Source of the DNA: a virus
Direction: 5' to 3' (one strand)
Virus record (IMG/VR): IMGVR_UViG_3300022701_000153
Location: 1-40,751 of that record
DNA: 40,751 nucleotides
Positions 1 through 40,751 of this stretch are shown one piece after another. How positions within the stretch are numbered: position 1 is the stretch's first letter; every line of letters begins with the position of its first letter. The notes under the pieces were generated by a model. It made no database searches, was not told the origin of the DNA, and saw only the letters and a program-made list of their open reading frames with translations. The translations under genes were made by a program, and so were the position numbers.

Positions 1-275
1 ATTTTTATTTGGGCTTCAATATCAAGCTCTTCGGCTTTTTGGCATTTTGGACTTTGCTTTCTTTTACGAAGTTGCGATTCAAGTGTCTCTATTTCCGCAG
101 CCGCACACGCTTGAGGATCAGCTTTTATAACATCGGTTTTAACCCGACCGCCTTTGCCGGTCTCAGGTTCCTCTTCTTGTTTAAGTCTAAATTCTAATTC
201 CTCCTTTAATTCCTCTATTGTATATCCATCAAGGATGCACGTTAATAAGTTTAGTATCATTGCTTTTTTAGTCAT
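1..275 (-). CDS. hypothetical protein, C-terminus cut by window edge
   Basis: The frame is open from an ATG at 275 to the left edge, at least 91 codons, so the C-terminus is missing. The start has an AGGT-type ribosome site a few bases upstream. The visible protein starts MTKKAMILNLL, followed by an acidic helix rich in EEL repeats, a short Gly/Lys/Arg stretch (GKGGR) and a second charged helix. No family is recognised. It is the most distal visible gene of the leftward early operon. Confidence 0.55.
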   Translation of the reverse strand, partial: MTKKAMILNLLTCILDGYTIEELKEELEFRLKQEEEPETGKGGRVKTDVIKADPQACAAAEIETLESQLRKRKQSPKCQKAEELDIEAQIK

Positions 276-352
276 TTTTTACCTCAATTGAAAGTTAATA
301 TTCTATTCCGGCGGCGGGTTAAACCGCAGTCTGTTATAAAGCATTTTGGCTA

Positions 353-520
353 TCATCTTAAAGGTATTCCCATCACCGCCGCCATTTCTTCCATTGTGCT
401 GTTTTTGTCTCTATTAATACGGTTATAGTTTTCAATTCGTTTCTTTTCCTGTTGTCTCTTAAATTCTCGTGCTTCATATTCTGCCCGTCGTTTTTTCTTT
501 TTACTTCCATAATTTTTCAT
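353..520 (-). CDS. small basic hypothetical protein (55 aa)
   Basis: This 55-residue reading frame starts MKNYGSKKKKRRAEYEAREF and is strongly basic, with a predicted single long helix. An AAAGGA site lies about 10 bases before the ATG. The stop overlaps in ATGA fashion with a 17-codon frame (303-356) that is too short to call. Position and spacing fit the compact early operon. No function can be assigned; a nucleic-acid-binding peptide is possible from its charge only. Confidence 0.45.
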   Translation of the reverse strand: MKNYGSKKKKRRAEYEAREFKRQQEKKRIENYNRINRDKNSTMEEMAAVMGIPLR

Positions 521-562
521 TTGTAATCCTTTTCCGCCAAAACCTTTATAACCAGCAAATCA

Positions 563-598
563 AACCGACCGATTTATCGGTCTCGGCTTTGCGGTTTA
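563..598. other. inverted repeat between early genes
   Basis: A palindrome GACCGATTTATCGGTC (567-582) is enclosed by AAACCG and CGGTTT, so the leftward transcript can fold a long stem between two early genes. There is no T-run after it in either direction, so it is not a typical intrinsic terminator. It may be an RNA processing or stability hairpin. Apart from an 18-codon frame (574-630) without a ribosome site, 521-680 holds nothing else. Confidence 0.4.
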
Positions 599-680
599 GG
601 TTTGGCGATATTTTTAATTAAGTTATTCATTTAATTATTGTCGGCGGTTTATTTGCAACGCCGTTATATAAATATTCTCC

Positions 681-1076
681 TCACTCATATTTCAGACTAA
701 ACGATATTTGTCTTTTAGCCCGTTTGTAATATTTAAGATGTTTCAGTGTAGACAATGCCCGATTCCGCAATGTGTTTATCGTTCTCTCGATTTCTTCCAT
801 TGCTTCTTCGGGGTTATTTTTCAGATCGAGATACCTGTAACCCTTCGCACTAGAGCCGATAATGAAGGGTAGTTTGTTCTCGACACAAAATTCATTTATG
901 TCGTTTTTGAAGTCTGCTATTAAACGCTTGTCAATTGACCTGCCCTCTAGCGTCCAGGACAGCCTCTGAGCGATCTTCTCGCCAGTGGTAGGCGTAACAC
1001 TATACTTTCGCTCAGTTATCATCGCACGGTGCGTCATAGGCAGTTTTAGCAATATTTTGGATTGATAGAGTTTCAT
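681..1076 (-). CDS. putative winged-helix-like protein (131 aa)
   Basis: The protein has two long helices and a central stretch LPFIIGSSAKGYRYL (about residues 69-83). The pattern 'I-x-SS-x-KGY' followed by an acidic helix resembles the wing region of small phage winged-helix proteins that regulate transcription or replication. That comparison is from memory and is weak. The ATG is preceded by AAAGGTGTAG and the gene follows the upstream gene with no gap, so they are probably co-translated. The Arg/Lys-rich C-terminus fits DNA binding. Otherwise it is hypothetical. Confidence 0.6.
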   Translation of the reverse strand: MKLYQSKILLKLPMTHRAMITERKYSVTPTTGEKIAQRLSWTLEGRSIDKRLIADFKNDINEFCVENKLPFIIGSSAKGYRYLDLKNNPEEAMEEIERTINTLRNRALSTLKHLKYYKRAKRQISFSLKYE

Positions 1077-1430
1077 CTACACCTTTAAGTTTACATTGCC
1101 CCATTGATCTTTTTGATTTTTAACTTCTCTTATGCTGCCGTCTTTTGAAATAAGTCCTTTTTCTTTTTCATACTTGTTTCCAAAATTCACAATGGTGATT
1201 TCGTATATCCGTTCAATTTCTTTTATCTGTTTCCCGGTTAAGAATTTGTTTGATAAAAGCTGTCTTTTCATACTTTTAATCTTTTCTAATAATTTATTCC
1301 CTTTTTTGTGCATTAATAAATAATCCTTTTGTTCGAGAATAAATTTCATCGTCGTTTCTTGCAAAGCATAATCAGACTCTTTGTCATTATGCCAACTACG
1401 CCCTGAGTTTATTCTTCTTAATCCCGCCAT
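1077..1430 (-). CDS. hypothetical protein (117 aa)
   Basis: A basic helical protein with LTGKQIKEIERIYE at about residues 63-76, a pattern seen in small phage proteins where a helix follows 'LT.KQ'. Its ATG overlaps the stop of the upstream gene by one base (TAATG), showing translational coupling. It has no signal peptide, cysteine cluster or known catalytic motif. Function unknown. Confidence 0.6.
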   Translation of the reverse strand: MAGLRRINSGRSWHNDKESDYALQETTMKFILEQKDYLLMHKKGNKLLEKIKSMKRQLLSNKFLTGKQIKEIERIYEITIVNFGNKYEKEKGLISKDGSIREVKNQKDQWGNVNLKV

Positions 1431-2170
1431 TAATCTTCAACCTCTTTCATTGATTCTTCTAGTTCTTCCGAAACTATTTCGCCGTCAATTACCTCTGCTT
1501 CTTCAACGGTCTGAGTACCATCAGGTTCTCTGAGCGGCAAGAACCGATACCAGTAAACATTATTAATGTCCGTGTGAAAATATCCGTTCCACGATATATC
1601 CGGTCCAACTAATTCACGAATATCAGTAAAGGAAGCCTTTACATACAGGCAGCGCCCGAATATTCTCAACTCGTGTGCAGGTATGTCAATATCGTTATCT
1701 GCAAAATCATCCAAGGTGTTGCCGATGAAATAATCAAAATCTTTCGGGTCAAAACCAAACATACTTTCAATCGACGCTTCCGGCAGAAGCAAAAGAGGTG
1801 TGAGTTCTTCGGGTTCCTCTTTCAGTTCGCTTAACAAACTGTAATCCGAATCCGTCATTTCTTCCGTCCATTCTTCGCTGGTATCGGTACGTCTTATCGT
1901 TTTCTCTGAATCCTTCGGATGGTTAAAGTGAACTAAACACTTTACAAACCTTTTCTCTCCGCCGTGTTTTAGCTGCCGTGAAATTTGAAGAAGTTCTTTA
2001 TCAAGATCGCTTTTTTCTTTGTTCAACTCCGATACTTCTTCTTTAATTTCATCCATCCTAATCCGCTTATCTGCAAGGATTTCTCCTTTCTCTGCTCTTT
2101 CTGCATCGGTGAATTTGCAAAGAAGATTCAGAGTTCTTTGTTTTGCATCTTCAAAATTAAGTTCAGACAT
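1430..2170 (-). CDS. hypothetical acidic protein with N-terminal coiled coil (246 aa)
   Basis: Residues about 20-70 form a charged heptad-like helix (coiled coil). The middle is acidic (EEPEELTPLL) and a folded-looking part follows (residues about 135-215, including the run SWNGYFHTDINNVYWYRFLP). A strong ribosome site, GGAGGAATAG, sits just before the ATG. It lies next to the RusA-like resolvase and HNH genes in the recombination part of the operon, so a role in DNA metabolism is possible, but nothing in the sequence proves it. Confidence 0.65.
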   Translation of the reverse strand: MSELNFEDAKQRTLNLLCKFTDAERAEKGEILADKRIRMDEIKEEVSELNKEKSDLDKELLQISRQLKHGGEKRFVKCLVHFNHPKDSEKTIRRTDTSEEWTEEMTDSDYSLLSELKEEPEELTPLLLLPEASIESMFGFDPKDFDYFIGNTLDDFADNDIDIPAHELRIFGRCLYVKASFTDIRELVGPDISWNGYFHTDINNVYWYRFLPLREPDGTQTVEEAEVIDGEIVSEELEESMKEVED

Positions 2171-2506
2171 CTATTCCTCCGGTTTTATTGTAATTATTAC
2201 TTTGTTCTCTTTTGCTTTATTACTTGTAATGCTAATACCCTTCACAATTTTATAACTATCATCCGGGAAAAGAACATCCTCTATCATCTTTAACATCCCG
2301 GAACAATTCGACACATCAAGAACATCTTTTGTGAAAAAGAAATCATATTTTACCGTACAGGGTTTATCAAACTTTCTTTCTACTTGAGACCTTACCAACC
2401 AATAATATTTATCTTTTAGTTTTTTCCTCTTAGACCAATGTCCACCGGCGTAAAATTGGTTTAATGAAACCTTTGGTAAATCCGTTAATGTTATTTCGTA
2501 TATCAT
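2171..2506 (-). CDS. RusA-like Holliday junction resolvase
   Basis: RusA-family enzymes are small phage-borne nucleases that cut four-way DNA junctions left by recombination or replication. The protein (111 aa) has the N-terminal phage RusA pattern 'PKVSLNQFYAGGHW' with basic residues after it. The acidic region follows: D61, D64, N67, K73, D77 and the pair D82-D83, matching the family's D-x-D-N, K, D, DD order. Length is near the family's usual 110-140. Its ATG overlaps the upstream stop (ATGA). It fits with the annealing protein and Cas4-like nuclease further upstream as a recombination set. Confidence 0.8.
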   Translation of the reverse strand: MIYEITLTDLPKVSLNQFYAGGHWSKRKKLKDKYYWLVRSQVERKFDKPCTVKYDFFFTKDVLDVSNCSGMLKMIEDVLFPDDSYKIVKGISITSNKAKENKVIITIKPEE

Positions 2507-2685
2507 CTTTTCGACCCAGACATTTCATTTTCCATAAAGTAAACCGATACTTCATTTCTGTTTCCGTACTTCTTTACAAACTCTTTTTTAATTCTTTCTA
2601 TTTCGCTACCGGGAATAACAACATCGTACTTTAGCAGTGCCCGGCATTCAAGACGATATTTCTTTGATGGATCGTACTTACTCAA
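2503..2685 (-). CDS. hypothetical protein (60 aa), TTG start
   Basis: A short basic protein between the HNH and RusA-like genes. The best start is TTG at 2685, because GGAG lies six bases before it and the frame overlaps the upstream gene end; the stop is coupled to the RusA-like ATG. No domain is recognised. The arrangement suggests it is always made together with its neighbours. Confidence 0.55.
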   Translation of the reverse strand: MSKYDPSKKYRLECRALLKYDVVIPGSEIERIKKEFVKKYGNRNEVSVYFMENEMSGSKR

Positions 2686-3076
2686 ACAAATCTCCTATCG
2701 CTTTTTTTCTTTTTTGTCGCCGGGCTTTTTCGGGAGCATCGTAACGAAGGTGGCATTGTTGGCAGAGTGCCCGGAGTCTGTCGTCTGCCACGTTCCAGTT
2801 TTCTTCGTCGTGATCCAGGTGAGCAATCGTAAGAACGATCGTAATTGGCTTATCATCTCCGGCGACATTGGAAAGCTCGTTCTCGAAATAATCATAACCT
2901 TTGTCCTCCAGTGCGTTAATGATTTTCTCAGACGAATAAAATTTTCCGTCCGAGTCTCTGAAACCGGTTGCCTTATTCTGAAGTCCGCAAAATTCGCATT
3001 TGTTACCGGCACGTTTGAGAATTCGTTCCCTTCGCTCTTTCCAATCCGGCGGATATTTTTTATAATCTATCGGCAT
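2678..3076 (-). CDS. HNH endonuclease domain protein
   Basis: A 132-residue HNH protein. It has the zinc pair C27-x2-C30, the catalytic stretch AHLDHD (residues 85-90), an Asn-Trp-Asn segment about five residues later, and the second zinc pair C105-x2-C108 followed by His109. This is the complete HNH fold with a treble-clef zinc site. Unlike the gene at 16057 it has no NUMOD modules, so it looks like a general phage HNH nuclease and not a homing enzyme. In phages such proteins may nick DNA for packaging, recombination or replication; its early position favours recombination or replication. Confidence 0.85.
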   Translation of the reverse strand: MPIDYKKYPPDWKERRERILKRAGNKCEFCGLQNKATGFRDSDGKFYSSEKIINALEDKGYDYFENELSNVAGDDKPITIVLTIAHLDHDEENWNVADDRLRALCQQCHLRYDAPEKARRQKRKKAIGDLFE

Positions 3077-3314
3077 AGTTGGTTTCTATTAATTCACTAA
3101 ATTCTAATAATGCTGTAAGTTGTTCGTGCTTTGTTAGCGGAGTTTTTTTCTCTATGTTAAATGAGTTCTCCTTTTCTACAATTACGCTTGCTAATATTGC
3201 AGCGTTTCTAAGCTCTTCGGCAGTAAAATTGTTGCTTTTAATGGAGACAATGTGTTGTTGAACAAGTGCATTGAATCGTTTATTGGTACGGTATTTTTTC
3301 ACGCTTTCACCCAT
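3060..3314 (-). CDS. hypothetical protein (84 aa)
   Basis: A helical protein with KKTPLTKHEQLTALLEFSELI near its C-terminus. I chose the ATG at 3314, which follows AAGGATGGTTGAGA and overlaps the upstream stop in the form ATGGGTGA; a TTG two codons earlier is the alternative. The end overlaps the HNH gene. No function is recognised. Confidence 0.5.
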   Translation of the reverse strand: MGESVKKYRTNKRFNALVQQHIVSIKSNNFTAEELRNAAILASVIVEKENSFNIEKKTPLTKHEQLTALLEFSELIETNYADRL

Positions 3315-3552
3315 TCTCAACCATCCTTCTTTTCAAATTCCTTTCTTTGAACGCTTCTTTTCTCATCTCCAGCAAATAAAGCGGTTTTGTTGTTATATCA
3401 ACAATGTTTTTATCTTGCCTTAGTTCTTCAAAAAAGGACTTGCTAATTCTCGATTTCAAAAACTCAACCCGCCCACATTTTTGTGAAACCGAATGACAGA
3501 AATACTGTTGTTCGTTGTTCTTTGCCGCACTCCAAATAAGATTGATTTTCAA
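3307..3552 (-). CDS. hypothetical protein (81 aa), TTG start
   Basis: The frame begins with TTG at 3552, seven bases after GAGG, and overlaps the stop of the gene before it (TTGA). The product is basic with a single Cys-containing stretch (QQYFCHSVSQKCG). No domain is recognised. Tight coupling on both sides supports it being real. Confidence 0.5.
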   Translation of the reverse strand: MKINLIWSAAKNNEQQYFCHSVSQKCGRVEFLKSRISKSFFEELRQDKNIVDITTKPLYLLEMRKEAFKERNLKRRMVENG

Positions 3553-3923
3553 CTTAAAACCTCAATTTCTTTTGTTAGATTTATAAATTCTTCAGGGCTG
3601 TAATGGATAAATCTTTCGTTCGCCGCCTGGTTATCTTCTGCCAATTCATTTCGGTACATTAATAACAACGTCATCGAAGCTTTGTAATATTTCGAGAATG
3701 CAACCGGAATATTCGAATGTATTTCCCCTAAATGTTGCTCGTGCTCAAAAGGATATACCATATAATCAGTAGCTTTCTTTTTACCCATAACCGTTTTTAG
3801 AAGATGGTGAATGTCTAAGCCGGGATAACGACCCTTAAGCCATTGTAAATATTTTTTATTCTTCACAAAAAGATAGCTGCCTAATTGATGTTTCCAACTG
3901 CTGTATAGCTGTTTGTCAGTCAT
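3549..3923 (-). CDS. putative HNH-like/Ref-type nuclease
   Basis: A 124-residue protein with YPGLDIHHLLKTVMGKKKATDY at residues about 33-54 and HEQHLGEIHSN after it. The order D-x-HH, then K-x-(S/T)-D-x-x-x-x-P and H-x6-H is like the HNH-type nucleases of the P1 Ref/DUF968-like groups, in which these His residues bind metal. The zinc cysteines of ordinary HNH proteins are missing. Position beside the Cas4-like nuclease supports a DNA-processing role. The family assignment is tentative. Confidence 0.5.
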   Translation of the reverse strand: MTDKQLYSSWKHQLGSYLFVKNKKYLQWLKGRYPGLDIHHLLKTVMGKKKATDYMVYPFEHEQHLGEIHSNIPVAFSKYYKASMTLLLMYRNELAEDNQAANERFIHYSPEEFINLTKEIEVLS

Positions 3924-3925
3924 TT

Positions 3926-4732
3926 TTAGGTTTCATTCAATTGTGAAAACTCGACTTCTCTATTAAATGCTACTAGATTTCTTCCTTCTTCACACCATTG
4001 CAAGTATGGACATCTACCAGAATAAGCACCTATACCCAAACAGTTATCATAGTTATCATTTGCAATGTATCCGATCTCCCTAGCATTATGAACCTGAAGA
4101 ATTTTATTCCAAAGCCATTTTAGGTCTTCCCTTGTTACCTTTACCGGGATTAAAGCAAACAGTGGTTCTTCATCATATTTTTTTTCTATAACTAAATAAT
4201 AAAATGGCAATGGGTCTTTTTGGAAAAGAGTTAATTCGTTGCTTGTTTGATGTTCGGTTGCAAGCTCTAAAAACGTGTACATTGGTGCCTGGATGTACTC
4301 TGGTTTACTATTCCGTTGATTCCAATTTCGATCTATATCAGCCGTAAATTTTATATCGACTAAACCTTTAACAGGCTCACCGCTATAAACAAAATTCGTA
4401 GTATGCCCCCTGAAATCTGATTCGCCTTGTAGAATAAAGTCATCAAACTCTATCTTGTATTTATTGAATTTAGCTCCTTTGAATTTGAACACATCATTTA
4501 CTTTTTCGGCAATTCGTCTTATTTGACCAAGCGTTACCGCCTTTTTGCTCCCTTCAAGTTCTTTTTGCTCCTTCTCCCCGCTTTTGAATCCGAAAAGATA
4601 TCCTTCGAAAAGTAATCCGTCCCTCATAGCGGATGTCTGTTTTTGATCGTGTAGCGTGGACAAATAATATTTTTTTGGGCACGCTGGATAATGGATCAAA
4701 TTGCTAGAACGATATACAGGTTTTTCATTCAT
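3926..4732 (-). CDS. Cas4/RecB-like PD-(D/E)XK nuclease with likely Fe-S cluster
   Basis: Residues G103-E104-S-D106, D126-I-K128 and Q148 form the PD-(D/E)XK nuclease core (motifs II, III and the QhxxY-type motif). A Cys at 18 in YPACPKKYYL and three near the C-terminus (about 231, 241 and 247, in NCLGIGAYSGRCPYLQWC) are spaced like the one-plus-three cysteines that hold the 4Fe-4S cluster of Cas4 and AddB. The length of 268 is usual for the phage version. It lies directly downstream of a single-strand annealing protein gene, as in exonuclease/annealase pairs, so it probably resects double-strand ends for phage recombination. Confidence 0.8.
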   Translation of the reverse strand: MNEKPVYRSSNLIHYPACPKKYYLSTLHDQKQTSAMRDGLLFEGYLFGFKSGEKEQKELEGSKKAVTLGQIRRIAEKVNDVFKFKGAKFNKYKIEFDDFILQGESDFRGHTTNFVYSGEPVKGLVDIKFTADIDRNWNQRNSKPEYIQAPMYTFLELATEHQTSNELTLFQKDPLPFYYLVIEKKYDEEPLFALIPVKVTREDLKWLWNKILQVHNAREIGYIANDNYDNCLGIGAYSGRCPYLQWCEEGRNLVAFNREVEFSQLNET

Positions 4733-4734
4733 AT

Positions 4735-5481
4735 TTACCCCTGATGTAATTCATCATATTTTTTCTGAATAGCTTTTTCTACCTCTTTTAAATGCTTGCC
4801 GTTTATTCCAGCATCTTTTATTGATTTAATTATTTCTGGTTTTTTCTTGATAAGCTCTTGAGGGTTTTCAAACTCATTTATGTTTATCATAGCTTCTTCA
4901 AAAATATTTTCTTGATCGGACGTTAAAGTATTCTCAATGTCTGGTATATTAAATCCCTTGTATGTTTGCTGATGCTCACGTCTTAAACCCCGCCCAAATA
5001 TCCTGCCTATTTTCTGTATCGCATTTTTGAAAGCCTCTGACTCGGCATGTGGTGCATCCATTTGTAATGCTGTTTTTATTTTGCTATTTATATCATCTAA
5101 GGCAGCATCTTTTTTCATTCTTATTTGCGCGGCACCAATACCAGACACAGTAAGCCAGACACCTGCAACAGGATGAAAATATTCGAAATCACCATATACA
5201 AGTATCTCGTTCACAATTATTTTCACATCCTTAATCTTCCAATTAAAAAGACCAAAAAAATATTTTTTTACTTGGGCTTCAAGAACATCAATTGGTATAT
5301 AATCATAGCCATCTCGGTGTCTTACAATCCATTCTTTAGGCGGACTTTTCTCAATTAGGTTTTGGAACTCCTGAAGCTGTATTGTAAACTTCCGTAGATC
5401 ATCCTGTCGTAATAATCCAGAATCAATCTTAATTTGCTCAAGTTCTTGGCTTTGTAAATGCGTTAGCTCTGTCCCTTTCAT
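4735..5481 (-). CDS. Rad52-like single-strand annealing protein
   Basis: This 248-aa protein has the pattern of phage Rad52/Sak-type annealases: an N-terminal substrate region (YIPIDVLEAQVKKYF), a beta sheet with GIGAAQIR, and the key helix DAPHAESEAFKNAIQKIGR (about residues 142-160) followed by IFGRGLRR. In Rad52 proteins the corresponding A-E-x-(D/E)-A-x-K-x-A helix forms the DNA-binding groove of the ring. The C-terminal 70 residues are a charged helical tail that may bind partners such as SSB or the nuclease encoded next. Function: annealing of resected single strands. Confidence 0.7.
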   Translation of the reverse strand: MKGTELTHLQSQELEQIKIDSGLLRQDDLRKFTIQLQEFQNLIEKSPPKEWIVRHRDGYDYIPIDVLEAQVKKYFFGLFNWKIKDVKIIVNEILVYGDFEYFHPVAGVWLTVSGIGAAQIRMKKDAALDDINSKIKTALQMDAPHAESEAFKNAIQKIGRIFGRGLRREHQQTYKGFNIPDIENTLTSDQENIFEEAMININEFENPQELIKKKPEIIKSIKDAGINGKHLKEVEKAIQKKYDELHQG

Positions 5482-5753
5482 TACACCAACCCCAACTTGT
5501 CATTAACAAAGTTCATTGTTTCTGAAAATACCATAGCATTTGCTAAATCGTCTAGCATTTCAAGTAATTCCTTTTGCTGTGCTTCTGGCAAAGAATTAAT
5601 CTTTTCTTCAACTAGCGATCCGGTTTTAATAGACGGATTATAATCTCTAGCGTTCTTATATAACGCATTACCCAAGGATGTGTCAATGTCGGAAAGATCA
5701 TCTTTGAATCTTTCCACCAACATTTCTTTTCTCTGTTCTTGAAAGTGTGTCAT
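5481..5753 (-). CDS. hypothetical protein (90 aa)
   Basis: An acidic, mainly helical protein whose stop overlaps the ATG of the annealase by one base, so it is probably translated with it. A GGGAG site lies about 11 bases before the ATG. The sequence SLPEAQQKELLEMLDDLANAM resembles an amphipathic dimerisation helix. An accessory role to the annealase is possible but not shown. Confidence 0.55.
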   Translation of the reverse strand: MTHFQEQRKEMLVERFKDDLSDIDTSLGNALYKNARDYNPSIKTGSLVEEKINSLPEAQQKELLEMLDDLANAMVFSETMNFVNDKLGLV

Positions 5754-5757
5754 TGAT

Positions 5758-5952
5758 TTACATCTCCCATACTGTTTTGTCGTTTTTTATAATTTCTTTT
5801 AATCTTTCTTCTGATTCTTCTATTTCTCCGCTCACCCTTTCGGATTGTTCAATATGAAGCCTTGAATATTTTCGAAGCGAATCATCCAGTTCGTTAAGGC
5901 TGTTATGAATGTTTTTGATCGCTTCTTTTAATGTTGTTTCTGTTCCGTCCAT
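5758..5952 (-). CDS. hypothetical coiled-coil protein (64 aa)
   Basis: The whole protein is one heptad-patterned charged helix (IKNIHNSLNELDDSLRKYS) with no other domain. A strong site, GGAGGTAATATAAAAA, precedes the ATG. A 15-bp sequence (GTCATTGATTTACAT) occurs both just upstream of this gene (5969-5983) and at its end (5749-5763), which may mark a small duplication. Function unknown. Confidence 0.5.
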   Translation of the reverse strand: MDGTETTLKEAIKNIHNSLNELDDSLRKYSRLHIEQSERVSGEIEESEERLKEIIKNDKTVWEM

Positions 5953-5997
5953 TTTTTATATTACCTCCGTCATTGATTTACATTATTTGCTCTCGGT

Positions 5998-6246
5998 TCA
6001 TTCCCCTGAATCGGGAGCTTTTGATTTTAAATCAGGAAATCTTTCGAACAATTTATTTTCATCACCCTGAAGTGTTAAGAATATATTCCAAAGTCTCTCA
6101 AATGCGGTTTCGTGCATGGCAGAATCTTCATCCATCCAAACAACATCAATGATCGCCGGAGACTTTCTTAGCGTTTCCATAACATCAAGAATATCTTTTC
6201 TTGCCAAGTCTAATTTTTCGTTTGTCAAATCGCTTTTATTACTCAT
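5998..6246 (-). CDS. hypothetical acidic protein (82 aa)
   Basis: An acidic helical protein containing IIDVVWMDEDSAMHETAFERL. It is coupled to the preceding gene by an ATGA overlap. No family is recognised and no catalytic motif is visible. It forms part of a cluster of five small coupled genes (6243-6935). Confidence 0.5.
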   Translation of the reverse strand: MSNKSDLTNEKLDLARKDILDVMETLRKSPAIIDVVWMDEDSAMHETAFERLWNIFLTLQGDENKLFERFPDLKSKAPDSGE

Positions 6247-6506
6247 ACTTCCACCTTCTCAAAACTGTAAATGTAATCGTCAATTTCTTCTTTTAATTCT
6301 GCAAATTGTTCTTTCGTTAAGTAATCCAGTTTATCAACTAACTCCGCATCTGCCGGTATATCAAAATCTTTAATTGCATTAAATAAAGACCATCCGATCA
6401 ACGTTTCTGGGTCGGTCAAATCCTTCTCTATCATTTTCAACTTTTCATCAAATTCCATTCGCTGTATTTCTTCCCAACGGAGTTCGTTATATCTGTCAAA
6501 ACTCAT
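6243..6506 (-). CDS. hypothetical acidic protein (87 aa)
   Basis: An acidic protein with many Glu and Asp residues; the C-terminal half (DYLTKEQFAELKEEIDDYIY) is a clear amphipathic helix. The ATG overlaps the upstream stop (ATGA). The small, acidic build is common in phage host-takeover or anti-defence proteins, but this gives no specific function. Confidence 0.5.
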   Translation of the reverse strand: MSFDRYNELRWEEIQRMEFDEKLKMIEKDLTDPETLIGWSLFNAIKDFDIPADAELVDKLDYLTKEQFAELKEEIDDYIYSFEKVEV

Positions 6507-6628
6507 TTTTCTTCCCCTGATCTTTCATTAAAAATTTTATCGTGCCGACTATTAAGTTTTTCTGCTTTATAGTTTGCGTATAGAAGGGCAGCCACAAATA
6601 CCGCCCATCCTGCTATAATGTAAGTCAT
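6503..6628 (-). CDS. small single-span membrane protein (41 aa)
   Basis: The product begins MTYIIAGWAVFVAALLYANY, a single membrane-spanning helix at residues 3-18, followed by a charged tail. The ATG and stop are both coupled by ATGA overlaps to the neighbouring genes. With the next gene upstream it forms a pair of tiny membrane proteins. Such pairs in phages can act in lysis or superinfection exclusion; the early location makes exclusion more likely than lysis. This is inference. Confidence 0.55.
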   Translation of the reverse strand: MTYIIAGWAVFVAALLYANYKAEKLNSRHDKIFNERSGEEK

Positions 6629-6765
6629 TTTATTTTTATTCCCCTTATTTCTCGGTATATTTCTTTTATTCCTTTGAGCATCTTCTTAAACGGTATCCAC
6701 ATAATAACAACCACGAAGAGAAGCGATAACCATACAACCAGAGCATTCCAAAACGAATTAGGCAT
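6625..6765 (-). CDS. small single-span membrane protein (46 aa)
   Basis: Residues 5-24 (FWNALVVWLSLLFVVVIMW) are a hydrophobic span with no signal-peptidase site, followed by a very basic tail (KKMLKGIKEIYREIRGIKIK), so the tail is predicted to stay in the cytoplasm. Start and stop overlap neighbours (TAATG upstream, ATGA downstream). It is a partner of the 41-aa membrane protein. No family recognised. Confidence 0.55.
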   Translation of the reverse strand: MPNSFWNALVVWLSLLFVVVIMWIPFKKMLKGIKEIYREIRGIKIK

Positions 6766-6935
6766 TATCTCTTCCTATTGATTCTTCTCGATAACTTCGC
6801 AATCTGATTTCTGCGCCTGCGTTTTTTTATCATCTTTTTCTGATGCCGCTCTCTCCCTTTATTATCAGAACTACCACCCGCACCACTTTGCCACCAATTT
6901 TTCTTAGGCTGTGTACCAAACAAACTTCCAAACAT
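6765..6935 (-). CDS. basic hypothetical protein (56 aa) behind a structured leader
   Basis: The protein begins MFGSLFGTQPKKNWWQSGAG, then has a Gly/Ser linker and an Arg/Lys-rich helix (KKRRRRNQIAKLSRR), as in nucleic-acid-binding peptides. Its ATG has a strong AAGGAGAGGAT site. The SD is part of a palindrome and is preceded by a 9-bp hairpin and a three-way-junction RNA, so translation control is likely (see leader features). It is the first of a five-gene coupled cluster. Confidence 0.55.
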   Translation of the reverse strand: MFGSLFGTQPKKNWWQSGAGGSSDNKGRERHQKKMIKKRRRRNQIAKLSRRINRKR

Positions 6936-6942
6936 ATCCTCT

Positions 6943-6978
6943 CCTTATTTAAGGGAGTATGCTTCATTTCATACTCCC
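6943..6978 (-). promoter_or_regulatory. structured 5' leader, copy 1 (SD-masking switch candidate)
   Basis: Upstream of the gene at 6935 lies a perfect 9-bp hairpin (GGGAGTATG, 8-base loop, CATACTCCC at 6953-6978). Its last two bases belong to a palindrome, CCTTAAATAAGG on the coding strand (6943-6954), that contains the SD. Pairing in the palindrome hides the SD, while pairing in the upstream stem takes away the CC and frees it. The same layout is found at 7337-7408. On the plus strand the hairpin is followed by TATTTTTT, so it could also end rightward transcripts. Confidence 0.5.
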
Positions 6979-7011
6979 TATTTTTTCAACCGGATATAGA
7001 GTAAAATTAAA

Positions 7012-7111
7012 TTGCCGCATAACAAGCGGGTAAGTCGCCAATAATTAGAGGTAATCCTTACCAACAAGCTTTTTAAGGCTTCACGCACCTTGTTGATCGT
7101 TATGCGGACAA
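7012..7111 (-). ncRNA. candidate three-way-junction structured RNA
   Basis: A closing stem pairs 7012-7023 with 7099-7111 (TTGCCGCATAAC with GTTATGCGG-A-CAA, 12 bp and one bulge). Inside are two more stems: GGTAAG/CTTACC (7029-7034 with 7057-7062) and AACAAG/CTTGTT (7063-7068 with 7089-7094). The loops contain GCC and GGC triplets that could kiss. No good reading frame covers it. It lies in the leader of the gene at 6935, just before the SD-masking hairpin, as an aptamer would. It matches no riboswitch, ribozyme or tRNA I know. Confidence 0.45.
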
Positions 7112-7131
7112 CCGAATTATCAAAGAATCGG

Positions 7132-7329
7132 TCACAGTGATACCTTCATTGCGCCGCCGTTTAATTCACCGAGTATGTCACTCAGTTCAAACATTGTGAA
7201 CTCGCTTCCGTTTACAAATTTTATTGACTGAATGGCATAGTTGCCATTCTCGGTCACTTTATAGTTAGCATTCATAAACTCTTGTAATGAGTCCCTTTCA
7301 AATTCTACATCTTTCACGATTGTTTTCAT
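7132..7329 (-). CDS. hypothetical protein (65 aa) behind a structured leader
   Basis: A small protein with alternating charged and hydrophobic residues (NGNYAIQSIKFVNGSEFTMF), probably an alpha/beta fold. The ATG follows AAGGAGGAATT, a very strong site, which is partly masked by the same palindrome found before the gene at 6935. No family recognised. The shared leader suggests that both genes answer to the same signal. Confidence 0.55.
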   Translation of the reverse strand: MKTIVKDVEFERDSLQEFMNANYKVTENGNYAIQSIKFVNGSEFTMFELSDILGELNGGAMKVSL

Positions 7330-7336
7330 AATTCCT

Positions 7337-7408
7337 CCTTATTTAAGGGTGCGCCTGAGGGCAAAGAAACTAACAGAAGCCATTCTGGAGGTCACTTTTT
7401 GCGCACCC
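7337..7408 (-). promoter_or_regulatory. structured 5' leader, copy 2 (SD-masking switch candidate)
   Basis: The palindrome CCTTATTTAAGG (7337-7348) contains the SD of the gene at 7329 and touches an 8-bp stem, GGGTGCGC (7347-7354) with GCGCACCC (7401-7408). The 46-base loop holds a small hairpin (CAGAA/TTCTG). The architecture equals that of copy 1, but the stem bases differ on both sides in a way that keeps pairing, which is covariation within one genome. This supports a functional RNA fold. Confidence 0.5.
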
Positions 7409-7413
7409 GATGT

Positions 7414-7761
7414 TTATTTTAATTTCTTAGCCAAATTACTTATCTTCCAAACGAAGTCTCTATAATAGCAAAATGTATGTCTTGCGCCTTGCAAAAATTG
7501 TCCTTCCATCGCCCCTCTTAAATCATATAACTCAGCAATTCTTTCGTTCAAAAGCCCTTCAAGTTCTTTCGTTTGCTCTAAAATGCTACATTGAATTTCT
7601 TTGTTTTCGAATGTCTTTTTCTGGTAGTCAGCTCTAAGATGATTAACCGCCTGCCAAAATCTGTTTCTGTCCATTGCGGTATTATTTTGGGTGTATTGCT
7701 CATAAATCTTATCTGTTGTTTCTTTGCTAATTGGAAGTGTTTCTTTCTCTGTTACATTCAT
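7414..7761 (-). CDS. hypothetical protein (115 aa)
   Basis: I start the gene at the ATG at 7761, which follows GAGGAGAACAGAAA and overlaps the upstream stop (ATGA); a further 17 codons upstream are open but would run through the neighbour. The protein has two helical segments (about residues 17-50 and 51-85) and ends with KISNLAKKLK. No family is recognised. Confidence 0.55.
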   Translation of the reverse strand: MNVTEKETLPISKETTDKIYEQYTQNNTAMDRNRFWQAVNHLRADYQKKTFENKEIQCSILEQTKELEGLLNERIAELYDLRGAMEGQFLQGARHTFCYYRDFVWKISNLAKKLK

Positions 7762-7961
7762 TTTCTGTTCTCCTCTCTTATCTTGCAATGTCTGGCAACA
7801 TATCGCTTGCAAGATTCATAATAGTTCAAATCGACCAATACGATATACCCGCCTTTGTGCTCTCTTATGGTTGCAATCTCTGGATAATCTTGATTGATCA
7901 CCGAGGCTATGCTTTCCGCAAAATCTAATTTACTTGGGTTAGTTAATTGGAAATATTTCAT
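7758..7961 (-). CDS. hypothetical protein (67 aa)
   Basis: An alpha/beta-looking protein with the stretch GGYIVLVDLNYYESCKRYV, followed by a basic end. It is coupled by ATGA overlaps at both ends. No family recognised. Confidence 0.5.
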   Translation of the reverse strand: MKYFQLTNPSKLDFAESIASVINQDYPEIATIREHKGGYIVLVDLNYYESCKRYVARHCKIREENRK

Positions 7962-8341
7962 AGCCGTTCTACCTCTTCTAATTTCTTTTTAAGTTCTTTT
8001 AATGCGTTTTCTTTATATGTTTTAGCTTCCTTTTCAATACTCTCAGCAGTTTCCTCCATTAGCTCTCTGAATCTTCTGTTTAATACTTTCAAAAAATGTT
8101 CTTCGAAAACATTATTATCAAGGTGAAGCACGGTCGAACAACTACTACTTCCGTAATAACCTAACCAACTATCAACCCTAACCAATATTCCTTTGTGTGC
8201 AGAAAATCTGTCGTCCTTATTAAAACCCATCCAAAATTTATCACAATCGCTTCTCTTTTTTTGTTCGTCGTAGGCAACCATACCCTTTATTATCGATTTT
8301 GCACAATCATTAAGCTTTTTTATTTTTTGTGTGTTTTCCAT
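7958..8341 (-). CDS. hypothetical protein with C-terminal coiled coil (127 aa)
   Basis: The first 90 residues look globular (WLGYYGSSSCSTVLHLDN), and residues about 92-127 are a highly charged continuous helix (EKEAKTYKENALKELKKKLE), typical of oligomerisation. It is coupled downstream. Function unknown. Confidence 0.55.
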   Translation of the reverse strand: MENTQKIKKLNDCAKSIIKGMVAYDEQKKRSDCDKFWMGFNKDDRFSAHKGILVRVDSWLGYYGSSSCSTVLHLDNNVFEEHFLKVLNRRFRELMEETAESIEKEAKTYKENALKELKKKLEEVERL

Positions 8342-8344
8342 TTG

Positions 8345-8563
8345 TCACAACCCCGCCTTATTTGACATTTTATATTCAGATTCCTGCCGTCTGGCAGCCT
8401 GATTTTTAGCAACCTTATATTGCCTAACAGCTTCATCAGCAAGTCGCTGCACATCCTTGCGCAGTTCATTTGTTTGGTTGTTTGTCAATTCTTCATCTGT
8501 AGATTTACAAACTTCAAAATGACAGTAATCGTAACTCAACATTATTTTTACGCTTGTAGACAT
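8345..8563 (-). CDS. hypothetical protein (72 aa)
   Basis: A short beta-rich N-terminus (SVKIMLSYDYCHFEVC) followed by a charged helix. A good site, AGAGGGAAT, precedes the ATG. No family recognised; it is the second gene after the promoter at 8788-8816. Confidence 0.5.
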   Translation of the reverse strand: MSTSVKIMLSYDYCHFEVCKSTDEELTNNQTNELRKDVQRLADEAVRQYKVAKNQAARRQESEYKMSNKAGL

Positions 8564-8621
8564 ATTCCCTCTCTTGTAAGTTGTTTTTTTTTATGTACAC
8601 AATCTAATTATGCTCGATACA

Positions 8622-8765
8622 TTATTTTTCAATTTTTAACCCTTGTTCTATGAGTCTTTTAGCTATAAACTCAACCCTTCTGCCCTCTTTCTTTGCGGTT
8701 GATCGTATTTTGTCTGCAAGATTAACACTAATTCTAATTGTAGTATATTTTTTTTTCTTTTCCAT
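8622..8765 (-). CDS. ribbon-helix-helix DNA-binding protein (47 aa)
   Basis: The sequence KKKYTTIRISVNLADKIRST followed by AKKEGRRVEFIAKRLIEQGL has the order beta strand (YTTIRIS), helix A (LADKIRSTAKKEG) and helix B (VEFIAKRLIEQGL) of the Arc/MetJ/CopG family, whose dimers bind palindromes through the strand. The length is usual for the family. AGAGGG lies five bases before the ATG. A perfect palindrome overlaps its own promoter, so autoregulation is likely. Confidence 0.7.
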   Translation of the reverse strand: MEKKKKYTTIRISVNLADKIRSTAKKEGRRVEFIAKRLIEQGLKIEK

Positions 8766-8780
8766 AAACCCTCTTGTTTC

Positions 8781-8816
8781 TTATAACAAGTTATAAAATA
8801 TTATATACTGTGTCAA
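8781..8816 (-). promoter_or_regulatory. leftward promoter with overlapping palindromic operator
   Basis: A -35 box TTGACA (8811-8816) is followed after 17 bases by TAACTT (8788-8793). The perfect palindrome TTATAACAAGTTATAA (8781-8796) covers the -10 box. The promoter has the same layout as one at 12490-12518 (TGCTTGACA-N17-TAnnTTGTT). The site would suit a ribbon-helix-helix dimer made by the gene just downstream. Confidence 0.6.
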
Positions 8817-8824
8817 GCAAAAAA

Positions 8825-9103
8825 TTAATTATTTTTCATTTCTTCGCTTTGAATGTTGAAAAGATAGTCTAAACTAAAGCCTTGTTTGGCTAGTTTGTTT
8901 ATTACGCCCCATCCCATTCTCCGGCTGTTGTTGATGTATTGAGAAAATAATTGAGGTGTTATTCCTAATAATTCGGATGTTGTTTTGTAGTTTAATCCAC
9001 GAGCTTTAATTAGTATCTTTAATCTTTCGACAAACCTTTCATAGTCGTCCTGCGGTTGTCGCCTGAATTTCAAATCTTCCTTTGGGTTAAAGTAATAGTT
9101 CAT
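8825..9103 (-). CDS. XRE-like helix-turn-helix regulator
   Basis: A 92-residue protein with the Cro/CI-type five-helix fold: LKILIKARGLNYKTTSELLG and then ITPQLFSQYINNSRRMGWGV (about residues 28-67). The recognition helix is TPQLFSQYINN. The C-terminal 20 residues are acidic. The ATG is coupled (ATGA) to a 23-aa frame upstream. It is one of three XRE proteins in the left arm and is likely a repressor of early or host genes; its target is not visible. Confidence 0.75.
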   Translation of the reverse strand: MNYYFNPKEDLKFRRQPQDDYERFVERLKILIKARGLNYKTTSELLGITPQLFSQYINNSRRMGWGVINKLAKQGFSLDYLFNIQSEEMKNN

Positions 9104-9171
9104 TCACAACCCTCAATGATTATTTTGTTCTGCCCGTGTTTAAGAAGCGTGATAACTTCGTCGCTTTTCAT
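9100..9171 (-). CDS. tiny coupled reading frame (23 aa)
   Basis: The frame MKSDEVITLLKHGQNKIIIEGCE is joined to its neighbours at both ends by ATGA overlaps, and AAGGATAGACAA lies before the ATG. This makes a real, translated leader peptide or micro-protein plausible. It is short enough that chance cannot be excluded. Confidence 0.4.
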   Translation of the reverse strand: MKSDEVITLLKHGQNKIIIEGCE

Positions 9172-9683
9172 TTGTCTATCCTTAGTTTATCAAAAGCTAT
9201 TTTTAATTGTCGCTCAAACCACCTTGCCAATTCAAGGGATTCGGTTTCTGTCTCTTCAACGCATTCGTCTAAATGGAAAGTTTGATTGCCTATCGTGAAA
9301 TAAGCTTGATAACCTTCAATACCTTTTTGGACTCCTATTATAGGCGACTTTTTGCGGGTTTTCTCCACTATGTTATTCCCTGGGCGACTAGCATACCCAT
9401 CACTAAACCCGTTTAGGTAACTTCTTCCATCATAGTCCTTCCCTTTCATTTGGCTAAGCTTATAATTTGCTAACCTTATAAGCTGACTACTGTCTAAATC
9501 GTTCGTAGTAAGAAGTTCTAATCCTTCCGCCGTTTTCTGCATAGCTGGAGGTTCGGGCTGACTGCTAAGGGCTTGCTTGATTTTGTCCATTAAATCAAAA
9601 TCTTCTTCGATTTCGGTTATAGCATTAAAACCGAATCTATGCCCGTTTTCATTTGCTGTGTCTATTGTTAATGTTCTTTTCAT
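9168..9683 (-). CDS. hypothetical protein with RSYxxGxxDGxxxRP motif (171 aa)
   Basis: I start at the ATG at 9683 because GGAG lies six bases before it; an ATG 12 codons earlier has no site. The protein begins MKRTLTIDTANENGHRFGFN. Its middle has RSYLNGFSDGYASRP (about residues 86-100), identical in spacing to RSYTEGWIDGQQNRP in the next gene upstream. The rest (residues about 115-171) looks like a small alpha/beta domain. Function unknown. Confidence 0.6.
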   Translation of the reverse strand: MKRTLTIDTANENGHRFGFNAITEIEEDFDLMDKIKQALSSQPEPPAMQKTAEGLELLTTNDLDSSQLIRLANYKLSQMKGKDYDGRSYLNGFSDGYASRPGNNIVEKTRKKSPIIGVQKGIEGYQAYFTIGNQTFHLDECVEETETESLELARWFERQLKIAFDKLRIDK

Positions 9684-9705
9684 TTTTACTCCAAAGCAAT
9701 TTGAT

Positions 9706-9957
9706 TTATAATCCTTCATATTTATAAGTGTCTACCGGTCTGTTCTGTTGACCATCAATCCAGCCTTCAGTATATGAACGTGCATAATCTTTGCCAAAGT
9801 GCTCGCCCAGATTATTTATAAATTGTTCGTAGGTTCTGCTGTCACTAATCCCTTTTTTATATCCAACTGCATAGTATAGATTTTCACAGGAGTTTTCATC
9901 CGTTTCGTTTTTTGTTTGCTCTATTATTTCCTCAAATGGATAATTTTTCTTGGACAT
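9706..9957 (-). CDS. hypothetical protein with RSYxxGxxDGxxxRP motif (83 aa)
   Basis: The natural start is the second of two ATG codons at 9957 (MSKKNYPFEE), inside the 3' end of dnaB (26-base overlap). The motif RSY-x2-G-x2-DG-x3-RP near the C-terminus is shared with the following gene. The neighbourhood suggests a replication accessory role, but nothing proves it. Confidence 0.55.
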   Translation of the reverse strand: MSKKNYPFEEIIEQTKNETDENSCENLYYAVGYKKGISDSRTYEQFINNLGEHFGKDYARSYTEGWIDGQQNRPVDTYKYEGL

Positions 9958-11269
9958 CATCTTTCGCCATATTTTTGAAAACCATTGTGTTTTTATCAAA
10001 AACCAAATCAACAGTACCAATTACCCCGTTGCGCTGTTTGCCTATAATTATTTGTGCTAAATTTTCCGTTGACTTATCGTTGTCAATAATCTGGAGTCCA
10101 TAGACTTCTGGGCGGTACATAAACAAAACTAAGTCTGCTTCCTGCTCAATTGCACCCGATTCTCGAAGATCGCTTAATTGCGGTTTTTTCCCATCCCTCA
10201 TTTCAACTGATCTATTGAGTTGAGAAAGTGCAACAACAGGAACATCTAATTCTTTGGCAATAGATTTAAGCGTTTGTGTTATGTTGGATATTTCTTGCTC
10301 ACGGTTATAACCCTTGCCGTGTGCCAACTGTATATAGTCAACAAACAAAGCCTTAATGTCATATTTCCTTTTTAATTTTCTTGCTCGTGTTTGCATCTCT
10401 AATGACGTTAAAGCCGGAGTATCATCAATGTAAATTTTATGTTTATTTATTTTGTGGATTGACCTTGACAGATTATTTTTGTCGTGGATATGGCCGGTCA
10501 TTATTGCGTTATATGTATTATTGCTCTCGCCTGAGAGTAAACGAATATAAAGGGATTCATCACTCATTTCAAGGCTAAATATAGCCGCCCAATTTTCCTT
10601 AGTAATATTTTTCATTAAATTAAGCGCAAAGGCTGTTTTCCCTTGTGATGGTCTGCCCGCAATAATTATTAGGTCTGATCTTCTTAATCCAATTATCTTT
10701 TCATCTAAATCAAAATAACCGGTTTTAATTGCAATATTACTAACATAGCCTTTCATTATTGCTTCTAACTGCGGCAATACTTTTTGTGATACTTGAGCGA
10801 TTTCACTCCCACTTTTACGTTTCCCTATTTCAGATAAGCTAAATATTTTCGCATAAGTGTTTTCCAGTATCTCCGAATGCGAATGCTTTTGTCTTATTTC
10901 TTCCCTAATCGAATCCGACAAACCTAACAATGTCCTTTCAATCCATTTTTCAATAATTGTTTTTGCGTGTGATTTTACAAGAGCGGAAGACATTATGTCG
11001 ATCGTTGCTTTGGCAATCAGCAAAGGGTCAATATCTATTGTGCTTTTTTGTATCGCTCTCGTTAAACTAATATTGTCAATGGGCTGGTTTTCCGAAAACA
11101 AATCAATTGATATTCTGTATAGCTCACCTAACCTTGCATCCTCAAAATATTCGGGTAGCAACTCGTTTACAACTTCGGCAATAGATTCATTATCTAAGAT
11201 AATTGCACCTATTACTTTAAGTTCTTCCTCGTTTAAGTGTGTACGTTCCTGATGGGTGGTCATAGTCAT
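9932..11269 (-). CDS. dnaB: replicative DNA helicase DnaB
   Basis: This 445-aa protein unwinds the fork ahead of the host polymerase. Residues about 10-110 form the DnaB N-terminal domain (EEELKVIGAIILDN). The RecA-like domain has Walker A GRPSQGKT (205-212), Walker B LFVDYIQL (about 308-315), the DnaB-specific SQLNRSVE with RESGAIEQEADLV (about 342-373) and KQRNGVIG. Length fits the usual 440-470. The start overlaps the initiator gene by 53 bases; an ATG two codons later is the alternative. Phage-encoded DnaB plus its own initiator points to theta-type replication from the iteron site. Confidence 0.95.
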   Translation of the reverse strand: MTMTTHQERTHLNEEELKVIGAIILDNESIAEVVNELLPEYFEDARLGELYRISIDLFSENQPIDNISLTRAIQKSTIDIDPLLIAKATIDIMSSALVKSHAKTIIEKWIERTLLGLSDSIREEIRQKHSHSEILENTYAKIFSLSEIGKRKSGSEIAQVSQKVLPQLEAIMKGYVSNIAIKTGYFDLDEKIIGLRRSDLIIIAGRPSQGKTAFALNLMKNITKENWAAIFSLEMSDESLYIRLLSGESNNTYNAIMTGHIHDKNNLSRSIHKINKHKIYIDDTPALTSLEMQTRARKLKRKYDIKALFVDYIQLAHGKGYNREQEISNITQTLKSIAKELDVPVVALSQLNRSVEMRDGKKPQLSDLRESGAIEQEADLVLFMYRPEVYGLQIIDNDKSTENLAQIIIGKQRNGVIGTVDLVFDKNTMVFKNMAKDDVQEKLSI

Positions 11270-12023
11270 ATTGAGCCTGTATTTTATATTTGTCTGATGT
11301 AGTTGAGAGCAATTCTTTCATTTCGCTAGAATCTAGTCTAGCCGGTAAATTGTCTTGAAATTTATTAAACGAACCATTTTTCCTGAAATAAGGCATTGTG
11401 TTTTTTAGTTTAGTTTTCCAATTCTTAATTTTTTTACCATTACCGTCTTTCCATTTGTTCTCAATCCAAGATTCGTATTTAGCCTGTAATTGAAATTCAA
11501 AAGAATCATTCCATATTGAAAGTGTCTTCGCATATTCTTCAAATTCTTCGTAAGTGGGTATATTCTTTTTCTCTTTATCTTCTTCTTCTACTTCTTCTTC
11601 TATTTCTTCTTCTACTTCTTCTTCTCGATAGGGTATCGATAGGGTATCGATAGGGCATCCGTGTGTTTGAGAGTAAAATTTCTTTACACTTTCCGGTAAA
11701 TCCTGTATAGTTTTCTCTACATTCTTTAACATTGTAGAAGTTAATCTTTGATTTTTTTGAAAGTTGGGAAGATAAATAAACCCTTCGAAATAATATGCTT
11801 TCTTGTCCTTCTCAAACCGTTTAATGATTTTTAGAACCATCTCTTTGTCGATACCTGTATCGAAAGCAATTCTTCTAATAGAGATTTCATAAATTCCGGC
11901 AAGGTTAGTAAGTGGGTTTGTTAAAAAATATAGAAATAACAATTTCTCAATTGGGTCAAGGTTTATTATATAACCATCATCCCAGAAATGGGTATTAACT
12001 GATCTTAATTTATGAGTTGCCAC
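11217..12023 (-). CDS. phage replication initiator (winged-helix, DnaD/lambda O-like)
   Basis: The protein (268 aa) begins with the phage initiator winged helix: FWDDGYIINLDPIEKLLFLY, then LTNPLTNLAGIYEISIRRIA and TGIDKEMVLKIIKRFEKD (residues 13-75). An unusual glutamate-rich linker (EEEVEEEIEEEVEEED) follows, then a C-terminal DnaD-like helical part. The GTG start at 12023 has AGAGG seven bases before it and overlaps the upstream gene. It lies next to dnaB and probably loads it. Three 11-bp iterons sit inside the gene at residues about 124-134. Confidence 0.8.
   Translation of the reverse strand: MATHKLRSVNTHFWDDGYIINLDPIEKLLFLYFLTNPLTNLAGIYEISIRRIAFDTGIDKEMVLKIIKRFEKDKKAYYFEGFIYLPNFQKNQRLTSTMLKNVEKTIQDLPESVKKFYSQTHGCPIDTLSIPYREEEVEEEIEEEVEEEDKEKKNIPTYEEFEEYAKTLSIWNDSFEFQLQAKYESWIENKWKDGNGKKIKNWKTKLKNTMPYFRKNGSFNKFQDNLPARLDSSEMKELLSTTSDKYKIQAQYDYDHPSGTYTLKRGRT
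11575..11657. other. candidate replication origin: 11-bp iterons beside a purine/pyrimidine tract
   Basis: Three tandem 11-bp units, TCGATAGGGTA, TCGATAGGGTA and TCGATAGGGCA (11625-11657), lie in the initiator gene next to a tract of repeated TTC codons on the plus strand (11575-11625). Because 11 is not a multiple of 3, the repeat is read in three different frames in the protein, so selection is on the DNA and not the peptide. Lambda-like phages have the same plan, with O-binding iterons inside gene O. The asymmetric tract could assist opening. Confidence 0.6.
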
Positions 12024-12273
12024 AAGTTGCCTCTTGATCGTTAGGTTCGTATGGATGTACTGTTATACCTAGCATTTTGCCACGTTCTACAATGTCTGCT
12101 TTTTTGAAATTGTTTGTTTTTATAATTGCTTCGTTTAATATCGTTCTTCTATCTTCCCAAAAGATGCAAAGCGATGATAGAAAAGCTTGATGATCTTCCC
12201 CAAATGTTTTTGCTAATAGTTTTGTGGCGGCGATTATATCAAGGGCATCATTTATGCTCATCTCGTTTCCCAT
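12010..12273 (-). CDS. hypothetical protein (87 aa)
   Basis: The best start is the ATG at 12273 (GAGG seven bases upstream); an in-frame TTG four codons earlier lies inside the upstream gene. The protein is mainly helical (NDALDIIAATKLLAKTFGED) with no known motif. Being coupled to the initiator gene on one side, it may be an accessory replication or regulatory protein. Confidence 0.5.
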   Translation of the reverse strand: MGNEMSINDALDIIAATKLLAKTFGEDHQAFLSSLCIFWEDRRTILNEAIIKTNNFKKADIVERGKMLGITVHPYEPNDQEATCGNS

Positions 12274-12274
12274 A

Positions 12275-12460
12275 TCAGTCCTCAAAGTTTATTCTCAATT
12301 TAGACTTGGGGTTTCTATTGCCCTTACCCTTTGGTTTAATCCCGGCTTGTTTAACATATTTCAAAAGTGTAACCGGCGAAAGGTCTAATATCTCACATGC
12401 TTTTTCAACCGAGTTGTTTAAGTAGATTTGTTTTAGTTTTTTTGGTGATATGTCTTTCAT
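12275..12460 (-). CDS. helix-turn-helix DNA-binding protein (61 aa)
   Basis: Residues 9-39 (KQIYLNNSVEKACEILDLSP and VTLLKYVKQAGI) form a Fis/sigma-type helix-turn-helix: helix, turn at DLSP, recognition helix VTLLKYVKQAG. The C-terminus is basic (KPKGKGNRNPKSKLR). It is first in the operon behind the promoter at 12490-12518, so it could control the replication genes that follow. Confidence 0.65.
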   Translation of the reverse strand: MKDISPKKLKQIYLNNSVEKACEILDLSPVTLLKYVKQAGIKPKGKGNRNPKSKLRINFED

Positions 12461-12489
12461 TTTATTCCTTTGGTGAAGTTATGCAAAAC

Positions 12490-12518
12490 AAAATATAAAA
12501 TTATAATTAAAATGTCAA
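12490..12518 (-). promoter_or_regulatory. leftward promoter before the replication operon
   Basis: TTGACA (12513-12518), 17-base spacer, TATTTT (12490-12495) followed by GTT. The box layout matches the promoter at 8788-8816 base for base at the conserved positions. It should drive the HTH, initiator and dnaB genes. Confidence 0.6.
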
Positions 12519-12729
12519 GCAGAAATAAAAATAAGACAACATTTGTCCCGGACTTGACTTTAACAATAATTTAGGTTGCCAATTGGCCGAGCAAAATAAC
12601 CACATTTCCAAGGTTTTTAGTACTTTTTTGTTCTTTACTATAAAAAACTGGCCAATATAGAAAGCAGGCGACCCGCTTCAAAAATCGCCCGCTTCATTGT
12701 AGTTCAAGTCCCCAGGAGGGGAGGGAGGG
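12519..12729. other. non-coding gap before the replication promoter
   Basis: No convincing gene lies here. It holds ATTGGCC and GGCCAAT arms about 60 bases apart, a GC-rich stem (12664-12692), and a GTTCAAGTCCCC sequence next to CCCC-AGGA-GGGG. The last part looks like the end of a tRNA but does not fold as one. A 19-codon frame at 12638-12697 has no ribosome site. Confidence 0.4.
12664..12692 (-). terminator. probable terminator after the methyltransferase gene
   Basis: On the leftward transcript GCGGGCGA pairs with TCGCCTGC (8 bp with one G-T pair, 13-base loop) and is followed by TTTC. It lies between the end of the methyltransferase gene and the next leftward promoter, a sensible place to stop the upstream operon. 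The T-run is short, so termination may be partial. Confidence 0.4.
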
Positions 12730-13488
12730 TTAAGGTTTTCTCTTTAAGTGTGGCTTGCGTATTTTAATAATCCTAGTTTTTACCATTGTTCCGCTTTCCT
12801 TAAATGCACCCGGCTCAAGTTCAATTATTTCCGCATCGTTTTTATCTAACCATTCCCGGAATTGTATTGATTTGTTATTAATCCTAAAAAATGGCGATTC
12901 AGAAACTATGCTAACTAATATTGCGCCCGGCTTTAGATATGAATAGGCGTGTAATATGTGGTCTATGTCCTGTTGTTTTGAGAACGGAGGATTCATTACA
13001 ACTCTATCCATCAAATCTATTGGTTGTTTCTCAAGAAAATCACCCCTCAATGCATAAGGCGTTATCTCGTCCAATTTGCTCCAAAACTTTTCATTTATCT
13101 CAACATAATAAGAGCGCTCTGCAAACTTTCTCAATTCCTTCAGTATTGCTCCTTCGCCTGCGCTCGGCTCTAATACCCAGTTGTTCGGTTCAATTTCGGC
13201 TAGTTCAATCAGTTGTTTAACTATGTTTAGGGGAGTTGGAAAATATTGCAACTCTTTTTTATGGTCTATTATTTCACCATAGTTTATTGCCTTGTTAAGC
13301 AATTCTTCAACATCCTCATCAAACTTGTGCCCCCTAATTTTCCTGTCCCATTTCCCACCCAATATTTCAAGTACCTTGTTAACCTCAACATACAACTTCC
13401 TTTCAAGCTGTTGTGGAGGGAGATAAAGAACGTTGTCTTTTAATCTAGAGTTGTTTAATATCTCTAAAACGTTTGAGTTAATTTTCAT
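12730..13488 (-). CDS. DNA adenine-type methyltransferase (class I, NPPF motif)
   Basis: This 252-aa protein has motif I VLEPSAGEGAIL (S-adenosylmethionine binding, about residues 105-116) and motif IV NPPF (166-169), the amino-methyltransferase signature. The N-terminal part (LPPQQLERKLYVEVNKVLEI followed by LGGKWDRK) matches a phage/mobile-element methyltransferase family as I remember it. I chose the ATG at 13488 because AAGGA lies seven bases before it; earlier in-frame ATG and GTG codons have poorer sites. It probably protects phage DNA from host restriction. No partner nuclease is visible. Confidence 0.8.
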   Translation of the reverse strand: MKINSNVLEILNNSRLKDNVLYLPPQQLERKLYVEVNKVLEILGGKWDRKIRGHKFDEDVEELLNKAINYGEIIDHKKELQYFPTPLNIVKQLIELAEIEPNNWVLEPSAGEGAILKELRKFAERSYYVEINEKFWSKLDEITPYALRGDFLEKQPIDLMDRVVMNPPFSKQQDIDHILHAYSYLKPGAILVSIVSESPFFRINNKSIQFREWLDKNDAEIIELEPGAFKESGTMVKTRIIKIRKPHLKRKP

Positions 13489-13535
13489 TTGTTCTTCCTT
13501 TCTTTTAGCTGTTTTTGAGTAAATCGACATTTCAT
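13485..13535 (-). CDS. leader peptide candidate (16 aa)
   Basis: The frame MKCRFTQKQLKERKNK has a strong GAGAGG site and ends with ATGA overlapping the methyltransferase start. A 21-bp leader identical to the one before the gene at 13769 covers its start. It could couple translation of the methyltransferase. It is too short to be sure. Confidence 0.3.
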   Translation of the reverse strand: MKCRFTQKQLKERKNK

Positions 13536-13550
13536 TTCTTACCTCTCTTT
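13530..13550 (-). repeat. 21-bp duplicated translation leader, copy 1
   Basis: The sequence AAAGAGAGGTAAGAAATGAA (plus one A) including SD and ATG is identical to 13764-13784, about 234 bases upstream on the transcript. It suggests a small duplication. Confidence 0.6.
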
Positions 13551-13556
13551 TTAAGT

Positions 13557-13769
13557 TCACCCGTTTAACACTATAAATTTAGTTTTGCCGACATTGCTAT
13601 CATTCGCAAAAAGCAAATCTGTTTCAGTTTCGTTTACGCTCTCAACATCCATTACGTTAAGTCTGACGTAAGCATTTTCATCCACAGTTTTCAAATATTC
13701 AATTAGCTCTTTCACTGTGGTTGGATTGTCGTTGGGGAAATGGTGCACGTTTTTTAATCTAGGTTTCAT
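13557..13769 (-). CDS. hypothetical protein (70 aa)
   Basis: An alpha/beta-looking protein with VKELIEYLKTVDENAYVRLN, a pattern like small proteins in which a helix packs on two strands. The ATG lies in the duplicated GAGAGGTAAGAA leader. Its start overlaps the upstream gene (ATGA). No function is known. Confidence 0.55.
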   Translation of the reverse strand: MKPRLKNVHHFPNDNPTTVKELIEYLKTVDENAYVRLNVMDVESVNETETDLLFANDSNVGKTKFIVLNG

Positions 13770-13784
13770 TTCTTACCTCTCTTT
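13764..13784 (-). repeat. 21-bp duplicated translation leader, copy 2
   Basis: Second copy of the leader at 13530-13550, here containing the ATG at 13769. Confidence 0.6.
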
Positions 13785-14146
13785 AATTTTTTCCATCCGT
13801 TTTTATCAATAAATTGATCTGTTAAATATTCTGCTAAATAAGCAACCGGTTCGTCGTTATTAGGATTAAGAGGATGGTTTATGTGATCGAATAAATTTAT
13901 GAGAATGTGAATTAGCTCGTGTGCAAAATGAGCGTAAGATGTTCTTGTCCTTACCCAAACGAACGAAATCGCTTTCCCTTCATCGGAAATTAATAGACCC
14001 GATTTACCGTAAGCGCCATCAATATGGTCAATATCAGTTCCGTAATGTTTTTTCACAGTAGACGTAAAGCCCTCTTGTTTTTTGCAGACCACAAAATAGT
14101 AATTGATTTTATAGATCGGTTCATAAAACCATTTGTAATATATCAT
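13766..14146 (-). CDS. HExxH metallopeptidase-like protein (126 aa)
   Basis: H76-E-L-I-H80 in YAHFAHELIHILINL is the zinc-binding and catalytic motif of gluzincin-type peptidases, and NNDEPVAYLAEYL supplies an acidic third ligand candidate (E99 or E106). The same set HELxH plus DEPxAYL occurs in small phage and mobile-element proteins of unknown role. There is no signal peptide, so it acts inside the cell. Possible jobs are regulator cleavage (like ImmA) or anti-host activity; ImmA partners are XRE repressors, of which this arm has three. That link is inference. Confidence 0.6.
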   Translation of the reverse strand: MIYYKWFYEPIYKINYYFVVCKKQEGFTSTVKKHYGTDIDHIDGAYGKSGLLISDEGKAISFVWVRTRTSYAHFAHELIHILINLFDHINHPLNPNNDEPVAYLAEYLTDQFIDKNGWKKLKRGKK

Positions 14147-14352
14147 TTTGCCCCCGCTGTTTTACAGACGTTAAATTTTTTGTATTCTTCATAATTTGTT
14201 GAAATACCTATTAAAAATAGCTCGTTCATTTTTATTTCACCTTTGAACTCTTTTTTTATCCATTCTGCTGCTTCTGCGTACTCGTGGGCACGGACATTCA
14301 GGTGCATCATTTGATCTTTATCCGTAAAATGATAGTGTTTTATTTTTTCCAT
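14143..14352 (-). CDS. hypothetical protein (69 aa)
   Basis: The ATG at 14352 has GAGG six bases before it; an ATG four codons earlier does not. The protein is His-rich near its start (KHYHFTDKDQMMHLNVRAHE) and helical in the middle. It is coupled to the peptidase-like gene by ATGA. Function unknown. Confidence 0.5.
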   Translation of the reverse strand: MEKIKHYHFTDKDQMMHLNVRAHEYAEAAEWIKKEFKGEIKMNELFLIGISTNYEEYKKFNVCKTAGAK

Positions 14353-14370
14353 CTTATACCTCATATATTG

Positions 14371-14493
14371 CTATTTTGCTTCAAAAGTTGAATGATGTTT
14401 CACGGACACGGTTGCCTTAACTCCGTAATTCTTGAATAGTTCTTTCAGTAAAGGCAATTTCTCTTTTTTGTTTTCTTGGTTCATATAAGCCAT
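14371..14493 (-). CDS. small protein like the N-terminus of a phage MAYMNQE family (40 aa)
   Basis: The product begins MAYMNQENKKEKLPLLKELF and continues KNYGVKATVSVKHHST. From memory, many phages encode a longer protein (about 100 aa or more) with the same start and a K-Y-G-V-K-x-(T/S)-(I/V)-SV-x-(N/H)-HST segment; its function is not known. Here it ends soon after this segment, so this is a short or truncated form. GGGAGCAGTGAA precedes the ATG. An earlier in-frame ATG at 14520 has no site. Confidence 0.55.
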   Translation of the reverse strand: MAYMNQENKKEKLPLLKELFKNYGVKATVSVKHHSTFEAK

Positions 14494-14589
14494 TTCACTG
14501 CTCCCTTGTTTAGTTATCATTTAATTAATAATCTCCGCCACAATTTTCACAATATCCAACAACTCAGAGCGGTCTGGTTGATTGCTTGG

Positions 14590-14799
14590 TTAGGTAGTGA
14601 GCCGCCGCTTTGCGTCCTTTAGTTTTTGAGGTGTTAAAATTTTCTTATCCAAAAAAAACAATAGCAACTTAATTGACATCGAAGGATTTCGAGTTCCGTT
14701 CTCATACTCAACTATTCGAGTATGACCAGAAAGCCCGAGTATTGAAGCAAGCTCGGACTGTGTGAGCCCGAGCCGGTTTCTGATTTCTTTAATTTTCAT
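14590..14799 (-). CDS. XRE-family regulator (69 aa)
   Basis: The protein starts MKIKEIRNRLGLTQSELASI and contains LGLSGHTRIVEYENGTRNPS, the classical helix-turn-helix of phage repressors (LTQSELASILGLS, recognition helix HTRIVEYENG). GAGG lies seven bases before the ATG. After the TAA stop the same frame stays open for 22 more codons to 14521. It could be a Cro- or CI-like switch protein or a partner of the XRE at 15491. Confidence 0.8.
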   Translation of the reverse strand: MKIKEIRNRLGLTQSELASILGLSGHTRIVEYENGTRNPSMSIKLLLFFLDKKILTPQKLKDAKRRLTT

Positions 14800-15037
14800 T
14801 GAATACCTCAGCGTAAAAATATCCACCGTCATAATTAATGACATTGTCATTTGCTTCGGCTAAAATATCGCCGTCGCAATCTTTGATTGAGCCATCATTT
14901 TGTGGGAAGTAATTATCGTCAAGATATACTTGAAATACTTTTTCAACTGCTTCTCTTTCTGAATTAGCATCAATTTCATATTCAAAATTATTGAAGCGCG
15001 TTGAGTTTCCGTTGTAAAGCACTTTGTAAGTTTTCAT
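14789..15037 (-). CDS. hypothetical acidic protein (82 aa)
   Basis: The ATG at 15037 has GGAG six bases before it. The sequence MKTYKVLYNGNSTRFNNFEY plus NSEREAVEKVFQVYLDD is like small alpha/beta proteins with a beta hairpin and a long helix. The product is acidic (KDCDGDILAEANDNV). It overlaps the XRE gene after it. No function is recognised; the acidic build is seen in some DNA-mimic anti-defence proteins, but this is only a possibility. Confidence 0.55.
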   Translation of the reverse strand: MKTYKVLYNGNSTRFNNFEYEIDANSEREAVEKVFQVYLDDNYFPQNDGSIKDCDGDILAEANDNVINYDGGYFYAEVFNEN

Positions 15038-15053
15038 TTTCAACTCCGTTTTT

Positions 15054-15386
15054 TTAGTGAACTTCTTGATTAATTTTCCATTCTGGTGCTCTGCCATCAA
15101 CTAAAATTGATTTAGGACACCAAAAAGTAATAACAGGATAATCTTCAATTACGTGATTGTATTTTGGTGAGGTCATCTCAAATAAAACAGCTTTATCAGT
15201 TTCTCTCGTAATTTTTTGTTGTGGTTGAATTCTTGGTTTTGCACTTTTAACAACGCCTTCAGCGCCAATTGCTTTATAGATGCTTAAACTACAAAGAGAA
15301 AGGGTACTCAATGCTTCATTAACATCAACGTTTTTTTCTTGTGCTATTCTTGTTACTTCGGTTATCATTTTTTTTGTTGCTTTCAT
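15054..15386 (-). CDS. hypothetical protein, first gene of an operator-controlled unit (110 aa)
   Basis: The ATG at 15386 follows AAGGGGAAAGTG. The N-terminus (TKKMITEVTRIAQEKNVDVN) is a helical, regulator-like segment and the C-terminus carries ITFWCPKSILVDGRAPEWK, which looks like a small beta domain. It is the first gene behind the promoter at 15428-15456. No family recognised. Confidence 0.6.
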   Translation of the reverse strand: MKATKKMITEVTRIAQEKNVDVNEALSTLSLCSLSIYKAIGAEGVVKSAKPRIQPQQKITRETDKAVLFEMTSPKYNHVIEDYPVITFWCPKSILVDGRAPEWKINQEVH

Positions 15387-15427
15387 CACTTTCCCCTTTG
15401 TTAAAGTCAATCATAATTTCTAATACT

Positions 15428-15456
15428 AATATAGTCCTTTTTGAGTACATTGTCAA
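15428..15456 (-). promoter_or_regulatory. leftward early promoter with operator A in its spacer
   Basis: TTGACA (15451-15456), exactly 17 bases, TATATT (15428-15433). The spacer holds GTCCTTTTTGAGTACA (15434-15449 on the plus strand), which matches the operator-like sequences at 15674 and 15701. Binding there would block polymerase. Confidence 0.65.
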
Positions 15457-15490
15457 GTAAAATATTAAGAAAAGTAAAAAAACGCAAATA

Positions 15491-15667
15491 CTATATTTTT
15501 CTTTCTTTTGCTAGTTGGAAAAGTTTCTGAATCCTGGGGTTGATCTCCCTGATACCCTTCTCAATCTCAATAATACGCTGCCTATGTGCATAGCCGAGAG
15601 TTTGTGCCATTTTCAACTGTGTGTATCCAAGATCAAGTCTAATTTGTTTTGCTTCCTGTCCCGTCAT
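15491..15667 (-). CDS. XRE-family repressor at the switch region (58 aa)
   Basis: The ATG at 15667 follows AAAGGATGTTGAC; upstream in-frame codons lie in the promoter. The protein is a bare helix-turn-helix: GQEAKQIRLDLGYTQLKMAQ, TLGYAHRQRIIEIEKGIREI. Such small Cro/CI-like proteins control early phage promoters. The three operator-like sites around it, two in promoter spacers, make it the best candidate for their regulator and suggest it represses itself. Confidence 0.8.
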   Translation of the reverse strand: MTGQEAKQIRLDLGYTQLKMAQTLGYAHRQRIIEIEKGIREINPRIQKLFQLAKERKI

Positions 15668-15673
15668 GTCAAC

Positions 15674-15689
15674 ATCCTTTTTAAGTACA
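15674..15689. promoter_or_regulatory. operator-like site B
   Basis: ATCCTTTTTAAGTACA matches site A in 13 of 16 positions (GTCCTTTTTGAGTACA) and lies just downstream of the repressor's -10 box, between it and the start codon. A block at this site would stop early elongation or cover the SD. Confidence 0.45.
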
Positions 15690-15718
15690 AATATATGTAT
15701 ATTACTCAAAAAGTACAA
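15690..15718 (-). promoter_or_regulatory. leftward promoter of the XRE gene with operator C
   Basis: TTGTAC (15713-15718), 17 bases, TATATT (15690-15695). The half-palindromic sequence TACT-TTTTG-AGTA (15701-15716, third operator-like site) covers part of the -35 box and spacer. The spacing and -10 box equal those of the promoter at 15428. Confidence 0.6.
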
Positions 15719-15741
15719 GTGAAAAATAAAGATATTATCTA

Positions 15742-15770
15742 TTGCTTATAAATACCGAGTTAAGTATATT
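15742..15770 (+). promoter_or_regulatory. rightward promoter of the late arm
   Basis: TTGCTT (15742-15747), 17 bases, TATATT (15765-15770). It points into the packaging and structural genes and lies about 24 bases from the divergent XRE promoter. No operator-like site overlaps it. Only the -10 box is a strong match. Confidence 0.45.
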
Positions 15771-15834
15771 GTATCGTGATATATTAAATTTGGAGCAATA
15801 TTTTGTCCTGTCTACAAATCAATCCGAAAAGTAA

Positions 15835-15903
15835 ATGAGCAAACCTATCGAATGGCATACCGAGAATAAAATTATAGCTGGTCATCAAAGAGTGTGGACG
15901 TAA
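15835..15903 (+). pseudogene. remnant of a phage ParB-like/DNA methylase gene
   Basis: This 22-codon frame reads MSKPIEWHTENKIIAGHQRV and then WT-stop. In phages a ParB-domain methylase before terS often begins with a 'K-P-I-x-WHTEKRK' segment and about 40 residues later has 'DNKIIAGHQR'. Here both segments are fused directly, so a piece between them seems to have been lost and the rest of the gene is gone. The family comparison is from memory. A real micro-protein is the alternative. Confidence 0.5.
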
Positions 15904-15952
15904 GTATTGAGAAAAAAAATCTTTTATATTACCGGCGATATAGTTATTCTAA

Positions 15953-16024
15953 TGTTAGTGAATAGTTCGGGTTTAGCTAACTTGGATGACAAGCGAGGAA
16001 ATTCTCACCTTGCTTTCACTAACA
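15953..16024 (+). other. structured RNA element before the homing endonuclease gene
   Basis: A perfect 10-bp stem (TGTTAGTGAA at 15953-15962 with TTCACTAACA at 16015-16024) encloses two smaller hairpins (AGTT/AACT and CAAG-GAG/CTC-CTTG). It lies in the leader of the HNH gene and is followed by CTTTTTGAG, part of the operator-like motif. Phages often hide homing endonuclease start sites in hairpins, but this one is 33 bases before the ATG. Confidence 0.4.
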
Positions 16025-16056
16025 ACTTTTTGAGAAATAACATAGGGGAAAATGTT

Positions 16057-16629
16057 ATGAAACAACCAACCGAGATATTCAAACCAATAGTAACAAAAAC
16101 CACAGACTACACCGGGCTTTATGAGGTGTCGGACAAAGGCAGAGTAAAATCTTTGAGCAGAGTAATAATGCGTGGGGGTAGAAGATACGTTCCTGGTGAC
16201 GTTATACTAAAGCCCTATTTCGGGGATATTGGTTATCCCACTATATCACTATTTATGAACGGGGTTAAAAAGAAGTATTATATTCACAGGTTGGTTGGCT
16301 TAATGTTTATCCCAAACCCGGGGGACAAACCACAGATAAACCACAAAGACTTTGATAGAACCAACAACAACAAAAACAATTTGGAATGGGTTAGTAGTTC
16401 GCAGAACGTAAAGCACGGACACACTAAAATTGACAGAAAAAAAATAACTGGGCACAAAATATCAGAAGCAACAAAAAAGAAGATAGGGGACTCTAATAGG
16501 GGATTGTGGGTAGAGTTTTTGTGCGATTATTGCGGCAATAAGACAAGCAAAAGAGAACGTGAATATTTGGCAAACGAGAAACATTTCTGCAATATGGACT
16601 GCTATGTAAAATCCAGAGGGACTACTTAA
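16057..16629 (+). CDS. free-standing HNH homing endonuclease (NUMOD4, HNH_3)
   Basis: I start at the ATG at 16057 (AGGGG eight bases upstream, 190 aa) because the 50 codons before it fall in the structured leader. Domains in order: NUMOD4 (residues 8-50, YEVSDKGRVKSL), HNH (HRLV, QINHKDFDRTNNNKNNLEWV, 77-112), NUMOD3-like GHKISEATKKKIGDSNRG (122-139) and a C-terminal zinc ribbon (C156-x2-C159 and C178-x3-C182). Such enzymes cut phage DNA lacking the gene and spread themselves. Its place between a methylase remnant and terS suggests that it replaced part of that gene. Confidence 0.9.
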   Translation: MKQPTEIFKPIVTKTTDYTGLYEVSDKGRVKSLSRVIMRGGRRYVPGDVILKPYFGDIGYPTISLFMNGVKKKYYIHRLVGLMFIPNPGDKPQINHKDFDRTNNNKNNLEWVSSSQNVKHGHTKIDRKKITGHKISEATKKKIGDSNRGLWVEFLCDYCGNKTSKREREYLANEKHFCNMDCYVKSRGTT

Positions 16630-16640
16630 AGGTGTTGTAA

Positions 16641-16703
16641 ATGAAAAAGAAAAAGTTAGACGAAACTTTGAAAAGAAATGTAACTTGGCAAGCTAATGGG
16701 TGA
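16641..16703 (+). CDS. tiny coupled frame before terS (20 aa)
   Basis: MKKKKLDETLKRNVTWQANG ends in ATGGGTGA, overlapping the terS start. AAAGG lies eight bases before its ATG. It may be a leader peptide for terS or the last piece of the lost methylase gene. No family recognised. Confidence 0.35.
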   Translation: MKKKKLDETLKRNVTWQANG

Positions 16704-17190
16704 AGGAAAAAAAATAAAGAGAAAGCCGGTAGAGAAGAACAAGGGGGGAAGACCCCCTAAACCTGTTGAAAAAAGGATTGAAGAAAAACACTTTGATTTG
16801 GCGGTGATTGAAAAACTAGCATTGCATGGACTAACTGATGACGAATTAGCTGCAATATTAAACGTATCGGAAAGGACAATCAACCGATGGAAAAAAGATG
16901 ACCCAAAGTTTCTGTCAGTCCTAAAAAACGGGAAGCTTGAAGCCGACCTTAAAGTTGAGCAATCATTATATAAAAGAGCAATAGGGATAGACTATGAAGA
17001 AATACAACAAGAAGGAACAAGCGATGGTGAAGGCGGTCTTAAACCCAAGTCAATAAGGAAGACCAAAAAGTTCATACCTCCGGATACGGCTGCTGCTTTT
17101 ATCTGGTTAAAAAATAGACGTGGCTGGAGAGACAAACAGGACATCGAGCATTCCGGCGGTGTGAAAATAATCAAAGACGACATTAAATGA
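16696..17190 (+). CDS. terS: terminase small subunit
   Basis: This 164-aa protein binds the packaging start site and recruits the large subunit. It has a basic N-terminus (KRKPVEKNKGGRPPKPVEKR), a helix-turn-helix (LALHGLTDDELAAILNVSER, TINRWKKDDPKF; about residues 41-74), an oligomerisation region and the usual C-terminal signature PPDTAAAFIWLKNRRGWRDK (about 132-151). The end overlaps terL by four bases. All features are typical of the phage terS family. Confidence 0.88.
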   Translation: MGEGKKIKRKPVEKNKGGRPPKPVEKRIEEKHFDLAVIEKLALHGLTDDELAAILNVSERTINRWKKDDPKFLSVLKNGKLEADLKVEQSLYKRAIGIDYEEIQQEGTSDGEGGLKPKSIRKTKKFIPPDTAAAFIWLKNRRGWRDKQDIEHSGGVKIIKDDIK

Positions 17191-18464
17191 CAGAGCTGTC
17201 AAAAGTTATATTACCTTCATTTTATGACTTCTGGAAAGTTGTAAGAGACGGTGTATATGCAGGACTAAAAAAAACATTCTTTGTTGCAAAGGGCGGACGT
17301 AATAGTTCGAAGTCAACAACAATATCAATAGCTTGTCTGTTATTACTTATACAGTTTCCTATTACAATTTTAGCAATACGAAAAGTAGCAACGACCCTTC
17401 AGGAGTCAGTTTACGAACAGTTGAAAGAAGCTGCGCTATTACTTGATATAGAAGACCAATTCATATTCAATAAAAATCCTTTGAGAATAACATACAAAGG
17501 TCGTGGTAATATGATAATCTTTAGGGGTGCGGACGACTCACAAAAAATAAAATCAATCAAAGTATCAAAGTATCCAATATCAGTAGTTTGGATAGAGGAG
17601 TTAACTGAGTTCAGAACCGAGGATGAAGTTTCGACAATAATCGATTCTGTTTTGAGGGCGGAACTACCGGGTAATTTATCTTACAAGTTTTTCTTTTCAT
17701 ACAACCCACCGAAACGAAAACAGCATTGGGTTAATAAGAAATACGAAACTCAATTTATACCTGATAACACTTATATACATCACTCCGATTACAGAACAAA
17801 TCATTTCTTGTCATCTCAGACACTACAAGAAATAAATATGATTAAGGAAACAAATCAGCATAAATATCGATGGGTATGGTTAGGTGAGCCTATAGGTGGC
17901 GGAATCATTCCATTTGATAATTTAGTTTTTAGGGACATCACAGACGAAGAAATAAAATCATTTGACAATATACGCCAAGGGCTTGATTGGGGTTATGCTG
18001 CACATCCTGCTTGTTTCGGACGAATGCACTTAGACAAAACTCGAAACAAACTTTATATTTTTGATGAAATATTTGGCATACAACTGAGTAACAAATACAT
18101 GGCTGAGGAAATAAAGAAAAAAGAATATCATAATGACGAAATAATAGCAGACAGTGCCGAGCCTAAATCGATAGACGATTTGAAAGATTATAGTATCAGA
18201 ATTACCGGTGCTGTTAAGGGACCGGGTTCGGTGGAATACGGTGAGAAGTGGTTAAACGATCTTGATGAATTGGTTATTGACCATAATAGATGTCCGAACA
18301 TTGCTAGGCAATTTGAAAACATAGATTACAAAGTCGATAAAGATGGAAATATCAAAAGTGCATTAGAAGATATAGAGAACGACGCTTGCGACATGGTTAG
18401 GTATGCTTGCGAACGTGACATGGAGAGAAGCACGATCAGATTTTTCAAAACAACGGTGGGGTAA
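17187..18464 (+). CDS. terL: terminase large subunit (PBSX/SPP1-type)
   Basis: The ATPase and nuclease that packages DNA into the prohead (425 aa). The N-terminal ATPase has the variant Walker A KGGRNSSKST (35-44) and Walker B VVWIEE (133-138). The RNase-H-like nuclease has GLDWGYAAHPACFG (about 267-280, first catalytic Asp D269), IIADSAEPKSIDDL (about 317-330, D320) and NDACDMVRYA (about 397-406, D398 and D401). The length is usual. It follows terS with an ATGA overlap. Confidence 0.95.
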   Translation: MTELSKVILPSFYDFWKVVRDGVYAGLKKTFFVAKGGRNSSKSTTISIACLLLLIQFPITILAIRKVATTLQESVYEQLKEAALLLDIEDQFIFNKNPLRITYKGRGNMIIFRGADDSQKIKSIKVSKYPISVVWIEELTEFRTEDEVSTIIDSVLRAELPGNLSYKFFFSYNPPKRKQHWVNKKYETQFIPDNTYIHHSDYRTNHFLSSQTLQEINMIKETNQHKYRWVWLGEPIGGGIIPFDNLVFRDITDEEIKSFDNIRQGLDWGYAAHPACFGRMHLDKTRNKLYIFDEIFGIQLSNKYMAEEIKKKEYHNDEIIADSAEPKSIDDLKDYSIRITGAVKGPGSVEYGEKWLNDLDELVIDHNRCPNIARQFENIDYKVDKDGNIKSALEDIENDACDMVRYACERDMERSTIRFFKTTVG

Positions 18465-18468
18465 TGAA

Positions 18469-18528
18469 ATGTTTTTAACAAAGCAAGAGTATAATGAAAT
18501 AATTCACCGATTTGTTGTATCGATATAG
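18469..18528 (+). CDS. tiny reading frame after terL (19 aa)
   Basis: MFLTKQEYNEIIHRFVVSI follows the terL stop with GGTGGGG about eight bases before its ATG. It is one amphipathic helix. It may be a micro-protein or noise. Confidence 0.3.
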   Translation: MFLTKQEYNEIIHRFVVSI

Positions 18529-18536
18529 TTTTATAT

Positions 18537-18848
18537 TTGCAGGAGAATAAAAAAAATGAAAGCTCCAAAAGGTTTAGTCTATTGGAAATAGCGGAAAAAG
18601 CTAACCCTCCCGAAATATTACCTAGCGATTCACCTTATTGGTGTTCTGATATGCCGATAAAGACAGAGGAAGGATGGACGGTTTATTTCTTTTATGATTG
18701 TGAGGAACTAGATTATATTTCACATTTTGTTAAGCCGGATGGGACTGAAATCGATTTTTGGGATTGGGAAGAATCAGAAGCTAAAGAAATATTAATCTGT
18801 TGGCGTGGTGTCGGTGATTTAGATAGATTGAGAGGTATTTATAAATGA
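18537..18848 (+). CDS. hypothetical acidic protein (about 97-103 aa), start or frame uncertain
   Basis: The long frame has only TTG starts (18537 or 18582). A good AGGAG and ATG lie at 18556, but in the +1 frame, giving MKAPKGLVYWK and stop. A -1 slip at CCA AAA GGT would give MKAPK-RFSLLEIAEKANP and a 97-aa product. The protein is acidic and Trp/Tyr-rich (YFFYDCEELDYISHFVKPDG, DFWDWEESE). It stands between terL and portal, where extra genes are unusual. Function unknown; the real start must be decided by experiment. Confidence 0.55.
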   Translation: MQENKKNESSKRFSLLEIAEKANPPEILPSDSPYWCSDMPIKTEEGWTVYFFYDCEELDYISHFVKPDGTEIDFWDWEESEAKEILICWRGVGDLDRLRGIYK

Positions 18849-19111
18849 GTGGATGTAAAGTAATAATAAAAGGACAGGGGAAAGCATTTCCTAAAGTTTT
18901 AATTGATGGTAAAGAGTTACCGTTAATAGATGTAAATTTAAGTTTTGGTGTAGGCAAGCCACCAATGATTGAATTAAAAATATGGGCTTACAAATTGATA
19001 GACTTAGAGCTTGAAAATGTCGATGTAAACATCCATCCGGTTATAGGTGATTCAGAAACAGCAAAATGTATTCAAAGAATATTAGAAACTAAATTCAACA
19101 AAGGTGAGTGA
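18845..19111 (+). CDS. hypothetical protein (88 aa)
   Basis: A beta-rich protein with KVIIKGQGKAFPKVLIDGKE and IELKIWAYKLIDLELENVDV, resembling a small phage structural or regulatory sandwich domain. It starts inside the previous gene's stop (ATGA) and ends at the next gene's ATG. No family recognised. Confidence 0.55.
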   Translation: MSGCKVIIKGQGKAFPKVLIDGKELPLIDVNLSFGVGKPPMIELKIWAYKLIDLELENVDVNIHPVIGDSETAKCIQRILETKFNKGE

Positions 19112-19797
19112 TGAAGATTGAATCAGAAGTAATAGATGATCTGTTTTATCGGTTTGCTACTAAAAATAAAAAAATGGACAGACTACAATTTGAGAAAGCC
19201 TTAAAGGTATTTTATAGAATTGAAAATTGTAGACCAGCGATGAATCTCTCTGAAGATGGAGAAGATAGTAAGAGTGTGCCAAAAATAACTTTAGAAGAAA
19301 AAGTAAAATGTAATTTGTTAGCAAGAGGTTTCAAAAATGAAACACTACTAAATAATAGGGGTTTGTTAGGAGCTGCAATTGATGAAACCATTAATATTAA
19401 TCGAGAGGACAAGATGGAAAGAAGACCTAGACATATAGATTACATAAACTCTGTTGGGATTGCGTGCGGTATAGAGGATGTACTCAATGATACAAAACAA
19501 TATAGCAGGGCACAAGATAGGTATATTGATTATCTAGAATCGATAATAAAAAAGACTGCCGAAGGGAATAAAGAGTCGGGAAAATCACGGCTTAAAATAG
19601 ACCTGCCTATGGAATTATGGATGAGATTGATGAATTTACTAGACAGCCTAGAAAACAAAAGAATTGAAGTAACATTATCAGAGTTCATAAACGAGAAAGT
19701 AAACTCAGATCACAAAGTAAAAGTTTTAGCCGAACAAATAGAGTTAATGCAAAAAAAAGTTTCTAGGGTAAAAGAACTATTGATACACGGGGAGTAA
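19111..19797 (+). CDS. hypothetical protein with RHH-like C-terminal part (228 aa)
   Basis: The ATG at 19111 follows AAAGGTGAGTG. Residues about 1-140 are helical and unknown. Residues about 158-195 (KSRLKIDLPMELWMRLMNLL, RIEVTLSEFINEKV) have the order strand-helix-helix of ribbon-helix-helix proteins, followed by a coiled coil (AEQIELMQKKVSRVKELL). It may bind DNA as an oligomer. It lies just before portal in the packaging cluster, where a regulator is not usual. Confidence 0.55.
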   Translation: MKIESEVIDDLFYRFATKNKKMDRLQFEKALKVFYRIENCRPAMNLSEDGEDSKSVPKITLEEKVKCNLLARGFKNETLLNNRGLLGAAIDETININREDKMERRPRHIDYINSVGIACGIEDVLNDTKQYSRAQDRYIDYLESIIKKTAEGNKESGKSRLKIDLPMELWMRLMNLLDSLENKRIEVTLSEFINEKVNSDHKVKVLAEQIELMQKKVSRVKELLIHGE

Positions 19798-19800
19798 ATA

Positions 19801-21339
19801 ATGTACTACACAGTAACCGAACTCATTAACCGGAAAATATTAGCTGATAGGGTTAACCTTGACTCTAACAGATTATCGGACTTAATAAAATCAGATGTCC
19901 AATCTAGTCAAAAAGCTAGAATGCGAGAGGGGATAAAATATTATAATGCTAGACATGATATATTAGACCACGTGCATTATTATTATGTAGAGGGTAGGAA
20001 AACGGAAGACAGAACCAAGGCTAACAATAGAGTATCTCATCCTTTCTTTGCTTATGCAGTTGATGAAGAAATTGATTATATCTTATCTAAGCCTATAAAT
20101 GTAGCATCGAAAGAGCCACCGATGATAGACCCAGATAAGCCAACCGCTGAGGAAAATAAAAAACTGAAAAAATCGCAAGAGTTCCAGAACGTATTACAAG
20201 ATATGATTACTGATAATTTTCATAATAAGATTTACAATTGGGCTTTAGGTGCGCCTCAAAAGGGTTTTGAGACTATGCATCCATATATCGACCCAAATGG
20301 AGATTTCCGGTTTACAATCGTTCCAGCTGAACAAGTGTGTTTGATTTATGATACCCAATACCAGGACAGACTAAAGTACGTTCTCAGATACTATCAATAT
20401 GAACATATAAATGAAAAGACAGGAGACAAGCAATGGTTGTATAAAGCCGAATGGTGGACTGATAAGGATGTCAAGTATTACATCCAAGTAGAAGATGGAA
20501 GATATATTCTCGATTACAATTACGAAGTAAATCCAGTCGGTCATTATCATACATTTAATGATAGGTCTCCGGAGAAGAAAGAGCAACATGGATGGGGTCG
20601 CGTACCTTTCATCGTGTTGCCTAACAACGCCGGGTTTAGAACAGATTTACAAAGAGCTAAGGGAATGATTGATGCTTATGATAAAGTGAAATCAGGGTGG
20701 ATAAATGATCTTGAAGATTTCCAAGAGTTGGTGTATATAGTCAAAGGATACCAAGCGCTCACAAGTGAAGCAAATAAAGAACTTAGTGAACTAGCGATAT
20801 TTCTAAAGAACGTAAAAACTCATAAAGTAATTTCCGTCGAAAGAGACGGAGCGGTAGATACTCTAGAAGCGGAAATACCGGTCGAAGCTAAATTGAAGTT
20901 TTTGGAAATAACGAAAAGAGAAATCTTCCACTTTCTGGAATCCCCGAAGCTAGACATTGATAAACTAGGAAACAACCCTACCGGGGTAGCTCTTAACGTA
21001 CTGAATGCACCGCTTGACCGAAAGGCGAATAGGTTAATTAATTATGCCAAACCTGCTATAAAAGAATTGATTTGGTATTATATAAAATACTACAACAGAA
21101 AGAAGAATAAAGACTATGACCCGGAGTCTGTAGTCCTATCGTTCAATAAATCCAGAATACAGAATGATATTGAAACTATAAACGCATTGAATTCTTCGAG
21201 GATGTCTAACCAAACTTATCTTGAAAAACATCCAATGATTGATGACGCTGAAGAAGAATTAAGACGTATCGATAGAGAAAGGTCGGAAGATAATGTTGAT
21301 CTTGACGGTGTTGAGGAAATAGATGAAGAAAGTCAATGA
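19801..21339 (+). CDS. portal protein (SPP1 gp6-type)
   Basis: A 512-aa protein that forms the dodecameric ring through which DNA enters. Typical portal sequence: ARMREGIKYYNARHDILDHV (residues 39-58), RVSHPFFAYAVDEEIDYILS with KPINV, the GRVPFIVLPNN strand (about 267-277), and a long stem/clip region (DAYDKVKSGWINDLEDFQEL). The C-terminus is acidic. Length fits SPP1-like portals. It overlaps the next gene, encoding the MuF-like partner. Confidence 0.92.
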   Translation: MYYTVTELINRKILADRVNLDSNRLSDLIKSDVQSSQKARMREGIKYYNARHDILDHVHYYYVEGRKTEDRTKANNRVSHPFFAYAVDEEIDYILSKPINVASKEPPMIDPDKPTAEENKKLKKSQEFQNVLQDMITDNFHNKIYNWALGAPQKGFETMHPYIDPNGDFRFTIVPAEQVCLIYDTQYQDRLKYVLRYYQYEHINEKTGDKQWLYKAEWWTDKDVKYYIQVEDGRYILDYNYEVNPVGHYHTFNDRSPEKKEQHGWGRVPFIVLPNNAGFRTDLQRAKGMIDAYDKVKSGWINDLEDFQELVYIVKGYQALTSEANKELSELAIFLKNVKTHKVISVERDGAVDTLEAEIPVEAKLKFLEITKREIFHFLESPKLDIDKLGNNPTGVALNVLNAPLDRKANRLINYAKPAIKELIWYYIKYYNRKKNKDYDPESVVLSFNKSRIQNDIETINALNSSRMSNQTYLEKHPMIDDAEEELRRIDRERSEDNVDLDGVEEIDEESQ

Positions 21340-22252
21340 TCTGCTTAAGAAATACGATAAGAAGTTCTTCAGAGATTACCGATCTTATGAAAATAAATTA
21401 TTGGGTGCATATAAAAGATCACTTGACGAAGTAAGATTAATAATTGCTAATATGTATGAGAAGTTTGGCACACCAACGATTACAGAGTTAAGGAAATATG
21501 ACCGGCTTATAAACATTGAAAAGGAATTAGCAAAAGCAATAGGCAAATTAAGCGGAGTTATAATCAATACAACTACATCGGATATAAAAAAGTTTTACAA
21601 AGGCTCATATTATGCTACTGCTTATTCTGTAGAAGTAGGTACAGGCGTGAATTTAGGCTTTTCACTCCTATCTGATGAAGCCGTGAGGTTCGCCGCTGAG
21701 GATACGATGTGGGCGGACTTATTAAAGAAACACAATAATGTATTATACACTGATCTAAAGTTCGAATTGGAAAATACACTCCGTCAAAATGCAAGACAGG
21801 AAGTAGTCGCAGGTCTTACACAAGGGAAATCATATCCGCAGATAAGTAAAGCTATTAAGGAAAGATTTGATATAACAGCCGGTCGTGCAAAAAGAGTAAC
21901 TTATACTGAGATGCACAAGGCTAATTCAAAGGGCAGATTAGAATCGATTAAGAAAGCGCAAGATTCTGCCGGTAGACTTGGAATTGATATGTATAAGGTT
22001 TGGAAGCACAATCCACAAGGTAAAGAGCCGAGAACTGATCACGTTAGCATGGATGGTAAGAGAGCCGACGAAAACGGAGTCTTTACTTTACCGGATGGAA
22101 CGACAACCGAAGCACCGGGATTAACCGGAGTTGCGAAGCATGATATTTTCTGTTTTTGCAGTACGGAATCTGAGATTGAGGGACTAGACAACGTAACGCC
22201 AGACCCGGAATTACAAAGTATGAGCTACAATGAATGGGAAAACAGTTTATAG
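21323..22252 (+). CDS. MuF-like head morphogenesis protein (SPP1 gp7-type)
   Basis: Residues about 180-285 form the phage Mu F-type domain: GRAKRVTYTEMHKANSKGRL, DMYKVWKHNPQGKEPRTDHV, MDGKRADENGVFTLPDG, KHDIFCFCSTE. In SPP1 the protein binds portal and stays in the head, helping DNA ejection. The length of 309 aa equals the usual. It directly follows portal, as in SPP1-like phages. Confidence 0.9.
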   Translation: MKKVNDLLKKYDKKFFRDYRSYENKLLGAYKRSLDEVRLIIANMYEKFGTPTITELRKYDRLINIEKELAKAIGKLSGVIINTTTSDIKKFYKGSYYATAYSVEVGTGVNLGFSLLSDEAVRFAAEDTMWADLLKKHNNVLYTDLKFELENTLRQNARQEVVAGLTQGKSYPQISKAIKERFDITAGRAKRVTYTEMHKANSKGRLESIKKAQDSAGRLGIDMYKVWKHNPQGKEPRTDHVSMDGKRADENGVFTLPDGTTTEAPGLTGVAKHDIFCFCSTESEIEGLDNVTPDPELQSMSYNEWENSL

Positions 22253-22261
22253 GAGTGGTAG

Positions 22262-22621
22262 ATGAAATCATTTATTGAACCGATACAAATAAGAAAAGGT
22301 GATAACAGAGTAAAGATTAATGGAGAATCACCAGTTACAGATTGCAGAATAATAAGTGAAGACCAATATCAAAGTTTAATAAAATTATCTGGTGTGGATA
22401 TAATGAGTGATAATGAAAAGGTTTTTTCAGAATCGCTTTATGATTTGTTCCAGAGAATAAAATCAAAAAAAATAGAAGGACGTAAGATAGAAATATCTCA
22501 TACCTATGACCCATCAAAAGAAGATGGGAGAACAACGTTGAGGATATACGGGGCAGATACTTGGACAATTGATGCCGATTATGAAACCGTTGATTTAGTA
22601 ACAACCAGAGCAATGGGATAA
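22262..22621 (+). CDS. hypothetical protein (119 aa)
   Basis: An alpha/beta protein with VKINGESPVTDCRIISEDQY near the start and RTTLRIYGADTWTIDADYET near the end. No family recognised. It is one of three small genes between the MuF gene and the terminator at 23207. Confidence 0.55.
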   Translation: MKSFIEPIQIRKGDNRVKINGESPVTDCRIISEDQYQSLIKLSGVDIMSDNEKVFSESLYDLFQRIKSKKIEGRKIEISHTYDPSKEDGRTTLRIYGADTWTIDADYETVDLVTTRAMG

Positions 22622-22642
22622 TCTTAAAGAGAAATCAGAAAA

Positions 22643-22846
22643 ATGCAAAGCCAAGTAAAATATATAAAAGATGAAAAAGATTCAATCGGACACTTGATTA
22701 AATCGCTTGAAATGCTTAATTTGATCCCAAGGTCTGGTAATGGGCATGTAGAGATAACCTTTCAAAACGGTATATTACTAGACACAGTTCTTTTAAATAG
22801 AGTTCGGTTTAATGTACGAGTAAAGAGTATAAATTATGACAGCTAA
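22643..22846 (+). CDS. hypothetical protein (67 aa)
   Basis: A short protein with a helix (IGHLIKSLEMLNLI) and a beta-strand part (NGHVEITFQNGILLDTVLLN). The end overlaps the next gene by 11 bases. Function unknown. Confidence 0.5.
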   Translation: MQSQVKYIKDEKDSIGHLIKSLEMLNLIPRSGNGHVEITFQNGILLDTVLLNRVRFNVRVKSINYDS

Positions 22847-23141
22847 AGGCAATAACGGAACATTCACAGACAAAGATGGTAATGAATTTGAAATTACTTC
22901 TTGGAAGATAGAAGGGAAATCAGACGAAAAAGAAATTAAAATTTTAGAGAAGTTTTATTATGAATGTGTTTATTTTGAAGGCGCTCCAAAGTTTGATGAA
23001 CTAGATGAATCCTCAAGATTAGGTATGTTAAACACATTGGGCTATCAGCTTTACAAATTAGAACTAGCAAGAAAAAGTTTATGGGATTCAATCAAGAAGG
23101 CTTTACGTTTTGATACATTTATGGGCTTTATAAATAACTAA
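22836..23141 (+). CDS. hypothetical protein (101 aa)
   Basis: The protein starts MTAKGNNGTFTDKDGNEFEI and is otherwise helical (YQLYKLELARKSLWDSIKKA). It is last in this transcription unit, right before the terminator at 23207-23255. Function unknown. Confidence 0.5.
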   Translation: MTAKGNNGTFTDKDGNEFEITSWKIEGKSDEKEIKILEKFYYECVYFEGAPKFDELDESSRLGMLNTLGYQLYKLELARKSLWDSIKKALRFDTFMGFINN

Positions 23142-23165
23142 TACAGTTCTTACAAAACAAAAACG

Positions 23166-23204
23166 AGTTAGCAACAACTAACTAAATTTTCGCTGATCGA
23201 AAAA
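23166..23204 (+). other. two hairpins before the terminator
   Basis: AGTTAG-CAACAA-CTAACT (23166-23183) and TTTTCG-CTGAT-CGAAAA (23187-23203) lie just upstream of the terminator. They may slow polymerase or protect the transcript's end. Confidence 0.35.
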
Positions 23205-23206
23205 CG

Positions 23207-23255
23207 AAGGCGGATTTGAATTGAGATAACATCTCTTTTCGAGTCCGCCTTTTTT
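23207..23255 (+). terminator. strong intrinsic terminator before the scaffold/capsid unit
   Basis: AAGGCGGA (23207-23214) pairs with TCCGCCTT (23244-23251). An inner GAGAT-AAC-ATCTC hairpin extends the stem, and a run of six T follows at once (23250-23255). It separates the packaging genes from the scaffold and capsid genes, so the capsid genes need their own promoter or read-through. Confidence 0.8.
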
Positions 23256-23270
23256 AATATCCTCTTTAGT

Positions 23271-23330
23271 ATTTCGTGGAGCAAACGAAAGACTGTTATA
23301 ACGGGACGAACCCGGCAAAAAGCGTAAACA
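23271..23330 (+). promoter_or_regulatory. possible extended -10 promoter and leader of the capsid unit
   Basis: TGTTATAAC (23294-23302) has an extended -10 form (TG-n-TATAAC). No good -35 is seen. Stems TTTCGT/ACGAAA and CGGG/CCCG occur around it. A promoter here would explain high capsid expression after the terminator. This is weak evidence. Confidence 0.3.
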
Positions 23331-23357
23331 GAAAACAACAAAATAAAGGAAACAAAA

Positions 23358-24065
23358 ATGAGTCAACTTAAAGAATTGCTAGGTGATCTTTACACACCTG
23401 AAATAGAAGGGAAAATAGGAAGTCGTGTAGTTTACATTTGGAACAAAGAAGATGAAAAAGAAAAGGATAAAGAACCAATTCCGAAGCATCGGGTAAACGA
23501 AATGACTGATACTCTTAAAACTAAGGTCGCCGATTTAGAGGGACAACTGAAAACCTATGAAGGAACATTGGAAGCAAAGGAAAAGGATTTGAAAACTCTA
23601 AAGAAGCAAGCCGAAGGGAACGAGGAATTAACAAACAAAATAACCGAGCTTCAAAATCAGTACAAAGAAGAAAAAGAAGCTCGTGAAAAAGACAAGGAAA
23701 CTTCAGTGCAGAAAGAAGTTGAATTGAAGAAAGCCTTATCGCTTAAAGAGCTATTGCTTAATAGCGGTGTAGAAGATACACTTGCAAGAAATGCACTAGC
23801 TAAAAATTTCGATTTGGAAAAACTCGAAGCAGATGAAAAGGGCGAAATAAAAGAAGAATCATTCCAATCCCAATTCAAGCCCTTCAAAGAGAATCCCGTA
23901 TTATCTAGATTAATCGGTAAAGAAGTGATCGCCGGTCAAGAACATAATGAAGGTGAAGTAGATACAACCGGTGATTTCATCACACGTGAGCAAGCGGAGA
24001 AAATGACTCAAGACGAAGTTAGTCAGAACCTTGAAAAAATCAATAAGTCAATGGAAAAATGGTAA
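23358..24065 (+). CDS. scaffold protein (GP20-like)
   Basis: The 235-aa protein is a long coiled coil from about residue 45 to 130 (LKTKVADLEGQLKTYEGTLE and following), then a helical part (LLLNSGVEDTLARNALAKNF), an arrangement typical of phage minor structural/scaffold GP20 proteins. It sits directly before the capsid gene. It should guide prohead assembly and then leave. No protease is visible nearby, as in SPP1- and P22-type assembly. Confidence 0.82.
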   Translation: MSQLKELLGDLYTPEIEGKIGSRVVYIWNKEDEKEKDKEPIPKHRVNEMTDTLKTKVADLEGQLKTYEGTLEAKEKDLKTLKKQAEGNEELTNKITELQNQYKEEKEAREKDKETSVQKEVELKKALSLKELLLNSGVEDTLARNALAKNFDLEKLEADEKGEIKEESFQSQFKPFKENPVLSRLIGKEVIAGQEHNEGEVDTTGDFITREQAEKMTQDEVSQNLEKINKSMEKW

Positions 24066-24085
24066 ACAAAATAGGAACTTAAAAA

Positions 24086-24934
24086 ATGGCAATACAAAAT
24101 TTTATTCCAACAATCTGGTCTGCAAACTTAATTGAATCCTTAAAAAAGATTCATGTATTTGCATCTGTCGCTAATCAGAGTTATCAAGGGCAAGTAACGG
24201 AACTCAACGGTAAAGTAAAAATAATGCAGATTAGTGATGTAACTATAAACGCATACTCTAAAGATAGTGACATAACAATCCAAGATTTAGACGACGCTGC
24301 AACCGAGCTGGTCGCGGATCAAGCCTATGAGTTTGGTTTTAAGACAAATGACGTGGAAGCAGTGCAACAGAAACCAGCTATAATGAGGTCAACCCTTGAT
24401 AATGCTGCTTATGGTTTTAGGGACACGGCAGATACTTATATGGGCGGTCTTTATGCGCAAGCTGGACTAACGAGCTATTCAACAGGTACAACCCCGTGGA
24501 ATGTAACTTCTCTTAATGTCGAAGATGTCCTTTTAGATATTAAAGAAAAAATGGCACGAGTACCAAAAGATGGAAGATTTATAATCTGTCCTGAATGGTT
24601 TCACAATAAATTAATTACAGCAGGTCTTGCTTCGAAATCTTCTACAGATGAATTGTTCGCAAATGGTAAGGTAGATAGAGTGCAGGGATTTGATATTCTG
24701 TTATCCGAAAACGTAAGTGCATCAACTGGCGCTCCTACTTGGGACGAAACAAGAATAATCGCCGGAGTACGCGGTCAATCTTTTGCTTATGTTGATGCTA
24801 TTACAAAGATACGAGCCTATAATCCTGACAAACGATTTGAAGATGAAGTAATTGGTCTATATGTATTTGGTGCGAAGATGTTAAGGCCTGAAATGACTTG
24901 CACGGCGTATGTCGATAAAACAGCAGAAGCTTAA
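24086..24934 (+). CDS. major capsid protein (HK97 fold, P22 coat-like)
   Basis: The 282-aa sequence starts MAIQNFIPTIWSANLIESLK and has the P22-like coat pattern: ANQSYQGQVTELNGKVKIMQ, DLDDAATELVADQAYEFGFK, then RFIICPEWFHNKLI and GFDILLSENV. No delta-domain cleavage site or protease is apparent. A good AGGA site and its place after the scaffold fit the most highly expressed phage gene. It forms the icosahedral shell. Confidence 0.88.
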   Translation: MAIQNFIPTIWSANLIESLKKIHVFASVANQSYQGQVTELNGKVKIMQISDVTINAYSKDSDITIQDLDDAATELVADQAYEFGFKTNDVEAVQQKPAIMRSTLDNAAYGFRDTADTYMGGLYAQAGLTSYSTGTTPWNVTSLNVEDVLLDIKEKMARVPKDGRFIICPEWFHNKLITAGLASKSSTDELFANGKVDRVQGFDILLSENVSASTGAPTWDETRIIAGVRGQSFAYVDAITKIRAYNPDKRFEDEVIGLYVFGAKMLRPEMTCTAYVDKTAEA

Positions 24935-24945
24935 GGGGGTGCTAA

Positions 24946-25656
24946 ATGGGAATCAAGGGCAGTAGGAGTTTGGTTAAAAAAATCAACACCATATCCGCAG
25001 CTACCGACACTGAAATAGCAGCAATTCTAGCAGCGGTCGATACTGAAATAGCCTCTATTTTGGAAGATACCGGTACTACAATACCGGCGACGTTAGGAAC
25101 GCCGACAGACACCGATCTAGCAACTGATATAACAAATGTTAAAACTGAAGTTGACAAAATCGGAACGCCGGCAGATACAGACGTTTCCACCGATATAGCA
25201 AACATAAAGGCTATTGCTGACGCCACGGAAAGGTGTGTTGAGAAATCGGATGGTGCAGTTTTAACCGGCGCTGATGATTTGTTCACCGTTACAGGTGGTC
25301 CGGTCGTTGCGAAAATAGTTGGTATAGTGACAACTGAAATCGGCGGTGCTTCAAATGGTAAACTGCAAATCACAACTGATGAACCGGCGGCAACGGTTGA
25401 TTTGAATGCAGGCGCAGTAGCTATTGACACAGATGCAGCCGGTACTTCTTATAGAAATGTTGGAGCGACAAGTGTCTTCACCCCAGTAACAGCGGGGGTG
25501 GTAATAGTTGACCCTGTGACCGTGCAGGATACTGAATTTTTGTTGCCAATTGGCACTGTGAAATTCGATTCTACAGCTGCACAAACGGGTAATATTAAAT
25601 GGTATATAATATATAAGCCGCTTAGTCCAAATTCAGTAGTAACGGCTGCGGCATAA
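24946..25656 (+). CDS. virion structural/decoration-like protein (236 aa)
   Basis: The N-terminal 90 residues are a low-complexity helical part with repeats of the type TPTDTDLATDITNVKTEVDK and TPADTDVSTDIANIKAIADA. The C-terminal part (TEIGGASNGKLQITTDEPAA, VATSVFTP-like strands) is a beta domain. This build is common in proteins after the capsid gene that decorate or fibre the head. AAGGGGGTGCTAA precedes the ATG. Confidence 0.65.
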   Translation: MGIKGSRSLVKKINTISAATDTEIAAILAAVDTEIASILEDTGTTIPATLGTPTDTDLATDITNVKTEVDKIGTPADTDVSTDIANIKAIADATERCVEKSDGAVLTGADDLFTVTGGPVVAKIVGIVTTEIGGASNGKLQITTDEPAATVDLNAGAVAIDTDAAGTSYRNVGATSVFTPVTAGVVIVDPVTVQDTEFLLPIGTVKFDSTAAQTGNIKWYIIYKPLSPNSVVTAAA

Positions 25657-25673
25657 ATTAGGAGAATAAAAAA

Positions 25674-26030
25674 ATGGCAGTTACAACTTTAACAGCAACA
25701 GATTTAGCTAGAAATACGGTATCAGCAGATCTTCCTATAACAGCAGGGACTGCAATTGATGCGACAAAAACAATGGAAGTAGAATATCCGAGAGAAGGCA
25801 AGTTAGTTCTTATTTTGAATAATACTTTTGCCGGTTCAAAGGTTTTTACTATTTCAGCAGGTGGTTATCATTCTGCCGGTCAAGGGGATTATGAAATCAC
25901 AATGGCACAAGACGATGTTAGATTTCTCATTCTCGACAGCGATAGATTCAAACAACAGGATGGGGTAATTGAGATATCATTTGCTGCGAGCACTACTGGG
26001 TTCGTAATGGCGTTACAACTTCCTTATTAA
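25674..26030 (+). CDS. head decoration-like protein (118 aa)
   Basis: A beta-sandwich-like protein beginning MAVTTLTATDLARNTVSADL, with KLVLILNNTFAGSKVFTISA and GDYEITMAQDDVRFLILDSD. Similar small proteins after the capsid gene bind the outside of heads. GGAG precedes the ATG. A short hairpin follows the gene. Confidence 0.6.
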   Translation: MAVTTLTATDLARNTVSADLPITAGTAIDATKTMEVEYPREGKLVLILNNTFAGSKVFTISAGGYHSAGQGDYEITMAQDDVRFLILDSDRFKQQDGVIEISFAASTTGFVMALQLPY

Positions 26031-26037
26031 TTTAATT

Positions 26038-26057
26038 AAGCCGGGTTACTCCGGCTT
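26038..26057 (+). other. hairpin between decoration and next gene
   Basis: AAGCCGG-GTTACT-CCGGCTT, a perfect 7-bp stem without a T-run. It ends just before the GAGG site of the next gene, so it may adjust translation or stabilise the abundant upstream message. Confidence 0.45.
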
Positions 26058-26068
26058 GAGGATAAACA

Positions 26069-26668
26069 ATGGCATTTGTTAGATGTGAATTTTGCCTCAG
26101 ACCAATAAGACAACGATATATAAAAGTACATGAAAAAACTTGTTCTAAAGCTAGGCGTGCGGCAAAATTAAAAAACAATAAGTCTATCACTCAATCTCTT
26201 GAGTATCGGCAGAATCTATTAGAAAAATTTGTAACTACACAAGAATATGATTTGAAGTCATTAACTGATATTCAATTCAATGATCTAATAGATCGCCTTA
26301 CTGTTCTTAAGAAACAACGTGAAGAAAAAGAAAAAGAGCTTTCAGACAAAGCAAAAGAAAAGAAACTGAAGGCTGAGGAACTAGAAAAACTCAAGGGGAA
26401 AAAGGCTGAAGAATTAGAAGCAAAAAAAGAGAAAGAAGAAAAAGACCGGTTAGAACAAATTGAATCAGAGAAAAAGCGGGAAGCAAATCTGAAAGAGAAA
26501 AGAGATACTATCAAAAAGTCTTTCAGAAAACCATCACCGCCGCCCAAAACAGAAGACGAAAAGACCGAAGACGATATAGAGAAACTAGCTAAAGTCGCGG
26601 AAAAATCACTAGATAAAGTCAAAAAGAAACCGGTTAAGAAAAAATCTAAAAAAAAGAGTAAGAAATGA
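26069..26668 (+). CDS. zinc-finger and charged coiled-coil protein (199 aa)
   Basis: C6-x2-C9 and H21-x3-C25 (FVRCEFCLRPI, KVHEKTCSKA) form a C2HC zinc-finger. A very charged continuous helix follows (about residues 75-160, EKEKELSDKAKEKKLKAEEL and onward), and the end is a Lys-rich tail (KKPVKKKSKKKSKK). Position between head and connector genes suggests a virion or assembly part, perhaps a DNA-binding internal protein. No family recognised. Confidence 0.55.
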   Translation: MAFVRCEFCLRPIRQRYIKVHEKTCSKARRAAKLKNNKSITQSLEYRQNLLEKFVTTQEYDLKSLTDIQFNDLIDRLTVLKKQREEKEKELSDKAKEKKLKAEELEKLKGKKAEELEAKKEKEEKDRLEQIESEKKREANLKEKRDTIKKSFRKPSPPPKTEDEKTEDDIEKLAKVAEKSLDKVKKKPVKKKSKKKSKK

Positions 26669-27039
26669 AAAAATTACTAATGTTGTTATTCATTGTTGGA
26701 ATTAGTTACTCACAGACGGTGGTTTATGAAGATGCTTATTTTTATGCAGATTCAGTTAGTGAATCTGTTTCTTTGAGTAGAAATCAGTTCTTACACGGTA
26801 TATTCATTCCGCAGGGCTTGGCAGAATACATTACTTTCCAAACCAGCTATGATGGGACTACTTATTATCCAATAGTTAATGCTGACTCGACAGACTATAT
26901 AGTAATAATTGATTCTAGTCAATCTAATGCAGTACCATTACCGGAAGATAAATTCAGAGCTTGGAAATATTATAAGTTCTTGATTGAAGCAGATATTGCA
27001 GATACTAGCAACATTAAAGCAATAACCGGGAATAGATAA
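26665..27039 (+). CDS. predicted secreted protein with Q-rule signal peptide (124 aa)
   Basis: The N-terminus has KK, a hydrophobic core and the site SYS|QTV (cut after residue 16). The mature part has YADSVSESVSLSRNQFLHGI and TSYDGTTYYPIVNADSTDYI, a small beta-sandwich resembling phage structural proteins and possible head or connector decoration. It overlaps both neighbours, so it belongs to the structural operon. A Sec signal is not expected for a part assembled in the cytoplasm. One of four such genes. Confidence 0.65.
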   Translation: MKKLLMLLFIVGISYSQTVVYEDAYFYADSVSESVSLSRNQFLHGIFIPQGLAEYITFQTSYDGTTYYPIVNADSTDYIVIIDSSQSNAVPLPEDKFRAWKYYKFLIEADIADTSNIKAITGNR

Positions 27040-27581
27040 TGATAATTACGGTAGATGAAGTCAATGCAATATTGGGGTATTCTTATGAATATGATTCTAG
27101 AATAAAGAAGCTGATTCCGTTTGTGCAGAATCAGATCGTTGACTATTGCAACAACTCATTCCTTGACTGGAATATTTATATAACGGCTTCTACAATATCA
27201 TTTCTTACTAGGACTATCACAGATTCAAATTCTGGTTTTATTGATGCTGAGTTTTATCGTGGTTGTAATATCAAAATCTTGGACTCGAAATATAATAATG
27301 GCGTATATGAATTAAAAAGCGTTGCAGCCGGTTCGATGGAAATAGTTGAAGACTTTAATCAATCATTTGTTCAAGAGGATGCTGATAATACGATAACGAT
27401 ATTAAGGGTGAAGTTCCCGGAAGAAATCAAATTAAAGACTGCAATGTTGATCAAATCATTTATCGAAGGGAAAGGGCAGTTAGTAAAATCCGAATCATTA
27501 CCTGGTGGTTATTCTGTCACATTCAAAGACGATTTAGAAATAATGTCAATGTTCAATCAGTGGAGAAAACCATATAAATGA
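27039..27581 (+). CDS. head-tail connector (gp6/SPP1 gp15-like)
   Basis: The 180-aa protein begins MIITVDEVNAILGYSYEYDS with RIKKLIPFVQNQIVDYCNNS, the N-terminal helix pattern of phage connector proteins that bind beneath the portal. A small beta domain follows (residues 65-120), an FCCH-like module including SGFIDAEFYRGCNIKILDSK. The C-terminal helix contains KTAMLIKSFIEGKG. The order connector, stopper, completion matches SPP1-like phages. Confidence 0.7.
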   Translation: MIITVDEVNAILGYSYEYDSRIKKLIPFVQNQIVDYCNNSFLDWNIYITASTISFLTRTITDSNSGFIDAEFYRGCNIKILDSKYNNGVYELKSVAAGSMEIVEDFNQSFVQEDADNTITILRVKFPEEIKLKTAMLIKSFIEGKGQLVKSESLPGGYSVTFKDDLEIMSMFNQWRKPYK

Positions 27582-27898
27582 GTCTAGCAGATTATCATAA
27601 ACCCTTAACTAGGAGAACGGTTTCTAAAGTTGATGCCGGATCAGGCCAGTTCACAGAAAGTGTGAGCGATACAACATTCAAAGGTTTCATTGCAATGATG
27701 AAAAGCCATGAAGTCAATGCGAATAGAATTATAGGCACTAATGCAATCGCCAGACTATTTACTGAGACTCCATTAAACAAGACTGATAGAGTCATCGACG
27801 CTGAAGGTTATTTTGGTGAAGCCGGTGCAGTGTATGAAGTAGTTGGACTATATAATCAATTTCACAAATTTTATGACCTGAGTCAATTCAATGGCTAA
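27578..27898 (+). CDS. head closure/stopper-like protein (SPP1 gp16-like)
   Basis: A 106-aa protein with a beta-barrel pattern: LTRRTVSKVDAGSGQFTESV at the start and ETPLNKTDRVIDAEGYFGEA, VYEVVGLYNQ near the end. Such proteins plug the connector after packaging. Assigned by size and gene order; sequence similarity is weak. Confidence 0.55.
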   Translation: MSLADYHKPLTRRTVSKVDAGSGQFTESVSDTTFKGFIAMMKSHEVNANRIIGTNAIARLFTETPLNKTDRVIDAEGYFGEAGAVYEVVGLYNQFHKFYDLSQFNG

Positions 27899-28313
27899 AA
27901 GTAATTGGGACATATCAGGTTATATTAACCGCTTAGATGATAAGGGGTTAGAAGATGCTTTTAACGTAATCGGTTCTCAGGTAGTTTCTTGGGCTTCCGA
28001 TAACTTTAGAAAAAGAGGATACTCACCGGCAACGAAAGAGAAGACAGGTAACATGACCGATAATTTATCCTATGCAACTCATAAAAGCCAATCTAGACCG
28101 GAATTTGGAGAACCGCTAGGAAAGGCTTCTAAAGCATCTCTTAGGATAGGCGGTAATGTTGTGTATTTAGCAAGATATGTATTCGGTTTTGTTGACAAAG
28201 ATTCTCTTGGTAGATACTACAATCAAAAACCTAGACCAATATTACAAGATGCTATCGATGACCACAGAATGGAAATTCTTAAAATATTACAAAAGGCTGT
28301 AAATGGTAATTGA
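27891..28313 (+). CDS. tail completion protein (HK97 gp10-like)
   Basis: A 140-aa protein with IGSQVVSWASDNFRKRGYSP at the start, the strand-rich SLRIGGNVVYLARYVFGFVD, and RPILQDAIDDHRMEILKILQ at the end. The last pattern (R-P-x-L-x-x-A) is typical of HK97 gp10/minor tail completion proteins. It overlaps both neighbours. Confidence 0.65.
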   Translation: MAKSNWDISGYINRLDDKGLEDAFNVIGSQVVSWASDNFRKRGYSPATKEKTGNMTDNLSYATHKSQSRPEFGEPLGKASKASLRIGGNVVYLARYVFGFVDKDSLGRYYNQKPRPILQDAIDDHRMEILKILQKAVNGN

Positions 28314-28740
28314 TGTTATACAAAGTGGAATCTACAATAGGCTAGTTGGTGACTCGAATGACTTTCGAACAGCTATAACATTGTCTACAGGTAAGTATAA
28401 AATGTTTTATGAATTTGTCGAACGTGAATACTTTCCAGGGACTACAACGAAGGTCACATTACCTTTAGTGGTTTATAGTTTATCACCGATTAACTATTCA
28501 AGGGATTCAGCAAGTGAGTTCCCGATTACTAACATTAATTTTAACGTTGCAGGAAACACAAGTATAGAAGCGCAAGAAGTAGCCGGTTATTTAGTCGATA
28601 GATTAGAAAACTCAGAGGATAGTCTATCATTTACCGGTTATTCAGTTGTTTTCATTAAGAAAGAATCGATCATCCCGTTGGGTAGAATAGACCAAGTTTG
28701 GAATGTATCGGTTAGATTTTTACTAGAGTTACAAAAATAA
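28303..28740 (+). CDS. tail terminator-like protein
   Basis: The protein (145 aa) begins MVIDVIQSGIYNRLVGDSND and has PLVVYSLSPINYSRDSASEF, a build like the tail-terminator/DUF3168 group that caps the tail tube. Gene order before the tail tube supports it. Confidence 0.6.
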   Translation: MVIDVIQSGIYNRLVGDSNDFRTAITLSTGKYKMFYEFVEREYFPGTTTKVTLPLVVYSLSPINYSRDSASEFPITNINFNVAGNTSIEAQEVAGYLVDRLENSEDSLSFTGYSVVFIKKESIIPLGRIDQVWNVSVRFLLELQK

Positions 28741-28749
28741 GAGGAAATA

Positions 28750-29124
28750 ATGGCAAAGATAAGCGGAAGTGAAGGTGCAGTAACTTATGATTCCGGGACT
28801 GTGGATATAACAGAGTGGGGATTAACTATTGATGCACCTATATTTGATTCAACTGATTCCAGTTCCGATGGGTGGAGAGAAAAAACAGCAACCGGTTGGA
28901 AGAATTGGACTGGAACATTTTCAGGATGGTTACAGGGTGGAGTAGCGGCTGAAGCTCTTGGTTCTGCTGCGACATTAGTCTTAACTGCTGCAACTGGTAT
29001 TACGTTCACCGGTAGTGCGATACTCACTCAAATGAATCCAACGGCAAACATTGCAGAAGGAACGGGCATACCCGTAGCATATACATTTGAAGGCACTGGT
29101 GAATTAACTCAAGCTAATCCGTAA
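28750..29124 (+). CDS. major tail tube protein, paralogue 1
   Basis: A 124-aa protein starting MAKISGSEGAVTYDSGTVDI, with TEWGLTIDAPIFDSTDSSSD, GWREKTATGWKNWTGTFSGW, and ending YTFEGTGELTQ. This is the small tail-tube (major tail protein) family in which strands stack into the hexameric tube. A strong GAGG site precedes it. The next gene is a larger relative. Confidence 0.8.
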   Translation: MAKISGSEGAVTYDSGTVDITEWGLTIDAPIFDSTDSSSDGWREKTATGWKNWTGTFSGWLQGGVAAEALGSAATLVLTAATGITFTGSAILTQMNPTANIAEGTGIPVAYTFEGTGELTQANP

Positions 29125-29134
29125 GGAGGATTAA

Positions 29135-29722
29135 ATGGCTAAAGTAAGCGGAAAGTCCGGGTTAATACGAATCGGAAGTGCTGTTAATATAGGTGATGCA
29201 AACCATTCGGCAGGAGTAGTCACGGTAGACACAACTGCGGCACACGGATTAAGTGCACGGTCAAGGGTCATTATAGAAAGCGTCGTGGGAATGACCGATC
29301 TGAATGATCATTTTTCAGTAGCTACTATCCCCGATACAGATTCATTCACGGTTGCATTAGCAACCGCACAAGGATATACATCCGGTGGTACGGTACAGCA
29401 GATTATTGAGATTACTAATTATTCATTCACCGTGGAAGCTCCTGTAATAGATACAACTGATTCGGAATCGGCAGACAGTGGTTATCGTGAAAAAATCCCG
29501 AAGGGTATTAAGAACTTCACTGGTACGATAGAAGGGTTTTTATATACAAGTACTCTTAAGCCAACGATGGGTTCTGAATTAGAAGCAGTGCTTCAGACTA
29601 ATGGAGTTGATGATTATTCCGGTACGATAATAATCACGAGTGACGCAACAACGTTAGATGTACCTGGAGAGGAAGCTGTAAAAGTATCATTCAATTTTGA
29701 AGGCACTGGTGAACTTAGTTAA
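29135..29722 (+). CDS. tail tube protein paralogue 2 with inserted FCCH-like domain
   Basis: The 195-aa protein repeats the tube pattern (MAKVSGKSGLIRIG at the start, SFTVEAPVIDTTDSESADSG, REKIPKGIKNFTGTIEGFLY and FNFEGTGELS) but has an extra domain at about residues 17-88 (VVTVDTTAAHGLSARSRVII, DTDSFTVA) resembling the FCCH beta domain seen in phage proteins. It could make a minor or tip-proximal ring or a decorated tube. AAGGAGG precedes the ATG. Confidence 0.75.
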   Translation: MAKVSGKSGLIRIGSAVNIGDANHSAGVVTVDTTAAHGLSARSRVIIESVVGMTDLNDHFSVATIPDTDSFTVALATAQGYTSGGTVQQIIEITNYSFTVEAPVIDTTDSESADSGYREKIPKGIKNFTGTIEGFLYTSTLKPTMGSELEAVLQTNGVDDYSGTIIITSDATTLDVPGEEAVKVSFNFEGTGELS

Positions 29723-30071
29723 AAGTGAGATATTAAACCGATATATATCCGAAAGAACTGCACAAGATTTATTTGATCTACAGGAATATATTGATTCATT
29801 AGAAGAACAAACGACACCACAGAATTTATTTATATCTGCTGTTATTGTGAAACAGTCATTGAAGGCTGCTTATAGTAATTTGCCTTTATGGAAAAGACTA
29901 TTCTCATATTTCAAATATCACAAAAGCGAAAGATGGATAATGAAAAAGCTTTCTATGATAGAATTAAATAAAATATGTGAGGAGGTCTTTTCATTAGAGG
30001 GGGTTGATATAAATGAAGTAAAAAAAAAGTCGAAGGACAACGAATATCAAGAGACTACAGCAAAAGGTTAA
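29709..30071 (+). CDS. tail assembly chaperone G
   Basis: The gene starts at GTG (29709, GAAGG five bases upstream) or TTG (29697) inside the end of the tube gene. The zero-frame product (120-124 aa) is helical (ERTAQDLFDLQEYIDSLEEQ) and ends at TAA after GCA AAA GGT. Position between tube and tape measure plus the -1 extension identify it as the lambda gpG analogue that keeps the tape measure protein in solution during assembly. Confidence 0.7.
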   Translation: MNLVKSEILNRYISERTAQDLFDLQEYIDSLEEQTTPQNLFISAVIVKQSLKAAYSNLPLWKRLFSYFKYHKSERWIMKKLSMIELNKICEEVFSLEGVDINEVKKKSKDNEYQETTAKG

Positions 30072-30292
30072 TAACGGCAATATTAAATGTTCCTTTAGAT
30101 AAAGTAGAGTTAAGACCGATTTCAGAATATCATAAAGACTTAGATTTTGTTTTTAACTACCAAAGATTTATAAGAGAGCCTCAATTTGACAAACACGGAC
30201 GTTTAGTAAATGAATTTGAACTTGAGACAAAAGAAGATAAGATTAAACGAGCTAAAAGGGAATTAAAGCAAGTCAATGCCAAAACTAGGTGA
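30062..30292 (+). CDS. T domain of the G/GT chaperone (reached by -1 frameshift)
   Basis: An open frame of 76 codons in the -1 frame has no start of its own and overlaps the G stop. The slip site is GCA AAA GGT TAA (30060-30071): re-pairing one base back gives AAA AGG TTA ATA and the sequence AILNVPLDKVELRPISEYHK onward. It ends 17 bases after the tape measure ATG, as in lambda. The GT fusion would bind the tape measure and recruit tube subunits. Confidence 0.7.
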   Translation, partial: KRLITAILNVPLDKVELRPISEYHKDLDFVFNYQRFIREPQFDKHGRLVNEFELETKEDKIKRAKRELKQVNAKTR

Positions 30293-32249
30293 CACATATA
30301 TAGAGCTTGTAGGAAGAACAGACAAATTAAAAAAAGATTTTAATGAAGCACGTTCTTATGGGGATAGGTCTGCGAAGAAAATGGGGAGTTCTTTTGCTGA
30401 TAATTTTAAGAAAGCACTTGTAGCAGGTGGAATTTTAATAGCATTGAAGAAAGTCTTTGATTTTGCAGCAGATGCTAAAAACGCCGCTCGAGATGCTGAA
30501 GAAATAGGAAGCAAATTTACTCAAGTATTTTCATCTATAAGAGATGAAGCTGAAAAAACAGCGCGATCAATTTCGTCTGAATTCCAGTTGGCTGAATCTA
30601 CAACGAAAAAACTATTAGGTACGACAGGAGATTTATTAGTTGGATTCGGATTCACTGAGAAAGAAGCGTTGAAAATGTCTGAACAAGTCAATCGTTTAGC
30701 CGTAGATTTAGCCTCTTTTAGTAACGTCGAAGGTGGCGCAGAAAGGGCTTCAATGGCGTTGACAAAAGGTCTTCTAGGTGAACGTGAGTCGATGAAACTT
30801 TTAGGAATCTCCGTAAATGAGAATACAGAAGTATTCAAGCAATTAGTAAAACAATATCAGGAAACTGAAGGCGCTTCATTAATTCAAGCAAAGGCTCAGG
30901 CTACATTAACCATTGCATATCAACAATCAGGGAAAGCGATAGGTGATTTTAATAGAACAATTGACAGTACCGCTAATCGTGAAAGAATTTTACAGGAACA
31001 AAACAAACAATTGACTGAAGATATTGGCAGGGATACAGTTCGGGTATGGAGAGCGTTCTTGACGGTTATTATGGACGTTAATGAAGAATTCACAGAATCA
31101 AACAAAAAACTGAGTGTCGTTGGTGGTATATTCAAATCGTTGGGAACGGCAGGAATAGTCTTGGTCGGAGTTATAAGAGCTATAGGGACATCGTTAGGTT
31201 CAATTATTGCTGTAGCTGCACAAGTAAATAAGGCAATGAATCCTTTCGGAGGTAATTTCTTAAATTTTGATGCTTCTAAAAAAGCGCTTGAATTAGGTCA
31301 AAAAGAATTATTCGATGTATTTAACACTACCATAGAGGGCTTGAATGAAATTTGGAAAGAAGGGACTGAAGAAATAAAAGCAACACAAGCAGTAAGCGAT
31401 GGTGGCTTAATAAAGAGTTTGATGGGTGATCCAAAACAAGTAGAAGAAAGCCTAGATAAAGCATTTGATGATTTTACTTCTTATGTAGAGGCTATGAATC
31501 AAAGATACGATACTTATATTGAGAGTGTAGAGGAATCAGACACCGAAGCAAACGAAAAAAGAAAATTAGAGTTTGATGAATATGTCCGGAAAATGACAGA
31601 AGAATATAATGGATATATTCAAGCAGTCAGAGATAAAGATCAGCAGTTAGCTAGAGAAAGATTAAATGCAGTGTCCCAATTAGGTGATCAAATACAAAGG
31701 GCTTTCGACCCGGACGGTTCGGGGTTGCTCTCGATTCTTAACAGAGCTTTACAAACAGCGATTCAAATAGCACAGGCGATAAGAACGATGAATAGTGGCG
31801 GGGATTCTTTCGTTGGTGGTCTTGGTATTGCAGGTAGTATCATAGGATTAGCCGGAGGATTACTCGGATTAAATAAAGGTGGTTCTGTATCTAACGCTAA
31901 CGGAAAAATTAATTACAATCCTCATAAAAAAGCAGCAACAGGATTAGATAGATTCAAAGTCCCGCCGGGATTTTATAAGGATAATTATTTAATTGGCGTA
32001 CAGTCGGGTGAGACTGTAACGGTAACACCTAATAACTATAACAACAATTTCAATGATGGTAATATAGTCTCGGCAATAAATGGATTAAAAAGTAACTTTG
32101 AAGGTTTATCGAGGTATATAGCCGGTTCACTGGCTAATCAACCGCCGGTAATAGTCACGTTGCCGGATGGTACAGTCATCGGTACATCAGCACAATCGGG
32201 GATTAACAAGCTTAATCGTGCAGGACATAATTTGAGTGAGATCGGATAA
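30276..32249 (+). CDS. tape measure protein
   Basis: A 657-aa protein that sets tail length. It has an N-terminal coiled region (KLKKDFNEARSYGDRSAKKM), a hydrophobic span (KALVAGGILIALKKVFDFA, about 46-64), a second one at about 285-320 (GTAGIVLVGVIRAIGTSLGS), and a Gly-rich hydrophobic segment near residue 525 (GLGIAGSIIGLAGGLLGLNK). With about 1.5 angstrom per residue, a tail near 100 nm is expected. The start overlaps the T frame. Confidence 0.88.
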   Translation: MPKLGDTYIELVGRTDKLKKDFNEARSYGDRSAKKMGSSFADNFKKALVAGGILIALKKVFDFAADAKNAARDAEEIGSKFTQVFSSIRDEAEKTARSISSEFQLAESTTKKLLGTTGDLLVGFGFTEKEALKMSEQVNRLAVDLASFSNVEGGAERASMALTKGLLGERESMKLLGISVNENTEVFKQLVKQYQETEGASLIQAKAQATLTIAYQQSGKAIGDFNRTIDSTANRERILQEQNKQLTEDIGRDTVRVWRAFLTVIMDVNEEFTESNKKLSVVGGIFKSLGTAGIVLVGVIRAIGTSLGSIIAVAAQVNKAMNPFGGNFLNFDASKKALELGQKELFDVFNTTIEGLNEIWKEGTEEIKATQAVSDGGLIKSLMGDPKQVEESLDKAFDDFTSYVEAMNQRYDTYIESVEESDTEANEKRKLEFDEYVRKMTEEYNGYIQAVRDKDQQLARERLNAVSQLGDQIQRAFDPDGSGLLSILNRALQTAIQIAQAIRTMNSGGDSFVGGLGIAGSIIGLAGGLLGLNKGGSVSNANGKINYNPHKKAATGLDRFKVPPGFYKDNYLIGVQSGETVTVTPNNYNNNFNDGNIVSAINGLKSNFEGLSRYIAGSLANQPPVIVTLPDGTVIGTSAQSGINKLNRAGHNLSEIG

Positions 32250-33610
32250 TGGCTTATAGTTTACATCATAAATATAGCGGTAGTTGGGTAGATATTTCGG
32301 ATTATCTAAATAGTGAACCATTCGTACCTTATGTCGATCGTAATAGAGATTATACATTGAGATCAACAGGTTTTGATATGTATATTAATTTTAATTATAG
32401 TAACCTGATTTCAAAAAATGATGAGATTAAAGTTGAGGATGGATCGAGCAATGTTATTTTTTCTGGATATGTATCTAAATCAAGTATGAACTATACACAA
32501 CGTAAGATTATTGTTAATGTCGAAAGTCATCTAATGTTATTATCTAGTAGTGTTATCACGGATAGTCTAAAAGCTGTTTTTGGTATAGCAGCAGCAAACT
32601 TTACAGGAGCAAGTAATTTTTATATTGAAGATGGTACACCGACAGAGTTTGACCCAGATTTAGTAGTAGATACTGGACACGGTCTTTCAAATGGTGATAG
32701 AGTTATGTTTGATGTAGGCGGTGATAATATAGAAGCATATCAAGTGTATTATGCGAAAGTAGAAGATGTTAATAAATTTGAAGTACATACAAATTCATCA
32801 TTGACATCACCAATACTTGACTTAATGGACATTGATGGTATTGGCGGAACTTATATTTCCGGTGCGGCGATTAATGAAGATAAATATTTCACCGATAGAG
32901 TGCAGGTATTATTTGCAATTCAGAGTATGTTTGATGATGTAGGATTAAGCCTAACAATCACCGGTATGGATAGTTCTTTAGTGGGGCAGTTTGTGGCGAA
33001 CTCTAGTACGGTTAATTTCCATTTAGATGATTTCTCAATTTTATTTGATGATATGTGGAATATAAATCAGTCTGAATACGATACTATTGATAAAACGAGA
33101 TTAATTACATATAGAGATTTCATTTCTGAATATTTTACTCAAACATCTACAGTAATTAAATGTATCGGAGAAAAGGCATACCAATTAGTAAGAGGAGAGT
33201 CTGAAGAATATACTATCAATGATTTGAATGGTCGCTATGAGAGTAATGATGTTGAACCGAAATATTCAGGGGTTAAATATGAATTGAAATATCAAGGTGA
33301 TTCTATAGATGATCTTGAAACAGGTGACGGTACAATAGATATATTTGAAAACTATGTATTAAGATTTGGTCAAGCGAATCAAGGAGGTACATATAATAAT
33401 GAAATCTGGTTGCCTACAAAGAATTCACTTACACCTACTATTAGTAACGTCGGGTTAAGTAAAAGAATACGATCGTTGACTCAAGGGTATAATGAAAAGA
33501 AATACACAGCTCTATTGGAAACATCTTTCAAACAAGTTGTAGAAAATTATATCTGTATAGCAGAAATGAATAAGGTTTCTGAAATAATTCAAGAGGACGA
33601 TTATGCCTGA
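32249..33610 (+). CDS. tail tip/distal tail-like protein (453 aa)
   Basis: It follows the tape measure with a one-base overlap, where distal tail proteins stand. The N-terminus (SWVDISDYLNSEPFVPYVDR) is like a tail-hub beta domain. Residues about 132-205 (VVDTGHGLSNGDRVMFDVGG) look like an inserted FCCH-like domain, as in the second tube protein. The C-terminal part is unknown. It probably forms the hub of the tail tip. Confidence 0.6.
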   Translation: MAYSLHHKYSGSWVDISDYLNSEPFVPYVDRNRDYTLRSTGFDMYINFNYSNLISKNDEIKVEDGSSNVIFSGYVSKSSMNYTQRKIIVNVESHLMLLSSSVITDSLKAVFGIAAANFTGASNFYIEDGTPTEFDPDLVVDTGHGLSNGDRVMFDVGGDNIEAYQVYYAKVEDVNKFEVHTNSSLTSPILDLMDIDGIGGTYISGAAINEDKYFTDRVQVLFAIQSMFDDVGLSLTITGMDSSLVGQFVANSSTVNFHLDDFSILFDDMWNINQSEYDTIDKTRLITYRDFISEYFTQTSTVIKCIGEKAYQLVRGESEEYTINDLNGRYESNDVEPKYSGVKYELKYQGDSIDDLETGDGTIDIFENYVLRFGQANQGGTYNNEIWLPTKNSLTPTISNVGLSKRIRSLTQGYNEKKYTALLETSFKQVVENYICIAEMNKVSEIIQEDDYA

Positions 33611-34115
33611 TTATAATGTTTTTGGATTAAATGACCCGGTTATTGAAGGAACTGGCGATCCAGATAGTGATTCGGTTATTTTATATAAAAGCGTTATTGA
33701 AAGTATGTTACTTACTGACCCTAGAGTGTTTGAAGGTGAAAGTCCGCTTACAGGGTATAGAAATTTCGAACTATTATGGGAACATTCGGAGTTTAATATA
33801 CTTGTGAGGGCTGCAAAATATGATGGTACTGCGGCAACAGGCAATAGAGATGCTAAGGAAATATTTACTAAGTTAAGAGGGTATAACGGCAAGGTGGTTA
33901 ATTTCAAACTACATAGAGATCATACAACTGATGATGATACATTTGGTAACTATATAATGACATCTGAAGACTCTGATATAGTTGCAGACTTCTTTTGTTT
34001 AGTTAAACCATTTTACTATGAGGACACACCTTGGGATAAGAACTATTTACAATTACTTGTTCAACTAAAAAGCATTGACCCGACATCTGTTGAGTCAATG
34101 GCGGCTGATTTATGA
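33603..34115 (+). CDS. tail-tip protein, tandem paralogue 1 (170 aa)
   Basis: The sequence LLTDPRVFEGESPLTGYRNF, ELLWEHSEFNILVRAA and KEIFTKLRGYNGKVVNFKLH is clearly related to the next gene (TDPQVYEGESTITGKRLFEL and later). No known domain is recognised. Its place between hub and fibres suggests a baseplate or fibre-attachment part. Confidence 0.6.
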   Translation: MPDYNVFGLNDPVIEGTGDPDSDSVILYKSVIESMLLTDPRVFEGESPLTGYRNFELLWEHSEFNILVRAAKYDGTAATGNRDAKEIFTKLRGYNGKVVNFKLHRDHTTDDDTFGNYIMTSEDSDIVADFFCLVKPFYYEDTPWDKNYLQLLVQLKSIDPTSVESMAADL

Positions 34116-34591
34116 TATACCCGACACCTAAAATAACGATAAGCAGTACAGACTATATTATAAATAACAGTTATTGTGATCCTGTTTTTACTGATCCGCA
34201 GGTTTATGAAGGTGAATCGACTATAACAGGTAAGAGATTATTTGAATTAGTCGGCGAACGATCTCATTTTGTTGTGTTCGTTTATATCGAAAAAAGGATT
34301 GATCCTAAAGCTGCATTGTTATTATTAAGATCGTTCCTTGGTGTTAAGGCGGAGAAGTTTTATGTAGATAAAGACGGCAGGGCGGTGAGAGCAAGAAAGG
34401 GCGGTGATGCTTCGTTTTATATAACAAGAGTTGAACCGCTATACATAGATAATTTATTAAACTATACATATATAATAATGAGGTTGGATTCAACAGACTA
34501 CATAAGACCGCTAACAGAACCTCATACTTATTGGGTAGATAAAGATGAAACTTTTATTACAACAAAAGATGGTAAAAAAATTATTTTCTAA
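34112..34591 (+). CDS. tail-tip protein, tandem paralogue 2 (159 aa)
   Basis: A relative of the previous gene with shared TDP-x-V-(F/Y)-EGES and (D)xKxxxxxLRxxxG segments; it lacks the longer loop. The end overlaps the following fibre gene. Likely forms a mixed ring with its neighbour. Confidence 0.6.
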   Translation: MIYPTPKITISSTDYIINNSYCDPVFTDPQVYEGESTITGKRLFELVGERSHFVVFVYIEKRIDPKAALLLLRSFLGVKAEKFYVDKDGRAVRARKGGDASFYITRVEPLYIDNLLNYTYIIMRLDSTDYIRPLTEPHTYWVDKDETFITTKDGKKIIF

Positions 34592-37500
34592 AATATTGTT
34601 AGCATTGTTATTAATTGTTTCTCTCAATGCACAAGATTCTACAACGACAATTAGAGAGTTGCCGCTTAGAACAGCTTTGTCAGGTGGGGATGCGTTTTAT
34701 GTTATGACTGCTACGGATGATTCTTATCATTCTTTGCTTGATAGTCTCAAAACATTCATATCAGACTACATAACCGGCAATCAGAACACGTGGACGGATA
34801 ATCAGACTTTTGAGGATATAACACAATTTACAGCACAAACAACCTTTTGGAATCAAACTGATTTATATGGTAACGTTTACCTTAATGCGCCAGTTGAATT
34901 AGATACGGATGCCGAGTTTGACGGTGATATGGATTTTACATTAGACTCACAATTTATATTACCGCAAAGAAGCACTAATACTACTTTGGGAAGTATGCGA
35001 CTATTAACCGATCCTGAAAACGGTAGTAAAGTAGCGGTAGGTTTTGTAACTGAAGCAACTAACGAAGAATATCTAGCAGATAGAACTTGGGTTAACGAGT
35101 GGAAGGACACAGCCGATATAGGGATTGACTTAGCGGATATAAAATATAAACCGTTAAGTGTCGCAGTTACCGGTGTAGACTCGGTATTACAAGCTAGTGG
35201 AAGCATTAGCGTGTATGAATTAGCACATTTGGATAATGTCAATCTCAACATCCAAACTCAATTCAATAGGATACAGGATGATACAACAAATTGGAAAACT
35301 GCTTATACTAAACGAGTAGATACTTGGAATTATCCTTTATACTTTAATTCCAATACAGCATCGTTATTATATAACACTACTCATTTCACTACTTCAAGTA
35401 ATCAATTAACGGCTAATCAAATAACCTTTGCAAGTAACAACGGAGTCACTGGTAATAATGTAAATTTAGGCGGTACGCTTACTATATCCACTCCTCAGGA
35501 TTTACAAACAACGGCTAGTCCGACATTTGATGACCTTACATTAAACGGTGAATTAAATCAAGAGGGAATAGGAGCTAATACTTTTGACGGTGATCTTGAG
35601 ACGGATAATTATGTATCTCAATTAACAGGTTGGCAAATATCGGCGGCTGGTGCAGGGGACTTTAGAGAACTATACGCTGATGAAATGTATGTTAAAGCAT
35701 TCATCACGGATATATCACAAGCTCTTGCCGGAAGTGATTTCGTGACTAAATCAGTTGCTATACTTTCACGTGATTTTACAACTCCGGCAACTTCGAGCAC
35801 GATATATGTAGAAGACTTACCAGGGCAAGCCAACACGGCGGTTTTTGAAACAGGCGACTGGATAAGATTAAGAATAATTAACAGAACGGTAGGAATTGTA
35901 GTTAGTGATTTTTGGGGAACGGTTTCAAGTTACTCTGATCTTTCGGACGGTGAGCAGAGTTGGACTCTGACTAGACAAACGGGTACATCTTCACAAACTA
36001 TTTATAAGGGTGCGGTTGTATTGGATTACGGAACATCCGGCGATGCTGTAATAGAAAGGACTGTTATCGGTTCTAATGCACCTTACGGTCGTGTAGCAAC
36101 TTGGACATCGAATCCATATACAGGCGGCAACTATGAAGTATTAGTTCAGTATGGAATACTTGACGGAATATCGGGGTTATCCGGCGCTGGTTTTTATGCG
36201 AAGGATAATATATATATAAGTGATGTATCAGGCGGGACTGGTATTGAGTTTGTATCTTCAACAACAAAATCGGTAACGTCCGGTTTCAGTGCCTGGAATC
36301 CTTCTAATCCAAAATTGTTTGTTGGTAATTCGAATTATTATCTGGACTGGAATAATCTTTCGGCAGGTGTGCTTAATATGAAAGGTAGTATAGTCATTAC
36401 AGGCGGTTCGGGTATTGGGAACTTAACAGATGCGAACCTTGACAATATTGATGACGGAAGTACTTACGGCAGAATATTACAAACTGATATTTCAGCAGGT
36501 CATATATTACTTAGTGAAACCGTTGGTGATCTCGATGATGTTACAGATGGAACTAATTACGGTAAGGTATTAAAAACCGATATATCTTCCGGTCATATCC
36601 TATTATCTGAAACAGTCGGAGATTTGGACGATATTTCAGACGGAACAAATTATGGTAAAATATTAAAGACAGATATTAGTTCCGGTCATATACTTTTAAG
36701 TGAATCGGTTGGTGATTTAGATGACATTGATGATGGAACTAATTATGAGCGTGTAGCTGCAACTGATATCTCGGCAGGTCATATTACATTAGTTTCGCAA
36801 CAAGCAAGTATAAATATTAATTCAACTACATTCGGTAATAGTGGCATCCAGTTACAGTATAATGGTGGTAGTCCTAGAGCGTATATCGGTAATGGTTCTA
36901 CTCAGTATTTGCAATATACTGGAGGTAGTTTATCATTTTCAGGTGCTCTTAGTGCAGCAACCGGAACTTTTGCCGGAAAGATAACAGCCGGTACGGTGCA
37001 GATAGGCAATGATGTTGCAAGTTATTATGATGGCATCTATATGGCTACGAATGATTATTGGTTGAGCAGTGGATATTTCAAGGCTGCCAACGGGCGTATA
37101 TCATTTGATGCTTCTGGATTTCTGATTAAAAGTTCTTTATCTGGCTCACGGATTGAGTTTAGTTCTGCTAGTGGGGTTGTGATGAAGGATGACGTGGGGA
37201 CTTATGGTTCTTTCGGTACGGACGGCGATATAGTAGCTCAAAATGTTAGTGCTTTCTATGTTTCGAGCGGTAATTATAATACAACAGGTAATTATCGAAA
37301 GGACGGAACATCTTTAGCGTTTAGTATATCCCCCGGAAATTCAAAGTATTATGGGACTAACTCAGGCGGCACAATAGGTTATTATGATCTTCCTTCGGGT
37401 GGTGGCTGGTCTGGAAACGCAACATCTGATTTGGATATGAATACTTATGATATTCTAGATGCAGGTGAAATTACAGCCACGTCAGTCATTATAGATGATG

Positions 37501-37847
37501 CCTCAACAAACACAACTATTAAGCTCGGTACTAATACAGGTGAATATAACGAATTATTTTCAAGGGGCATCGGAGCAACTTCGAATTATCGGGATTTTCG
37601 AATCGCAGCAAACGCAATTGAACTTAGGACCGCCACGATAGATGAAGGCACCGCTTCTGCCTTGGCGTTAAGCATAAATAATAATCAGGATGTAGTTTTT
37701 TCAAATGATATTATTCTAGGCAGTCCATCGGTTGTAACTACTTCGAGCAGCACGGGAACGGCCGGAATGATTAGTTGGGATGCCTCATATATTTATGTCT
37801 GTATCGGTACGAATACCTGGAAAAGAATATCGCTATCATCATTTTAA
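34569..37847 (+). CDS. tail fibre protein with Q-rule signal peptide and 31-aa repeats (1092 aa)
   Basis: I prefer the ATG at 34569 (MVKKLFSKILLALLLIVSLN, cut at LNA|QDS after residue 21) over one eight codons earlier. The large beta-rich body has phage fibre features: repeated TTNxxGxx-type strands, four tandem 31-aa repeats (36441-36812), and a C-terminal GTAGMISWDASYIYVCIGTN head similar to fibre tips. The signal peptide is unusual for a virion fibre. Confidence 0.7.
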   Translation: MVKKLFSKILLALLLIVSLNAQDSTTTIRELPLRTALSGGDAFYVMTATDDSYHSLLDSLKTFISDYITGNQNTWTDNQTFEDITQFTAQTTFWNQTDLYGNVYLNAPVELDTDAEFDGDMDFTLDSQFILPQRSTNTTLGSMRLLTDPENGSKVAVGFVTEATNEEYLADRTWVNEWKDTADIGIDLADIKYKPLSVAVTGVDSVLQASGSISVYELAHLDNVNLNIQTQFNRIQDDTTNWKTAYTKRVDTWNYPLYFNSNTASLLYNTTHFTTSSNQLTANQITFASNNGVTGNNVNLGGTLTISTPQDLQTTASPTFDDLTLNGELNQEGIGANTFDGDLETDNYVSQLTGWQISAAGAGDFRELYADEMYVKAFITDISQALAGSDFVTKSVAILSRDFTTPATSSTIYVEDLPGQANTAVFETGDWIRLRIINRTVGIVVSDFWGTVSSYSDLSDGEQSWTLTRQTGTSSQTIYKGAVVLDYGTSGDAVIERTVIGSNAPYGRVATWTSNPYTGGNYEVLVQYGILDGISGLSGAGFYAKDNIYISDVSGGTGIEFVSSTTKSVTSGFSAWNPSNPKLFVGNSNYYLDWNNLSAGVLNMKGSIVITGGSGIGNLTDANLDNIDDGSTYGRILQTDISAGHILLSETVGDLDDVTDGTNYGKVLKTDISSGHILLSETVGDLDDISDGTNYGKILKTDISSGHILLSESVGDLDDIDDGTNYERVAATDISAGHITLVSQQASININSTTFGNSGIQLQYNGGSPRAYIGNGSTQYLQYTGGSLSFSGALSAATGTFAGKITAGTVQIGNDVASYYDGIYMATNDYWLSSGYFKAANGRISFDASGFLIKSSLSGSRIEFSSASGVVMKDDVGTYGSFGTDGDIVAQNVSAFYVSSGNYNTTGNYRKDGTSLAFSISPGNSKYYGTNSGGTIGYYDLPSGGGWSGNATSDLDMNTYDILDAGEITATSVIIDDASTNTTIKLGTNTGEYNELFSRGIGATSNYRDFRIAANAIELRTATIDEGTASALALSINNNQDVVFSNDIILGSPSVVTTSSSTGTAGMISWDASYIYVCIGTNTWKRISLSSF
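36441..36812 (+). repeat. four tandem 93-bp (31-aa) repeats in the fibre gene
   Basis: Units of the type DDVTDGTNYGKVLKTDISSG plus HILLSETVGDL repeat with period 93 bp from 36441. The first three are well kept and the fourth diverges at its end. Such repeats lengthen fibre shafts and can vary in number. Confidence 0.8.
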
Positions 37848-37860
37848 ATAAGAATTATAA

Positions 37861-38141
37861 ATGAACTGGCTAGTCGAAAAAGATTTTGAAGTGCCGCAAG
37901 GCATTGAAGGAAAAATGTTGGAAATATATGTTCCGGGTAATTACTCATCCGCGAATGGTTATACTACCAAGTAGTATGGATGATAGTATCAGCAGGAGAA
38001 ATATTAACAGGTGTATATTCGTTCCATTGTGGTTCGACAGAATTGTCACAGGACATACAAATTATGAGAAAAGATAAAATAAATAAAACAGATAATAACT
38101 TTTTCATCGCTTACTCCAATTTGGTTTACTTGAATATATAA
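37861..38141 (+). pseudogene. frame-broken small gene (about 93 aa if joined)
   Basis: The first frame gives MNWLVEKDFEVPQGIEGKML up to a TAG at 37972. The -1 frame, open from 37941 to a stop at 38139, continues naturally with YYQVVWMIVSAGEILTGVYS. Joined at NGY, it looks like a whole small phage protein. A one-base indel (real or in the assembly) is most likely; no typical slip site is seen. It is followed by the next gene 15 bases later. Confidence 0.5.
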
Positions 38142-38156
38142 AATTAAAGGGAAATT

Positions 38157-38438
38157 ATGAAACAAATAATAACAGTAATAATATTTTTATCAGTGGTCAC
38201 ACTTTCATCTTTTGCACAAGAGAAAGATTCTTTGTCGATTAAGATGGAGAATCTAATAATACAGGCAAAAGTAATTAACAGCGATCTATCTGAATCTAAG
38301 GATAAGATCGAGCAGTATATCATACTAAGATATGAGGAAGAAAAGAAAATAGAAACTTTGAAGCAGGAACTAAACGCAATCCTAAGAGAGATGCAAAAAC
38401 TGAGAGAAAAACAAAATGATAGAACCGATAGTAAGTAA
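38157..38438 (+). CDS. signal-peptide coiled-coil protein, possibly spanin-like (93 aa)
   Basis: The N-terminus MKQIITVIIFLSVVTLSSFA has a possible Q-rule site SFA|QEK (after residue 20). The rest is a heptad-patterned charged coil (NLIIQAKVINSDLSESKDKI, ETLKQELNAILREMQKLREK). This could be a secreted coiled-coil or, if the signal stays uncut, an inner-membrane spanin (Rz-like). No Rz1 lipoprotein is seen inside or next to it. AAAGGG precedes the ATG. Confidence 0.55.
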   Translation: MKQIITVIIFLSVVTLSSFAQEKDSLSIKMENLIIQAKVINSDLSESKDKIEQYIILRYEEEKKIETLKQELNAILREMQKLREKQNDRTDSK

Positions 38439-39078
38439 CATTACAATGGAGCAGGGTTACAAGGGCGAAGTTATATTGTGGCGGGCTGGCGACTGGACTG
38501 GTCATACAATTAAATTCGGAATGAAAGATAATCTATCAGATGAAACCGAAGACCTCACAAAACTTAGTACAGGGATTGATGAATTAAGCACAACATATTT
38601 ATCCGGTATGACAATGTTTACCATTTCATTTGACCAAGCCGATACGACTGTCTTAACGGCAGGCGTATTTGAATACAACATTTGGGCTTATGATAATTCA
38701 GAACGAGTTCCAATATTCAAAGGGAAATTTATATTAAATCAGGCAGTAGTAACCGATGCAATGTCCGCAACTGCACCGACATATATAACACCTGCTTACA
38801 CAAGCAGGTATATGTTTATGTTAACTCCACCGGATACTTTTACAACATTAATTACACCCTCAGGTTTTGATGGGACACTTTCGGTTGCTCTTGACGGTGA
38901 TGTAATTGTTATCAGTTCAACAGAAGATGATTTCGATAATAGATTTGGAACTGATCATATAAGAGGATATGCAAGTGAATGGAGAGTAAGCGCAAGTGAG
39001 TACAGGATAAGGTTAGCTCCCGGATGGGAGACAGGATTTGAAACAATTATTGTAGACTTTTTCAAAAAGGCATCATAA
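38416..39078 (+). CDS. virion structural protein, fibre-base-like (220 aa)
   Basis: The sequence begins MIEPIVSNITMEQGYKGEVI with LWRAGDWTGHTIKFGMKDNL, a pattern common to phage tail fibre-base or Ig-like proteins ('D-W-T-G-x-x-x-K-x-x-x-K'). Its C-terminal half carries TPAYTSRYMFMLTPPDTFTT and more beta strands. It overlaps both neighbours. Likely binds fibres or forms part of the tail tip. Confidence 0.6.
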   Translation: MIEPIVSNITMEQGYKGEVILWRAGDWTGHTIKFGMKDNLSDETEDLTKLSTGIDELSTTYLSGMTMFTISFDQADTTVLTAGVFEYNIWAYDNSERVPIFKGKFILNQAVVTDAMSATAPTYITPAYTSRYMFMLTPPDTFTTLITPSGFDGTLSVALDGDVIVISSTEDDFDNRFGTDHIRGYASEWRVSASEYRIRLAPGWETGFETIIVDFFKKAS

Positions 39079-40751
39079 TGAAAAAATTATTATTACTACT
39101 TATAATACCAATAATGTTATTAGGGCAGGCTAATGAACCTCCTAGAATAGCATATCTATCTAACGTTTCCGACACCGCAGATGTATTGAAAACATTGATA
39201 GCATTGAAACTAACAGCAGCAGATACGGCTAATCTTGACAAATACCCAAGAGCCGAAATTGATGCAATGCTAGAGAATATTTCTTTAGATAATTATTACA
39301 GTTCATCTCAAATAGATTCAATAATCGCATTGTATTATACACAAACTGAAATCGATTCCTTATTAGACTTGTACACGACTAGGATAGACAGTACTAATAA
39401 TGCGGTTGCTTCTAATGATACGGATATAGGGGACATTCAAACTAAAAACAGCAATCAATCCGATTCTATTTCGACCGCTTATAGTGATATAGGAAATATA
39501 GAGACTAAGAACAGTAACCAGTCTGATTCAATCGCAACAGCTTATAATGATATTTCAACAGAGCAAGGTATTAACAACGGTCAGGCGGATAGTTTAATTG
39601 TCACTTATGATTCACTTGACAGACATCGAATAGAGATTGATTCAGTTGAATCGGCAATAGGAAGCAATGATACTGAAATTTCGGCTTTGCAAGACTCAAC
39701 TAACTTGTTTTCAGATACTTTGAAATCACACGATACTAGAATTAATAATAACTTATCCGCTATATCAAATGAGCAGGATTCGACAACAAGACACCGTACG
39801 GAAATTGATTCTATCGAGGCTGCTATCGGAAGTAACGATACCGAAATATCCGCATTACAGGATTCAACGAATAAGTTTTCAGATACATTAAAAGTACACG
39901 ATACAAGACTGGAATCGATTGAATCTGACTCTACTAGATATGTTGAGTGGAAAGATACAACGAATACTATTGTTACAATTAATAGATTGATTGATTCGTT
40001 GGCGGCGTACTTGAAATTACTTGATATAAATTCAGAGGCTAAGTTTGAATCTGTTTTGGGGTTCAGTATTACTGTTCCTTCGGAGTTAGATTACTTTACG
40101 GGGGCAGATATAACCGGAAACGAAACCGCTTTTGATGGATGGGATAAAAATGCCGGTGATGACTTTGACGGCAGTTATAATTCACTTGATGATGTACCTG
40201 CGAATATAGATGAAGATGCAACCGATGATATGCTGAAAGCGGCGATGCCGGACAGCCTTGACGGGTATGTTAAGCCAGATACATCCGGTATAGGTGACGG
40301 ATATTCGATTGTCTGGAATCAAAGTCTCGCTACTTGGGGAGTTGATTACATAACAGGGCTGTGGACATCAAATAGTTATGGTCTTTATTATGACGGCAAT
40401 ATTGCAATTACAGACACAATTAAGATAAGCACAGATATGTATTTATCTATTGCCGGTCTCTACAGAACCAATACGGGAGAAGGAGCTTACACGTTTGGCA
40501 ATGCTGCCGCTGGTGGCGCACGTCCGATCATAATAAACTCTGGCGATAGTGAGGCAGGTGCACCGATTGGGACGTATATGGATTTTTCCTTTGATACACA
40601 GGCAAGCGGGAATGCTGACCCTCGTGGCATTGCCTATGCTAACAATGCGTTTTGGATTGTGGATTATGTCGATGTCGAAGTTTACAAGTACAATACAGAC
40701 GGCACTTATGCAAGTTTTTCCTTTGATACACAGGCAAGCGGGAATGCTGAC
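39078..40751 (+). CDS. fibre-like protein with Q-rule signal peptide, coiled coils and propeller repeats (cut by window edge)
   Basis: The frame starts at 39078 (TAATG coupling) and runs off the right edge (at least 558 residues). The N-terminus MKKLLLLLIIPIMLLG is cut at LLG|QAN. Then come coiled-coil repeats of the type EIDSIEAAIGSNDTEISALQ with DSTNKFSDTLKVHDTR, two copies about 60 residues apart, an unknown middle, and from about residue 500 the 44-aa repeat FSFDTQASGNADPRGIAYAN plus NAFWIVDYVDVEVYKYN, which resembles NHL-like propeller blades. It may be an adhesin or receptor-binding fibre. Confidence 0.7.
   Translation, partial: MKKLLLLLIIPIMLLGQANEPPRIAYLSNVSDTADVLKTLIALKLTAADTANLDKYPRAEIDAMLENISLDNYYSSSQIDSIIALYYTQTEIDSLLDLYTTRIDSTNNAVASNDTDIGDIQTKNSNQSDSISTAYSDIGNIETKNSNQSDSIATAYNDISTEQGINNGQADSLIVTYDSLDRHRIEIDSVESAIGSNDTEISALQDSTNLFSDTLKSHDTRINNNLSAISNEQDSTTRHRTEIDSIEAAIGSNDTEISALQDSTNKFSDTLKVHDTRLESIESDSTRYVEWKDTTNTIVTINRLIDSLAAYLKLLDINSEAKFESVLGFSITVPSELDYFTGADITGNETAFDGWDKNAGDDFDGSYNSLDDVPANIDEDATDDMLKAAMPDSLDGYVKPDTSGIGDGYSIVWNQSLATWGVDYITGLWTSNSYGLYYDGNIAITDTIKISTDMYLSIAGLYRTNTGEGAYTFGNAAAGGARPIIINSGDSEAGAPIGTYMDFSFDTQASGNADPRGIAYANNAFWIVDYVDVEVYKYNTDGTYASFSFDTQASGNAD
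40583..40751 (+). repeat. 132-bp tandem repeat, first copy and start of second
   Basis: The second copy begins at 40715; its 37 bases inside the window are identical to 40583-40619. The period of 132 bp equals 44 residues and keeps the frame. More copies probably lie beyond the edge. Identity at DNA level suggests a recent duplication or gene conversion. Confidence 0.75.

Follow-up and report, generated by a model that had tools for sequence, protein, structure and literature searches.

Predicted Gln+1 Sec signal peptides on fibre-like and head-surface-like proteins in a lineage of tailed phages

Signal peptide genes in the structural region of the phage genome

The window analyzed here is the whole of virus record IMGVR_UViG_3300022701_000153, a 40,751-nucleotide record classed as linear that encodes a Terminase_3 siphophage-type genome, with genes for terminase, portal, capsid protein, head-tail adaptor, tape measure and tail tip in order on the + strand. 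The record stops inside the last gene. The features relevant to this work are as follows.

17187..18464 (+), terminase large subunit (Terminase_3), used for the phylogeny
19801..21339 (+), portal protein, 48% identical to the portal of the related phage group G002 (see below)
24086..24934 (+), major capsid protein (phrog_267, E 5.4e-39)
26665..27039 (+), 124-aa late protein between the capsid gene and the head-tail adaptor; predicted signal peptide 26665-26712 (16 aa), mature part of 108 aa starting with Gln
27039..27581 (+), head-tail adaptor directly after the signal peptide gene (phrog_1161, E 2e-8); 32% identical to G001 7464, which follows the three signal peptide genes of that phage
30276..32249 (+), tape measure-like protein without a signal peptide, assigned by position and length, with a similar C-terminal part in G001 and G002
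32249..34591 (+), three tail-tip-like genes without signal peptides, upstream of the fibre (phrog_9370 tail fiber protein, E 0.0027, for 32249)
34569..37847 (+), 1092-aa tail-fibre-like protein; predicted signal peptide 34569-34631 (21 aa), mature part starting QDSTTTIRELP
38157..38438 (+), 93-aa protein; predicted signal peptide 38157-38216 (20 aa), mature 73-aa coiled coil
38416..39078 (+), 220-aa protein without a signal peptide between two signal peptide genes (phrog_1084, unknown function, E 7.6e-6)
39078..40751 (+), fibre-like protein, open at the record end; predicted signal peptide 39078-39125 (16 aa), a coiled-coil part, then a repeated segment (phrog_17481 minor tail protein, E 3.5e-5, possibly only coiled coil)

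The initial annotation proposed that the genes at 26665, 34569, 38157 and 39078 encode Sec signal peptides of the Bacteroidetes Q-rule type, and this observation was confirmed. The predicted N-termini are MKKLLMLLFIVGISYS|QTVVYE (26665), MVKKLFSKILLALLLIVSLNA|QDSTTT (34569), MKQIITVIIFLSVVTLSSFA|QEKDSL (38157) and MKKLLLLLIIPIMLLG|QANEPP (39078). The gene at 34569 has an earlier in-frame ATG at 34545, but the signal is kept from either start. We scanned 69 ORFs of the window with a rule-based method (n-region charge, hydrophobic core and the -3/-1 rule); SignalP, which had been named as a test of the proposal, was not applied. The scan flagged these four genes and two weaker, implausible ones, namely an ORF opposite the gene cluster at 8420 and an N-terminal extension at 15907. 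A second scorer that was blind to Gln returned the same four genes, although for 39078 it preferred a cut at GQA|N two residues downstream, making that exact cleavage site less certain. The start of 26665 overlaps the stop of the gene before it (ATGA) and its stop overlaps the next ATG, 39078 likewise overlaps the stop of the preceding gene, and 34569 starts inside the end of the gene before it, so these genes are probably co-translated with ordinary cytoplasmic virion genes.

To determine if such starts could arise by chance, we ran several controls. None of 13,046 internal Met pseudo-starts passed with a Gln+1 signal, composition shuffles of the four N-termini passed in 0.05-0.4% of trials, and 9 of 4,182 genes in loci of Bacillota-type relatives passed with Gln at +1; the binomial p for 4 of 69 is 1.7e-5. 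With the Gln-blind scorer, 4,200 control genes gave 46 signal peptide-like starts, none with Gln at +1 at the best site.

Recurrence in related phages

Terminase relatives at 59-67% identity (L002/L003/L007, together G001; L004, or G002; L005, or G003; L016; and L017) all carry Gln+1 signal peptides in structural genes. The other relatives, at 61% identity or less, do not, and where a host is named they are Bacillota prophages. Some of the signal-less contigs are short, so absence there means little, but many span head and tail. In a maximum-likelihood terminase tree, the six carriers formed one group nested among Bacillota phages (support 96/98, found in 96% of bootstrap trees). Relatives identified by capsid (L184/L185, L198 and L200) extend the trait, L184 with a different terminase. 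A portal search of viral contigs returned nothing.

In total, we found 23 different Gln+1 signal peptides, plus two with another residue, in nine related metagenomic phage groups. Among 318 genes of the clade contigs, the Gln-blind scorer gave 28 signal peptide-like starts, of which 23 have Gln at +1 at the best site (15) or at a neighbouring fitting site (8). Two more are good signals with another residue (G001 18865 and G003 22116), and three are doubtful. The residue at -1 is A, G or S in all 23, the mean length is 18, and the hydrophobic core is short (mean 14 residues). Because we curated the 23 with Gln in view, the count of 23 of 23 is descriptive; Gln at +1 is reported for 71% on average in Bacteroidetes (Bochtler 2018, PMC5837995).

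The signal peptide genes lie in two recurrent positions. Between the capsid gene and the head-tail adaptor there is 26665 in the window, three genes in G001, one in G002, two in G003 and four in a row in L200, including a 977-residue fibre-like protein; L198 and L017 each have one after the capsid gene, the L017 contig ending there. L184 has one before the capsid gene, and L185, which is the same phage, has one after it. In the tail-fibre slot are 34569 in the window, G001 17787, G003 19634 and L184 20193. In G001 the fibre slot is followed by a second signal peptide protein (a beta-helix) and then by replication genes, and no signal-less fibre candidate was seen there.

The annotation had named homologues lacking the hydrophobic start as evidence against its proposal, and our comparison of homologues went only halfway in that direction. 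Head-surface family A (G001 4530, G002 8109, L198 4192 and L200 9695; 29-39% identity to L198 over the mature part) and family B (G003 10965 and 11469, and L200 8970) keep the signal peptide in every member found. The signal peptide fibres of the window, G001 and L184 share the signal plus a mature N-terminal motif (xIRxLPxxTxLxxxD), although statistical support is modest (E 7e-4 for the window against G001). However, the middle domain of 34569 recurs in fibres without a signal, both in G002, in the same slot, and in Salinibacter phages.

Predicted properties of the mature proteins

The label of fibre- and decoration-like given by the initial annotation fits 34569 and 39078 and, by position, 26665, whereas 38157 is a small coiled coil. 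The 34569 protein shares a 285-residue domain at 35% identity with a protein of Salinibacter phage M8CR30-2 (gp20) annotated by its depositors as "structural protein; long tail fiber", which occupies the same late position but has no signal peptide by our scan. Its C-terminal tip is shared with the signal peptide fibre of G003, which matches a tail PHROG (phrog_17312). Sequence similarity thus places 34569 with tailed-phage fibres; virion proteomics were not available for any of these proteins. The L017 protein shares its domain with a "virion protein" of Synechococcus phage S-SCSM1 that has no signal. G003 22116 has beta-helix and fn3 domains, so the recruitment of secreted-type domains suggested in the annotation is seen in related signal peptide proteins. 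L200 encodes a charged helical protein with a signal peptide, similar in size to 38157, directly after its signal peptide fibre.

No homologue of 26665 was found in viral contigs or phages, and searches of Pfam, PHROGs, NCBIfam and PDB sequences gave no significant match. A structure predicted from a forced alignment was poor (pLDDT 49) and was not used. Profile comparison gave an hhalign probability of 0.6% for family A and 20% for family B. While 26665 has the gene position expected of a capsid decoration protein, near the capsid gene and before the head-tail adaptor, these results neither assign it to a decoration protein fold or to family A nor exclude it from them.

Family A gave a usable model (pLDDT 75, pTM 0.69), whose best matches among solved structures were XepA of PBSX (Z 13.0, 2.7 A over 104) and YomS of SPbeta (Z 12.9, 2.1 A over 101), both of Bacillus subtilis and well above the next match (Z 9.9). 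By model, then, family A has the XepA/YomS beta-sandwich fold, although no sequence match was found and pentamer formation was not examined. XepA is exported during PBSX development and absent from mature particles, but its authors still consider capsid binding possible (PMC6834076). The yomS gene lies next to tail genes.

No T9SS sorting domain was found by NCBIfam search of the window and clade proteins scanned (39078 has no C-terminus in the record), and no lipoprotein signal was found. Surface coating of the host before lysis is therefore less likely than a periplasmic stay.

Export and possible roles of the proteins

These data partly support the interpretation in the initial annotation: Q-rule signal peptides occur in the structural region more often than expected by chance and are kept in homologues, but the analysis did not discriminate between coating of the host, docking on virions after lysis and other roles. 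We consider export to the periplasm likely (probability about 0.88). The Q-rule points to a Bacteroidota host or, for example, Ignavibacterium (Ignavibacteriota; 77% with Gln at +1 in PMC5837995), but this phylum assignment is an inference. A terminase profile search of genome contigs matched Bacillota genomes only, and no host was found.

Tailed phages were thought to build fibres and head-surface parts in the cytoplasm. Our preferred, though tentative, reading (probability about 0.45) is that the four proteins are virion accessories, with 34569 and 39078 as tail fibres, 26665 as a head-surface decoration and 38157 as a coiled-coil partner. In this view, they would be threaded through the host SecYEG during late infection, cut by signal peptidase I before Gln and capped as pyroglutamate by the host glutaminyl cyclase. 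They would then fold in the periplasm while heads and tails assemble in the cytoplasm, and dock on finished particles when lysis mixes the two compartments. Soluble outer decoration proteins of other phages can bind finished heads from outside. The signal peptides (by prediction), their recurrence, their position and their linkage to one clade are shown here, while export itself, processing, periplasmic residence and docking are inferred; neither cleavage nor pyroglutamate was measured. This reading explains why fibre- and decoration-type genes in fixed virion slots carry the signal, and the resemblance of mature parts to virion proteins and the lack of a signal-less fibre candidate between the fibre slot and the replication genes in G001 support it. 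However, virion function rests on position and partial homology, and the signal-less fibre of G002 indicates that the signal is not needed for a working fibre. A general form of this reading, in which a whole clade assembles its outer parts from outside and adds exported, pyroglutamate-processed fibres and head decorations only at lysis, is possible but slightly less likely still.

The main alternative, which we regard as possible and only somewhat less probable, is that these are exported late proteins that are not virion parts, acting in the periplasm or released at lysis to weaken the envelope, block reinfection or bind debris and neighbours. They would then be like PBSX XepA or phage lambda Lom, an exported protein encoded among tail genes. 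The XepA-like fold predicted for family A agrees with this view, as do five Q-rule genes of unknown function in Porphyromonas gingivalis phages that were interpreted as possible outer-membrane modifiers (PMC10367356) and a lipoprotein gene between the capsid gene and adaptor of Flavobacterium phage 11b. It does not explain why fibre-type proteins with domains found in virion fibres carry the signal or why G001 seems to have no other fibre; in addition, XepA itself has no signal peptide, and the fold match is to family A rather than to a window protein.

It may be that 38157 alone is an i-spanin with an N-terminal membrane anchor, making its export ordinary lysis biology, but we consider this unlikely. 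Its size, its coiled coil and a match to phrog_89 (Rz-like spanin, E 0.014) are compatible with the idea, whereas the SFA|Q sequence resembles a cleavage site and the L200 counterpart lies between a signal peptide fibre and the head-tail adaptor. No lipoprotein (o-spanin) gene was seen in the window, although the missing record end could still hold lysis genes, and these observations do not settle whether 38157 is a spanin. It is also unlikely that the hydrophobic starts stay on the proteins as membrane-active or anchoring segments of the virion. Such segments could face membranes during entry, which is inference only, but an anchor would not need Gln at +1, A/G/S at -1 or a short core, features that fit signal peptidase I cleavage. 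Chance hydrophobic starts or mis-called start codons are very unlikely given the controls and the recurrence in diverged relatives, even though the signals are known by prediction only, without protein data.

If the exported proteins are virion parts, tailed-phage assembly is not wholly cytoplasmic, and a compartment boundary would control when receptor-binding parts meet the particle. That would bear on self-binding to host surface sugars before release and on how a lineage with Bacillota-like packaging genes adapted to a diderm host. If they are not virion parts, they represent a large, conserved and unstudied set of exported late phage proteins. Either way, a Gln+1 signal peptide in structural genes is a simple marker for a Q-rule host of unassigned phages.

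Phage-encoded Q-rule genes and exported late phage proteins were both already known. The closest precedent, in P. gingivalis phages of the proposed Nixviridae (PMC10367356), comprises five genes of unknown function, whereas here there are many per lineage, in head-surface and fibre slots and on fibre-type proteins. Compared with the Bacteroidetes signal peptidase I substrates described previously (PMC5837995), those reported here are encoded by a phage in its structural region. We found no paper on signal peptides on tailed-phage fibres or decorations, nor on a whole clade with this trait, among the open-licence papers searched, which does not prove priority. Among isolated phages, we found no Gln+1 signal in fibres or head genes in the parts read of Cellulophaga phi14:2 and phi38:1 (first 50 kb only), Polaribacter P12002L, Flavobacterium 11b, Bacteroides B124-14, Croceibacter P2559Y, Riemerella RAP44, and Salinibacter M8CR30-2 and M1EM-1. 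However, two small genes of the Cellulophaga phages do have a Gln+1 signal.

The 3' region of the window
A small gene between the fibre gene and 38157 (window 37862-38141) seems to be broken by a frameshift, as a short ORF ends in a stop and the likely continuation runs in another frame. The record itself ends inside a near-exact repeat (SFDTQASGNAD...) in gene 39078 (window 40584-40751), and this repeat probably stopped the assembly.

Signal-bearing genes in other phages
In Flavobacterium phage 11b, a gene with a lipoprotein signal (L190 12286-12552) lies between the capsid gene and the head-tail adaptor, the same slot as the signal-peptide genes described here. Two Cellulophaga phages additionally carry small hypothetical genes with Gln+1 signal peptides (L187 9-266 and L188 31090-31383).

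Terminase affinity and related genomes
The terminase (window 17187-18464) is nearest to those of Bacillota phages (up to 58% identity among isolates), although the Q-rule points to a diderm host. In the related phage group G001, what looks, by eye only, like a phage endolysin gene (L090 9384-9878) lies next to holin-like and membrane genes in the middle of the late operon. The 50,132-base contig IMGVR_UViG_3300036884_000045 (L090-L092) repeats about 9 kb at its two ends, as expected of a circularly permuted genome of about 41 kb.
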